From contig NC_087108.1 of assembly GCF_963855985.1 (NCBI RefSeq), positions 10,248,001 to 10,312,000 on the forward strand: 64,000 nucleotides of DNA. Direction: 5' to 3'. Positions 1 through 64,000 of this stretch are shown piece after piece (the stretch's first letter is position 1; each line of letters starts with the position of its first letter). Origin of the DNA: Ostrinia nubilalis. Taxonomy: Eukaryota; Arthropoda; Insecta; Lepidoptera; Crambidae. Under the pieces are notes generated by a model. The model ran no database searches and was not told the origin of the DNA. It was given only the letters and a program-made list of their open reading frames with translations. Position numbers and translations under genes: made by a program.

Positions 1-329
1 GCCGTCGTTTTGCGTGACATTGCTGCACGACATAGTTTTGGGGACGAAAATGTGGTCTGAAATTCGTTTGCTATATGTATGCATAAAACTGAATATACTA
101 GTGGTTTAGATTTTAGGGCTCTTTCCCACAGACATCCCAGGAAAGCAGGAAGTGCTTTTTTATAAGATCCCTTTTGCAGTGTCCCGTAAAAATTCCTGCA
201 TTTACTGGATCCCTCAAAACTGGATTGCGGTGGGAAAGAACCCGTATACAGTCCTATCTAGTCGCTATCTAGTCCTAAACTTAAACTTGTAGGTACATAA
301 TGGTTACCATACGACACCTTATAAACTTA

Positions 330-447
330 GGCCGGGTTGCACCATCTTACTTTAACTTTGACAAACGTCAAAAATCTGTCAAACTCCATACAAAAAGCAC
401 CGGTTATCGTCATAGTTACCGTTAAAGTTAGGTGGTGCAACTCAGCC
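330..447. mobile_element. Hairpin MITE, family M1, copy a
   Basis: Long terminal inverted repeats (GGC..GGTTGCACCATCTTAC and GGTGCAACTCAGCC) with a 3-bp target duplication TTA on both sides. This suggests a PIF/Harbinger-type non-autonomous element. Seven copies lie in the window. Confidence 0.8.
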
Positions 448-2174
448 TTACGGCCGGTTCACACATGTCTCCGTTTTACTGTTCCGTTTTATCGTGTACG
501 TTTTTTTTCGTCGATGTATGTATTACTATATACAGAATACTGTGTCATGTGTGAAGTCGCTCATACAAAATACAAAAGACATTTCAGTGTTTTTCAAAGC
601 GGCAAAAATGGGAACCAAAAATCCAGTTCTGACAGTAGCGCCCCCCTGTCATTGTCACAGGTGGGACGGTTCAGTGTAAGATATCTATACGGTACCAGCG
701 TCAACGTATCGACTTCCATAGTTAACGTTACGTTAACGTTAACGCCAACGTCAACGTCAACGTCTGAGGGAGACTACAACAGTACGTGGCCTAAGGCGTT
801 TATAGCCCCTAATCGTCTGTCAAAAACCTAACATTTGCCACTAATTTATATTTTTGCCATTAATCCGTTGAGTAGCCAACAAGTACCTCTTCAAATAGCT
901 TTTACACAAAATAAAATTAATTTTTCATGCTCGTATTACCCAGCTGCCCCATTCCTTTGTAAGTCTGGTACACAAAACAAAACATGTCATTTGTAATTAA
1001 TGACTGCGATGGGTGGCCGTTTTTTGTAGCAATTAGAACACTCGCCCACTTGAGCGGAAGAATTTCTGACATTGCTGCTTTGCTAATCGAGGATTAGGGA
1101 GTAGTTTGAACGTTTAAAATGTGTTTTAAGGCAGTGACAGTTTGATTTTAGAGCTTCATCATCATCATCATTTCAGCCATAGGACGTCCACTGGTGAACA
1201 AGAGCTTGAGCTTAGCTTTTACTAGGGGCTTCGCCCGCGTGATTTTTGTTCTGTCACAGAAAGTATAGCGCGCACTTGTCCTATTTTAAAAACCGGGTAA
1301 AACTATCCTGTTTTTACATGGGTCTCAAACTCTTTTTATACCACAAGCTACTTGTCATTTTGCATACTTTACTTTTAATACGGGAGATAGGGATTGAATG
1401 CTCAGTGTTATTGAACATGCGATTTTTCAATAGGAATTATTTCCACTTACTTTACATAAAGTATTTGAACAAACCATCTTATCTCACCATTTTCAAAGAA
1501 AATCTTGATTAAAAATAGCAGTTTCGTACAAAACGATACATATCACGGATTCACCTTATTTTTGTGTCATAGTAAAAAAAAATTAAACATTGTTTACAAG
1601 TTATGTGTTTCAGATTTACGAGCTTTTAACTAAAGTAAATTTTTAGTAACGTTAATAAAATACTATTTTTGAAGTGCCTCCAAAAATAAATTGCCACTAT
1701 CCTAAGCTTTCTTGCTAAAAAGCTCTAAAAAGAGATAATTTTACACGTGTTCGTACTCCTTTCTCTACATCGTTTCCTGGTACCGGTGCAGTGCGTTATC
1801 AGTTGCCACATGTCTTCTTGTGATAGAGCTAATTTCAAAATTATCTATTTTTTTACAACATGGGTTACCATAAAAAAACTGTAACAAAATGCTTATGCTG
1901 AATGCACGCTTCCAAGTTCGAGCTTTCAGTGAAACCTAAAAAAAATCTGCAACACCAGTTATGTAAATAAAAAAAATGATTGATTGAACAATCCTACGAA
2001 TGATTTAAACTTTTTCAGTCACCTGTCGCTAATTTTCAGCGGACGGAAGTAGAAATATTTTAAAATGTTTTTTCTTGAACTCTACGTGTATTGTCAGTTA
2101 ATGTTATCATGCAGATAATAATTAGCCGGATTATAAAGATCTTACAAAATAACTCTACAAAGTGCAAAAACTTA

Positions 2175-2296
2175 GGCTTGGTTGCACCATCTTACTTTAA
2201 CTTTGACAAACGTCAAAAATCTGTCAAACTCCATACAAAAAGCACCGGTTACCTATTGTTAAAGTTACGGTGAAAGTAAGTTGGTGCAACCGAGCC
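2175..2296. mobile_element. MITE family M1, copy b
   Basis: Same hairpin, flanked by TTA/TTA. A loose inner piece of the family also occurs near 2580-2615. Confidence 0.8.
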
Positions 2297-2796
2297 TTAA
2301 TTTATGCAGCGTCATCGTTAGACCACCAACATTTGAGTTAAAGCATATGACACGATGTCTGACGTATGTGATGGAATTTTCACTCCCTGGGGTGTTCCAA
2401 TGACCCCTGAGAATGTTCAGTTCAGTTTTTGTTTAGGTACCTATGCGTAGATTGTTTTTGCTATTTGACCATTTGCTGATTTTTTTCTGTGCGTTTTGCT
2501 TTTTCATACAAAAAAGTGGATAGCAAGCTAAATTATTGAACTCTTTTAGCCTAGGGTAAAAAGGGTCTAGGATCTAAAAAGTCTGTCAAACTCCATAAAA
2601 AAACACCGGTTAAATATTTATGTAGTTTTAGTTACAGATACCGTTAACGAAGCAACTAGCGTGGATTGTCAATCATCAAAGAAAGTCACTATTTTATAAA
2701 TGTGAACCTAATAAACTCAATACTTTTTTCATTAATTGAACAAATTAAATTACAGACATTACTGGTTGCTTTTGACAGCATACAGGAAACCACTAA

Positions 2797-2918
2797 GGCC
2801 GAGTTGCATTACCTAACTTTGACCGTAACTAGGTATAACGTTAATCGGTGTTTTTTGTACGGAGTTTGACAGATTTTTGACGTTTGTCAAAGTTAAAGTA
2901 AGATGGAGCAACCCAGCC
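2797..2918. mobile_element. MITE family M1, copy c
   Basis: Reverse orientation, flanked by TAA/TAA. Confidence 0.8.
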
Positions 2919-3294
2919 TAAAGGTTTGTGTTGATGCTGTTGCAGTTTCTACATTGATACTCAATTTGTAGTTGTTCTTAAAAACTTTTGAGTAATTATC
3001 ACAGACTTGTCGACGTCATAAACATGTCAGTGTGTGACAAAAAAGTAACGAATCGCAGAGTTTGCACGTGTGATGAGTTTTATCTTATCTTTAGTCATAC
3101 TCAACGACCGTCGTAATAGTTTTACTTTCGTTAGAGATAATAAATAAGTTTTTGATAACTGCTACCCTTTTTGCTTAGGTAGAGAAAAAAGTGATTTATA
3201 TTTTGCAGTTTTGTCTTAAAAAAAGCTCCATAAAACGTAACCCCTGTGCTATTAGATAATTATGTAGGTCATTTTTTATTTCATTATTATAAAG

Positions 3295-3525
3295 TTAGCT
3301 TTTGCCCGCGGCTTCACCCGCGTTAAATAGTCTGTCACAGAAAAACTTTATCGTGCGCGTTCTTGTTTCAAAAACTGGGATGAAAACTATCATAATAATA
3401 TGTCCTTTCCCAGGACTCAAACTATCTCTATGCCAAATTTCTTCAAAATCGGTTCAGTCAGTCAGGTTTACCTACGCGTGACAGACAGTCAGAGTTACTT
3501 TTGAATTTATAATATTAGTAGGGAT
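3295..3525 (-). mobile_element. Decayed Helitron-like (Lep1-type) element
   Basis: AGCTTTTGCCCGCGGCTTC at one end, then ACTGGGATGAAAACTATC, AAACTATCTCTATGCC, and TTTATAATATTAGTAGGG at the other. Confidence 0.55.
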
Positions 3526-3856
3526 TATCTATGACTAGTGCAGTTTGGAGTCGAACCCGAGACTTAACAACAATTTAACCCCCTAACCAACACACCTCGG
3601 AGGATAGGTACTATAAATAAATAATCATGTTCCAGAAAAAACATATTTTCCTACAGTTTACCTAAAAATATGCGGAACGTGTATCGGTCAGTCGACACCA
3701 GTACCCTTCGCTCGTCGATTGACACGTTAGCTTAATAGCTTTTTTAATGAGCTTTCAAATAGATGTAGTTAAATATTAATGTATTTTTATTTTATGTGCA
3801 GTTTTATAATTGGTGCTTTAATTCTGATTGGAAAAAGAAAGATTGATTTAGAAGTG

Positions 3857-4006
3857 TACAGTCAACGTCAAATAATTCGTGACAACCAAAGTATCCAAAA
3901 AGATCACAATACGGGTTTGTTACAATATCGGAATAAGTTTGCGTTGTCAACTTTTTGGCTACTTTGGGTATCACGAACTACGAGTACATTTCTCTGACTG
4001 TACTGT
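3857..4006. mobile_element. Hairpin MITE, family M2, copy a
   Basis: Inverted ends built on TACAGTCAACGTCAAATAAT / CGTGAC...CTGACTGTA. Two further copies lie at 51138 and 54013. Confidence 0.65.
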
Positions 4007-4435
4007 ATCATCATCGTTCATTATCATTAATTCAGCCATAGGACAGAACATGTCTCCCCCCAATGATCATCGTATTGGCCGGTGACCATCTCAGTGCTAT
4101 GTTTCAAAAGCTTTGCGAAGTTATTGTCTGTATTTTTATTCTTAACGATGCATGCAAGCGATAGGTACCTTTACCTACTGGACTACTAGAGGGTTATTAT
4201 GACTGTGTGAGTAATTATTTCCCAACAAATGAGACCACCTTTAAACAATGTTAAGTCCCCTTAAAATTCTCACGCTTAGCGATCACAAAGTTACACGCGC
4301 TTGAAAAAAGAACACAGCTCACAATGAAAATAAACAAGTGAAGTTATACTTAACAAAACGCGTGAGACAAAAACGATACGTTACCTTTTGTTACAAAGTT
4401 AAAGAAATATAAATTAAAAACTGCCAATATTCTAA

Positions 4436-4551
4436 GGCTGAGTTGCACCACCTTATTTTAACTTTGACAAACCTCAAAAATCTATCAAACTCCATACTAA
4501 AACACTGGTTATCGTTAAAGTTACTGTTAAAGTTAGGAGGTGCAACTCACC
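4436..4551. mobile_element. MITE family M1, copy d
   Basis: Same hairpin, flanked by TAA/TAA. Confidence 0.78.
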
Positions 4552-5819
4552 TAAGTTTCAGATCCCTGAAATTCAGGACATCCCGCCCAAAACTACGTAA
4601 TTTAAAATTAATTGTCAGACAATGAACAAAATTTTGAATGAACTTTAACTTACATTATAAATGCTGTTACTAACTGGCTTGGATTTTCTAAAGCTATTTC
4701 ATTAATTGAAATATCTCAAACGTCGCTAGATTGTTATTTTCTTAAAACTTCCAAAGATGAGCGCTATTTTGAATTCTTTCAAATTAATATTTCATAATTC
4801 CCATGATTTTTGGCGTTATTTGTTTTGATTGTCGATCCGACGGAAGCGATCCGTATTAGAATCGTAACGAATGGGATTATCGTCTATTTTTGAAAAGGTT
4901 GACCAGCTCTGACGGGAAATGCCAAGCGAATTTGAACTGTATAGTTTAGGAGATATGACCGTGTGGTTATTTTCGACTACCGTCTTCGGCATGTAGCGAT
5001 ATTGGTAAGCAAAATAAACGTGGGCGGCAACACATTTGTGTTTATTGTTCTTGATATTTAATTTTGAACGCGTCTGTAATACCTACTAATAACAATAACT
5101 GAACCTTTGAAGTGGCACTGAGAGGCTAGGGATTAATCTGTCGGTTTGTTTGACTGCGTCGAAATTATCGGCGCCGTTCGGTGAAGGATGCGGTTTTGTG
5201 ATACTTTTGTGATTTGCCATGTGAAATTAATTGGTTGGGGTTGGAACTAATTCTGTCGTTAAGGATTTAGATCCATGTCAGACGTCAAAATTTTCCCATA
5301 CAATTCTTATTGAATTGGTAAATTTTCCAGCGTTCAAGTTTTTTTTCCTTTCTGTTTTGCTGTGACTCTATCATTCTCTACATAACATTGACGTTTGCAT
5401 TACTTAACATGCTTAATTTTACGACAAGCGAATATTTACTTGACCCACGTGTAGTTTTATGTAAGAAAGCTAGGATTCACTGAAAGACGCGTAGATAATT
5501 AAAATTTATAATTGATAAGGTATTAAATTTTTTGCCAAAATAACGTAAGGATCCATGCATGATTGTTTCGACTCGTTTATTCGATTCTGTTCATATTGTA
5601 CCTTACAAGAACCCTTTTCGAAATTCTCAAAGATTTACACCAAGTGCTATATTTCAGGCCACTTGGCAATGTTTATACGAGCCAGTTTTATTGTGAGAAG
5701 ATTATTCTGAACCGAGACCCAATGGGAGAAGGTATGGCAGGCTCATTACTAACTTACAGTGATTCCCTAGCAAAGCATCCATCAATCAAAGGCTTTAAAT
5801 TCGAGCTCAATAGCCCCGC

Positions 5820-5990
5820 TGCCGGAAAACGCTGCGTGGGACGTCCACTCACAAGTTGGACCGACGACATCATAAAGGTAGCATTAAAGCACTGGACGCA
5901 GGCCGCTACCAACGGGGCAGCATGGAAAGCATTGTGGGAGGCCTATGTTCAGCAGTGGACGCCCTATGGCTGAGATGATGATGATGAGCC
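5820..5990 (+). pseudogene. RTE-type retrotransposon C-terminal fragment
   Basis: Reads CVGRPLTSWTDDIIKVALKH, then ATNGAAWKALWEAYVQQWTP, stop and a (GAT)n tail at 5973-5990. Heavily 5' truncated. Confidence 0.75.
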
Positions 5991-6711
5991 CCGCTGAAAC
6001 TACAGAAGTTACTATACCAAAGCTTTGGACAAAGAAAAAGCTCATACCACAGAATGATAACAGTATCAGTAGTCTCCATATTTTAGCTAAGAATAAAGAA
6101 CTCTATAATAAATAACTAGATATACGAGTACCTACTCATTGAATCGGTCTGTTGATAAATAAATAATAAATAAATTGAAGTTAGCACGGCATTCAAAATA
6201 GTAAATAAAAACATGATATGACTTAGATCACTGAAAATTGTAGAGTCATTGGATTCGTTACGTAACTTTTTAGTAACTGAAGCAAACGAGGTTTCTTTAA
6301 CTTTTTCTATTACAACTTTGCCATATGGAAGATCAAGACGTAAGGCATTGTGGTCGCGAATTAAGAAATCTGTTTATTTTCGTTTTTTAAACATAAAACG
6401 ATCTTTCAGCAAAATATGTGCCTCCAAATGCGGACAGATGTGGCAATGGTATGATCTAGTTTACGTATTGAAGACTTGCATAAACATTTCACTAGTGAAA
6501 AATTGTTTGCTCTACAAAACAATTGTATTTCCTTAGCGTGACTAAGCCATCGAAAGAGTTAGGGATAAAATAACTGGGACATTAATAGAATACATGATAG
6601 GTGCCACAAAAATTCCTTGGTGTACACCAAGGACTAAATACATTTTATTATGCCATCAACTTTACTTTTTCATATTAAAAGTTCATTGTGGATTGATAGC
6701 TTTATTTCCAT

Positions 6712-6780
6712 CACCATCATCATTTCAGCGACAGGCCGTCCACTGCTGAACATAGGCCTCCCCCAATATTTCCATGGTGA
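6712..6780 (-). mobile_element. RTE 3' tail fragment
   Basis: (ATC)n followed by CAGCGACAGGCCGTCCACTG and CTGAACATAGGCCTCCCCC, the minus-strand end of the RTE family. Shorter tails of the family occur at 1155-1205 and 4008-4070. Confidence 0.65.
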
Positions 6781-6876
6781 CTCATTATTAAGTGTCCTGT
6801 GGCCAGTTTCTTGTGATGTTGTTTCAACTAAAAGGCGTCCACTTGAATATGCTAGATGACAAAATTTCAATTATTT

Positions 6877-7105
6877 GTCCGTCAGACAGATAATTAGAAA
6901 ATATTAGACCCATATTTTTTATTTTCTTTCATAATTAAATAATAACATTGCTGCATCGAGTTGAAATGGCGCGATATGTCACGCTTGAGTAGAATTTTTG
7001 CTCAAAAGTGACGTCACGCGACATTTCAACTCAATATAATACTGTAATTATTCTATTATGGAAAAAAAAAGAGTCTAATATTTTCTAATTATCTGTCTGA
7101 CGGAC
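6877..7105. mobile_element. Inverted-repeat element, about 230 bp
   Basis: Left arm GTCCGTCAGACAGATAATTA is matched by the right arm TAATTATCTGTCTGACGGAC; a second inner inverted part reads GAGTTGAAATG.../...CATTTCAACTC. Confidence 0.8.
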
Positions 7106-7720
7106 TAAATAGAATTTCGATTTCATTACCCAGTCATCATCCCTATTCTGGACAAAAGCCTTCCCACAAGGATTGCAAAGGAATCTGTGCATCGAGTGGG
7201 GAGCGCTTTGGTCATTATGTAAAATCAACCAAGTCAACTGTCAAGTCAATATGCAACAAAACAGTCTGCAGTCATCTGAAACTCAAGCACTAACTCTTTG
7301 TGTCTGCCCAATAAATTATGTGGACCCCAAATATTTAGCTCCCAAAAATGCCCGCCATACAAATCACCGATCGGAGCGCCGCGCTAAGGATAAATTAGAC
7401 CAATTAGTTCGGAGCCGTGCGTACGCGCACGATTTGTTGCAACTTAGACGTGTAGGGCTGTACTTACTACTTTTATTTTCTTGATCATCGATGTATTTGT
7501 ATTCTTTGTCTTGTGGTTTGTAACAATCCTGGTGTTATACAGAATAACATGTCGCGTTAAGATCCGTGTCTTTCTATTTTAGTCGAAATGGAACGCGAAA
7601 GTTTAAAATCTTATAGAATTCGTCTCATATTCAGTGTCGAACCTGACGTACAAAAACGACGTAGTGTAGTGATCATGTACGAGTACATTGAAGAATTCCT
7701 CCTAACTTATGATAAATTTC

Positions 7721-7890
7721 GTTGCGGGTCCAATGACAGTTTAACTTTCCCCCGGGAATCCGGGATTTTAACTTCAGTGACAGTTAAACTCCCGGAGGTT
7801 TTTATTGGCGGTCAAGCTGTAGGTCCTGGCTACACAGGAGTTGCAGCGGCGGGAACGAGAGATGGGAATAATGGCCCCGTACATCAAGAT
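7721..7890 (+). repeat. Dispersed repeat D1, copy a
   Basis: Contains TTCGTTGCGGGTCCA, GACAGTTTAACTTT and TTATTGGCGGTCAAGCTGTA. A 125-codon open frame covering it (7588-7965) has no recognisable protein. Confidence 0.6.
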
Positions 7891-8877
7891 GTTCATGTTT
7901 GTGTCCTTGATGTATTGTTTTGTAGTACTACGAGTAGTAGGTATAAGCTAACCAGCTTGTACTAGATTTCTAAATAGTGGTAAACTCTAGTTCTCTACTA
8001 TTTGGAACAGCTCTGTCGATAGGCACATCTACAAAAAGGGTTTAGTAAGCTTTTTAAATTATGAAAAAAAAAAAAAAAAGAATTAAAAGAATTTTCCATT
8101 ATAGGTATTTAACAGTTCTTTGACAGCCCTGCCTGAAATAACCGAATTGTTTTATTTCGTAAGACAATACTGATGCGCGCGCGCACTTTGATTTACTTCG
8201 GGGCAGGGGCGACACTTCCCGCCCTTACTCATAACTTTACACATTTGTATCGGGGCTGAGTGGTGTGGAAAGGATTCAGTGGTTCTGACAAAAGTATTCA
8301 GTAAAAGCTCTGATATTTAACAACACAAGAAAAACCAGGTAGTTAAAGTATGTTTTATTTGCATTGTATTATTAGTATTTGAGATATTCTACAAAACAAA
8401 TGTCTAAAGTCTATTAGTTCCGACGTTATTGTTGAACAAAGATACCCCTACCTAGCGGTTCCATAGCGCGGTTAACATGCGAAAAGGCACTGCCTGCAAG
8501 AATCCCACAACCTGATCTGACTACATGACTAGCCCTTAAAGTTTGACCACTACAAGCCCGGACACACTGTATACAAAACTTTCACTCAAAATCCTTTTCT
8601 ATACTAACTTAGCACCGTAATTAAGAGTTCCGAAAGATGTATTTTTTGTCACAGCGTATCCGAGGATTTATACCTTTGACATTTAGTGGAATTCCATGGA
8701 ATAAATAAATATGTCGAAAGTGATCGCTAAAATGTGTTTGTCTGTTCATTTGTTTTGTATTTATTACAATAATATCAATAGATACCTACTTGTTCTCTTA
8801 TCGTGTTAACTGTAAAAGCTGAGGTTCCAAAACTGATGTAGTCTACGATCCACCATTGGTGTAAGACATGACACAAT

Positions 8878-9108
8878 CTATACTATCTATACTAATATTA
8901 TAAATGCGAAAGTAACTCTGTCTGTCTTGCTTTCACGCCTAAACCACTGAACCGATTTAGATGAAATTTGGCATAGAGATAGTTTGAGTCCCGGGAAAGG
9001 ACATAGGATAGTTTTTATCCCGGTTTTTGAAACAGGGACCCGCACGATAAAGTTATTTTGTGACAGACAAAATTCCACGCAGACGAAGCCGCGGGCGGAA
9101 AGCTAGTC
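8878..9108 (+). mobile_element. Helitron-like (Lep1-type) non-autonomous element
   Basis: Begins TATACTAATATTATAAATGC and ends GCGGGCGGAAAGCTAGT, the TC...CTAGT form known from lepidopteran Helitron-like repeats. Related pieces occur at 3295-3525 and 50823-51053 (both inverted). Confidence 0.6.
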
Positions 9109-9587
9109 ACCCATAAAGTAATTACTTTCTTCTTCTTCGTCGCTACACTTGGCAGAGTGGTCGTGGTCGTCACACCTTCACAATCCGTCGCCATTCCTCC
9201 CGCACTGCAGCCTTTCTTGTACACTCGTGGAGAGGACCATTGGGTGCGGTTTGACCTGATCGTTCCAACACATGGGGGATCTGCCGCGCTCTCTTGTGCC
9301 TTCAACATTCCCCTGCACGACAAGTCGTTCACCAGATGTGTCGGTCGTCTCTGCGTATGATTATAGCCAAAGAATGTCTTTGAACGATGGAAGTAAGACT
9401 CGGTGAGATGCCAAGTTATTGGAGAACTTCGTACGCGTGGATCCCGTTTTATCCCCTTCGGGGTGGAGTTTCGTAAAATGCTTTCTTAGCGGATGCCTAT
9501 GTCATAACATCTACCTGCCGTGCCAAATTTGCCAAATTTCAGCCCGATCCGTCTAGTGGTTTGGGCTGTGCGTTGATAGTAGCTATA

Positions 9588-10691
9588 CAGTGTGAGTCAC
9601 GTTAAAGTGTACATATGAAAATAGATGAAACTAGACCTATTTTTATCGACAAAAAAGAGGTCAAAAAATTTTTGAGATTTTTTTTTTATTTTTTATAGAA
9701 TTTTTTTTCTTCCAATTACTTATTGTAAAGAAAACGTAATAACTTTTAAACTAAGCGGTATATCCTGATAAAATAAAAACAGAAATAATATTAAATGACA
9801 GGCGAAACTAAAAAAATACATAAAATACACAAAAAAGGCCAACAAATAATAAAAAATGATACTTTTTGAAAAAAATCTGCTTTTAAATTCGTGTTTTTTT
9901 GGTTATTTGATAAATTTCTCCAAAAAATGCCCCTATAACCAGTGGTTTTTATTACTTTGTATTATTCTCTATCGTATTACCTTCGTATAACCAAAAATCG
10001 TATGTCTCTATCCCTATCACAACGTTTGCAATGATCGTTTGAACTAAGCCTCTCCGGGCGCGCCATTCAATGCTTCGTTAACAACGAAACTGAAAATGGC
10101 TCTAGATTTGTAATTTTGATAAAGACAAGTTAGATTTCAAATAAAAACAAAAGATTTCGAAGTAAAATAAACATTTTAGTTAAAATTAAAATTGTCTCTA
10201 CCTGTAGCGGAGAATAATGTTGTGGCAGGCCTATGTTCAAACGATCATAGCAAATGTTGTGATAGGGATAGAGACATGCGATTTTTGGTTTTACAAAGAT
10301 AATACGATAGAGAATAATACAAATGAATAAAAAACACCTGTTATACGGGCATTTTTTGGAGAAATTTATCAAATAACCAAAAAAAACACGAATTTTAAAG
10401 CAGATTTTTTTCAAAAAGTGTATTTTTTTATTATTTGTTGGCTTTTTTTGGGTATTTTATGTATTTTTTTAGTATCGCCTGTTATTTACCATTATTTCTG
10501 TTTTTATTTTATCAGGATATACCGCTTGGTTTGAAAGTTAGTACGTTTTCTTTTCAATAAGTAATTGGAAGAAAAAAAATTCTATAAAAAATTTAAAAAA
10601 AATTTAAAAAAAAATTGACCTGTTTTTTGTCGATAAAAATAGGTCTAGTTTCATCTATTTTCATATGTACACTTTAACGTGACTCACACTG
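9588..10691. mobile_element. Long inverted-repeat element, 1.1 kb
   Basis: Ends CAGTGTGAGTCACGTTAAAG and its complement, inside TA/TA. The arms pair for hundreds of bases (AAAATAGATGAAACTAGACC and its inverse, then AT-rich arms). No transposase frame is seen. It sits inside an older Helitron-like fragment (9426-9587 continuing at 10698-10735). Confidence 0.85.
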
Positions 10692-10735
10692 TATATGTCT
10701 GTCAGTCAATCAGTCACCTTTGAGTTTTATATAGA

Positions 10736-13630
10736 TTCGCCAACCTCTGTGTTCGTCTTCCACGCAAGCGTAGACACAGGAGAAGCTTGTTTAGTTCCGA
10801 AATAAATAACACTCAAGTTACTCACATAAATTCTTTTCGGTAATGGAGGATGCGGGGTAATGTTCGATTTAATTTATATCCTGATTAATTGCGTTGAAAG
10901 TTTCAAATGCTTGTTTTGATTGCGTTAGTCAGTTTGGGGAGTTATGAATTTTAAAATAAATTAATCTACTGAGATGTGGCCTATCTATTTGGGCATTAAT
11001 ACCTACTTTAATTAAAAATACGATACTAAGCTTTTGGTTCTTGGTTGAGAGGTAGAAATTTATCTTACTAGCCCTTCCTCTACGAAAGAGATTCCTTAAC
11101 TGAGGTTGATCCTTAAAGAATAATTGAGGATTGCGGTAGTCGAATCGAGGAACCGTTTCTTACCATAGCGGCTGTTAGAGCACTTTTAGTAAAGTTAATG
11201 TTTTGTGTAGAATAATTGTTCTCAACCAAGTATTCTGTGGATTCAGGCTAGAGTGATTCTGGATATCGTGCATTCAGGTGTATGAGTTAAGAAATGTCAG
11301 AAATGAACATCACGCAGACACAAATCACCATTAGTGGTTGGGACGAGCGCGAGTATTAATTTCGCTTTTGTACTGAAATGATTACTCGCATTACTGAACT
11401 ATCTATACCTACATTCAGCCTTTGACATTATGCATATGTACATAATATTTGCACGTCACAGCTAAACCACTATCATTAGCCAAGCGTACGTGAAAGCAAC
11501 CGCCAGCCAAGAGGCGGTGGGCGTTTGGCTCAATCACCACCCATAACAACTGTTACTCCTGAGCAGCGCCGAGTGATGAGCCAAATCAATGTCGGTGATG
11601 CAACCGGTGACCGTGATGACGACCGATAAAGGGGTACAAAGTACTAAATTGAAGCGACGATACTTAGTTGAACGGTGAAGGTACGATCTCCGCTGCCGCT
11701 CGACTATTGTGGTGAACTCACTAGCATATTATTATATTTACTTACCACGAGGGGTTAACGGGAATATTATTCTTAAAAACATTAAAGAAGGCAGTCTTCT
11801 TATGCAGTAATTAACTTTTTCTACTGTTTTGATAAGACAGTGATAATTTTGTTCATGAAAACTAATTGGTGCCACTGAAAACTGAAAAAAGCTTCGGAAG
11901 ACAAAAAGGAGGAATAGTATTCATTTACACTGCGTTTTCTACCTCACCAATATCGCTGAGTATTTGTGGGTGACCTGCAAGATAATATACACCCGAATCA
12001 GTTTCATAAGCCGGATTAAAGTGCAAGAAAAATATTGATAAGAAACTTATTTCTTTACCATACATACACCATAATTATGTTATTATCGTTCGCCAACTTA
12101 ATCAATGATCGGAATATACCGGTTCCATTCCTAATTCATTTCAATAAAATCTAAAATTAGCCGAATCAAGAGTCAACTGGATTGAAGCTGCAATGAAATG
12201 ACAATAAATTTCGTATAGACGACAGGAGTCGCGCCGGGCGCGCCGTTCTACCTCGAATTGTCAAATTAATAGCCAATTTAGACATACATGACATTTTTGG
12301 CGAATCGTCACGCTACTTCATACAATAGACAAGAGACATAACTATTAGGGCACTTTAACATTAAGGCGACTTTAGTAGCACGACATGACAGTCGCGTGAC
12401 AACCGTGCTACATTCGCGCTACTGATAAGTAATTTCATAAAATACAGAGCGCGGCATATACAAGTCGGTTTCAAATAGAATGAACGAAGATGGTAGCACA
12501 GTCATTTTATTGATTCAAAGGTTCTACAACAGATTTAACAGGAATTCTTATATGAAAGAGCTAAATTCAAAAACACAAATGTGAACTTTTATACCTCTAA
12601 TTTACCTCAATAAAATCCTACGTCTTCCAGGTCAAAAGTACAAAATTAGTTATCTACCAAAACACCACTCTACCTATTTCGTCACATTATTAAGCAAACT
12701 AAGACAATGTATTAAAAATACGCTTCTACTCAGGTGTTGTTCAGCCAATTATACTGGCATTTGTTCTATATTAAGCGACCAACAAAACGGGTGTCGCTTC
12801 CTCAGCAATAAATCCGCATTGATTGAGCGCTATAAATTTAGAGGTGCGCGAGCGCCGCTCCGGTTGCAACTGCGGTTTAGGGGTGACACTTCCAGGAGCT
12901 TTATTAGGTAGGTATAACCAATATCTTCGTATTTTCTTCTATTTTTGGTGGAGAAACTTTTGTTTTGGAAACGATTGAGCTAAAATTTAGACGCATGGGG
13001 CTGTCACTTTCAGCAACCAAACTGTCAAATTGTGTATTAGTAGGATAGGATTTTTCATACTTTCCTTAGATTTTGGAAAAGATTGAGCGCTATAAATCTA
13101 GAGGTGCGCGAACGCCGCTCCGGTTGCAACTGCGGTTTAGGGGTGACAATTTCAGTAACTTAATTATTGAGCCTCTACAAAAATCGGCTGTAAATCTTGG
13201 TTTAGATATAAAATAATGACGTTAACGTAACAATGTTCAAAATGAATTTAAACACAGTCCTGTCCAGAAGTCTTAATGTGATACATCCCTAAGCGGATTC
13301 TGTTTTAGTGCTTAAATGTTTTTCTTGCTTGGCCAGCTGAAATATTTACATTTTCTTGTATTTTGTTGAGTCATCATTGAGTTTTTTCATCGTTGTTAGT
13401 TGGTGGACATGGAAATTGGAACATGCTTAGTTGATTGATGTCTGAGTAGCTCGGTGGTTAAAACAGTATGTACTTAACTACGGTATTGTACTCGTATCTG
13501 TAGATCAAAGAATCAAGATTAATCTCTATGCCACAGTTACCCCTAAATAAAATTTATAATAATTATGTTTGATGTTACCTATTCTCTTACCAGCCCTGTA
13601 ACGCACGTGCGACGCTTGCGCATCGCGGCG
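10736..13630. other. Gene-free stretch with two GC-richer islands
   Basis: No gene seen. An island at 11470-11640 has an inverted motif (TTTGGCTCAATCAC / GTGATGAGCCAAA), and another around 12820-13150 holds the 69-bp direct repeat. Either could be regulatory DNA upstream of org-1, but this is not shown by the sequence. Confidence 0.4.
12821..13149 (+). repeat. Direct repeat pair of 69 bp, offset 260 bp
   Basis: Units at 12821-12889 and 13081-13149 differ at only a few positions; the core is GATTGAGCGCTATAAAT, GAGGTGCGCGA and CGCCGCTCCGGTTGCAACTG. GC-rich in AT-rich surroundings. Function unknown. Confidence 0.85.
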
Positions 13631-14002
13631 TTTGATTTACACGCGGCCGATACAAATTGCCCGTCCCACCGCAAACAAAGCCGTATTACACTTTAACATA
13701 AATTATCGCTTATTAATCGCATTTAGTTTTATTTCGGGACTTTTAATGAGACGGGGATGTCTCAGTCTGAGCAGCAGTTATAGAGAGTTTTTGAAGCAGT
13801 TTCTGCTTGGTAATGGTCCGTGATACATTAAAACTGACATAACAAATGGGCCAATTAATGTGAATATCAGTGAATTTTGTGACCAGCTAACATGGTTCCT
13901 GAAAGCATTAACAAAGAAATGTATTAGGTATCAGATCCGGCAGAATAAGTCACTGGTATTCAGAAATAATTTTTTTTGCAACACAAGGCAGTTATTTGAC
14001 CG

Positions 14003-14165
14003 CAATTGAAAGATAGAAAGAAAGAAAGAAAGAAAAATATTTATTGCAGTGAGATACAGTCTAGGATGGTACATAACTGCCCTGTAAGTGCCTATTCATT
14101 ATCTCCTTGAAAAGGCCCGGATTATAGTATTCGGGAAAGACAGCAGCAGGCAGCTAATTCCAGCT
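14003..14165 (-). mobile_element. 3' end of a LINE with TTTC-type tail
   Basis: A GAAA run (a TTTC tail on the minus strand) next to AATATTTATTGCAGTGAGAT and a body shared with 54655-54790 (GTCTAGGAT.GTACATA, CCTTGAAAAGGCCC.GATTAT). Confidence 0.55.
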
Positions 14166-14248
14166 GTTCGCATCATGAAAGAGTTATCGATTTCGATAAT
14201 TTATTATTACTTACTCGTAGATAACTTCAGATAACACTCTGAAACTAA

Positions 14249-14366
14249 GGCTGGGTTGCACCATCTTACTTTAACTTTGGCAAACGTCAAAAATCTGTCA
14301 AACTTTATACAAAAAGCACCGGTTATCGTCATAGTTACGGTCAAAGTTAGATGGTTTAACTCAGCC
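14249..14366. mobile_element. MITE family M1, copy e
   Basis: Same hairpin, flanked by TAA/TAA. Confidence 0.8.
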
Positions 14367-16256
14367 TAAGTGTGTTAGGAAACGGAGAAGCTGTAGCTTA
14401 CTTTCTAAAGATATTCTAAAATTTCTAAAATATTACATTTCTTTTATAAACTTATCTTTTACTCAATTTTTTTAGTCTTTTCAGATGTTCCAAAATCTTT
14501 ACAGATTACTTAGACCAGTCCGGTTTAGTTTATGAATCTTCAAGTACACTATAGTGCGTCTAGAGACCATACCAACTGACAAATATTTATCCTACAGCAA
14601 TTAAGTACTATGAGTCATGCAGCCACTCATGTGGTTTACAAATAGAAGGTACTGCCGGCTTTGATCACACGTCAGCATGCCCCGCGAGCCCCGCTAACGA
14701 GCCATCGACACATACAGAGGTATTTGCGGAAGGCATCTAATTCTTTAGTCTTGAAAACATCTAGAGACTAGGTAGCTAGAGGCTGAAAAGATAAGCAGTA
14801 ACTTGTTTATTTTTAATGCTATTTAATAAACGGTAACTTGCGAAGTTAATGCCAAAATTATCTGCCAGATAACCTATATTAGCTATAGCCAATTTATTTA
14901 ATATTTTTTAAGCTCATGGGCCTTGAGTCTCTATATGCAGGTCTAATAGCAGAAAATAAGTAACGGTCGTACGAGTAGGCATACCAGTTTTGTGATACCC
15001 GTACCGAAGTCCCTTTTCAAAACTAAGAATAGTCTGCTCCGATTCTCTTCTTTACAACAAAATCTACATCTAAGTTTTCTTAAGATGTTATGGGCGTAAA
15101 TCTCTACAAATAGTATGGGCCTCACATTTAGTAGGCAAAAACAGAAAGGGCACTTGTACCGAACAGACCATTGTTTGCAACAATTCTGGACGTCTTCTTA
15201 AAATAATTTGAAGGTGTGTGCAAATGCTAACTGAGACTGAAAACATATCTTAATAGTTTATATCTATCGATTAACTGGCACAGATACAATCAAAACCAAT
15301 CGGAGCTCGAATCAGCGATCCCGGAATAGTTCAGCATCGCAACATCAGTCAATCAGCGGTCAAAACACAGCCAGATCTGACAAGTCTTCCTTGAACGTCT
15401 GCAACTGTTTGGTTACGTTAGATGATGCTTCCTCGTTGCGTGTTTAACCTCTGTATTCTAGGATCCTGGGGATCGTGTATAGTTCTTGACAACTCACGAA
15501 GACGAGGGAGCTTTACTTGTGTGTGTACATGCACATACAATAGTATAATGTCTATCAAAACTTGTGAAAAACGAACAGTAGCGAGCCACCACACATCGCA
15601 CCCTTAGAATGAAAGTGACCGAATCCAAAAAATGCAATTTGTGGTAAATGAACAAGAAAGTCTTCAAAAAAGTGTAGTCTTGAATACATTTTACTATATC
15701 TCTTTCGTGTTCTATCGCATTTGATTGATTTTAAGTAGATTTATGGATTAACCTTTTGAGTTAACATTGGCAGAGTATTTTTTGTAATTATACTTTATTT
15801 AGTATATATTTTGACATAAAATATAAAGTACTTCTAAATTAAGTCACTTTATTACAAAATACTTTTGAAACTGATGAGATTTTTTATTAATTAAGTCTGT
15901 TTATGACGCATATTGCAAATGAATCTGTTGACATAAGTCATTACTATACTGAATGTTATGTGAATATAAGGTAGTGAACATGGGCGTAGCCACGGTGGGG
16001 CAGGGTGGGGCAAGTGCTCTAACCTGTCAGGTACCTAACCAAACCTAAAAAAATAATTATCTAGGTACTAACTACAATACGATGTACACTACCAACTACT
16101 TTTTGGGTGAAAGATTTCTTGGTGTAGGTAGGTGAGCAATAAGACAGTGTTGGATAATTTAAATTTACACATTCAGATAATTATTGGGTGCTATAAGGTA
16201 GCCTTTTTGTATGAAAAAAACTAACCGAGGTATAGCCCAAGGGTATAGTTTGCTTC

Positions 16257-17000
16257 TTAGTCGTTCGTTTCAGCCGAATGACGTTTACTTATTGCTGGAC
16301 AAAGGCCTACTCCAAAGATTTCCAAAACGACCGGTCCTGCGCCGCCCGCATAGGCACCTCCCGCGACCTTCACCAGATCGTCGATCCACCTAGTGGAGGG
16401 CCTGCCACTACGTCTTCCAACTCGTGGTCGCCACTCGAGAACTTTTTTGCCCCAGCGGCTCATTAACTCTGTGAGCTATGTGCCCCGCCCACTGCCACAT
16501 GATTTTAGCGATTCTGCGGGCTATGTCACTTTGGTTCTACTGCGGATCTTCTCATTTCTGATTCCATCGCGCAGGGAGACTCCGAGAATAGCACGCTCCA
16601 TCGCCCTTCTTATGAGGCCCATAGAAAGCGACCACGTCTCAGATCCTTAAGTAGTCACAGGCAACACACACTGGTCAAAGACTTTTGTTTTGAGACACTG
16701 CGGCATTTCGGACGTGAGAATATTGCGAAGCTTCCCGAACGCAGCCCAGCCTCAGCTCAGACCTCTTTCTCGAAGTTGGACCTACCTAACTGGATTGTCC
16801 CAGGTACACTTAATTGTCAACAACAAGTGTAGTCTCCAACTTTCAGAGGTGTGGGTTACAACACGGATATTTGACATGATTTTTGTCTTGTCCATGTTCA
16901 TTTTAAGAACCATTTGTTGAGAAGCTCTTTATCCATCGAGAAGCCATCGAGCATGACTACGATATCTTCCGCGAATCCAATGAAGGTGATGAAGTCTTCG
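16257..17000 (-). pseudogene. RTE-type endonuclease-reverse transcriptase, 3' half
   Basis: Minus-strand frames, broken by shifts, encode the RT centre (an FAEDIVVM box near 16970, KMNMDKTKI), then MPQCLKTKVFDQCVLPV, and the C-terminus with VLEWRPRVGRR and RWIDDLVKVAGGA. It is decayed and cannot make protein. The 5' part follows in the opposite orientation. Confidence 0.75.
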
Positions 17001-17039
17001 CTCTGCCCAGCGCTCATCCAGCTCCAAAACCCCGAAAGC

Positions 17040-17745
17040 TTTTATCTCGAATTGCGAAATCTTTTATCTCGAAATCTTTTCAAATGCCTAGGAGACTACG
17101 GAAATGTGGACGAATGCAATGACAGGTTCGTGGGAATTGTCCAAACGACTGGGTCTAAGTTCTTTAAAACCCGTCGTTCAAAAGGAATCAAAAAGATCTC
17201 TGACCTCACCAATAAACTTATGGAAGACACAAGAAACTTGGTTCTGCAAGTATACTCAACTCGCGACCTACGCCAATTTGATACAGACCCAATTAAAGAG
17301 GCGACTGAGCGTAACAAGGGCTCTATAGCAAGAGATCTGTCTGTTAGCCAAAGCCAACTGACCAAGCTGAAGACCGAGGATGGCAGAGTCATCTCGTCGG
17401 GGCCTGAGATATTTGAAGAGGTTGAGGTTCTACGGAAAATTATCACGAGTGTACGCACACCTGATCACAAATCTAGCCGAAGACCCAAGAGCTAGATTGA
17501 CCCGAAACTATAAAATATCTCGGACGTCAGTCTGTGCGAGATTAGAATGGCTCTCAAACACCTGAAAAACAACAAGGTACAGGGTGATGATGGAATCACG
17601 GCTGAGCTTCTGAAAGCAGGTGGAGCGCTGGCACTAAAGGCTCTTCAGAAGCTGTTTGACTCCGTCATCTCCGAGGGAAAAAAAGCTCCCTGTCTTTGTT
17701 TTCATTATCAGTTTGGATGTTTGGAGGTGTTATTCCCATCAAACT
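17040..17745 (+). pseudogene. RTE-type retrotransposon, 5' inverted part
   Basis: The plus-strand frame has KKISDLTNKLMEDTRN and, after a shift, ALKHLKNNKVQGDDGITAEL with LLKAGGALALKALQKLF, the start of an RTE-type RT domain. It is head-to-head with the minus-strand 3' half. Confidence 0.75.
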
Positions 17746-17792
17746 AAACATATCTTGAACTAACTCGTCTTGATGTTATTTTGACTATAGAG

Positions 17793-18118
17793 TAAGAGCT
17801 AGTGAACGCCAGACCTACGTCATTTTATAAAAGCTGAAAGTTTGTCAGCGTATGCTCCCAATATAGGATATATTATAAAATCTGATTTTTTATGTAATCA
17901 TATTTTGGCAATAATTAGAAATATTTTCCCCAACACTCACACAGTTTTGACAGTTCCAACTCCTTGCCAGACAGTTTTTTAGGGTAGCTCTAAAGCTCCC
18001 AAAGCCACGATGACCCAAACTTCATAATTCACCAACATTATAACCTATATTGGGAGCATACGCTGACAAACTTTCAGCTTTTATAAAATGACGTAGGTCT
18101 GGCGTTCACTAGCTCTTA
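17793..18118. mobile_element. Inverted-repeat element, 326 bp
   Basis: TAAGAGCTAGTGAACGCCAG and its complement at the far end; arms pair for about 75 bp, through TTTATAAAAGCTGAAAG. Confidence 0.85.
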
Positions 18119-18981
18119 GTTTACTAGTAAACTTGTGAAGTAAAGTCTGAAACAACACAACTTATTAAACTCTTAAATACATAAATTTATGCATATCTTA
18201 AATAAATTTTATATTAAAGCGACATATTCCAAAAATATGTTAATCGGTCCTTTTTATTTTTTCTTCTACACAGGCGCAATATCAAAAATAACAAAACTAA
18301 ATTAGGTTAGTTCAGTCATAAATAGTCCTATTCGTAAAAGTGTCGTGTATCCTTCATTTATATTTTTAACTAAACAGACCGAATCCATAAATGAACACTG
18401 AATACTCTAACATATTTAGTTTAAATACCGACCTATTTATTAAAAGGTCACTTTATGACAAAAAAATCATGAACTTACCTTTACAGTATTTTTGTAATAA
18501 ACAGGTATAATTCGAGATCCGCCGATGTTTTACACGTACACTCGCAAGCACCGCCGACGTAAAACTAGTTCTGCCTCTTTCACACAATATGCATACATGA
18601 AAAGCGGGACAAGTGAAAGAGACCGAAGTATGCGTTTCTCTGCTTTTACTAAGAGATAGGTCACTTTATCTATACAGGGATATAGAGCATGCTTTATAAG
18701 GTCAGTTTATGGTGAAATCGAGAGTAACAGGAATTTTGAGTTAAGTCACTTTCATTCTAAGGGTGCGACATGTAAAGCTCACTCGCTTTACGCCCGATTC
18801 CCATAATTTGATCTTCTTTTCAAAGATTTTAGCAATCTTCTCTTTTTTTCTCGTTCGTTTTCATCCATCAAACCACAGAGGTTAGTGAATTGCAACAACT
18901 AACTAGTTATACTATGAGCATGATTCGCTGGCCGCAACAGCGTACCTATTGCACTTGAATATTTCGACTGGTTCATCCAGT

Positions 18982-19053
18982 GTCTAAGTAGCTCAGATGG
19001 AAGAGCAGTCGCCCGGCAAGCGAAAGGTCGTGGGTTCGATTCGCGCCTTAGAA
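18982..19053 (+). pseudogene. Degenerate tRNA-Val-like sequence
   Basis: Same tRNA as at 37288-37360 but with anticodon loop CCGGCAA and a broken T stem (GTGGG against CGCGC) and acceptor end. Flanks of about 20-25 nt on each side also match the other copy. Confidence 0.7.
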
Positions 19054-19092
19054 ATTTCGATATTTTCAAGTTATTTATCGTCACATGAAGTA

Positions 19093-19266
19093 ATCATCAT
19101 CATCATCATCATCATTTCAGCCATGGGACGTCCACTGCTGAACATAGGCCTCCCCCAATGCTTTCCATGTTGATCGATTGGTAGCGGCCTGCGTCCAGCG
19201 CTTCCCTGCTACCTTTACGATGTCGTCGGTTCACCTTGTAGGTGGACGTCCCACGCTGCGTTTTGC
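19093..19266 (-). mobile_element. RTE 3' fragment
   Basis: (ATC)n tail, GGACGTCCACTGCTGAAC, then the reverse-coded C-terminus up to TGGACGTCCCACGCTGCG. Confidence 0.75.
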
Positions 19267-20187
19267 ATGAAGTAATATCTTCCTTAAAATGTAGAAAGAA
19301 GTTTTTCCTGGTGACAGGATCTTTCTGGAATGAAAAGCCTAGCCTATCTCACCACTCGTTCCCACCACTGGCAGTGCAACTCCTTTTTAAGCACCCGGTG
19401 CCCTTTTAGGCACCCACTGGGCCGGGAATTCCTAGAGTTATACAATAAGTTTAATTTAACTCTTCACTGTTGTCCAAAATAATACCTTCTGATCACAAAA
19501 ATATCTTGATATGCTCACACAAATTATCACTAGAAATAACTCATAAACTGACAATTAAGTCTAACTCAACAGCTCGCGAAAAAATTTATCGCTTCCTACT
19601 ACATGCACCGGGCATCTTTAATGTGAACCGAATATCACGAATTTAAGGTTCAAATAAACATTTTTATTTTTATGACTACAAATACAAATTCATTACAAAA
19701 TATTATCTTATTTTACACATAAGCAGTTTTGAGAAAGTAATTTTGTATTTTCTGGAAAGCAGTGAATTGCTTTAATTGGCTTTAATTTGGGTTTTCGTAG
19801 CAAAGCATTGTTTACATAATAATATGCGCCTTTAATTACCTACATTATTTTATTATCGTATATTGAATATTGATCATTTCAATCATTTGAATCAAGACTT
19901 TTTCTAGAGGCTTCGCTTCTCGTGTTTTTTCCACGCAATCGCTTCGTCAGTTCCGTGGTAGGTATAGATTTGTTTTTTTTTATCAAATCTATGCCTACCA
20001 TAGAATTGACGGAGGGATGCGTGGAAAAAAGAATACCTACTTTGGTCTTTGCAATTGGTAGTTCACTCCTTCGCGCTTAACTTTTCCCGACTTCAAACCG
20101 GTTAGAAACAAAAATAAACGAGTTCAAAATAAACGGCGATCATTGTCGCCTCTACGCGTTTAGTTTTCATCGCCCGTCTTATTTATA

Positions 20188-20233
20188 ATGCAGCTGACAT
20201 CAACCGATGAAAATTATTGCGACCATTCCGGTC
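20188..20233 (+). CDS. org-1: org-1 candidate first coding exon
   Basis: ATG with A at -3, fifteen codons ([15 protein letters not shown]) and a strong GTGAGT donor leaving one base. This phase fits the next exon at 21389, and the junction codon is CGC. There is no homology support. The true start could be elsewhere, including outside the window. Confidence 0.35.
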
Positions 20234-23200
20234 GTGAGTTCCCGCCATTATAGCAATTAGTTGAGTGAGATGTCCGCCCGTGGACGCACGGGTTTATGAC
20301 CAATGAAAAAAGAACTATTTGTTTTTAAAACGCGCGGGAAGTCAAACATGTTTTATTGTCTGTGGTTGTGCTGAAAAAAGTTTCGGTTTTTGAAAACCGC
20401 GGGAAAATATATTTTTTGTAGTGTTTTTTTTCGAAGAACTCGAGTAAGTCTTGAATTAACAGTGATTATTTAAATGTGTGTGGAAATGTGCTATTGTTTA
20501 TATTTTCAGGACTAGAGATTCATGTAACTTCAGTGTTTGTTAAAAATTAGTGTGTATTGTTAAAAGTGTTTTGTCGACATAATAACAGAATAACAACGTG
20601 ATGGTGAATAATACGGTAATAATAATGCTTAGTCAGTGACTCTATTAATATGGTTATGTAGTTTCTAGTTTATCTAAATTGATATATTTACAAGTGAGTT
20701 TTCGATTAACCCCCTTACTAATAAAAAGTTACACAGTTGTTGAACACTGTTTTAATATGACATTTCCATACTAAACGTCACTTTAAAACACTGTTCAACG
20801 AGCGTGTAAGTTTTATTAGTAATAAGGGGGTTAGTGTTTATCGTGCAATGGTAAGTGGTAACACTTGCTTGAATTTCACGCAGAAGTGTAACTTATATCT
20901 ACCAGAACCAGGGAAAAGGAAAACGTCTTTAGTTTCTGCAGATAACCAGTTTAAGCATATTATTATCAAATTGCGCGTATTGCTGAAATCTTATGCGATC
21001 CCAAAAGCCTTGTTTCTTTTAGTTATATAGCTTTAAACAAGTACTTCCATGTTTAGGTAGCTTACACATCACAAACACGTGTCGAATTTTGCTGCGTTGC
21101 GAAATTGTTTATAAATGTAACGAGAAACTTAAATCATCATTCTTGAGTAATGTGCAATTTTGTCGAGTTTGCTTTACTGTTTAAAGTAAAAGGTGAGCCC
21201 TGTGCACAGAACAATAAAAAAACATAACCCTCCTTCTGGCGCAGTCGGGTAAAAATTGCTCACCGACGGTTTCGTAAAACTTGTAGTTACCCAGATGCCG
21301 TTCAGAAATTATTGCGATAAAAAGATTTTGTGTGTGAGAGGAGAGACTAGACACTACTTTTTTTTCAATAGTTTTTTATTGTCCACAGGCATCGTCTCAA
21401 CCAGCCAGTGTCCCCGGGGGTTTGCGCAGAGCGGCCGAGGCAGGGAGCACGAGCAGCCGGTGTTGCCGCCTCTGCACCACCCTATCAGAGATGTAAGTTT
21501 ATCTTTACGACTTTATAGAGATTTAGATTTATTTGTTAGTTAATTTACAACTCAATATTGGCTGAGTAAGCTTACGCCAGCTATTGGGAAAAATATAAAG
21601 ACGGGGTGGAAAGAAATAGAATAGTCACCACTAATTTTGAACATTAGATACGGGTTGTGACCAGAAAAGTTTTTAAGTATCGTGTTGCCTATCTAAAGCT
21701 CTACAGACCTACATTTTTTAAGTATTCATTAGGCACTTTAGATTTTTCTTAATTGAGAACTTCTCCTATTTTCTTCTGATTATTTTCGTTGCGGGTCCAT
21801 TGACAGTTTAACTTTTCTCTGGGACAAACTTGACCTACGTTGGTTAGGTTGTTATTTGCGGTCAAGCTGTAGATCTTGGCTACACAGTCTAAGAATTAGT
21901 CCCGTTTTATTTTTTTTAAGTCCTTATTTGATATAAACAAAGAAGCAATTAAAAATTATTTCAACGAAATAATGCCTTTTATTATCACTTTACCGCATTT
22001 TTATAAGCGATTGGGAAATTATCACTAACGTTTATTTTGTCTACGGGAGCATACATTGTGTCACAGCAGCAGGTATATTTCCAGGGGACCCTATGCGCGC
22101 GCAGCACGTACTCGCCGCTACAAGCGCTCAGCGAGAGCACGTGCCGGGACCACGGCGCGCAGCCGGCGCCCCCGCCGCAGCCTCCCAGGGTCCAGGTTGG
22201 AACTGTTCATATTCTACCTTCCCAGGGGACCTTATGCGCGCGTAGTACGTACTCGCCGCTACAAGCGCTCAGCGAGAGCACGTGCCCGGCGCCCCCGCTG
22301 CATCCTCCCAGGGTCCAGGTTGGTACTGTTCATATTTTACCTTCCCAGGGGACCTAATGCGCGCGCAGCACGTACTCGCCGCTACAAGCGCTCAGCGAGA
22401 GCACGTGCCGGGACCACGGCGCGCAACCGGCGCCCCCGCCGCAGCCTCCCAGGGTCCAGGTTGGAACTGTTCATATTCTACCTTCCCAGGGGACCTTATG
22501 CGCGCGCAGCACGTACTCGCCGCTACAAGCTCTCAGTCAGAGCACGTGCCGGGACCACGGTGCGCAGCCGGCGCCCCCGCCCCAGCCTCCCAGGGTCCAG
22601 GTTTGAATTTGTTCATGTTCCACCTTCCTAAGGGTCCCTGTGCGCGCGCAGCAAGTATTCGCCGCTACAAGCGCTCAGCGAGAGCACGTGCCGGGACCAC
22701 GGCGCGCAGCCGGCGCCCCCGCCGCAGCCTCCCAGGGTCCAGGTTGGAACTGTTCATATTCTACCTTCCCAGGGGACCTTATGCGCGCGTAGTACGTACT
22801 CGCCGCTACAAGCGCTCAGCGAGAGCACGTGCCCGGCGCCCCCGCTGCATCCTCCCAGGGTCCAGGTTTGAACTGTTCATATTCTACCTTCCCAGGGGAC
22901 CCTATGCGCGCGCAGCACGTACTCGCCGCTACAAGCGCTCAGCGAGAGCACGTGTCCGGCGCCCCCGCTGCATCCTCCCAGGGTCCAGGTTGGAACTGTT
23001 CATATTTTACCTTCCCAGGGGACCTAATGCGCGCGCAGCACGTACTCGCCGCTACAAGCGCTCAGCGAGAGCACGTGCCGGGACCACGGCGCGCCCCCGC
23101 CGCAGCCTCCCAAGGTCCAGGTTTGAACTGTTCATATTCTACCTTTTATTCGTCTCTTGTTAATGTAATGTAATGTATTTGATGTTTTTTGTACTTTTGG

Positions 23201-26200
23201 ATTGATCAATTATTTTGTGGCGCAGCTTCCACACGCTGGGAACCGAAATGATCGTCACCAAGGCCGGAATTTGATGATGCTCTATTGTTTTTGGTCTGTT
23301 TCTCAACTCACAAGCGCCCATCGCAGTCTTTTGTTTTCTTTTCACATAATATTTTGGTCACTGGCGTTGTGATGTAGGGATTTTATCATTGATGCTCACT
23401 AGTTATTCTGAGATTCAGTAGTTAGTAGTTTTCTGAGATGACCTTGATCTCATCATGATTGTCTTTTTAAACGTCCAAGACTGTCCTTGGTTTGATCAAC
23501 TTTTAGTCCGTACTTTGTTGTTTGATTTTATCTTAACCTTAACCTTTTTTACCCGGTGTACTTCGAGAAATATCTATAAGTCCAGGGCAGTCACTCTAAG
23601 CCTCATCCGCAGTTTTCTCTGCAGGTGTCCTCGCAGAATGTCACGCTGCACTCTGCAGTTGCAAGATGCACCGCGAGCCTGGAGCTAGCAGCGCTCTGGC
23701 GTAGCTTCCACGAGCTCGGAACTGAAATGATCGTCACCAAGGCTGGGAGGAGGATGTTCCCAGCACTGCAAGCTAGATTGGGAGGGCTACTGCCGAATGC
23801 TGATTACTTGTTGCTGGTCGATTTTGTGCCGCTCGACGATAAGCGGTATCGATATGCTTTTCACAGGTGAGTGTTAGCACTTTTGAGAAAGATAACTTTA
23901 TTTTGCTTTATCTAATGCTACTTTTGATATTACCATTCCTTGATGCCATTCTTACATTTGCTTCAGTTATGGTCACACAAGTGCAGCTAACTGAATTAAA
24001 ATATCGTATGAGTCCCTGTACTGACAGTTTTAAATTTCTGATGTCATTATATGGAAAAGCATCAATATACGTCATTATTTTACCCGTAGGCCTAGGACGC
24101 GCGCTACCACAGAATAAGTAATAGTACCAAGCGCTACGATACATTTTTATCGATTTTAAAGTCATACATTTGTCGTCTAAAATCGGAGATTAGATTTTGT
24201 CATGGCGCGCATCTTAGTTTGGCAGGCTTCTGATAAGCATCTCGATATTTAAACTCATATTATCAAAGAAGTCTAACATACATTGTTTGTCCAGCTCAAG
24301 CTGGGTAGTAGCGGGTAAAGCAGACCCGGTATCCCCGCCACGGATCCACGTGCACCCGGACTCGCCTGCGCCCGGCGCCCACTGGATGAGGCAGCTCGTC
24401 TCCTTCGACAAGCTCAAGCTCACCAACAACCAGCTGGACGATAATGGACACGTGAGTTACTGACAAGTCTGACAACTGACATTGTACACGTTGAACTAGA
24501 ACCGAACTGTGGATCAATTACGGATCATAAGATCCTTTATGGCCTATCTAGCTTTTGTAGGTAGCAATTGTAACTGGACCTAAATTGAAATATGTATTGT
24601 TATTTTCACGGTAGGGTAGGATAGTTTAGAAATATGCCATTTGGTCATTTATCAAGAATTGAAATTGAGATCGCCAAAGGCATTTGGACATTTTGGACAT
24701 TGGCAAAATTGGCGAGGCACAAGTTATCCTGAATTAGGTACCTAATAACATTTATGTAATGAGTTATGGGTTGTTTCTTTATAGGGATATACTTTTATCA
24801 GGATGACAGGGTCAGCTAGTGTTAAATAAATATCAATTTTATGTTGCCCGAGTTGTTAAGAGTTCTGTTTTTATCAAGCTTCGTGGTATGTTCTCCATTC
24901 GTAGATAATCCTGAACTCCATGCACCGCTACCAGCCTCGTTTGCACGTGGTGTACCTCCCGGCAGAAGGGCAGAACGCGGCGCCGGGCGTGGTGCCCTTC
25001 AGGACCTTCGTCTTCCCAGAGACCGGCTTCACGGCCGTCACCGCTTATCAGAACCATAGGGTGAGTGCCTTGTGAATATTGTTTTTAAAACAGTTTCATT
25101 TTTGTGTTGTGTGAGCTTGATAGCGGTCGCTAGGCTGAAGCCAGATGATAGGTACCAGATAAGCGTATGTGTAAGTCAGAAAGTATCAATACAGGATAGC
25201 TACATTAAGAGAATATCTAGTAGAGGTGCCCGGGGTGGTGCCCTTCAGGACCTTCGTCTTCCCAGAGACCGGCTTCACGGCCGTCACCGCTTATCAGAAC
25301 CATAGGGTGAGTGCCTTGTGAATATTGTTTTTAAAACAGTTTCATTTTTGTGTTGTGAGCTTGATAGCAACCGCTACGCTGATGACAGAAGATAGGTACC
25401 AGATAAGCGTATGTGTAAGACAGAAGGAGGATAGCTATGTCAAAGAGAGTATCTAGTAGAAGATACCCGGGGTGGTGCCCTTCAGGACCTTCGTCTTCCC
25501 TGAGACCGGCTTCACGGCCGTCACCGCTTATCAGAACCATAGGGTGAGTGCCTTGTGAATATTGTTTTTAAAACAGTTTCATTTTTGTGTTGTGTGAGCT
25601 TGATAGCGGTCGCTAGGCTGAAGCCAGATGATAGGCACCAGATAAGTATCTATATCTAGCTATGTGAAAGAGAGTATCTAGTAGAGGTGCCCGGCGTGGT
25701 GCCCTTTAGGACCTTCGTCTTCCCAGAGACCGGCTTCACGGCCGTCACCGCTTATCAGAACCATAGGGTGAGTGTCTTGAGTATATTGTTTTTAAAGCAG
25801 TTTCATTTTTGTGCTGTGAGCTTGCTAGCGGTCGCTAGGCTGAAGCCAGATGATAGGCACCAGATAAGTATCTATATCTAGCTATGTGAAAGAGAGTATC
25901 TAGTAGAGGTGCCCGGCGTGGTGCCCTTTAGGACCTTCGTCTTCCCAGAGACCGGCTTCACGGCCGTCACCGCTTATCAGAACCATAGGGTGAGTGTCTT
26001 GTGAATATTGTTTTTAAAACAGTTTCATTTTTGTGTTGTGTGAGCTTGATAGCGGTCGCTAGGCTGAAGCCAGATGATAGGCACCAGATAAGTATCTATA
26101 TCTAGCTATGTGAAAGAGAGTATCTAGTAGAGGTGCCCGGCGTGGTGCCCTTTAGGACCTTCGTCTTCCCAGAGACCGGCTTCACGGCCGTCACCGCTTA

Positions 26201-29200
26201 TCAGAACCATAGGGTGAGTGCCTTGTGAATATTGTTTTTAAAACAGCTTCAGTTATGTGCTGTGAGCTATTAGCGATCGCTATGCTGAAGCCAGATGATA
26301 GGTACCAGATAAGCGTATGTGTAAACCAGAAGGTATCAAGGCAAGATAGTTATGTTTAAGAGAGTATCTAGTAGAAGATGCCCGGGGTGGTGCCCTTCAG
26401 GACCTTCGTCTTCCCAGAGACCGGCTTCACGGCCGTCACCGCTTATCAGAACCATAGGGTGAGTGCCTTCTGAATATTGTTTTTAAAACAGTTTCATTTT
26501 TGTGTTGTGTGAGCTTGATAGCGGTCGCTAGGCTGAAGCCAGATGATAGGTTCCAGATAAGCGTATGTGTAAACCAGAAGGTATCAAGGCAAAATAGTTA
26601 TGTTTAAGAGAGTATCTAGTAGATGTACCCAGGGTGGTGCCCTTCAGGACCTTCGTCTTCCCAGAGACCGGCTTCACGGCCGTCACCGCTTATCAGAACC
26701 ATAGGGTGAGTGCCTTCTGAATATTGTTTTTAAAACAGTTTCAGTTTTGTGCTGTGAGCTTGATAGCGGTCGCTAGGCTGAAGCCAGATGATAGGTACCA
26801 GATAAGCGTATGTGTAAACCAGAAGGTATCAAGGCAAGATAGTTATGTTTAAGAGAGTATCTAGTAGAAGATGCCCGGGGTGGTGCCCTTCAGGACCTTC
26901 GTCTTCCCAGAGACCGACTTCACGGCCGTCACCGCTTACCAGAACCATAGGATACTCACCCTATCTCTTGTGTCTTGTGAATCATCACTATTCATCATCA
27001 TAATTTTATCCACAGGATGTCTATTCTGAAGGTAGGCTTTCCCCAATGATTTCCAGTTGCCACCAGCATCCAACTTCTCCTGAAATTTCTATGAGGTCGT
27101 CAGTCCACCTTGTGGGCAAAGTGTGGGCCTTGTGAATATTGTATTTAAAAAAGTTACAGTTTTTCGGTAAGCCTGATAGTGTTCTCTAATACGAATTCAG
27201 AAGGTACCTGATAAGTGTGTACGTGTAGGTACGTGTTCAACGTTGACAATAATAATTTCAGTACAATTTCTAATGTAAAAGTTGAATATTCACATTTTCG
27301 TTCCACGTAAAATGAAACTAAACTTATCTTTTACAGATAACGCAACTAAAAATAGCGAGCAATCCGTTTGCAAAAGGGTTCAGAGACTGCGACCCCGATG
27401 ACTGGTAAGTCCATCTTTCACTTTTTTGACTAAGCTAACTAAATTAGTATAAATACCGGGTGATTTTGTAATCAGTCAAGCGTAGCGGATAAAAATAATT
27501 AAATATGACAAAAAAGTTTTTTTTTCACGTAAAAAGATTAAGTTACTGATTCTGAATTTTGGATAAAAAATTTGGATACTGATTGCAATTTGCAAAGTCA
27601 CCCTGTACTTATGTACCTAATCAAATTAATTTCGTGTTATTTCGAAATGTACCACTATCAAAATAAACTTTAAAGACAACTTATACAGTAATTAAGCGGA
27701 CAGATGAACACAATTATGAGGAAACTAAAATTTTACGAACCATCAATTTCAAAGTTTGAGCGCCGCCATTTTTTCTTTTTAGCGGGAGCGGGAAACGAGG
27801 CATGTCCGCCATAACTGTCCCCGTAACTCTTTACTCTATGGCTGCGTCGTAAAAGTAAATTGTCACCGGCTGTTGAAACTCTATGTCCTTGCGTTGTGAA
27901 CAGTTTTAGTTGGGACATTTTGTTTTGTAGTGCGTTGATTCATTATTGTTGTGACATGGAGGATGTTACAGAAATGTGGCTTCGTTTATTTAAACATAAA
28001 AGAGTTTTATGAGGTTGGGGTAAAAGTGGTGGATGGATTGATAGTTTATGAGGGATATAGCTACAGGGTGGTCGCCGTGGTGACATTAATAAGGGCTATA
28101 TTTCACCGGGACACCATGGCGGCGCAACCAGTCGCGCGTTACCAACAAAATGTACCTATACAGCTCTATAGAGAGTTACTCACCTGGTGTCCGTTTGGTT
28201 GCGCAAAGCTGTATACATTTTGTTGGTAGCGGCGACTGGTTGCGCCGCCATGGTGTCCCGGTGAAATATAGCCCTAACTATGAGCGCTCTAGCTACAGGG
28301 AGTCGTTTGATTAAAATATATTGAGCGTAATAAGAACGTTAAAACTAAATCTACAGAATTATAGGTCTAACACCTAACTTACTCAGTGCCTGAGGTATGG
28401 GAGCGGCACAGGAGGGTGTTTTTGCGACGTCAAACCTACTTACCTTACCATCGATATACAGGGTGTTAGGTAAATGGGTATATGAGCCGACACTAGCCCA
28501 TGTTAACATGGTCATATAAATGGTATGGTGAAGTCAGAAAATTGATATCTTCATTTTAATTATTTTAATTTTCATACAAATCGGATTTTATCAAATTTAT
28601 TTTGTATGAAAATTTAAAAAAATTAAATCATGATATCAAATTTCTGACTATACCATACCATTTATATGACCATGTTAACATGGGCTAGTGTCGGCTCATA
28701 TACCCATTTACTTAACACCCTGTATATTTATGATACATGTATATTATTACTGAGATAATAGAGAGAGACACGCATAATAGAAATACCAGGCATAAGGATA
28801 AACTTTACTTACCTCAATCAAGAATAAAAATGTTAAATACCAGCTCCTACTACATGTCAGTGAAACTATACAACAAACTTCCTGAACACATAAAAACCGA
28901 ACCTAACATTAAACGCTTTTCTAAAGCTCTGAGACAATATTTAATACCTAAATGTTTCTACTCAATTAACGAATATCTAACAACTAACCACCGAAAATGT
29001 CTCTAGATACTTTAATTTGTAATCTGCTTATTTTTTTATTCTTTCGCATCGAAGTATGCATATGTTTACATCTCATATTATGTATAATGTATTATGTATA
29101 GCCGTACAGTAACTCTGTTGCAATACCTCCTAGGTCACTAAGTCTTAAGCCCATGTGTATGTAATTTCCACCATTACAATAATTGTCACTTAGTACGCAA

Positions 29201-32200
29201 TAAAGATTTGAATTTGAATTTGAAACGAGACTACAGAATAGCTTTAGATTTGTATGCTCTGTCAAGTCATAATATGTGATTGTCACCCCTTCCTTGCCGC
29301 TCAAATACCGCAGGTACTGACTGAGTTAGCACTAAAAAAACTCATTAAAACTCACAAAAAGTCTTTTTTGAACCTCCAGGCCTAGGGTACTCCAAAAATA
29401 CTAGTGTAGGTATGCCTAAAATTACTGCTGTTTCACCTGCATATACTAAAGAACGAAAGAAAGAAAGAAACATTTATTGCCACGGACATCACAAAAGACA
29501 AAAGAGGTAAATAAAAAAAAAGCAAATAAGACAGAGATGACATAACACATACAATGGAAGAGAAAGTAAACTGAGCAGTGCCACCCTGTCGCACAGCGAT
29601 GCCCATCGCAATGGGACCCCACTCAGCATATGCCGTGGCCCCCGGTGAGGGCCACGACGCTGGTTTTCAGTGTGCCCCAACTATGGTGTGTGTACTACTA
29701 AATCTTCTCCAAAATTAGCTAGGTCTACACTCTACATAGTTTTGTCTAGACTTTACATAAACATTAGCAACCAATCAGCAGTGTTTGCAGCTGAATAATA
29801 GTGCTTCTGGTACGCTTCAGCTCGCTATTGGTGCATAAAATGGGTGTTTGTGTTGGCGTGAGAAACGCTGCTCGTAAAAATGTATACGGGTTGCTTTATG
29901 TAATGCAATGATCTAATTTTGGTTGTTACATTGTAGATTAGTTGTAGGTGTTACGTTGTATATCTCCAAATGATATAATAGTTATTGTAACTTCAGTAAG
30001 TTACATTAATTTAGAAATAAAGTTTGGGTCTTTTATCTACTCGTTATCTAGGAACTCTAAGTTGTACAATATAGGTACTTATTATTAGATGGAATTGGAG
30101 TTAAAACTTAAATACCTGCCTTTATGGTCTAAAAAGTACTATCTAAAACTTTTCTATTTTATCAATAGTTGACTGATAGACAATGCATGTTACAATTTTG
30201 CGCATTAGTCGTATATGGATATGGGAGCCCTTTAGACCTGTCACACACTTAAAATGTAAGTCTTCGGAAGCCTACCTAATTAAGTTTCTACAAGAGTTTC
30301 AAGAACCCTTTTTCAGCCTCTTACAATAGCTATTTTTAAGCACCCATTAAACTTTTACAACTAAAACAATGTAGCCATAAGTACCATCCATTCAATCTAT
30401 AAACAACGCTACCATAAACAAAGATTGTTTACCACCGCGCGTTACTGCCGTTCTGGCCGCTGCATTGGCTACTCGAGGGAAATTAATTCAGCAGGCGGTT
30501 ATTCTCCCGCTGTACAAGTTTGTAGCTGACCAATCACTGAGTTGGAATGTGTATTCTTCTTTGCTGTGAATTTGGAAGTGACGAAAAAAATAAAATTAAT
30601 GCTATACATATTAATTGCTACGCAGTAGCTGAAAGACACTTAAAATAGCTTTCAAATTCTTTCAAGTATTTAACCGATTCAAGTTTCAAGTTTTTAAAGT
30701 TGAAAAGACTTTGAAAATGTACTTATTTAGTATTATTTGTGTTAATAAAAAAAAACCTATTTCTTTTACTTTTTAATGCATTGATTAAGGAGTTGGTCTT
30801 ATTTTTTGCTAACATTAATTTTTGTTTTGTTTTTAACCGACTTCCAAAAAAAGGAGGAGGTTCTCAATTCTTGTAGTCATCTATCATAGTCATCTAGCCT
30901 AGGACAAGAAACAAATTATGTGCTAAGATAAACTATGTTTATGATTTTCAAAAAGTTATCATAAGATATTCAATGACAGTTAATTAGCTTTCTGGAAATA
31001 TGACCATGATCCTTGCAGCCCGCCCAGTAGGCGGGGTCGTATTACGGCCTCCGTGTTAATCCTCTATTTTGACAGCCCACGACAAATGGCTATCGCACGA
31101 CAGTCCCAGATATTAATCGATCTCACCAGGAAGACATTCAAATTTATAATTCACGCTTTTTGTCCCGTTCCGCCATCCTTTTTTGTCCCGCTCCAATGTT
31201 TGTACATGTGGCGATCAGTTTTTTCGCTGTCTTCGGCGACGTAATAAATGGCCGTGTTTATTTTTGTAGGACTTATCTAGCTTGGCTTTTAGTCATTATA
31301 AGAAACTGAACTCCCATTCATCAGTTTTTGTTCTGATTTTCGGGGAATCGGTTGATTGATTAATTTATATTTTTACAGGTTCACTTATTGGTAGCAAAAA
31401 CTAAATTATGGATCGTTGAAAAACACGGATGTTATTTAAAACAATGTTTATATTCGGAATTAAGGAGTACGCAGTGTTGAAATTGAAGCGAAAAAAGCCC
31501 TAATAATATTGTCACTGTTGGGTTTGTAACCCCATGTTTTATGGTGAACCCATTCCTAGCATGAGCATGATATATTTAACTTAGCTTTTTAGCGGTTAGC
31601 GGGAATCTGGGCAAACTTGACCGTCACTGGATAGGTTTTTGTTGGCGGTCAAGCTGTAAATCCTTACTATCCAGAAGTATCAGCGATGGGAGAGATGGAA
31701 ATAGACCCGTTATAGCATCATTTTGCGTTCTAGGAACTAAGAAGCTGCTATTCGTAGTCTTTTTGTGGGTTTTTGCCCCCATCATGGTTACTTAAGTCTC
31801 AAACATAAGTTTATCCTTCTAGTCTCCCAGTACGCATTTACAGGGCAGATATTATTATGTACCATACTAGTCTGCATCCCATTTAGCACCAGGATTGTGG
31901 TCGGCCTGCCTTTTTACCCATAAAAAACATCTTTTCATCGGTTTATACTCTCATCATCGTCACGTCAGTCTCAAATGCACCATTATACTTCCAGTCCCCC
32001 CGACCAGACTCAACAGCGAGGCACTCCTAGACGCCGTGAGCCGTCAGCCCCAGAGCCCTGCCCTCAACTAAGTCAGCCGTACGCTGCGGAACCCAGCGCG
32101 TGCGGACCTTTGTACGCTACCCATGCTCACCCAGTACGGTAAGTAAAAAGTATCATCTTATATCTTATCTATATACAGGGTGTCCCGTAATGTAACGTCA

Positions 32201-35200
32201 AGCCGGAACTGGGTGTTGAGGCAAGTTGTGCTGGTTATTAGAAAAATAAAAATAAAAAATCTATGTGGCATATTTTAAAAATAATAGGCATTTAAAAAAA
32301 ATAAAAAAATTCTACTCCAGGTGACGGTCCTTTTGCTCGTGTTGCCACAAATCTTCACTTTTTCCAAATTTTTTTTTGTTATGTAACCCTGAATAATGCT
32401 TCTCTAAATTGTTATCAAAATTACAAAACCAGCTGCTCCAGCTTGGATGAAAAAATACATTATTCCCAAATTAAATTTCAAAATAAAAATTTTGCCTAGT
32501 TTAAACTGACTGTACTGAAAAAAAAATGTACTACGCTAGTGTGGCAAGTGACGTCATAATTTGGCGCATTTAGTAAGGATTCCAAAATGGTATAACACTT
32601 GGTAAATTTTTGCTGTAATTGTCGACAATTTTTGGTTTTTTGGAAATAGTCCCGTTTTTAACTTTATCTACCTTGGTTAAAAATTATTATTCTAATGTGC
32701 CCAAAATTCAAGTTTCTGTGACTGACTACCGTACAGTCAGTCACAGAAACTTTTGTCACCATGACAGTAATTAGTAGTTGACATACTGTGACAAAAGTCA
32801 CCCGTGCGCGCGCGCCTTTACTACCTGCTCTGCCTGCACTTGTACTTGGTAACAGGGATAATAAGGATATGAAGTTTCGGTTATGGATACGGTTACGGAT
32901 ATTAGAATAATATTATACCGGTTTCGGTTACGGTCACGGATATGAAATAATTTCAGATTATCCGAAAGTCTCGGATAATTTCGGATACGGAATTATTAGA
33001 ATTTCAAAAATGTAGGTATAATACAAATAGCAAGATGCTGCGTGAGCGTGAACCACATAGCTACTTTATGTACCAACTAAGACGACACCTATGTATGATA
33101 AAGGTAAAACAGGCTGGCATTTTAGATGGTGCCAGCGAATGCCAGACAAGTTGGTAACAAATATTAAGATTTAAGGTACAATTCCAAGACGGGCCGCCGG
33201 ACCGCAAACTGCAACCGCAAACTGCAAAACTATGAAATCGGCAGCGCGGCATTGCAGCTGCGGCGTGTATACTGCAGATTTCATAGAGTTTTGCAGTTTG
33301 GCCTATATCCGAAACTATCCGTAACTTTTGAATCAGTTTCGGTTACGGTTATGGACATTTTTTTATTTCGGATATCCGATACTTTCGGTTACGGTTACGG
33401 ATATCCATAACATCCCTGCTTGGTAAGATGGCCCTCTCCGTCCCGCTCATACCTTTTAAAATGGCTTCTCCACCTCACTTAAGCCAGAAACTTGAATTTT
33501 GGGCACATTAGAATAATATTTTTAACCAAGGTAGATAAAGTTAAAAACGGGATTATTTCCAATAAACAAAAATTGTCGACAATTACAGCAAGATTTTACA
33601 AAGTGTTATACCATTTTGGAATCCTTACTAAATGCGCCAAATTATGACGTCACTTGCCACACTCGCGTAGTACAATTTTTTTTCAGTACAGTCAGTTTAA
33701 ACTAGGCATAATTTTTATTTTGATATTTTTTTTGGGAATAATGTATTTTTTTCATCCAAGTTGGAGCAGCTGGTTTTGTAATTTTGATAACAATTTAGAG
33801 AAGCATTATTCAGGGTTACATAACAAAAAAAAAATTTGGAAAAAGTGAAGATTTGTGGCAACACGAGTAAAAGGACCGTCACCTGGAGTAGAATTTTTTG
33901 ATTTTTTTTAAATGCCTATTATTTTTAAAATATGCCACATAGATTTTATTTTATATTTTTCTGATAACCAGCACAACTTGCCTCAACACCCAGTTCCGGC
34001 TTGACGTTACATTACGGGACACCCTGTATATAAATATATATATAAAAGAAAGTCGTGTTAGTTACTCCACTTATAACTCAAGAACGGCTGAACCGATTTA
34101 GCTGAAAATTGTCAGGGAGGTAGTTTAGAGCCAGGAAAAGGACATAGGATACTTTTTATCCCGTTATTTATTGCCATTAAGGCGGAACAAAGTTCGCCGG
34201 GTCAGCTAGTCTATTATATAAAAGAAAGTCGTGTTAGTTACTCCACTTATAACTCAAGAACGGCTGAACTGATTTAGCTGAAAATTGTCAGGGAGGTAGT
34301 TTAGAGCCAGGAGAAGGACATAGGATACTTTTTATCCCGTTATTTATTGCCATTAAGGCGGAACAAAGTTCGCCGGGTCAGCTAGTATATTTATAAAAAC
34401 TGCTGCCTCCCCAACCCGTCTGGCTAGCCATTCTGGGAGTGGGTAGTCAATGCGAAATATCGCTCAACGGTTGGAATGTGCAGGTGTCAAAATGTCCATA
34501 GGGACCGGCTTTTAGTGTGGCAAAAAGTATGAACGTCAAAAAGTCCCAGTGTCAAAATGTACTATCACCATGGTTACAATGGAGTGTAGGCCAAATCCTC
34601 CATTTGCTACTGGTAAATTAGAGGGTCATGCTCCTGCAGTGGAGACTAAATGACCTGATGATGATGATGGTGATAAAAACTGCTGATTCAAGCAAGCTTT
34701 TAATCTCCTCTTTGTACTGCAGAGGTCAATCTCCAATGATGTTTGTCTCTGGTATCAACTTTCACTCATTATTTCAGCCATAGAATGTGCTACTGCTGCG
34801 GACTGCTGAACATAGGCCTCCCCAATGATTTCAATAGTGACCTGCATCCAGCGCCTTCCACCTTTTTCAACCGTCCGTCAAACTTTCACTGATAGGGTTT
34901 TATTTGCGATCAAGCTGTAGATTCTGATTGCACAGAAGTTGCAATAGTAGGAACCATAATCACGTACAACAATGTCCCAATCAAGAGTCTAATGCCCGTT
35001 TTCACCATCAATCCCTCTTTTTTAAGTGACCCCTATGGTAACTCATACCAGGAAGTTTGTTTTCAAAGGGGTTAGGGGAGACTGGCCCAAAGCGGGCACT
35101 CTGCCTAAAGCGGGCACCCCCCTCTAAATTTACACTCATTTGCTCGACTTGTTGTCTTGTCTTGTTAACGTTATCCCCCCGCCCCGCCGCTCCCGCGGAA

Positions 35201-36977
35201 GTCGTATGCGCCACCTCCGAGTGACAACACCACGCGTGGACAGCGATGAACGAAATTCGTCAATTTTATTTGAAAAAACAAAGGTATGTTCGTTGTGTTT
35301 TGGATTAAACTGAGTGACGTACGTTATTATCAATGTATGCGTAATGTGTTGCACCTACTTTACCGTGTTTTAAGGCTATTTCCTTGAAAATTATTTAAAA
35401 GGAATTATAGTTTATATTTTATGAAACGTGGTGTGACGCAAAAGGCAAAGTGAGCAGGGCAAAATGAGCATGCTCACTTTACCCTCTTCATAGACATATA
35501 AACTAACTTGCTTTTATTGTTAGTCCTCTATATTTATCGTGTAGATATAGTCCGTTTTTCTTTGCTAGTCGAACAATGTAAACAATCTTTTTATAAATTT
35601 TAAAGTAATATCTGTGAAAAAAATTAATAAATTATATGATTTGATAAGATATCGGTGTTCAACGATGACTTACCTATGTAGGTTGTGAGCTTTGTGTTTA
35701 TCTTATTTTAAAACGAATTATTTCGTCAAAAAGAAATATTAAGATTGTTTACAATATTGGACAAGCAAAGAAAAACAGACTTTAGTGTAGACATTAATCT
35801 CTTATTATTTGACTTTTTAGATGGTAAATAAAATAAAAGAAAATCACAACAAGGTTCTTGGAGTGAAGCTGAAATACTTCAGCTCAAAAGCTTCAAAATA
35901 CTAGAAGATAATGATTCAAGACTGCATTATTCAAAGAGAGTTCCTTCTGATTAGTTTTATGTTTTAATTTTCATGTTGTTTGATGAATTTTTATGTCTAG
36001 AATCTATTTTTTGGCAATAAAGAAAGTATGATTCTCATTCTGTGTTTGAATAGAGACATTCCTTATTATTCAAAGGTCAAAATTATATATAGTAAAAATA
36101 AAAAGAAACGATTGCCCTCTGCATGCCCGTTTTGCCCGTGTGCCGGTGCTCGCTTTAGGCCACCCCCTCGGGCAAAGTGAGCAAGTGATAGTGTTTCGTA
36201 TTTGAGTGCCTACTTTTTATATATTAGACAAATGAATGATTTGAAAACGCCATGTCAAACTACAATAAATGTAGTAACTGATCACGATAAAAACTTATTC
36301 CGTTTTGCTTATTCTGTGTGTTTTTTTCCTACTTTACCTTAAGGTGCCCGCTTTGGGCCAGTCTCCCCTACTTAAAAATTAGGGATTGATGGTGAAAACG
36401 GGCATAAGTGCGGTTTAGATTGCTCTGCTTAAACTTAGTAAGAACGAGAGGTAGAAATAGTTTCCGAGGCTTGCAATGTCCTAACTACACTTTTGAAGTT
36501 TGTCTCAAAAAATAAAGTGATCCAAAAAGCGTAATGTAGTCAAGCAAAAAAAGTCAAATTCAGCATAATTCCAATTCCATTCCAAGAGTTAAGTTTGCGT
36601 TAGTTGTGAAAATATTTTATTGTAAATGAATATTTTCTACTTAGCAACTTTAGTTTGCGTTAGTTTTGAAAATATTTTAATGTAAATGAATATTTTCTAC
36701 TTAGCAACTTTAGTTTGCGTTAGTTGTTAAAATATTTTAATGTAAATGAATATTTTCTACTTAGCAACTTTAGTTTGCGTTAGTTGTGAAAATATTTTAA
36801 TGTAAATTAATATTTTCTACTTTTTTTACAACTTTAAAAAAACCATTTCTGATTTTTGGAATCTAATGGGGTTCGAAATGGCAAATCACTATATTAAAAA
36901 TCTTTTGTTAATGTTACAGGTACCAACCTCACGCCGGTCACAACAGTGCTTACAGCGCGTACTATGCCCACAGGTAG
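20188..36977 (+). CDS. org-1: T-box transcription factor, Tbx1/Tbx10 orthologue (org-1), multi-exon
   Basis: Nuclear DNA-binding factor; in flies org-1 specifies visceral and somatic muscle founders (family knowledge). Exons read here: 20188-20233 (tentative start), 21389-21492, 22085-22195 (one copy of an eight-copy array), 23625-23866, 24295-24451, 24905-25060, 27337-27404, 31995-32138, 36920-36977. Splice phases agree throughout and the sum is 1086 nt, 361 residues plus stop. The T-box runs from [15 protein letters not shown] through [21 protein letters not shown] and [10 protein letters not shown] to [15 protein letters not shown]; the last motif is diagnostic of the Tbx1/org-1 class rather than omb, Doc, H15 or Tbx20. 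The C-terminus is short (ends in AYSAYYAHR). Uncertain points: the first exon, which array copy is used, and whether a small exon is missing between 27404 and 31995, since joining these two turns the expected Trp codon into Cys. T-box identity is near certain; the full model is not. Confidence 0.88.
20707..20833. mobile_element. Hairpin MITE, 127 bp
   Basis: TAACCCCCTTACTAATAAAA and its inverse TTTTATTAGTAATAAGGGGG; inner arms AACACTGTT/AACAGTGTT. Confidence 0.8.
21389..21492 (+). CDS. org-1: org-1 upstream exon, N-terminal to the T-box
   Basis: GC-rich island in AT-rich surroundings with a pyrimidine-rich acceptor ending CCACAG and a GTAAGT donor. In the frame that fits its neighbours it reads [11 protein letters not shown] then a Gly/Arg/Glu-rich stretch ending LHHPIRD. 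It ends in phase 0, matching the next exon. All three frames are open, so the frame rests on the phase match. Confidence 0.6.
21780..21915 (+). repeat. Dispersed repeat D1, copy b
   Basis: Same ordered motifs (TTCGTTGCGGGTCCA, GACAGTTTAACTTTT, GCGGTCAAGCTGTAGATC), in the org-1 intron before array A. Confidence 0.6.
22085..22195 (+). CDS. org-1: org-1 upstream exon (array copy 1)
   Basis: 111 nt, phase 0 to 0, between an acceptor TTTCCAG and a donor CAG/GTTGGA. It reads [20 protein letters not shown] and then a Pro-rich end closing in PPRVQ. It is the first of eight tandem copies. Only this copy has a normal intron on its 5' side; the gaps between copies are 30 nt, too short for a usual intron. 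Copy 7 (from 22896) or another intact copy could be used instead. Confidence 0.5.
22085..23143 (+). repeat. Tandem array A: eight copies of an org-1 exon with 30-nt spacer
   Basis: Units begin near 22085, 22226, 22349, 22490, 22632, 22773, 22896 and 23019. Unit length is about 141 or 123 nt; the short type lacks an 18-nt in-frame piece. Both lengths are multiples of three, so other frames stay open over the whole array (for example one 293-codon frame ending at 23163). In the exon frame copies 1, 2, 4, 5, 6 and 7 are open at the start (GTLCA or GSLCA), while copies 3 and 8 carry TAA as their third codon. Every unit keeps AG before and GT after the 111-nt exon core. Composition is strongly GC-rich against the surroundings. 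Confidence 0.9.
23219..23269 (+). pseudogene. Duplicated fragment of the first org-1 T-box exon
   Basis: About 50 nt closely match 23698-23748 of the true exon and encode [15 protein letters not shown], followed by a stop soon after. There is no splice donor and no rest of the exon. It lies just after array A and 360 nt upstream of the real exon, so it is a non-functional exon scrap left by local duplication. Confidence 0.8.
23625..23866 (+). CDS. org-1: org-1 T-box exon 1
   Basis: Acceptor CTCTGCAG, donor CACAG/GTGAGT. It starts in phase 0 and ends two bases into a Ser codon. It encodes the start of the T-box: [28 protein letters not shown], then [23 protein letters not shown]. An alternative acceptor 12 nt further in (after TCCTCGCAG, start 23637) keeps the same frame. 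Confidence 0.93.
24295..24451 (+). CDS. org-1: org-1 T-box exon 2
   Basis: Acceptor TTTGTCCAG, donor GGACAC/GTGAGT. 157 nt, completing the split Ser codon. It reads [43 protein letters not shown], a central T-box block closest to Tbx1-class proteins. Confidence 0.95.
24905..25060 (+). CDS. org-1: org-1 T-box exon 3 (full-length copy)
   Basis: 156 nt, phase 0 to 0. It encodes [19 protein letters not shown], a short variable loop, then [24 protein letters not shown]. Donor AGG/GTGAGT. This is the only copy in the array with the 5' half of the exon, so it is the one that can build a complete T-box. Confidence 0.95.
24980..26951 (+). repeat. Tandem array B: nine copies of the 3' half of T-box exon 3
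   Basis: The 3' 81 nt of exon 3 plus intron flank is repeated. Exon-like cores end at 25060 (true exon), 25306, 25543, 25767, 25989, 26213, 26458, 26705 and 26951; spacing is 222-247 nt. Each core encodes about 27 residues ending [20 protein letters not shown](R). Copies at 25226, 25463, 25687, 25909, 26133 and 26378 have AG directly before an in-phase core and an intact GTGAGT donor, so each could be spliced in frame. The copy at 26625 lost the aligned AG. The last copy (26871-26951) lost the donor and has Gly to Asp in the GFTAV motif. Confidence 0.93.
26993..27125 (-). mobile_element. RTE 3' fragment in an org-1 intron, at the end of array B
   Basis: TTCATCATCATAATTTTATC then AGGATGTCTATTCTGAAGGT and GGTCGTCAGTCCACCTTGTG; diverged. 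Confidence 0.6.
27337..27404 (+). CDS. org-1: org-1 T-box exon 4
   Basis: Acceptor TTTTACAG, donor ACTG/GTAAGT. 68 nt reading [15 protein letters not shown] then RDCDPDD and the first two bases of a Trp codon. This closes the T-box and carries the class-diagnostic DCDPDDW. Confidence 0.95.
28092..28275. mobile_element. Inverted-repeat MITE, 184 bp
   Basis: AGGGCTATATTTCACCGGGA...TCCCGGTGAAATATAGCCCT; arms pair for about 60 bp (ACACCATGGCGGCGCAACCA). Confidence 0.85.
28459..28722. mobile_element. TA-flanked MITE, family M3, copy a (264 bp)
   Basis: CAGGGTGTTAGGTAAATGGG and its inverse between TA/TA, mariner/Tc1-like. Identical in length to the copy at 56670. Confidence 0.85.
28733..29224 (+). 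pseudogene. 3' end of a Jockey/CR1-type LINE
   Basis: The frame at 28737-29006 reads [31 protein letters not shown] and FYSINEYL, the C-terminus typical of Jockey/CR1-class RT, then a 3' UTR and a (TTTGAA)n tail at 29205-29223. Severely 5' truncated. Confidence 0.75.
29450..29700 (-). mobile_element. LINE 3' end with TTTC-type tail
   Basis: (GAAA)n then CATTTATTGCCACGG. On the minus strand it encodes [20 protein letters not shown], a conserved lepidopteran LINE end. Confidence 0.55.
31590..31745 (+). repeat. Dispersed repeat D1, copy c
   Basis: TTGTTGGCGGTCAAGCTGTA with flanking GGGCAAACTTGACCG and GATGGGAGAGATGG; just upstream of the org-1 exon at 31995. A fourth, diverged copy is near 34880-34985. 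Confidence 0.55.
31995..32138 (+). CDS. org-1: org-1 exon after the T-box
   Basis: Acceptor ACTTCCAG, donor TACG/GTAAGT. The open frame gives [20 protein letters not shown] and then a Pro/Ala/Tyr/His-rich stretch ending HAHPV. It is GC-richer than the flanks. Phase matches the T-box exon and the terminal exon, but the first base is T where Trp would need G. Confidence 0.72.
32176..34026. mobile_element. Long TIR element (1.85 kb), TA-flanked, with nested insert
   Basis: CAGGGTGTCCCGTAATGTAA and its complement at the far end; arms pair for several hundred bases on both sides. No transposase is seen. A hAT-type MITE is nested at 32853-33418. Confidence 0.88.
32853..33418. mobile_element. hAT-type MITE with perfect 8-bp duplication
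   Basis: Ends CAGGGAT...ATCCCTG, flanked on both sides by CTTGGTAA (32845-32852 and 33419-33426). Subterminal repeats of GGTTACGGATA. Confidence 0.88.
34030..34388 (+). mobile_element. Two tandem Helitron-like elements
   Basis: Two near-identical units of about 180 bp (34035-34210 and 34211-34388), each starting near TATATAAAAGAAAGTCGTG and ending GCCGGGTCAGCTAGT. A lone end of the same family (CAGGGTCAGCTAGTG) lies near 24806. Confidence 0.65.
34765..34880 (-). mobile_element. RTE 3' fragment, diverged
   Basis: CTGAACATAGGCCTCC and CCTGCATCCAGCGCCTTCC are recognisable. Confidence 0.55.
34992..36405. mobile_element. MITE split by a larger TIR element
   Basis: The outer ends ATGCCCGTTTTCACCATCAA and its complement enclose an inner element at 35073-36370. 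Confidence 0.8.
35073..36370. mobile_element. Inner TIR element, 1.3 kb
   Basis: TAGGGGAGACTGGCCCAAAG and its complement at 36351-36370. Inner motifs GGCAAAGTGAGCA recur in both directions. No transposase is seen. Confidence 0.82.
36590..36822 (+). repeat. Tandem repeat, 60-bp unit, about four copies
   Basis: Unit contains TAGTTTGCGTTAGTTGTGAA and TGAATATTTTCTACTTAGCA; copies in register at 36601, 36661, 36721 and 36781. It lies about 100 bp upstream of the last org-1 exon. Confidence 0.92.
36920..36977 (+). CDS. org-1: org-1 terminal coding exon
   Basis: Acceptor ATGTTACAG. It completes the split Arg codon and reads [18 protein letters not shown] then TAG. Phase agrees with the 31995-32138 exon. 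An AATAAA lies at 37276, but inside a tRNA-like repeat, so the real poly(A) site is unclear. Confidence 0.7.
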
Positions 36978-37287
36978 CCCACGCGTGGGGTCGCTATGTG
37001 ATAGTTTTGAATGAGAGGAAAGACAACAGATGGATGTGAATGTATATTGTAGAGAATGTAAAAATAAGTATTTATGATAAAAGATGGGAAGAACAATTAT
37101 TATTAGAATAGTACAGAAATTGGGGTGCCAAAGAAAACATACCAAATGTAGAAAGTTAAAAAAGGAAAGTATAGTAAGTAGAGTAAACTAAATAGATTTT
37201 CTAGAGTCAAATAGGTTTGTAGTTTTAGTTTCCAAATTTTATTGTGAACATACAAGATATTTTTAAAATAACTTGAATAAATCGAAT

Positions 37288-37360
37288 TGCCTAAGGTGGG
37301 AATCGAACCCACGACCTTTCGCTTGTCAGGCGACTGCTCTTCCATCTGAGCTACTTAGAC
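37288..37360 (-). tRNA. tRNA-Val(GAC)-like sequence, probably part of a mobile repeat
   Basis: A 72-nt cloverleaf on the minus strand: seven-pair acceptor, D arm GCTC/GAGC, anticodon loop CTGACAA (GAC), T arm GTGGG/CCCAC with loop TTCGATT, and A as discriminator base. The anticodon stem has one mismatch (G27:A43). The flanks match those of the degenerate copy at 18982, so this may be a tRNA-derived repeat rather than a working gene. It sits 310 nt downstream of the org-1 stop. Confidence 0.55.
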
Positions 37361-37979
37361 ATTTTGATGAACCTGTCGAAGTTATTTTAAAAATATTTAG
37401 ATCGAGAGGCGACTCTTAACGCCAGAAAAAAATTAATTACAACAAACAAAATATCTAAACAATAGCCGGGGGAAAAAGTGGATCACATCAACTTATGGCA
37501 CAGTATTTATCTACTGTACTTATGGGTTAGTAAAATATTTTTTGAATCAAATTGTAACAGGTGTTAAATAAGATGACCGCAATGAGAATTACCCGAATCT
37601 TAAAATGTTGTCATACTGTAACTACAAGTAAGTATTGATGAATCCTAATTTAGTAGTAATATTATTTGTTTCTTATTTGAAGATAAGTAAGCCTAATTCA
37701 GAAGTTATGCTGGTGACAGGCTTTATTAAATTAATCTTTGATTCGTGTTAAAGCACGGAAATACAGATTATTACTTATTATCGAAGGCAAGAAATAGCAC
37801 TGTACTTAAGGTGAAATAGAGTTTAATATATTTCTAAGTTATTTGTAAATTAGTAAGGTAATAGCTTAAGTTTTAAAACCAAAAAAAGATGGAAACAGTG
37901 CCTTTTCTATGTGATACTGTTTACTTAGCTCTAGTTTAAACAGATATTTTAATGTTACCAAATAAAAATAAGAATTAAA

Positions 37980-38626
37980 CTCTGATTTTTAATTCGACGG
38001 AATTTTGACATTTCAGAAGTGTTGTCAACATTGAAACATTCCCACTAAGAATGGAGAGCATTTTCATAAATTAAAAAATAATCCTTTCTTGAATTTAAGG
38101 TTTCACTTGAAAAACTAAGGCTTAAAAATGTACCGATCATTTCAAAATGGTTATTTGAATTTTTATTATCATACTTCTGAAGTTACAAAAAAAATTAGGA
38201 AATTATTTTTCTATTACTGGACTCCCTGGCCAATAATCCATGGGTTACAAACCTTTTTTATGAAAATCCTTTTGTTAATAAAATCTTAGCTTCATAAAAT
38301 AATCAATTTAACAAGATGCCAATTTTATAATCCAAGTTGATTATGATGACGATAATGATGATTGATGATCAATACATATTTTCGTTTATGATAATATGTT
38401 GTTTTACTGTGTTAAAAACACGTTTTTTTTTATTTAATCTTTCAAATGTACATAATAATTAGTGTACATTATATTCACAAAACATACAATAGTTCATTCT
38501 TGTAAGTTGTACTTGATGAAATTTCATTTCATATTATTTATTAATAATTCAAAGCAAAAAAGGCTTATTACATCTGAATTGTCAAAAAATGACAGCTGTC
38601 AGAATTCCGTCGAATTAAAAATCGGA
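37980..38626. mobile_element. TIR element, about 650 bp
   Basis: TGATTTTTAATTCGACGGAA and the complement TTCCGTCGAATTAAAAATCG. The inside is AT-rich without a gene. Confidence 0.75.
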
Positions 38627-38908
38627 CTATAGATTAAGTTCATTTGGTGCCAATTATTATGAAAATTAGTAAAGGTAGAATAAATACTTATAAATCTCTG
38701 ACTAAAATTATTGTTTACTGAAAAATGAAAATTTTGAGTGTAAACCAGTCATTTGAAACCAAATCTACGGTAGGAATTTTTATTTTTGAAATTTCTACCG
38801 TCAAAATATTGTAACCAAAGGTGTTTTTTTAAGTTAAATGTAAAGATTTAGTGGTAAGAGTATGTATTTATTACATTAAATTAAAATTCATTTAAGTCTA
38901 AAGATTTC

Positions 38909-38914
38909 TTTATT
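38909..38914 (-). terminator. Candidate poly(A) signal
   Basis: AATAAA on the minus strand about 185 nt past the stop of the Tyr/His/Pro-rich gene. Confidence 0.45.
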
Positions 38915-39095
38915 TACAAAATAACATTAATCCTCATTAACACAAATTGGACGAAAGAATATTGGAAAAAATTTTCTTATTCTTAATTTTCTTCTAATTT
39001 CTGACGAAGTATTAAATAATTTAATGTCAAAATCTGTTCGAATATTCAGCAATCGAGAAGTTTTTTCTTTTATGCATTGTGTTATTATTCCAAGT

Positions 39096-40490
39096 TTACA
39101 TTAAAAAGAAATAGTACTGCATTTGCTGGGGTAAGTTCTCAATTTGTGGTTTCTTGAAATGCGACTTTTCTGCTACTGTGTAAGTCATGACGTGGTTCAC
39201 TGTAGCCGATCCTGGTTCATCACCACGTTCTACGATCACCTTAGACGATACTGTCTCTTCGAACTCCTCGCCTACTAGTTCTGGTTCTGGCTCAACCAGC
39301 TCCTCAATAGGAAAGACAATTGTGGTCGTGGTAGTGACAGGCTCCATCGGGTAATAGGGTGAGTAGTACTCAGGAGCTGGAGTAAATTGCTCGTAGAAGT
39401 TAGGCATGTGGCTTACTGGAGGTCTTTGCTGATGCATTTGGTGGGGAGGCGACACTATCTGGGTCTCATAAGGGTGGCTGTGATAGTTGTAGTGAGGATG
39501 CTGTTCGTAATGGACATGCACTGGTGGTCTTTCTTGGATGAACTCTGGCACGTATTCATAGCTTGGCAAAGAATTTTGATGCGCGATTATTTCTGCTTCT
39601 GGCACGGAGTACACGAAGTATGTGTTGTTTTCTGTGGATTTGACTGCGGTTTCGTTGTTTACTGGAATGAATTCGATTTCTTTCGTCTCGTTCTTTGTGT
39701 CGTAAGCGTCTTTCAGTATAGTTGTGAGTTCTTCAGCTTGTTTGTTAGTAGCTACAGCGAGGTCTGACAGGATTTCAGGGTCGGGGTTGAACTCGATTCC
39801 GAATTTATCAGCGATTTCTTGAGCGGACATCATCTTTTCGATTGCGATGTTCTGATATTCGTTATTGTTCTTGATGTGTTTCAGCAATCTCATGACAAGT
39901 TGGGAGCTGTCCACTGGGGATTCAAGTGATCTTTTCTTCCTCAGACTGTTTTCGTCGTATTCCTTCTCGCAATCTCTCAATGCGTAGGACAAAAGGTTGG
40001 CCATCTCACTTTGGATAGCCAGAGTTATTTGATTGGCCATTTCTTTGATATCTTCCAGTTGTTCTGCTGCTGGTTTGTCTGAATTGGTTACCGAGGCCAT
40101 TTTAGCTGCAGAAGAAGTTTGGTGAAGATTTTGCTTCGGGAGTGAGAAGATATCAATCCAGTCGGTGTCTGTAGCTCTAAATTCTTTGATTTTCATATCC
40201 CCGGGGGCAGATTTGAGAATTTCTCGACTGGTGTCTTCCCATTCTTCTTTGTCTATGTCATCTGTTGCGTATATGAATGAGGACTGAAAAAAATAGAATT
40301 CAGTTTTAAGACTTTGTCTTTGCCTTAAATAAAGTTATAGTTTTTTACTTAATATTCAAAGATTTTGGCATATTTACTAAGTACAATAATTTTAAATATG
40401 AAGACAAAATGTTTGAATAATTACAATTAATATTAAAATTAAAATATTTACCTGAACTATTAACGCCAGAATAAAAAATAGAGGTGCCAT
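39096..40490 (-). CDS. Secreted Tyr/His/Pro-rich protein with furin-type site
   Basis: Two exons, 40490-40452 and 40283-39096, joined in phase 0 (donor CAG/GTAAAT, acceptor TTCAG); 408 residues. Exon 1 holds the hydrophobic core of a signal peptide (MAPLFFILALIVQ), continued by SSFIYA. The N-terminal half is charged and helical-looking. A dibasic run RKKR near residues 128-131 is a furin-type cleavage motif, so the protein may be processed. The second half is rich in His, Tyr and Pro (HVHYEQHPHYNYHSHPYE), followed by a Thr run and an acidic stretch. I do not recognise a family; an extracellular structural role such as cuticle or eggshell is an inference. It lies about 450 nt downstream of another secreted Pro-rich gene on the same strand. 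Confidence 0.8.
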
Positions 40491-40530
40491 GGTGGACACG
40501 AAGTACTATCAAATTGTTACATGTATTGCT

Positions 40531-40536
40531 TTTATA
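40531..40536 (-). promoter_or_regulatory. TATA box of the Tyr/His/Pro-rich gene
   Basis: TATAAA on the minus strand about 40 nt upstream of the ATG at 40490. This implies a very short 5' leader, as is common in highly expressed structural-protein genes. Confidence 0.6.
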
Positions 40537-40733
40537 CATGTTTTTGTATTTTATCGATTCCTTATGAAATTCGTGTTTCGAAAAATTATTTCACGATGTT
40601 CTTTGACATAATTTGATAAAGGTTTGTGTAATTAAAGTTTTGAAACTGCGAAGTTATAAATAATTTGTCATGACAAAGTTACAGAACCAAGCAAAAAAAA
40701 AACACATTATCATTAATTCATTAACAATGTTGT

Positions 40734-40739
40734 TTTATT
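40734..40739 (-). terminator. Candidate poly(A) signal
   Basis: AATAAA on the minus strand about 200 nt past the stop of the Pro/Ser/Tyr-rich gene. Confidence 0.45.
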
Positions 40740-40941
40740 ACGTTCATCATAACATAATACTAAATAAAAATACATTTAAATAAGACAAAATACCAATTAA
40801 ATAATTTACAAATAAATAAAATAAAAACTGATCTAACAAAAATACACAATATTTTTTGTAGACAGTTTAAATAATGGCCTATTTCAGATGCTCATCAGAG
40901 ATTCTCTTACTCAAAGAGATTACGAGACAGTTCTTCGTATT

Positions 40942-43293
40942 TTACTGAGAATAATAAGATGATGATTCATACGGCAGGGGGTAGGAAGGTATCATGGCAT
41001 TAGGTATGGGATAGGGAGAGTTAGGGTTCGGCTGATATGGGGGAGGGTTGTACGGGACGGGAGAGGTGGGGCAGACAGGGGCGGGAGGTGGTGAGTATGG
41101 AGGCCTATGGGGGCAGGGAGGCGGTGGATACTCAGAGTGACTGCAGGAGCAAGACTCCTGATTGTTAGGGTTGTAAGGAGGTGGTGGATAAGGCGGGGGG
41201 TTTTGAGGGTACGGGCTAGGGGTGTACGGTGGCGGAGGGCTACTGGGACTGTAGGAATTGCCAGGGTAAGGCGGTGGAGGGTACGAGTCGTATGAGGGAT
41301 GGGGATTTGGATTGTAAGAGCTGGGGCATGGCTGGGGTGGAGGAGTAGAGCTGCAAGAGCTCGGGGAGTAAGGCTGGGGTGGGGTGTTTGAACTGTAAGA
41401 ACTTGGTGGGTATGACTGAGGTGGGGGTGGGGCGTTGGAATTGTAAGAACTAGGGGGGTATGGTTGAGGCGGAGTACTAGGGTTGTAGGAGCTAGGGGGA
41501 TAAGGCTGGGGTGAAGGGCTTGGACTGGACGAGCTGGAGGAATATTGCGGTGGCGGCGAGCTGGGAGCACCAGGGCTGTATGAGCTCGGTGGATATGCAG
41601 CAGGAGTAGCACTATAAGGAGGTGGTGGGTATGCATACTCGTAGTATGGGTAAGCAGACCTTGGAACCGGATTTGAGACTCCGTACGCGTAATCGTTAGG
41701 ATCTGAAGAGTAGTACGGTGGATTTTGGACTGTGGTGGAAGATATTGTCACAGAGGGGTTTCCTGGGGATGGTGGGGATATGGCGACGGTTGTGGGGTTC
41801 TGGGCGTATGGTGGTGAGACGTATATGACTTGGGGCGAGGTTGGCGGGTATGGGGCTGGAGGGTACGTCACAGGGTAGCTGTACGCGCTCTCGAAGGAGG
41901 TGGCAGTGTTAGAAGTGTAGTCCGGAGTGGAGGCGGCACTTGCGTACGATGGAGGCGTCGTGTTGGTGCTTTGCGACGAAGTCTTAGTCAGGAAAGCTGG
42001 AGAAATAAAAAAGTATTAATGTTATTAGCATTTTGGCTATTCACACAGCTAGTCATTAAAAGTAATATGTTTTCCAGGAAAGCAAAACTCACTAAAGAAT
42101 TAAAAAATCATCACATAATCAAAGGTGTCATCCTAAATTCCATAAATATGATTATTTTAGTATTTTCATGATAACTATGAGCAGTGTCTAAAAATTATCA
42201 CAATTATTGCAAACATAAACGTGACAAAAGAATCTGCGTAGCTCAGGAATGTAGTTTACGTGTTACGCAATATAGACTTTAGACTATTTATAGTAAATTA
42301 AGTATAGTTTACACACTTACGTGATGTATACAGAGCACTGATCATCTGGTTCATACGCTCATGTAGAGATGCCATCTGAAAAACATAGTAATATTTATGT
42401 AAAACACAATCACAGCAACGAAAATTCAATAAAATTAGTCAACTTTGTCAAAACTGGGCTAATAATTATGAAACAGTGACATTGGCATTGGTTTCAAGGT
42501 CATTTCAAATGATGCAATAAATAAGAAAGTGTCATCAATATTTAATACAACGTTAATGAATTGGCTACCTCAATTTAGAAAGATTCTGTGCATCTTTGGA
42601 AAGGGTTGCTGAAGCTTAAAGAGCCCTTATAATAATATGCCCATAATTATAAGATTATGAGCCCTCATAATCTTCTTGGCCTACCAGCGCTTTGAGATCA
42701 TTTGGCAAGTGCTGAGAAGAAGCTCTGCAACAAACCCTGTCAACACAGATGAATATAGAAATAACGGTAGGAACTACATTAATTGGGAACCTATTGAGTA
42801 ACTTCTTGACTCTAATATTGTCTCTACATGGGAAGGCTTAGTCCCGGGCTATGCTAACACAAACTATATTTTTTTAAGTTATTTCATCATCATCATCATT
42901 TCAGACATAAGACGTCCACTGCTGAACATAGGCCAATCCCAATGCTTTCCATGTTGATCGATTGGTAGCGGCCTGCGTCCAGCGCTTCCATAGCCTTTCG
43001 TTCGTTAACATAGCCCGACGGGCTAGCAAGCTGAAGTGGCAATGTGCAGGGTAATAGCACGCAAAACTGACGGCCGATGGGGCAGCAACGTTCTGGAATG
43101 GAGGCCGCGTACCGGGAAACGCAGCGTGGGACATCCACCCACAAGGTGGACCGACGACATCAAGTTATTTAAAACTATGATATTTACAATAAAAATAACG
43201 TACCTGCGATTGCTGCATCTGATGGCAACTGGTGGCCGTTGCATAACTTACACCTATCAAGAAGGTACTTAATTTTATCCACGTCGGCAGCAT
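40942..43293 (-). CDS. Secreted Pro/Ser/Tyr-rich low-complexity protein
   Basis: Three exons, 43293-43204, 42375-42321 and 41996-40942, with consistent phases (0, then 1); 399 residues. Exon 1 encodes the signal peptide MLPTWIKLSTFLIGVSYATA. Exon 2 is short and amphipathic (MASLHERMNQMISALYTS). Exon 3 begins with a Thr/Ser-rich part and is then almost all Pro, Tyr, Ser and Asn, with loose repeats such as PPQPYPPSSYNP and PPPPYPP, one Cys-containing patch (SCSCSHSEYPPPPCPH), and ends SSYYSQ. Such sequences occur in cuticle, silk-associated and eggshell matrices. The family is not recognised and the function is inferred from composition only. Intron 1 carries an RTE retrotransposon fragment. 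Confidence 0.82.
42885..43163. mobile_element. RTE fragment with inverted 5' part, in an intron
   Basis: 42885-42985 is the family's 3' end on the minus strand (ATC tail, then CATAAGACGTCCACTGCTGA). From 43020 the upstream coding region continues on the plus strand (RWGSNVLEWRPRTGKRS, PPTRWTDDI). It lies in intron 1 of the Pro/Ser/Tyr-rich gene. Confidence 0.75.
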
Positions 43294-43864
43294 TTTCTAA
43301 TTTATTTTTATTATTAACGTTGGTCCATCTGCCTCTTTCTTTACATTGAGTAGATTTGAACTAAACTGTGATATTTAAACATTCAGAAATAAAGATTAGA
43401 CTCAGATGACGATTGTAAACAAATCGGATAAGAATCAGTTCAGATAAAGGCAGTTCTATGAGTTAAGAGATAAACTGAGGAGATATCGGTTGGAAATTAG
43501 TAAAAAGCACGTTAAAGTTACTGAAAGCGATTTGATTGATATGGGAGATAGATGTTCGGAGAAATAATTGCTAAATAGTAAGATTGATTCGTTATTATGA
43601 GTTTACACTCTACCTTTGCTAATAGGAAGATAGTAAGTACTTACATGTAAATAGTAATTTAACTTAGTGTTTCTTGAATGAAGTTATAAAATGCTTCAAA
43701 TAATGACAAAGCAAGAAGAATCCGTGACTATTAAGGATAGGATTTGCGATGTAATTGATAAATTATTCTAAAAATTCTAAAAATAACATCAAACTCTATG
43801 AACTATTAATTATAACAACACAGAATATTGCAACTTAGTCCAGTCAATAAAGCATTATAGATGG

Positions 43865-45183
43865 AAATCCGTGGAACACAATTTCTGACCTCGGGACTTA
43901 ATTTAGACTAGTTAGGAGGTGAACATAGCAAAAGTCCCCGCCCTTAGCCCTTGAGCCGGCGGGAAAAGGGGGGTTTAAAGGTACCACTTTTCGGTTTTTC
44001 GCTTAATCCTCGAAAACTATGCGTCCTAGTGACATGACTACTATGAACCAAAAAAAGCTTATTGAATTTGCTACAGGTGAGATGGTCAAGTTTTTCTATA
44101 TCTTGTATAGTTTTCGCGACATCTGCTCTAAAAGGTCTGTAATATTGGAAATTTTATTTTTGTCTTACATGTTCCCATCAGGAGAAAATCGACTAAATCA
44201 AAATTGAGCTAATATTATAGACCTGCGGGAGCATGTTAAGCCTAGTTCCAGGGAGGGGACTGCACCGTGCGTATATTTAGACTTACCACTTGGAGCCACT
44301 TTTGACTCCTCATGACTCAAAAAGTACTGTGCGTTAACACTTCAAATTTGGCTCATGTGTTGAGACTTGCAAGATAAACATCAGCTTCAAATTTCATAAA
44401 TATACCTCAAACGGTTCTTTAGGTATTGACGTCCAAAAATCTACATGGCTGACCTATAAGACCAAATTCTAACCACTTCCAGGTGACCTTGAAGGTTCAA
44501 ATTTGGCATCCAGATAGGTAGTTGTGTAAATACAAAGGAACAAATAAAAAACCAGTAAATTTTAACATTTCACAGGTGATGGATAGATTTTAGTGTCCTA
44601 AATGTCGATTTTTGAACGTCAATACCTAAAAAACAGTTTGAGGTATATTTATGAAATTTGAAGCTGATGTTTATCTTGCAAGTCTCAACACATGAGCCAA
44701 ATTTGAAGTGTTAATGCACAGTACTTTTTGAGTGATGAGGAGTCAAAAGTGGCTCCAAGTGGTTCGTCTAAATATACGCACGGTGCAGTCCCTTACCTGG
44801 AATTAGGCTTAACATGCTCCCGCTTGTCTAGAATGTTTGCTCAATGTTGATTTAGTCGATTTTCTCCTGTTAGGAACATGTAAGACAAAAATAAAATTTC
44901 CAATATTACAGACCTTCTAGAGCAGATGCCGCGAAAACTATACAAGATATAGAAAAACTTGACTCTCTCACCTGTAGCAAATTCAATAAGCTTTTTTTGG
45001 TTCATAGTAGTCATGTCTCTAGGACGCATAGTTTTCGAGGATTAAGCGAAAAACCGAAAAGTGGTACCTTTAAACCCCCCTCTCCCCGCCGGCTTAAGGG
45101 CTAAGGGCGGGGACTTTTGCTATGTTCACCTCCTAACTAGTCTAAATAAAGTCCCGAGGTCAGAAATTGTGTTCCACGGATTT
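43865..45183. mobile_element. Near-perfect 1.3 kb hairpin element
   Basis: The two arms (centre near 44524) match over almost their full length: AAATCCGTGGAACACAATTT at the left, its complement at the right. Each arm encodes the same 60-odd-residue frame (MTTMNQKKLIEFATGE), at 44019-44207 (+) and 44841-45029 (-). No transposase is seen. Confidence 0.88.
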
Positions 45184-45272
45184 CTCTCTACACCGTCGTT
45201 AAAGCATTCATTGACTGGACTAACTGTTTAATTATGATTACACAACATTCTTTACTCACATAACTAGTTACT

Positions 45273-46346
45273 AGAGATGGGCCGACTAGTCGCCGACTAG
45301 TCGGGAAAGCCGACTATTCGGCATCATTTTTAGTCGGCCGACTAGTGACGACTATTCGGCAAAATATGCCGATTATAATCGGCGCATTACAAAATTAAAT
45401 ATGTGAATGAAATAAAACTCAAAATCACCAAGATGATTAATTGATTATGAGGTAGACCAAGGGCGTTAACCTAAACCACTTGACTGCAAAAAATCTGTAA
45501 AAAGTGGTTTCAGCTGATTTAAAATTTTGGCAATCAGTTTAAATTCATACAAAATTACCAGGAAATCATCAAAAATGTGTAAAGTTTATGTAATTTGTCC
45601 ATTATAAAAATTATGACACTTTTTTCCTGGGTAAAAATGCATGGAATTGCATACCTATCCTGCGGGGAAGTGGTAGATTATGTAGGGCTCCTCTCATCGG
45701 AAGGATGAGGAATACCCACATAAATAACCCCTGAGATCGCCTTAGTGTGAAGAACTATGGGAATCCGGACAAAGCCATCAACTATCACAGTCCGTCCCGG
45801 AAATTGTCAACCTGTATGGCGGGCCCTGCCTATCCAACGATGGTGGTAGTCCGTGCTATGTAGGCGGGGGTACCCCCACAGCCCCAGCTCGCTGACCATC
45901 ACCGTGGAGGGTGGAGAGGAATCAGTGGGCCTAGTATGCGTGCCGCGAGAAGCGCAATTTTGCCCATACATTTTGACGTCGATAAGTAAGAATAATATCA
46001 CGGCGCGCATCCTAGCCCAGCAGGAGGCGATCATATTGTCATCTCCTCCTGACCCCTCCGTCGTCGAAAATTATGACATCTACCTTAGGTACTGTAAGGT
46101 GATTGTAATGTTGCTTTTTATTTTTTCTCATATTAAAGAAATCTCATTTCTCAAGAAGTTATATTTATCTCTATAGAAATCTAGATACTCATATTTCTTC
46201 GAGAAAATCTAGATAATATTATTCTTTGGACAAGTAGGTATTAGAATGATCGGCATTGCCGATTAGTCGGCCGACTAATCGGCACTTTGAAAACCGATTA
46301 GTCGGCTAGTCGGTTAGTCGGCAAAGACCATAGTCGGCCCATCACT
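45273..46346. mobile_element. hAT-like element, 1.07 kb
   Basis: TIRs AGAGATGGGCCGACTA / TAGTCGGCCCATCACT with the direct repeat ACTAGTTACT on each side. Ends are packed with GCCGACTAGTCG-type subterminal repeats. The interior (45660-46080) is unlike the ends and may be captured sequence. Confidence 0.82.
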
Positions 46347-46599
46347 ACTAGTTACTGAAAATAGTGCTACATAAACTATATTTCTAAAGCATATTAAAGG
46401 ACAATGTTCGTTCTCCATACATTGTTCGCCTAAAGAACCAACAATTTTGACATATTACTACCCGAAAGCGAAATAATACGATTCTGTGTGTAAGAACAAT
46501 GATTCCTGATGGACACTTGCCATAAAATTAATGATTAAGAATATTAAATCACAGCGATTTTATAATATGTCGTTTATGACAACATGGCGTCTAATGTAT

Positions 46600-47010
46600 T
46601 GTGTGAATGTATGAACACCGATTCGCGAAAAATGTTTTGTATTGTCGTCACGCCGAGTCGCAGCCAAATAGTATAAAATAATAGAACAAGTTTTAGAAAT
46701 ACAACTCGGCATTCCACTTTTACAATATGCCCACATATTGCACGTAAATAAACAACATGAATCGTAGGTTGTTTCCACCCTTGTCATCTGACACATGAAA
46801 TAAACTCCTATTGTATTATAGATATCGAAGCCGAATCGTATATAATAATAGAATGGGTTTTGGAGATCACTCGGGGTTCCACTTTTATAAAATACCTACA
46901 TATTACATAAAAATACCACGAATCATGAGTTTTCTTTTCACCATTTACATCTGACACGAGATAACAAACTCCTATCTCCATGACTACCATCGTAGTCTAT
47001 GCCAAAGACT
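46600..47010 (-). repeat. Imperfect tandem duplication, about 200-bp unit
   Basis: Two units share TATAAAATAATAGAA/TATAATAATAGAATG, TTCCACTTTTA, CATATTACATAAA-like and CATCTGACAC. Not recognised. Confidence 0.55.
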
Positions 47011-47409
47011 ACAATATTTTAAGCAAGAAGTTTCAAACCTTAGCGGCTACGGTAACCCCTGGGCCACATACATCATGATAACATTCGGTCGACACCGGAA
47101 CGAAGTCTTGCGATTATGCAAAAAAGCATCGTATTCTAGTGCGGCTATATCACGTTCAACCGGGGTTTTAATTCGACTAAAGTCCTGACTAAAGACTGGA
47201 AGAAAATACGCCGCATTGTATGAGCACTTCGTGTTCGTTAAAGCGGCTTCAGATCTAGAGCCCACATAGTTTTCTTTCCAATAATATCCGTAAGTAGCGC
47301 TGCATGATCTTTACAACAAAAACGGCAATAGTTATTAAGGTGCCAAAATTATATGATTACTTTGGCACGGTATTATACACGTGCGAAGATTTGTCATTTT
47401 CATTCATTT

Positions 47410-48000
47410 CTTCATCATCATCATCATTTCAGCCACAGGACGTCCACTACTGAACATAGGCCTCCCCCAATGACTTCCACATCGCACGGTTGGTAGCGGC
47501 CTGCATCCAGCGCCTTCCCGCTACCTTTATCAGGTCGTCGGTCCACCTTGTGGTGGGTTGACATTGCAGAATATGACTTTTGATAGGTTCATCATAGAAT
47601 TCGGCGGGGATATCCTCACGGAGGAAGTTCGTAAAAGGGCGGAACAAGATCTTATAATAATGCAAGGCCGAAGCTGTTACGCGCGTGCTCCTACGTGTAA
47701 TCCGGCGAGTATGCAATAAATAGTAATGTCTGGTAAATAGTGGTAATACGTATCGTTCGTTCGTTCGTTTCAGCCGAAAAGACGTCCACTGCTGGACAAA
47801 GGCCTCCCCCAAGGATTTCCACGAAGACCGATCCTGCACCGCTCGCATACAGGCACCTCCCGCGACCTTCACCAGATCGTCGGTCCACCTAGTGGGAGGC
47901 CTGCCCACGCTACGTCTTTCGGCTCGTGGTCGCCACTCAAGAACTTTCCTGCCCCAGCGGCCATCAGCTCTACGAGCTATGTGCCCCGCCCAGTCTATGT
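47410..48000 (-). mobile_element. Two RTE 3' fragments
   Basis: One fragment at 47410-47560 (ATC tail, [20 protein letters not shown]) and one at 47755-48000 ([30 protein letters not shown]), same strand, about 200 bp apart, from different subfamilies. Confidence 0.7.
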
Positions 48001-49272
48001 CTGTATGCGCTACGATTACAGGGTATCATTTTGCATAGTCGCAAGACTTCACTCCGCTGCTGTCAAATCAATGTCGCATAATGTTATCGCAATGTGTGTG
48101 GCCCTTGGCCAAATCACAGAAGCCTATGCGAAGAAAGAGCACTTGAATGACAATAAAAATCAGGGTTACCATTTTATAAGATTTCCTCACTATTGAGGGT
48201 AACAAAGTAACATTAATAATCTAGCCATTAATTACATTTATTACCTATACGAGAAAGTAAAGCAACATGCGGTTTTATTTTAATTTGTAAAATATTAAAC
48301 CCCTCATATTTGTAACAGTTTGTTCCAAGTTTAGTTTTACTGTTTTGTTAACAGTATTGCTGTTTCAGCTGTCACTGTGAAGCTTTGGGAAAATAAATAA
48401 ATAGAAAAAATATTAACATAAATATTTATTTAAGTTTTTATGTTCATTATCATAATATGCCAATTTAAGTTACACTGTGTGACAGTCTTTGACACTAAAC
48501 AAACTCTTCAGCTTAATAATACCTACCTACAGGGCGTTTTTATAGTTACTCTTGCTGATGAAACAAGAAGGGTTGATTCTACTACTGAAATACAACTACT
48601 TTTCTTACAGGACCAATATCAAATTCTCAAAAAAATTCACATCCTCGTGATGGTGATAATTTCTATGGAGAGGTTTTTTTTATATTCGGTCTCTTGGGAT
48701 AAGTTATTCCATTTGAGCAGTAGAATTAATCCTTTTTATTCGATCACATATAAAAACAACACAAGTGTTTAGGAAAACTTCTTCTTTGGTATGGTATCAC
48801 TACGGAGTTATAATGTCGGCAACTCTGTATCACTGACTTGTAACTTTCAAACAGCATGAATAATAAGGGCACCACATTGGTTTTCTTTCTGAAAAAAGGC
48901 TTTCAGTTTTAGTACTAACCCTTTAGCACTATTTCATTGAAATAAAAATACAATAAACGCACAGAAGACTGAAATTGAGTCAACTGACGTGACATTTATA
49001 ATTTGTTGACATTATGACAGTTTGACAAGACTAGGGATTGAAAAAGTTTTAATTGAAAAAGTAAAATGACAATTTATTAAAACGATTCACATGGATATAA
49101 TCGATTAAAAATATTTATAAAATGTTCTGATACTTGCCTGTAGCGATTATCCAATCCTGGTTTCTACTGAAAAACTACCTCGTGGCAAGATTTTAATAAA
49201 ATAATAAAATCTTTATCTTCTCTTTCACAATCTATAAAAGTTCATTTGGTCTATTATTATACATGTGCTATG

Positions 49273-49453
49273 AATGAGGGTTTTCGCGATTGAAAAATCC
49301 GCGAGATGGCAATACGTAGACGCGAGGTCCAAATTCTGCATGATTGGTGGATATCTGTCAATGTCATGTCAAAAATAACCAATCATGCAGCATTTGGACC
49401 TCACGTCTACGTATTGCCATCTGGCGGATTTTTCAATCGCGAAAACCCTCATT
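49273..49453. mobile_element. Hairpin MITE, 181 bp
   Basis: AATGAGGGTTTTCGCGATTG and its complement; arms pair for about 70 bp. Confidence 0.88.
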
Positions 49454-49971
49454 GGCATAGATTATGAGAGACTGGCAACTATACTAGGTTGATATCAGGT
49501 GATCCGTCTGCTCATTTGCCTCCTGTCACATAAAAAAAATATATATATGTTTCTCACACTTCAACTGGCATTGGATTCAACATCGGATTCTGACACTTTT
49601 ACAGTTATGATACCATGAATATCAGTTTATGGTCCTAATTATTTTTATTTTATTTACGACCTTCGACCAGTTGGACACTTTAGATATCTTCTTGTAATAG
49701 TGTCAAACTGTCAATATCTTTTTAGCTTTTAACGCAAATCTAGTCTTCAAAGCAGTTTAATCGATTTATTTTATTTTCAAAATCGATATTTTATTGTCTA
49801 TGATGGCCGCAGGAACATCACTATACATGGACTCCCAGCAATAAAGTACGGTAATGCCTCGTACAGATTTTATCGGCAAAAATTATGGAACTTGATAGGT
49901 TTTAGACCATGCCACGCACCAAAACGTCCGGAAGTTGTAATAGTATTATAGAATAAACGTTAAAAGACTTA

Positions 49972-49977
49972 TTTATT
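49972..49977 (-). terminator. Candidate poly(A) signal of the IR gene
   Basis: AATAAA on the minus strand about 195 nt past the IR stop codon. Confidence 0.4.
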
Positions 49978-50169
49978 TAATTTTTCAATGCTTAAGTGTC
50001 CATTAGAATGAAAGGGTGCTTAATGTATTAAAAAAAATAGAAAATAATTATGATGGGTTAATGTTTTTGGGCGGTTTTTTAGGCGGTTTCTGACAATGTC
50101 CTTTTACATTTTGTAAAATACTGCTTCTGTGCAAATAACTTCCATGTAACTTAGTGAACATCTGAAACA

Positions 50170-53100
50170 TTATTCAAGAGCTACCAAAGACGCTTCACTA
50201 CTGCCCCACTTCTTTTCCCTTCTATTCTTCTCTGTCCACCTATGCAACACGATTTCCATCCCCAACAACCCAATAGACGCAATTGCCCCAATTGTTGTGA
50301 GTCCCAACAGTGGGGCAACGTCCCAGAAGGTCACTCTTTCAGCTAGCATAGCCGCCCTGCAGGGGGGAGGGTGGGTTTGGATGGAGGAGAGCAGTTGTCG
50401 AGCTAGTCCAGTCTCGTATAGCCAGGCTCCAGTCGATCTGAAGATTTCTGTCCACTGTCCCCGGGCTGATGCAGAAACCCACGTCATGATCTGTTGGACG
50501 TAAAATATTTTTACATAGGTAGTCCACTGCTGAACATAGGCCTAACTGTAGGCCTTATAAATAAGCTCAAAGTAGCACAACGTTCTATGGAGAGGGCTAT
50601 GCTTGTTTCTTTACGAGATCGAATCAGTAATGAGGAGATCCGTAAACGAGCTTAAGTTGCTGACGCTGAAGTTAAACATTTTAGTGCAAAATAATACACT
50701 TTATTATCCACAAATATTTGTAGCATTCACAAACAGAGAATGTCATTAATACGAATTTTTACCAGTACGAAAAATATAAATGTAGTCCATAATGTCTACG
50801 ATTTTATTAATTTATTCATAACTAGCTTTCCGCCCGCGGCTTCGCCCGCGTGGAATTTTGTCTGTCACAGAAAAACTTTATCGCGCGCGTCCCTGTTTCA
50901 AAAACCGGGATAAAAACTATCCTATGTTCTTTCCCGGGACTCAAACTATCTCTATGCCAAATTTCATCAAAATCGGTTGCGAGGTTTAAGCGGGAAAGCG
51001 TAACAGACAGACAGACAGACAGAGTTACTTTCGCATTTATAATATTAAGTTGGGATAGTTGGGATAGTTGTGGTTGTTACTATTCTAGAGCAATTAAAAA
51101 TAATAGTGCGTTACGCATTTTTTTTATCAAGTAGGTATGTACAGTCAGCGTCAAATAGTGACACCCAAAGTAGAGCCAAAAAGTTTACAACACATCTTTG
51201 TTACAATTTTATTAGAATAAGGTTATGTCTCAGAATACAGGGTTATGTTGACAATTTTTTGCCCACTTTGGGTGTCACGAACAATATTACGCTGATAAGA
51301 CTTACTTCAGGAATGGTATCAACATGCTGCATCTTACAAATCTCATCGTCGCTGAACTTCTCCAAGAAATGGTACAACTGGTGATACTCTGCGTGGTATG
51401 CTGTGTATCCTTGCTGTATCAGCTGAACTCCATATTCCATATCTTGGAACAGTTTGGACGTCATCTTCTTCTTTTTCAGGTACTCCAGTTCTTCCCAATC
51501 AGTTTCCACCTAAATATAAATGAGTTTCTTTTATTTAACTCTAGCGGCTGCCCGCGACTTCGTACGCGTGGATCCCGTTTTACCCCCTTCATCTATCTTA
51601 CGTGGTTTAGATTTTTTCATACAAATGTTTTTCCCGCTATCTCCCGTTCCCGTGGGAATTTTGCAATATCCTGTTGTAACTAAGCTTTAAGTCTACTAAG
51701 GTACCTGCATGCCAAATTTCAAGCGTCTAACTTAAGCGGTTTAGATATTTCATACAAAAGGATTTTCCCGCTAATTCCCGTTCCCGTGGGAACTCCTAAG
51801 TATACTATAACCTGCCCAGGAGTATGAAAAATAATTGTACCAAGTTTCGTTAAAATCCGTCGAGCAGTTTTTGTTTCTATAAGGAACATACAGACAGACA
51901 GACAAAAATTTTCCCTAGAACTAATCACCCCCTGATAGTTATTTTGAAAATATATTTCATGTACAGAATTGACCTCTCTACATATTTATTATAAGTATAG
52001 AAGATATAGATAGATTAATAATTATAGGTCTAGAGCTTAATTAGACAGTGGTTGAGGAATGGGAGAGGCAAGAGAGGGTGTTTTTGAGAAGTCAAACGTC
52101 AGCGAGACTCAGATTTACTTCAGATTTGTATGCTCTGTCACGTTATAATATTAAGTCAATGTCACCCCTCTCGTGCCGCTCCGTAGCTACATTTTTGTTA
52201 ACTCAATTAATATTATGTTTTAATGACCTACATTGAACATGCCGTTCCTTATAAAATCGTGGTCTTCTGACGCTATAGCGTATCTGGAGTCGGCTAGCTC
52301 CCTTAAAGTGTTGGGCCCTCCCCTGCCGGTGCTCATCAGCGCTGACACAATGGCTGACGTATAGTATGCGTGAACTAGCATTGCACAAATGGACATGACT
52401 GTGAAAGTCCACCGTCCTGCCACGCCATCGGGAACTGCTGCTGCATCTGGAAGAATTGAAACGATGATAAAGATTTATGGTGTTTTTAAAAGTACAAGAA
52501 ATACGAGTAAATATGAAACGTTCAAACCTCCTTTTTTAGCAACGTGTGGGAGCTAGCTGTATCTTCGTGGGTCGCAGTAGAAAATCTGCTTAGGCTGAGT
52601 TGCACCATCTTACTTTAACTTTGACAAACGTCATAAAATTTGTCAAACTCCATACAAAAAACACCGTTTATCGTCATAGTTACGGTCAAAGTTAGGTGGT
52701 GCAACTCAGCCTAGTCTTTCACCGTACATAACGACTTTTGACCACAACAGGGTTAAATTATAAAAAGGAAAAATAATATGCACGACTATGGCAACAAAAT
52801 CAACTCGATGCGTTCAGTATTCTTAAAAGGAACTCCGTACTGTAACGCACACTTATCTGCACCGTAACGTAAACGAAAGGCGATACGGTGTTGATCCCTT
52901 TCCGAGTTGATAAGTGTGCTATGATCTTAAACAGTCAATCTCTAGAAGAAAAGACCTAATCAAAATCTTTGAAGTGTTACCTTGCTGCAACCAAGTGGCG
53001 AGTACAGCCATGAAAGCGCCTTCCTTCTCTTGCTTTCCTCTGGCTGCTACCCTTTGGGCCAGGGCCAGGGTTACACCGATTCCTAGGCAAGTCCACCAAC

Positions 53101-56100
53101 AGGCAGCCGTGAATGGTTCCACATACATATTGCTGCTGCTCTCCCGTTCAGCTAGGTAGGTAAACCCGACACTGTAGAGGAAAATAGGAAATAAATAAAT
53201 AAATAATAATAAATAAATCTTTGGACAATTTCACACAGCGCCAGCTAGCCCCAAAGTAAGCAACTCAATGCTTGTGTTATGAGTGCTAGCTTAACGGATA
53301 TACTACTTATATACTTTTTTTTTTAATTAAATACATACTATTATACATATTTACACCCAGACCCGTCACAGAAATTAAAATTCATCATTTCAATTTCTGC
53401 CCGGCCGGGAATCGAACCCGGGACCTCTCGGCATAGTAGTCCGTTCTGAACCACTACACCAAACGGCCGACAATAGAACTCAGTAGCCTTATTCACTTAA
53501 CAAAACTTTAACGACAACAAAACACTGAGTTGCGATCCTATCGAGTAATCGTTCTATCAAAATGACCCTTGTGAATACGGATTTAGAACTGTTTTTCAAT
53601 GGGACGACTTCTGAACGTCAGCAAGATCTTGACTGTCAAAATACGTGAATTAGGCCACTGGAGTAGGTACTCCTCGACATATAACCCGGTCGAATTAACT
53701 GCGCACCTGGCAGCCGTGACGTCACGTCGACGCTTTGGTATGGGTGGGGCTAACGCGAGGAGGAGCGCGGGTGAGTGCTCGGAGAGTCTCATTCCAGCGA
53801 GGTGTATAGTGAACTTTATAGGTTTGTAAGTAAACTTTCTAACTGAAATGCAACTTGTTACCTAAAGAGCCAAATCGGCATGATGTAGTCCAGATACTCC
53901 ATTCTTGTCTCCATAATTCTCAACACGCCAGCATTAAGGTCTGCTGACTCCGAACCCAAGACGTCTTGGGTGCCGTACCACAGCTTAGCTGGTACTAGGA
54001 CCCGTCTGACAACATACGGTCAGGGTTAATATTTCGTGACACACAATGTGGCCAAAAAGTTGATACCTTATTCCTATTGTTATAAAGACGTGTCACGAAC
54101 TATTTGACGCTGACTGTACTATAATTAGGCACTAAGGCTGAGTTGCACTACCTAACCTTGACAGTAACTTTAAAATATTTTTTGTATGGAGTTTGACAGA
54201 TTTTAGACGTTTGTCAAAGTTAAAGTAAGATGGTAACCCAGCCTTCGTAAATCATGTCTCACAAACTCTCACATCTTTTTTAACACAGACCTTTTTGGCA
54301 CAGGACACTCAAAGCTAGGTTTCATTCTATTTGTTCATTTATGTCTTTAACTTCGATTGTGTGCTAAATAAACTATATTGTATTCTATTCTAAATATAAT
54401 ATTTCTGTAACCCACGTAGCATTGACAGCCTCGATGATGAGTGAGGATGCACCGTAGCCACAACGTAAGCCTGCATCGGGTGCCGTCAGGTCTTCTAGGT
54501 ATTCAGCAAAGGAACCCTTGTAGACTTCTTCAGAATAGTGTGCTACCTGGAACACCAGTAAATCCTTAAATAGTACTTTGTAGTATAGAAATTTACAATA
54601 TTCCAATACAATCCAGAGGATAATAGAATGGAAATATAGGATTATTTTTTTACGCAGAACAAGGCAGATATTTGACCGCAATCGCACCTGATTTTAATTG
54701 AGATGCTGTCTAGGATAGTACATATTATTTGCTCGTAAGTGCTTATTGACTCTCGCCTTGAAAAGGCCCAGATTATAGTGTGCTGCTTCTTTAGTAGTTC
54801 TTTTTCCAGCGGTAGAGTCATCTCTAGTAATCTCATATCTCTAATGACAACAGCTAGATAGATCTTACCGGGGCAACGATCCTGAAAGGGTACTTCTTGA
54901 CATCTTTTCGCCTCTGGGTTCTCTCCCATTCATGGGTGACCTGCAGCCCATCAGACCAGTGAGCCCATTCATGCTGAGTGGCACCCTCTTGCGGGTGGAC
55001 GTATATTTCATCGAAGTATAAGTTTATTGTCGTTGGTGTTGTATCTAAAATTCATTGAATTTTTGTTTAAATTAAATGAGGCATCAGTACTAGTTACGAT
55101 TTGTGCATTTATTACCTAAATTATTTGGTATAATTAGACAATTTAAGTATGTACCTACCTTCTTATTTAAACATGCTTGCTTAGTGCTTACCATTAACTT
55201 CATCTATCACAGTTGTTAAAATTTCCGTATTATTATCAAAACTTTCAGTTTCTCGAAGTATTGTCATATCGTTATCATATCTCACTGAGTGTAAAGCATC
55301 GGGTATATTTTTGCTGACGATGAGCCATTTGTACCAGTGAGAAAAATGTTTTCGATTTACCTAAAAGACAGATGCGTAAATGTAGTAAAACCTTGATCTT
55401 TGTTACATTTTTCTTCGATGCCTGTTATTGTCTTTGTTGAACATACCTTTTTCAACAAGTTAAAGTTCTCCTGATCAATGAAGAGTACTCCTTGAAATTT
55501 GAAGTCCGAGACGTCTCCTAGCACTTCTGGATCACATGCAAACGTTACGCTAATTCCATGCTCATAGAACTTCTTGGCGAATTTTACTTCATCTGTTTCC
55601 AAATAAAGATTTTTGTAGAGTTTTCGAATAATAACTAGTTTCAAGTAGTAGAGGTGGCTGAGTTTTTTCCGCCAATTTCTTCTCAGTAATAGCCCATATG
55701 TTATCCCGAAGTGGGGGTAGGACAAGCTATATTTGGGATGTGTATGTGTAAAAGCGCCCTGGAAAGGGTCTAAGTACTGATTAAACTTTAACTTTGAGAG
55801 AAAACGCGTTATGAATAAAAACGGAGACACTTAAAAATAGTAGTCCTGTTTTTCAAGTCAGTAAAATGCAATTTTAGATGACTCTTTCTACGATTCCCGT
55901 TGAACAAAATGTGATTTTGACTGACACCACCAATAAGCATACCTGACTAACGTTATAATGCAAATCCACTATAGTAGAGCTGGGTTGGAATAATTGATCA
56001 AGTATTTAAAAGCAATTAACAGTTCTCTAGATATATAGAACAGAACTTTATTGTACACCTGACAAAACAGACACATAAGAAATTTAGACGTAAAAAACTT

Positions 56101-56330
56101 GGACTAAATCGTTAAAAAACTTGGAATATAGCCTGAATTAGAATCTGGAGGATCTTACCGAATGAAGACCAGCATGCCAGAACGAATATACTTCCTACGA
56201 GTTTGTATTTAAAGAATTCCACTATTGCTGGAATAAACATTGTAACTATTTTAAAGTATTCTAAATAGAAAATCAAGCATGCGTTAATGTAGGTTAAAGT
56301 TCTAAATATTCTTGTTTTCAAACGTATCAT
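50170..56330 (-). CDS. Ionotropic receptor, IR75 family, ten exons
   Basis: Ligand-gated cation channel subunit derived from ionotropic glutamate receptors; IR75 members in insects respond to acids or amines in antennal neurons (family knowledge). Exons: 56330-56159, 55592-55447, 55360-55192, 55044-54869, 54546-54416, 54005-53862, 53171-52981, 52446-52232, 51509-51306, 50490-50170. All phases match; 622 residues, the usual IR75 length. N-terminus: FFKYKLVGSIFVLACWSS then DEVKFAKKFYEHGISVTF. Ligand-binding half S1: NATRVLVPAKLWYG to METRMEYLDYIMP. First membrane segment about residues 336-352 after SSNMYVEPF; pore and next helix about 375-413 (LATWLQQ, YYTSAIVSALM); last membrane segment about 573-598. 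The donor after exon 5 is GTGGGT, chosen because it alone restores the frame. Which IR75 subtype it is cannot be told here. Confidence 0.9.
50823..51053 (-). mobile_element. Helitron-like (Lep1-type) element in an IR intron
   Basis: Reverse of the 8878 element: starts ACTAGCTTTCCGCCCGCGGC and ends in the GACAGACAGAC run and TTTATAATATTA. Confidence 0.6.
51138..51297. mobile_element. MITE family M2, copy b, in the last IR intron
   Basis: Starts GTACAGTCAGCGTC with GTGACACCCAAAGTAG; the inverse is CTTTGGGTGTCACG. It abuts the donor side of IR exon 9 (low end 51306). Confidence 0.65.
52036..52205. mobile_element. Uninterrupted copy of the split MITE, in an IR intron
   Basis: TTGAGGAATGGGAGAGGC...GATTTGTATGCTCTGTCACG...CCGCTC: homologous to both halves at 28365 and 29225. 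Confidence 0.65.
52593..52711. mobile_element. MITE family M1, copy f, in an IR intron
   Basis: Same hairpin, TTA on the left; the right duplication is eroded. Confidence 0.78.
53190..53470 (-). mobile_element. tRNA-derived SINE in an IR intron
   Basis: On the minus strand: a tRNA-like head (53470 to about 53396) with B-box-like GGTTCGATTCC, a unique body, a short A run near 53320, and a TTTA-type tail at 53219-53191. The head, body and simple tail are the layout of a lepidopteran SINE. It ends about 20 nt upstream of the acceptor of the IR exon at 53171. Confidence 0.8.
54013..54119. mobile_element. MITE family M2, copy c, at an IR splice acceptor
   Basis: Ends in GTGACACAC... and ...CGTGTCACGAACTATTTGAC with GACTGTAC. 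Its left edge lies about 8 nt upstream of the acceptor of IR exon 6 (54005). Confidence 0.62.
54136..54243. mobile_element. MITE family M1, copy g, in an IR intron
   Basis: Reverse orientation, slightly truncated at the right end. Confidence 0.75.
54655..54800 (-). mobile_element. 3' region of the same LINE family, in an IR intron
   Basis: Shares TATTTGACCGCAAT, GTCTAGGATAGTACATA and CCTTGAAAAGGCCCAGATTA with 14003-14165. Confidence 0.5.
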
Positions 56331-56393
56331 TCATTGGATAATCTTTTGGGTACAGTTAGCAGAAACAAAATGAACTGTTTTAACGTAGATATA

Positions 56394-56665
56394 CAGGGTG
56401 GCCAGGGAGTTGACGTTCAAAGCTAAAATTTAGATTCCTTACATCAAGGTGTATCTAAATCATCCCCATGTATGTTCTACGATTTTTCTTAGTTTAAAGC
56501 CTTTTTAGAACCTACTAGGTCATACAATTTTAAAATAATTATCACAAAATTAACTTTATCTCCTAAACTAAGCAAAATCGTAGAACATACATGGGGGTTA
56601 TTTAGATACACCTTGATGTAAGGAATTTAATTTTAGCTTTGAACGTCAACTCCCTGGCCACCCTG
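56394..56665. mobile_element. TA-flanked MITE, family M4 (272 bp)
   Basis: CAGGGTGGCCAGGGAGTTGA and its complement. It abuts the next MITE through the four bases TATA. Confidence 0.87.
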
Positions 56666-56669
56666 TATA

Positions 56670-56933
56670 CAGGGTGTTAGGTAAATGGGTATATGAGCCG
56701 ACACTAGCCCATGTTAACATAGGCATATAAATGGTATGGTGAAGTCAGAAATTTGATATCATGATTTTAATTTTTTTAATTTTCAATCAAAATAAATTTT
56801 ATAAAATCCGATTTGTATGAAAATTAAAATAATTAAAATGAAGATATCAATTTTCTGACTTCACCAAACCATTTATATGACCATGTTAACATGGGCTAGT
56901 GTCGGCTCATATACCCACTTACCTAACACCCTG
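56670..56933. mobile_element. TA-flanked MITE, family M3, copy b (264 bp)
   Basis: CAGGGTGTTAGGTAAATGGG and its complement; same family and length as 28459-28722. Confidence 0.87.
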
Positions 56934-58198
56934 TATAAGTTAGGTTTCATAAGATATACGGTATTAAGGCCTTTTAGAGTTCTACAGAGCATAATATGGA
57001 GCTTTTACTACCATCTTCATAAAGTATAAGTTTGTCTAGGCTACCATGTCCTACTGCTGCTCTTTAAATGTACCTATGCATGTCCCACTAGTGTATTATA
57101 TAAATTGAAAATATGAAATTGTATTTTTTTGCCGACAGTACAGCACAATTACTGCATTCAAAATGCATTTCAAACAGTTTGAAGGTTTTATCAAATTATA
57201 CGTTACCACAGAAATGGCCCACTATTTTGGTTAGAAAATCACATTGGAATTTAATTGATTAAGGTAAACAACGACCTATCATTTTTATTGTTTAGCTTGC
57301 AATAAATTTAAATTTTAACTACGTACCTACCAGTTTTTATGCTTGTTTAAAACAATAAATATTTATTATGCTTGTTTTTTTTATCTTCGAAATTTTATGA
57401 CCGAGGAAAAATTATACAAAAATAGTTTTAAGAATTAAAGAACATATGTATACATAGGTACATTATATTTATTCATTGATGACTTCAAAACATTGGAATT
57501 AGGATTAAATTAATACCTAATTCTAATGTGTTGAAACGTATTTTTGAGGCATCGAATATTAATTACTAATATTCGATCCCTTCCCAAAAATTGTTTAATG
57601 TCTGTAAAGATCCATTATACATGCAAACATTATCCTATAAACCTATTACTTAACTTCAGAGTTGATCCAAGTACAAGTAGCGAAGGAAAATCGAACTTAC
57701 ACCGCGGGGTAAGTCAGCACAGCGCCATCTAGTTCACGTTAGGTTGCAACTTTTCCGTTTGCCGCGTTCTACTTCAGACGTAACATCTGTCTACCTTTAG
57801 TAATTGATGTGTAACAAAATTGAATTGATGTTTAGTGTCTTTTAATGGGCGATACTGTAATAAAATAACTATAATTCTTTGTGAAGGAGCGACATGGAAT
57901 TGTTCTCTATTTTCAAAGACATGCAATATGATTTCCATGGCCTGGAATAAAGAAAATCATACTCCTTTTTGAGTAAATTGTTATCTCTAGATGAAGATTG
58001 AGGGAATTTTGGTTAAAAAAACAATGGTAAAATGCTTGATCGAGTCTGGAAATCAAGCTTATACTAATGTTGTTACACACTTCATATTATTACCTGATTA
58101 TTTTTCTTTATATTGTTAAACGCATTTAAACAATAAACAAAAATAAATCAATGAGTATGGTCGAGAGTAGGTACCGGTGTATGCGTATTGATCTAGAC
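56934..58198. other. Intergenic stretch between the IR and the Pro-rich gene
   Basis: AT-rich; nothing recognised. Confidence 0.45.
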
Positions 58199-58550
58199 CA
58201 GGGTTTCTCAAACTTTCGGCTCCAAGAACCTCAGTTAAAGTCTCCAGGGGACAGCAAACCCCTTAAATATCTAAGTATTTAATTTTCCCCACCCTAAAGA
58301 AAATTGACTATTGAAGAAAAATAAGGTCTCAATTTAAATAAAAGATACCAAACAAAGTGCCAAAGAAATGTCTTTTTAATATGTGATAGGTGTGTCTGTT
58401 TCTTATTGCAAATGGATTTAACTTTACGAGTAATTTTGGACAATATTTCAACCTATAACTCTGCCACCATTATGTAAATCTTATCGCGAACCCCCTGACG
58501 TCGAATGGCGAACCCCTAGGGATTCGCGTACCCCACTTTGAGAAACTCTG
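58199..58550. mobile_element. hAT-type MITE, 352 bp
   Basis: CAGGGTTTCTCAAAC...TTTGAGAAACTCTG with duplicated flanks ATCTAGAC and ACCTAGAC (7 of 8 bases). Confidence 0.85.
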
Positions 58551-58855
58551 ACCTAGACAAATTGTTATTGCGCATGTGGTTTCAGCGAACTCAATGAAAT
58601 TATAGGTTAACTTACTGTAAACCAGTCATTGCTATATCAATTTGCGACTTAATATGCCTTAATAAGTAGGAATTATATTTGAGCTGTAGTTCCAGTCTGT
58701 ATCTACTATTTCGTTAGTTACTCTTGACTCTTTTACTATTTATTTTGTGAACCATAAAAGTTTTGATTTGATTTATAAGGGCAAAGAAACAACGACCTAT
58801 AATTTAAAGCCATTTATTTACGTTGCAATAAATTACTATGCTAACTAATGCAGTG

Positions 58856-58861
58856 TTTATT
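58856..58861 (-). terminator. Candidate poly(A) signal
   Basis: AATAAA on the minus strand about 85 nt past the stop of the Pro-rich/Cys-tail gene. Confidence 0.55.
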
Positions 58862-58945
58862 ATAGTAAAATTAAAATTAAACTAAACAAGTAATTCCTTT
58901 TTGTAAACTCAAAACTTGAGAGTTCTTGATGCTTGTAGATTTTTC

Positions 58946-60735
58946 TTAATAATAATAGGGATAAGACGGTGGCTGTGAACACTTGCTGCAGCCACAAGAT
59001 GGTTTGGACTTCTCGAACTTCTCGAATTTGTCGAATTTGTCGAATTTGTCGAACTTCCCGAACTTCTTCTCGCATTTGGACTCACATGCTGGTTTGGCTT
59101 CTATATTGCATGGGACCATGGGTGGTACCATATACGCGCTCATTGGGACGGCTGGGGGCGAAGGGGCAGGAATAGGGGTTGGGTAGCCGTACTGGGGAGG
59201 AGGTAGGCTGTATTGGGGAGGGGGGAGACTGTATTGGGGTGGGGGGAGACTGTACTGGGGAGGTGGGTAGTAAACAGGCGGAGGAGGAGGAAGCCCGTAA
59301 GCAGGCGAGTCACATTCAGGGGGAACCAGAGATATTACGATAGGAGATGCTGGTGGTACTACTGGAGGGGCTACGGGTGGCAGGTATTGAGGAGGAGCAG
59401 GCAGCACTACGGGCGCAGGTTGGGGAGCTGGAAGGTAGACTGGGGCTGGCGCTGGTGGTGGGAGATAGACGGGGGCTGGGGCCTGTGGTGGTAGATACAC
59501 TGGTGCGGGTGGGGGTGGGGCTGGTAGGACTACAGGTGACGGCGGGGGTGGCAGGAGAACTGGGGCTGGTTGTGGAGCTGCACAGGGCTGGGGTGCTGGT
59601 AAGATTACCGGCGAAGGGGGTGGCGGCGGCGGTAGTAAGATGGGTTGAGGAGGCGCAGGCAGGTATACAGGAGGGGAAGGAGGTGGTGGTAATAGTACTG
59701 GTTGCGGCGCCGGCGAGGGTAAGTACACTGGTGGAGGGGGTAGAGGGAGAGGGGCTGGTAGATATACAGGGGGAGGAGGAGGTAATAAGTACTGGGGAGG
59801 AGGTGCTGGTAGCACAAATGGAGGCGGCAGAGGCGGTGGCTTGGGCGCTCCGGCTGGCATCAAGACTATGGTAGATGCTGGTGACTCTAGTAACGAGAGC
59901 TTGTCGCATTCTATCTCTTTTTCTTTTTCTGAAAAAAGAAATAGAATTACTTGAATTTCATCGATCTTACGAAGGAGTGGTTTAACAAAATTGAGGACAA
60001 ATGAATGAAAACAAAATATTGTGTAAGTACCTACATAATGTAAGTATCTAAATAAATTATATTACTCACCAAGAATCTTGGTCTTCAATAGAGGTTTCAG
60101 CAACCTGCAAAGAAAGATTTTACAATTCATTACTTTTCGTTCACAAAATTCAAGTTACTTTTTACTATATGATACTTACGAAGATAACACCGACTTCTTG
60201 CATTCTTTCATTTCCTTCAATGCTTCCAACTGAAAAAAGAAAAAATAGTTTGAACCATTTTGCGTGGTGATTTATTTACTTAGTAAATGAGTAAGTGAAA
60301 CGTGTTACAGCAAATGCATTCCCAACTTTTTATTGAAAGATAAAATACGAAATATGTAAGGAAACTTCCTTAAGTTTGATGTAGGCGGCTTTATTGAAAA
60401 TGTAAGACTTTTGATGACTCATATCAGAGGGTTTGGTGTGTAGGTTGGATTAAACATGAATTATCTACGATTTGGCCAATCGCATGCCTGAATTTAACCT
60501 TCAGCATAGATTCATACTTGAGCATCGTTGCACAATTAGCAAGAGTTCTTTTCAGTTGTCTAAGCTGATAACAATAAGTGGGTATGTAACATTCTAAGCC
60601 CTATCACTATTGACTTAGAAAATAAAATACAATTCCATTTACCAGACATAGCTCCTTGTCTTCACACGCTATCACATACGATGACGTCACCACGAGGATC
60701 CCTAGGCAGGGCCAGAAGAACCGTGCAACCCCCAT
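58946..60735 (-). CDS. Secreted Pro-rich protein with Lys/Phe/Asp and Cys tail
   Basis: Four exons, 60735-60643, 60229-60180, 60104-60070 and 59928-58946, phases consistent; 386 residues. Exon 1 carries the signal peptide (MGVARFFWPCLGILVVTSSY). Exons 2-3 encode a charged amphipathic segment (LEALKEMKECKKSVLSSLLK). The main exon is a long run of Pro with Val, Tyr, Leu and Ala in units like PVYLPAP and ILLPPPPP, then repeated QYSLPPP, and a distinct C-terminal domain: ACESKCEKKFGKFDKFDK, more FEK repeats, then SCGCSKCSQPPSYPYYY. The Cys-rich end could crosslink. This gene shares its exon plan with the Pro/Ser/Tyr-rich gene at 41-43 kb, so the two may be distant paralogues. The extracellular matrix role is inference. 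Confidence 0.82.
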
Positions 60736-60776
60736 GGTCAAGCACTATCACTATGTTTGCTATACAGACATTACAC

Positions 60777-60785
60777 TTATAAATA
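60777..60785 (-). promoter_or_regulatory. TATA box of the Pro-rich/Cys-tail gene
   Basis: TATTTATAA on the minus strand about 42-50 nt upstream of the ATG at 60735, with a short predicted leader. Confidence 0.55.
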
Positions 60786-60934
60786 GTTTTCGAAGGCTAC
60801 GTGCGTTTTATAAGCTAATTTATCTATTGCACCAACGATTTCGTATGGTTTGAAATCTGGCGATGCGATGCACGTGCTGATATGGTATTGTTGAATGATT
60901 AAGTTTGTTGAAATATGACTCCAGTAATAAACAG

Positions 60935-61240
60935 CCGTCGTCGTCGTCTCAGCCAAATGACGTCCACTGCTGGACAAAGGCCTCCCCCAAGGTTTTCCAC
61001 AATGAACGGTCCTGCGCTGCCCGCATCCAGGCTCTTCCCGCGACCTTTACCAGATCGTCGGTCCATCTAGTAGGAGGCCTGCCCACGCTACGTCTTTCAG
61101 CCCGTGGTCGCCACTCGAGAACTTTCCTGTCATGATCGAATCAGAAATGAGGAGATCCGCAGGAGAACCAAAGTAACCGACATAGCTCGCAGAATTGCTA
61201 AAATCAAGTGGCAGTGGGCGGGGCACATAGCTCGTAGAGA
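60935..61240. mobile_element. RTE fragment with inverted 5' part
   Basis: 60935-61130 is minus-strand C-terminus ((GTC)n tail then GACGTCCACTGCTGGACAAA). 61131-61240 is plus-strand upstream code (EEIRRRTKVTDIARRIAKIK, WAGHIARR). Confidence 0.75.
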
Positions 61241-61275
61241 CGAAAAAACAGCGTGGTTTAATTATTAGACTAGAC

Positions 61276-61457
61276 CAGCAGGGGTCTCTAATCTACTATC
61301 TCTATCCCGCCCGCCACTGCCATCAATCCGGCCCGCGACAGCTTAAGACTAAGCCTATGTTTGCATAGGTGAGCAGAAAAATTAAAATTGTTATGGCCCT
61401 TGCAACATACCGATAAAATTATCATGGCCCCAAGGCTTTAAAGTTTGGAGACCCCTG
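61276..61457. mobile_element. hAT-type MITE, 182 bp
   Basis: CAGGGGTCTCTAATC...TTTGGAGACCCCTG with 8-bp duplication GACTAGAC on both sides. The left end has an extra CAG. Confidence 0.82.
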
Positions 61458-62251
61458 GACTAGACCACCAGGTAGCGAGTTGATAATTCCGATTCCACTG
61501 GAAACAAAGTATTAGCAGGGCCGTCTTTAACCTATTGGGGGCCCTAGGTATTTGAGGATCAAAAGGTCTAGATTATACGAGACGTAACAAAACGGGTTCC
61601 CCTCGATCCCGGAGCCCTGGACACGTGAACCTTGTGTTTCTAATGGGAAAGATGGGCCTGAACAGCTAAATTAAACTTATAGCGGCCATAACTTCCGGCG
61701 TTAAAGTTCTGGCACGCCACACACAAGCTGGCTTGACTGCGGCGCGACGTGAGAACGACGTGACGTTTTGCATTATTGACACATCTACATGTGCCTCAAT
61801 GTTTAGCTTGATGTTCTATTGTCCACAAGTAAGTTTTAATATGAGTGTTAGTTTAATTTATGTATGTATGTAAATAAACGTTATCTTTCGAGCACAGTCT
61901 TGCAGTTTTATCATGTCAAAAACGTCATTTTTGTTGTTCTAAGATATTGTAAATTAATGTAAGGAAGGAAGGAACATGATATTCACGTCTCAACATAACT
62001 TTTTTAACATCTGAAGACCCCACATTTAAAAGGGTTTTTCTCTACATTCATACAATATTTTTAGGGACATATGTTAGTTTGTTGGTTATATCATATATTT
62101 CTTTATTATACAGTTCATTCAAATAAGGCTTTGATAATATCTTTATCAGATAGCATTGTTTCATAATCAAACAAATCTTATGTAATCGCTATCAGTAATC
62201 AGTAGGGATCGGTAACAATACTGCAACCTTTATGTCAATGACAACAAAGTT

Positions 62252-62276
62252 TATATAAAGTTAATGAGCCAGATCA
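62252..62276 (+). promoter_or_regulatory. TATA box and initiator of the Leu/Pro-rich gene
   Basis: TATATAAA at 62252-62259 and an initiator-like TCATTG near 62275, the expected spacing apart, 55 nt upstream of the ATG at 62331. Confidence 0.6.
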
Positions 62277-62330
62277 TTGGGTTTAGTCAAAAGGGAGACC
62301 TATAAGATATTATATCGTAACTTAACAAAA

Positions 62331-63845
62331 ATGAGAAGTGTTCTGATATTCCTTATTGTGAGTAAATATAAACATTGTGTAATATTCATATTCATTTATT
62401 CACTTCGCAATGTTACAGAAGTTCCAACAATAAAGGGTAGTAGGTACAAGATGTTCAAATGTTACATTGCAACCTCCTAGAGGTATTATGTGATTTGTAA
62501 ATAAAATTAGGCATTTTATCAATCCATAAAATAAAATAATTAGAACTTTTAATAATTTAGCAAATGTAGGTAAAAGCATGCTAGTGACAAACTAAATTAC
62601 AGTATAATTACAGACGTTATTCAAATCTATTTCAACGATTATTATTGTCGCGATAACTAAAAAATTCATCGAGTGAGTAGAAGCAGTTTGAGATCTATTT
62701 GAAGTTTATATTTATCTATTTGAAGTTTATATTTATCTATTTGAAGTTTATATTTATCTATTTGAAGTTTATATTTATATATATCTACTTGAAGTTTATT
62801 ACTAAACGGTCTTAATTTATTTTTGGTCTTAATATTTTTCCGTTGAACACAAAGCATGACTGTCTTCCAAGTTGTCTCGAAGAGATGGCTCTATAGCAAA
62901 AAAAATCGCGTAAATAAATTGTGGCCTTTCCTTTATGTATCATATTTCTATATTTTCATTTCTTGTCTTGTGTTCTATCTATTCCTTATTTAAACCATGA
63001 GTAATAATACACATTATTTAGTCAGACATAAAATTACTCGTACTTTATACTCGTAGACTGTCCACTAAAATTAAATGTTAACTAAACCCATTTAAATGAA
63101 GCTTTGTCACTTACTATTTAAAAATACTTACTTAGCTCTTTTCAACTTCCAGATATGCACCTCACACGGAATTCGATGTGGACTCCTCACCGGTGATTTC
63201 AAACTCCGTTCCAGACCTTTATCCATCAACCACCATCATGCTCCGATAGAAATCAACATCAATACGGATAAACTAAAAGTACCTTTACCTTCTCTTTCTC
63301 TACCTAAGCCTGCCAAACCTCCTCCCTTATCAGATATCTTCAAAACTTCACTGTTATCAAAATCTTCAATACCTAAGCTACCTTCAATATCTAAATTGCC
63401 TAAAATATCTAAATTGCCCAAAATATCGTCTTTACCTAAACCACGACTGTCTATTCTTTCCCCCTTATCACCACTATCAAAGTTACGCTCACCACTGCTC
63501 CCGTCTTTCCTTCCGCAACCACTGTTACCTATAATACCTACGATAATACCTCATTTACCTCTTCTGCCTCCTATAATACCACCTTTACCTTTAATACCTG
63601 TGATACCTCCAATAATACCTAGAATACCTCGGGTTCCATCTATAGATTTATTCAGGCCTTTAAGAGTCCCTATTTTGGGGAAATCCCCTTTACAAAAGGC
63701 TTTAGGATCGGAACTGAGTCCTGTTTCTGTTAAAATATCTGAAAGTAAAAAAGATTTGGTGTTGATGAAATTGAGGAAATTGTTGAAACAGGGATCGCTG
63801 ACCACAGCTGAGTTTAATAGGTTTCGGAAATTGTTAGTAAGTTAA
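62331..63845 (+). CDS. Secreted Leu/Pro/Ile/Lys-rich repeat protein
   Basis: Two exons, 62331-62357 and 63153-63845, phase 0, donor ATT/GTGAGT and acceptor CTTCCAG; 239 residues. Exon 1 is just nine codons; with the first codons of exon 2 it makes the signal peptide MRSVLIFLIICTSHG. Then a basic patch, ININTDKLKVPLPSLSLPKP, then short repeats of the form ISKLPK, and then a strongly hydrophobic Pro/Ile/Leu stretch (PIIPTIIPHLPLLPPIIPPL). The C-terminus is a charged, helical segment (VLMKLRKLLKQGSL, FNRFRKLLVS). I recognise no family. The tiny signal exon plus one large low-complexity exon matches the other three secreted genes in the window. Confidence 0.8.
62691..62795. repeat. Tandem repeat, 21-bp unit, about five copies
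   Basis: Unit TATTTATCTATTTGAAGTTTA, repeated in register with decay at the right end. It lies in the intron of the Leu/Pro-rich gene. Confidence 0.9.
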
Positions 63846-64000
63846 GTTTTTTTTTAATAAGAATTATTGTTTACTAGTTATTGTTTATTTGTGATAAAAT
63901 TCCTTGTTTTTTTCAAGAGAAAGAGGGTTTTACTAGTATACGTTATCGTTAAAAAGTTGTAGATATGAAAACTACGTCTTATGCCTTACTATAAGTTAGC

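Follow-up and report, generated by a model that had tools for sequence, protein, structure and literature searches.

In the 64,000-nt stretch of Ostrinia nubilalis DNA analysed here (the window), part of one T-box exon occurs nine times in a row within a single gene, which raises the question of whether the additional copies contribute to the protein, act on splicing, or are bystanders. The gene is of the Tbx1 type. Its product has a T-box domain (Pfam PF00907, E=5.9e-75, positions 18-202), its top PDB match is TBX1 4a04 (E=1.5e-93, among 14 PDB sequences), and a TBX1-like protein from Ostrinia furnacalis is 99% identical to it. The T-box of Tbx1 type places the gene among the Tbx1/org-1 T-box transcription factor genes, as a preliminary description of the locus had correctly stated. 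We take org-1 to be the name for this Tbx1-type gene; one beetle protein among the listed matches is named org-1 (P0154).

The exons were located with tblastn, using the O. furnacalis protein P0001. The exon called T-box exon 3 in the preliminary description is E5 in the present model:

21388..21492, + strand: exon E1, starting at residue 17 of P0001, where the tblastn homology starts
22085..22195, + strand: exon E2, copy E2.1, 111 nt, phase 0-0
23218..23267, + strand: single E3 fragment, 88% identity to 23697-23746, within the intron that precedes E3
23625..23866, + strand: exon E3, start of the T-box
24295..24451, + strand: exon E4, T-box
24905..25060, + strand: exon E5, T-box, complete; core c1 is formed by the final 81 nt (24980-25060), followed by donor GTGAGT
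27337..27404, + strand: exon E6, expected splice partner of E5

E1 ends with IRD, followed by the donor GTAAGT; position 21388 is the start of homology and not a mapped exon start. Residues 1-16 of P0001 had no match among the listed plus-strand tblastn matches beyond 5000, or in a motif search of the three forward frames. The translation of E2.1 is identical to the corresponding part of P0001. The other listed Ostrinia model, P0121, contains VYFQ; in the window, this is encoded solely upstream of E2.1. The E3 fragment is absent from the preliminary description.

The last 81 nt of E5, its donor and about 165 nt of the following intron are followed by eight further partial copies, 222-247 nt apart:

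25226..25306, + strand: partial copy c2, AG, 27 open codons, GTGAGT
25463..25543, + strand: partial copy c3, AG, open, GTGAGT
25687..25767, + strand: partial copy c4, AG, open, GTGAGT
25909..25989, + strand: partial copy c5, AG, open, GTGAGT
26133..26213, + strand: partial copy c6, AG, open, GTGAGT
26378..26458, + strand: partial copy c7, AG, open, GTGAGT
26625..26705, + strand: partial copy c8, AG lost (GAT in place), G to R, GTGAGT retained
26871..26951, + strand: partial copy c9, AG retained, donor lost (AGG/ATACTC), G to D
26952..27120, unstranded: insertion 3' of c9, from sequence comparison within the window
27121..27236, + strand: intron-start remnant past the array edge, 25-34% diverged from the array spacers

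That there are nine head-to-tail blocks, the first alone having the 5' half of E5, had already been described, and is borne out by the block ends (25060, 25306, 25543, 25767, 25989, 26213, 26458, 26705 and 26951, with successive spacings of 246, 237, 224, 222, 224, 245, 247 and 246 nt) and by a Tandem Repeats Finder score of 2470 for 25207-26951, which is far above chance (threshold 50). The same holds for the six partial copies (c2-c7, out of eight) in which an AG directly precedes an open 81-nt block of 27 codons in phase 0-0, itself followed by GTGAGT. Only the last 81 of the 156 nt of E5 are copied, so this array is not a tandem duplication of a whole exon. The gaps between the cores (141-166 nt) would be long enough for joint inclusion. 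In the frame that continues past the E5 donor, four codons precede a stop (GTG AGT GCC TTG TGA). Parts of the insertion are similar to repeats at other places in the window, 26980-27059 to 19092-19172 (78%) and 26992-27115 to 47415-47553 (71%); close to the start of the insertion, ACTCACCCTAT is the donor sequence in inverted copy. The edge remnant does not appear in the preliminary description.

A second array lies upstream in the same gene, and was missed by the preliminary description:

22085..23120, + strand: array A, eight whole copies of E2, gaps of 30-31 nt
22085-22195, 22226-22318, 22349-22459, 22490-22600, + strand: copies E2.1-E2.4
22632-22742, 22773-22865, 22896-22988, 23019-23120, + strand: copies E2.5-E2.8

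Here the whole exon is copied, in adjacent copies with their splice sites: the AG is correctly positioned in seven of the eight and the GT in all eight, which is tandem exon duplication. The lengths (111, 93 or 102 nt) are all multiples of three, and phase 0-0 exons underlie both arrays. Insect introns are not usually as short as these gaps. E2.3 and E2.8 carry a TAA, and the AG of E2.5 is displaced by one base, which shows that copies in this gene do decay.

The history of the E5 array can be read from units U, each defined as a spacer and the core that follows it. Within U4-U6, the differences number 1-6 in about 142 spacer sites and 0 in 78 core sites; within U7-U9, they number 5-12 in about 164 spacer sites and 1-3 in 78 core sites. 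The recent expansion proposed earlier fits these two triplets, but perhaps not for the whole array, given the divergence of the edge remnant. Spacers inside the array differ by 1-16%, so that internal copies are more alike than the edge copy, as in concerted evolution; this is the pattern expected if the interior of the array was homogenised and the edge spared. Gene conversion confined to the core, considered from the comparison of c3 and c5, was rejected, because the pattern of spacer plus following core needs unit duplication only. Minisatellites (VNTRs) grow by unequal exchange and have near-identical units with a more diverged edge. The E5 array, which would have grown in the same way, likewise has near-identical units and a more diverged edge, but its unit comprises a complete splice donor and, in frame, a block from a DNA-binding domain. 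A literature search found no paper on a minisatellite or VNTR across an exon–intron boundary.

The low divergence of the cores, reported in the preliminary description, is confirmed: 6 of 78 core sites vary, compared to 31 of 138 spacer sites (Fisher p=0.005), the first codon of each core (the join codon, V/I/M) and gapped spacer columns being excluded, and these small counts being segregating sites rather than independent events. Parsimony on a FastTree topology gives 6 steps for the 78 core sites and 41 steps for 140 spacer sites. Whether cores and spacers diverge at the same rate, a check proposed earlier, depends on the class of site: variation at amino-acid-changing core sites is lower than in the spacers (2/57, p=0.0007), while synonymous core sites are as variable as spacers (4/21, p=1). 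The two classes also differ from each other (p=0.042). Both amino-acid changes fall in c8 and c9, the two copies that have lost the AG or the donor; within the intact copies c2-c7, the counts are 0/57 and 3/21 (p=0.017). When the join codon is included, 3-4 of 60 amino-acid-changing sites vary, which still differs from the spacers (p=0.002-0.008), while the comparison with synonymous sites gives p=0.025-0.195 depending on how the third position of this codon is scored. Array A is biased in the same direction (7/80 amino-acid-changing vs 11/32 synonymous sites, p=0.003, the 7 and 11 changes having been counted by eye from the alignment and the codon table, with codon 3, CTA/TTA/CTG/TAA, scored as two synonymous changes and one nonsense change). 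Leaving out the two copies with TAA gives 5/80 vs 10/32 (p=0.001).

At positions -22 to -5, the seven partial E5 copies that have an AG contain 6-7 pyrimidines out of 18, and c8 contains 8; the genuine acceptors of E2.1, E3, E4, E5 and E6 contain 8, 14, 11, 12 and 11, and the score is a crude one, the genuine E2.1 acceptor itself reaching only 8. The donors are well preserved: GTGAGTG is invariant in c1-c8, and 8 of the 21 plus-strand GTGAGT of the window lie within 25061-27336, the genuine donor included.

Use of the copies was also looked for in known proteins. The search with the T-box part listed its best 120 matches out of 2978, that with P0001 listed 71 proteins at E<=1e-100 out of 7959 scored candidates, and that with a hypothetical inclusion protein listed its best 120 matches out of 683 (length range about 102-325 residues). 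Together, the listed matches comprise 243 distinct proteins; these are representatives of 90% clusters, which may hide members, and rare isoforms are possible. In none of the 243 listed proteins is there a repeat junction, a second T-box block or a second E2. The first search pattern matched nothing in 81 of them owing to residue variants, and YQN is present in 79 of these 81; nine of the 243 have YQN twice, none of them with a second T-box block. The listed Ostrinia models, P0001 and P0121, each have one E5 block and one E2. Regarding the insertion of 27 residues without frame disruption, put forward earlier, the frame is thus indeed preserved in c2-c7, but the acceptors are poor and the junction is missing from the listed proteins.

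We consider it probable (about 0.6) that both arrays arose by tandem duplication and grew through unequal exchange, that the E5 copies are mainly skipped decoys, and that the amino-acid bias reflects either exchange with the working exon or some occasional use. A tandem duplication would have joined a point of the intron about 165 nt past E5 to the middle of E5, giving a unit made of the intron start, the 3' part of E5 and its donor, which unequal exchange within the long identical stretch may then have amplified. The AG ahead of each partial core would derive from the join, and since it comes without a pyrimidine tract, the spliceosome most likely skips these copies. E5 would be spliced, from the donor that follows 25060, to the acceptor of E6 at 27336, and the copies would be mainly decoy pseudo-exons with good donors. 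The loss of the AG or the donor in two of the eight partial copies supports skipping and decay. Plain decay would not predict the shortage of amino-acid changes. Judging from the sequences, the shortage most likely reflects the repeated renewal of the copies by exchange with the working exon, which would have to be frequent; low-level inclusion of the 27-residue block is a lesser possibility. In the case of array A, a separate, similar process may have acted on E2, and the join would there have made a pyrimidine-rich acceptor, which makes the alternative use of a single E2 copy more plausible than inclusion from the E5 array.

Several other readings have to be weighed against skipped decoys renewed by exchange. 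It may be that c2-c7 are spliced in as 81-nt cassette exons at some stage or in some tissue, adding at least one 27-residue block and kept open by selection. The AG, open phase 0-0 core and GTGAGT of these six copies, the absence of amino-acid changes among them and the phase 0-0 exons under both arrays are all in favor of this idea, which we nevertheless regard as unlikely: the copies lack a pyrimidine tract, the junction occurs in none of the listed proteins, and the counts are very small; scoring both variable sites of the join codon as amino-acid-changing removes the contrast with synonymous sites (4/60 vs 4/21, p=0.195). Moreover, the extra blocks would sit after the AYQNHR segment, within a stretch that aligns unbroken to TBX1 4a04, which would make damage to the fold likelier than a gain; the products would probably be DNA-binding-defective or dominant-negative. 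A bolder version, in which both in-frame arrays are under selection at the amino-acid level, array A providing interchangeable N-terminal modules of 31-37 residues and the E5 array 27-residue T-box insertions in 81-nt steps, so that splicing would yield org-1 proteins in a graded series, some competent to bind DNA and others defective, appears very unlikely. The donors may instead be the functional element, the extra GTGAGT binding U1 and slowing or regulating the removal of the intron, with copy number tuning dosage. The concentration of GTGAGT in this intron and the invariance of GTGAGTG fit such a role, but at the spacer rate (31/138) seven invariant intron bases are expected about 1 time in 6 by chance, and the copies have no good acceptors, so that we find it improbable.

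Purely neutral, minisatellite-like growth is also doubtful as a full account. It would explain the bias by small numbers and by a difference in mutation rate between GC-rich cores and AT-rich spacers; indeed, the events are few (four synonymous and two amino-acid-changing), and two of the three core changes within U7-U9 alter the protein. The synonymous core sites being as variable as the spacers, a lower mutation rate of the core is not seen, and array A is biased in the same way, with or without its TAA copies. Of the three outcomes considered in the preliminary description (T-box isoforms, splicing decoys and neutral expansion), decoys and neutral expansion fit best, except that plain neutral decay leaves the shortage of amino-acid changes unexplained. 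An assembly artefact is extremely improbable: the copies have unequal lengths (222-247 nt) and carry private differences (up to 16% in the spacers), and we set it aside because a mis-joined repeat would be near-identical.

Tandem exon arrays have already been described. Arrays 4 and 6 of Dscam consist of tandem duplicated exons with mutually exclusive splicing (PMC3236188). Like them, both arrays here are made of head-to-tail exon copies in one gene, and the copies of array A are whole, in the same phase and flanked by AG and GT. The paralogous Dscam exons are reported to be strongly diverged, with introns of about 200 and 100 bp, and gene conversion was undetected; unlike them, the present copies are nearly identical in protein and their units clearly re-duplicated, array A has much shorter gaps, and the E5 array consists of partial exons with a join-derived AG. 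Published duplications across an exon–intron boundary are reported to carry the splice signals along and create new borders, the new intron being spliced. The same signals are carried along here and new borders made, but these lie inside an existing intron, in eight copies, and their use is putative.

In butterfly BAC sequences, exon duplications with and without nonsense mutations are reported for p80 katanin, Brahma, Sod2 and a cell cycle gene (PMC3166123). These too are lepidopteran genes with exon duplications and, as in array A, nonsense mutations have broken some of the copies; the passage describes no eight-copy arrays, unlike what we find, and the T-box is absent from the main text. 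Human substitution events between tandem duplicated exons are described as mostly ancient and highly expressed (PMC9741552). They share with our arrays in-frame tandem copies that could substitute for one another, but several of the present copies are broken, and any use of them is putative.

The copies are thus probably for the most part bystanders, kept similar through exchange with a working exon, while some of them could add or swap pieces of the protein. If they are silent, the locus would be a clear natural case of tandem duplication yielding in-frame pseudo-exons with good donors in a developmental gene, and a warning for tests of selection on tandem exons, as silent copies renewed by exchange with a working exon may appear to be under constraint. 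If some are used, exon copy number would alter the DNA-binding domain of a transcription factor, org-1.

The T-box gene is encoded on the plus strand. Joined together, its exons give a match to the Pfam T-box family (PF00907, E=5.9e-75), the human TBX1 structure 4a04 is their best match among the 14 PDB sequences compared, and P0001, a TBX1-like protein from Ostrinia furnacalis, is 99% identical across the 208-residue query; these matches identify a gene of the Tbx1/org-1 type, as judged from sequence. Exon limits were set from tblastn and splice borders.

Exons of the T-box gene and partial or tandem copies of them
21388-21492, plus, E1, from residue 17 of P0001
22085-22195, plus, E2
22085-23120, plus, array A, E2 eight times as whole copies (sequence comparison)
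23218-23267, plus, E3 fragment in the intron before E3, 88% identical to a stretch of E3 (tblastn)
23625-23866, plus, E3
24295-24451, plus, E4
24905-25060, plus, E5
27337-27404, plus, E6
near 31996-32138, plus, E7 (approximate)
near 36918-36974, plus, E8 (approximate)

Residues 1-16 of P0001 found no match, either among the plus-strand tblastn hits listed beyond position 5000 or by motif search in the three forward frames. The VYFQ and FSLQ insertions in P0121, a second listed Ostrinia model, are explained by tandem acceptors separated by 12 nt at E2.1, the first E2 copy of array A (22060-22090), and at E3 (23595-23630). The intron after E7 holds an inverted pair of ~560 nt (32158-32718 and 33485-34045, 96% identical), and a tandem repeat (36592-36822, 60-nt unit, 3.8 copies) lies just 5' of the last exon found. 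A palindromic element of ~290 nt lies at 28446-28735, its two arms 88% alike, and recurs at 56666-56937 with 95% identity across 272 nt; it resembles a mobile element. Rfam tRNA matches are at 18982-19054 (plus, 42 bits) and 37288-37360 (minus, 66 bits).

The last 81 nt of E5 are present eight further times (c2-c9), spaced by 222-247 nt. Copy-by-copy inspection bears out the preliminary description of this array, including its six intact copies. In c2-c7 (6/8) an AG immediately precedes an open 27-codon core, and GTGAGT follows it; c8 reads GAT where the AG is expected and carries a G-to-R change, and c9 has lost the donor and carries a G-to-D change. At the broken end of c9 (26946-26965) the donor sequence is inverted (ACTCACCCTAT), as if by fold-back or a small inversion.

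The repeated unit is best taken as a spacer plus the core 3' of it. U4, U5 and U6 show 1-6 differences per ~142 spacer sites and 0/78 at core sites, while U7, U8 and U9 show 5-12 per ~164 spacer sites and 1-3 of 78 core sites; by these counts they are two recent triplets. U2 and U3 are distinct, with spacers 8-16% from the other units. Past the last copy, and separated from it by an insertion with parts similar to repeats at other places in the window, an intron-start remnant (27121-27236) differs from the spacers of the array by 25-34%, which suggests that the first duplication was old. Internal units that are alike beside a diverged edge are the expected product of exchange within the array. 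An assembly artefact is highly improbable, given the differences private to single copies.

Divergence was compared between the eight partial cores, without the join codon (the first of each core), and 138 ungapped spacer columns. Four variable core sites are synonymous and two amino-acid-changing. The latter vary less than spacers (2/57 vs 31/138, p=0.0007) and than synonymous sites (p=0.042), which themselves vary like spacers (4/21 vs 31/138, p=1); the bias weakens once the join codon is counted, to p=0.002-0.008 relative to spacers and p=0.025-0.195 relative to synonymous sites. Both amino-acid changes are confined to c8 and c9, the copies without AG or donor. On these sites core divergence is unlike plain decay, though the numbers are small, and a plain neutral expansion with the bias arising by chance is unlikely. 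The bias recurs in array A (amino-acid-changing 7/80 vs synonymous 11/32, p=0.003), also without the two copies that contain TAA (5/80 vs 10/32, p=0.001).

The copies in array A are 111, 93 or 102 nt long, each length divisible by three, with gaps of 30-31 nt. Comparison of the sequence upstream of E2.1 with the intron that follows E2.8 shows that the join places intron sequence TTCATATTCTACCTT ahead of CCCAG, hence the pyrimidine-rich hybrid acceptors (14/18 vs 8/18 for E2.1). TAA occurs in E2.3 and E2.8, and the AG of E2.5 is displaced by one base, so that the frame would shift; E2.1, E2.2, E2.4, E2.6 and E2.7 (5/8) would in principle still be usable. Normal introns usually need more than a 30-nt gap, so two adjacent copies would probably not be included together. 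In P0121, VYFQ precedes GTLC, and since the window encodes VYFQ upstream of E2.1 only, this annotated form would use E2.1, if array A exists in O. furnacalis.

That the E5 copies, six of them open and bordered by AG and donor, are used as cassette exons is unlikely. Among the matches listed by three protein searches, a second E5 block is absent in 243 distinct proteins (best 120 of 2978 for the T-box query, 71 at E<=1e-100 for P0001, best 120 of 683 for a hypothetical inclusion protein), which are database models, not RNA counts; the two listed Ostrinia models, likewise database models, have one block each. The stretch ahead of the partial cores is purine-rich, with 6-7 pyrimidines in the 18 nt before the AG in the seven AG-bearing copies and 8 in c8, which lacks it; genuine acceptors have 8 (E2.1), 14 (E3), 11 (E4), 12 (E5) and 11 (E6). 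This is a weak argument against inclusion, because the E2.1 acceptor itself has 8. Translation continued through the E5 donor meets a stop after four codons. Donors that act as decoys with a role, for which the repeated GTGAGT would be available, are also improbable.

By titles and abstract starts, none of the papers that full-text searches gave on whole or partial exon duplication, concerted evolution, intron gain, mutually exclusive exons, T-box or Ostrinia concerns the arrays of this gene, PMC4974935, PMC3236188 and PMC6071210 among them; tandem repeats across an exon-intron boundary and optomotor-blind-related-gene-1 in Lepidoptera gave no paper. PMC3166123 describes lepidopteran exon duplications, some with and some without nonsense mutations, and PMC1919356 gives steric hindrance as one mechanism that keeps duplicated exons mutually exclusive.

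We consider it most probable (roughly 0.6) that the copies are decoys kept alike by exchange. The amino-acid bias is, on these sequences, no proof that every copy is used, because array A keeps it despite clearly broken copies; renewal of copies from the working exon could underlie it in both arrays. In both, each unit extends from the exon or exon part into the donor-side intron, and this layout, together with two exon-derived arrays and one E3 fragment in a single gene, points to repeated local tandem duplication, which, followed by unequal exchange, would have made both arrays.
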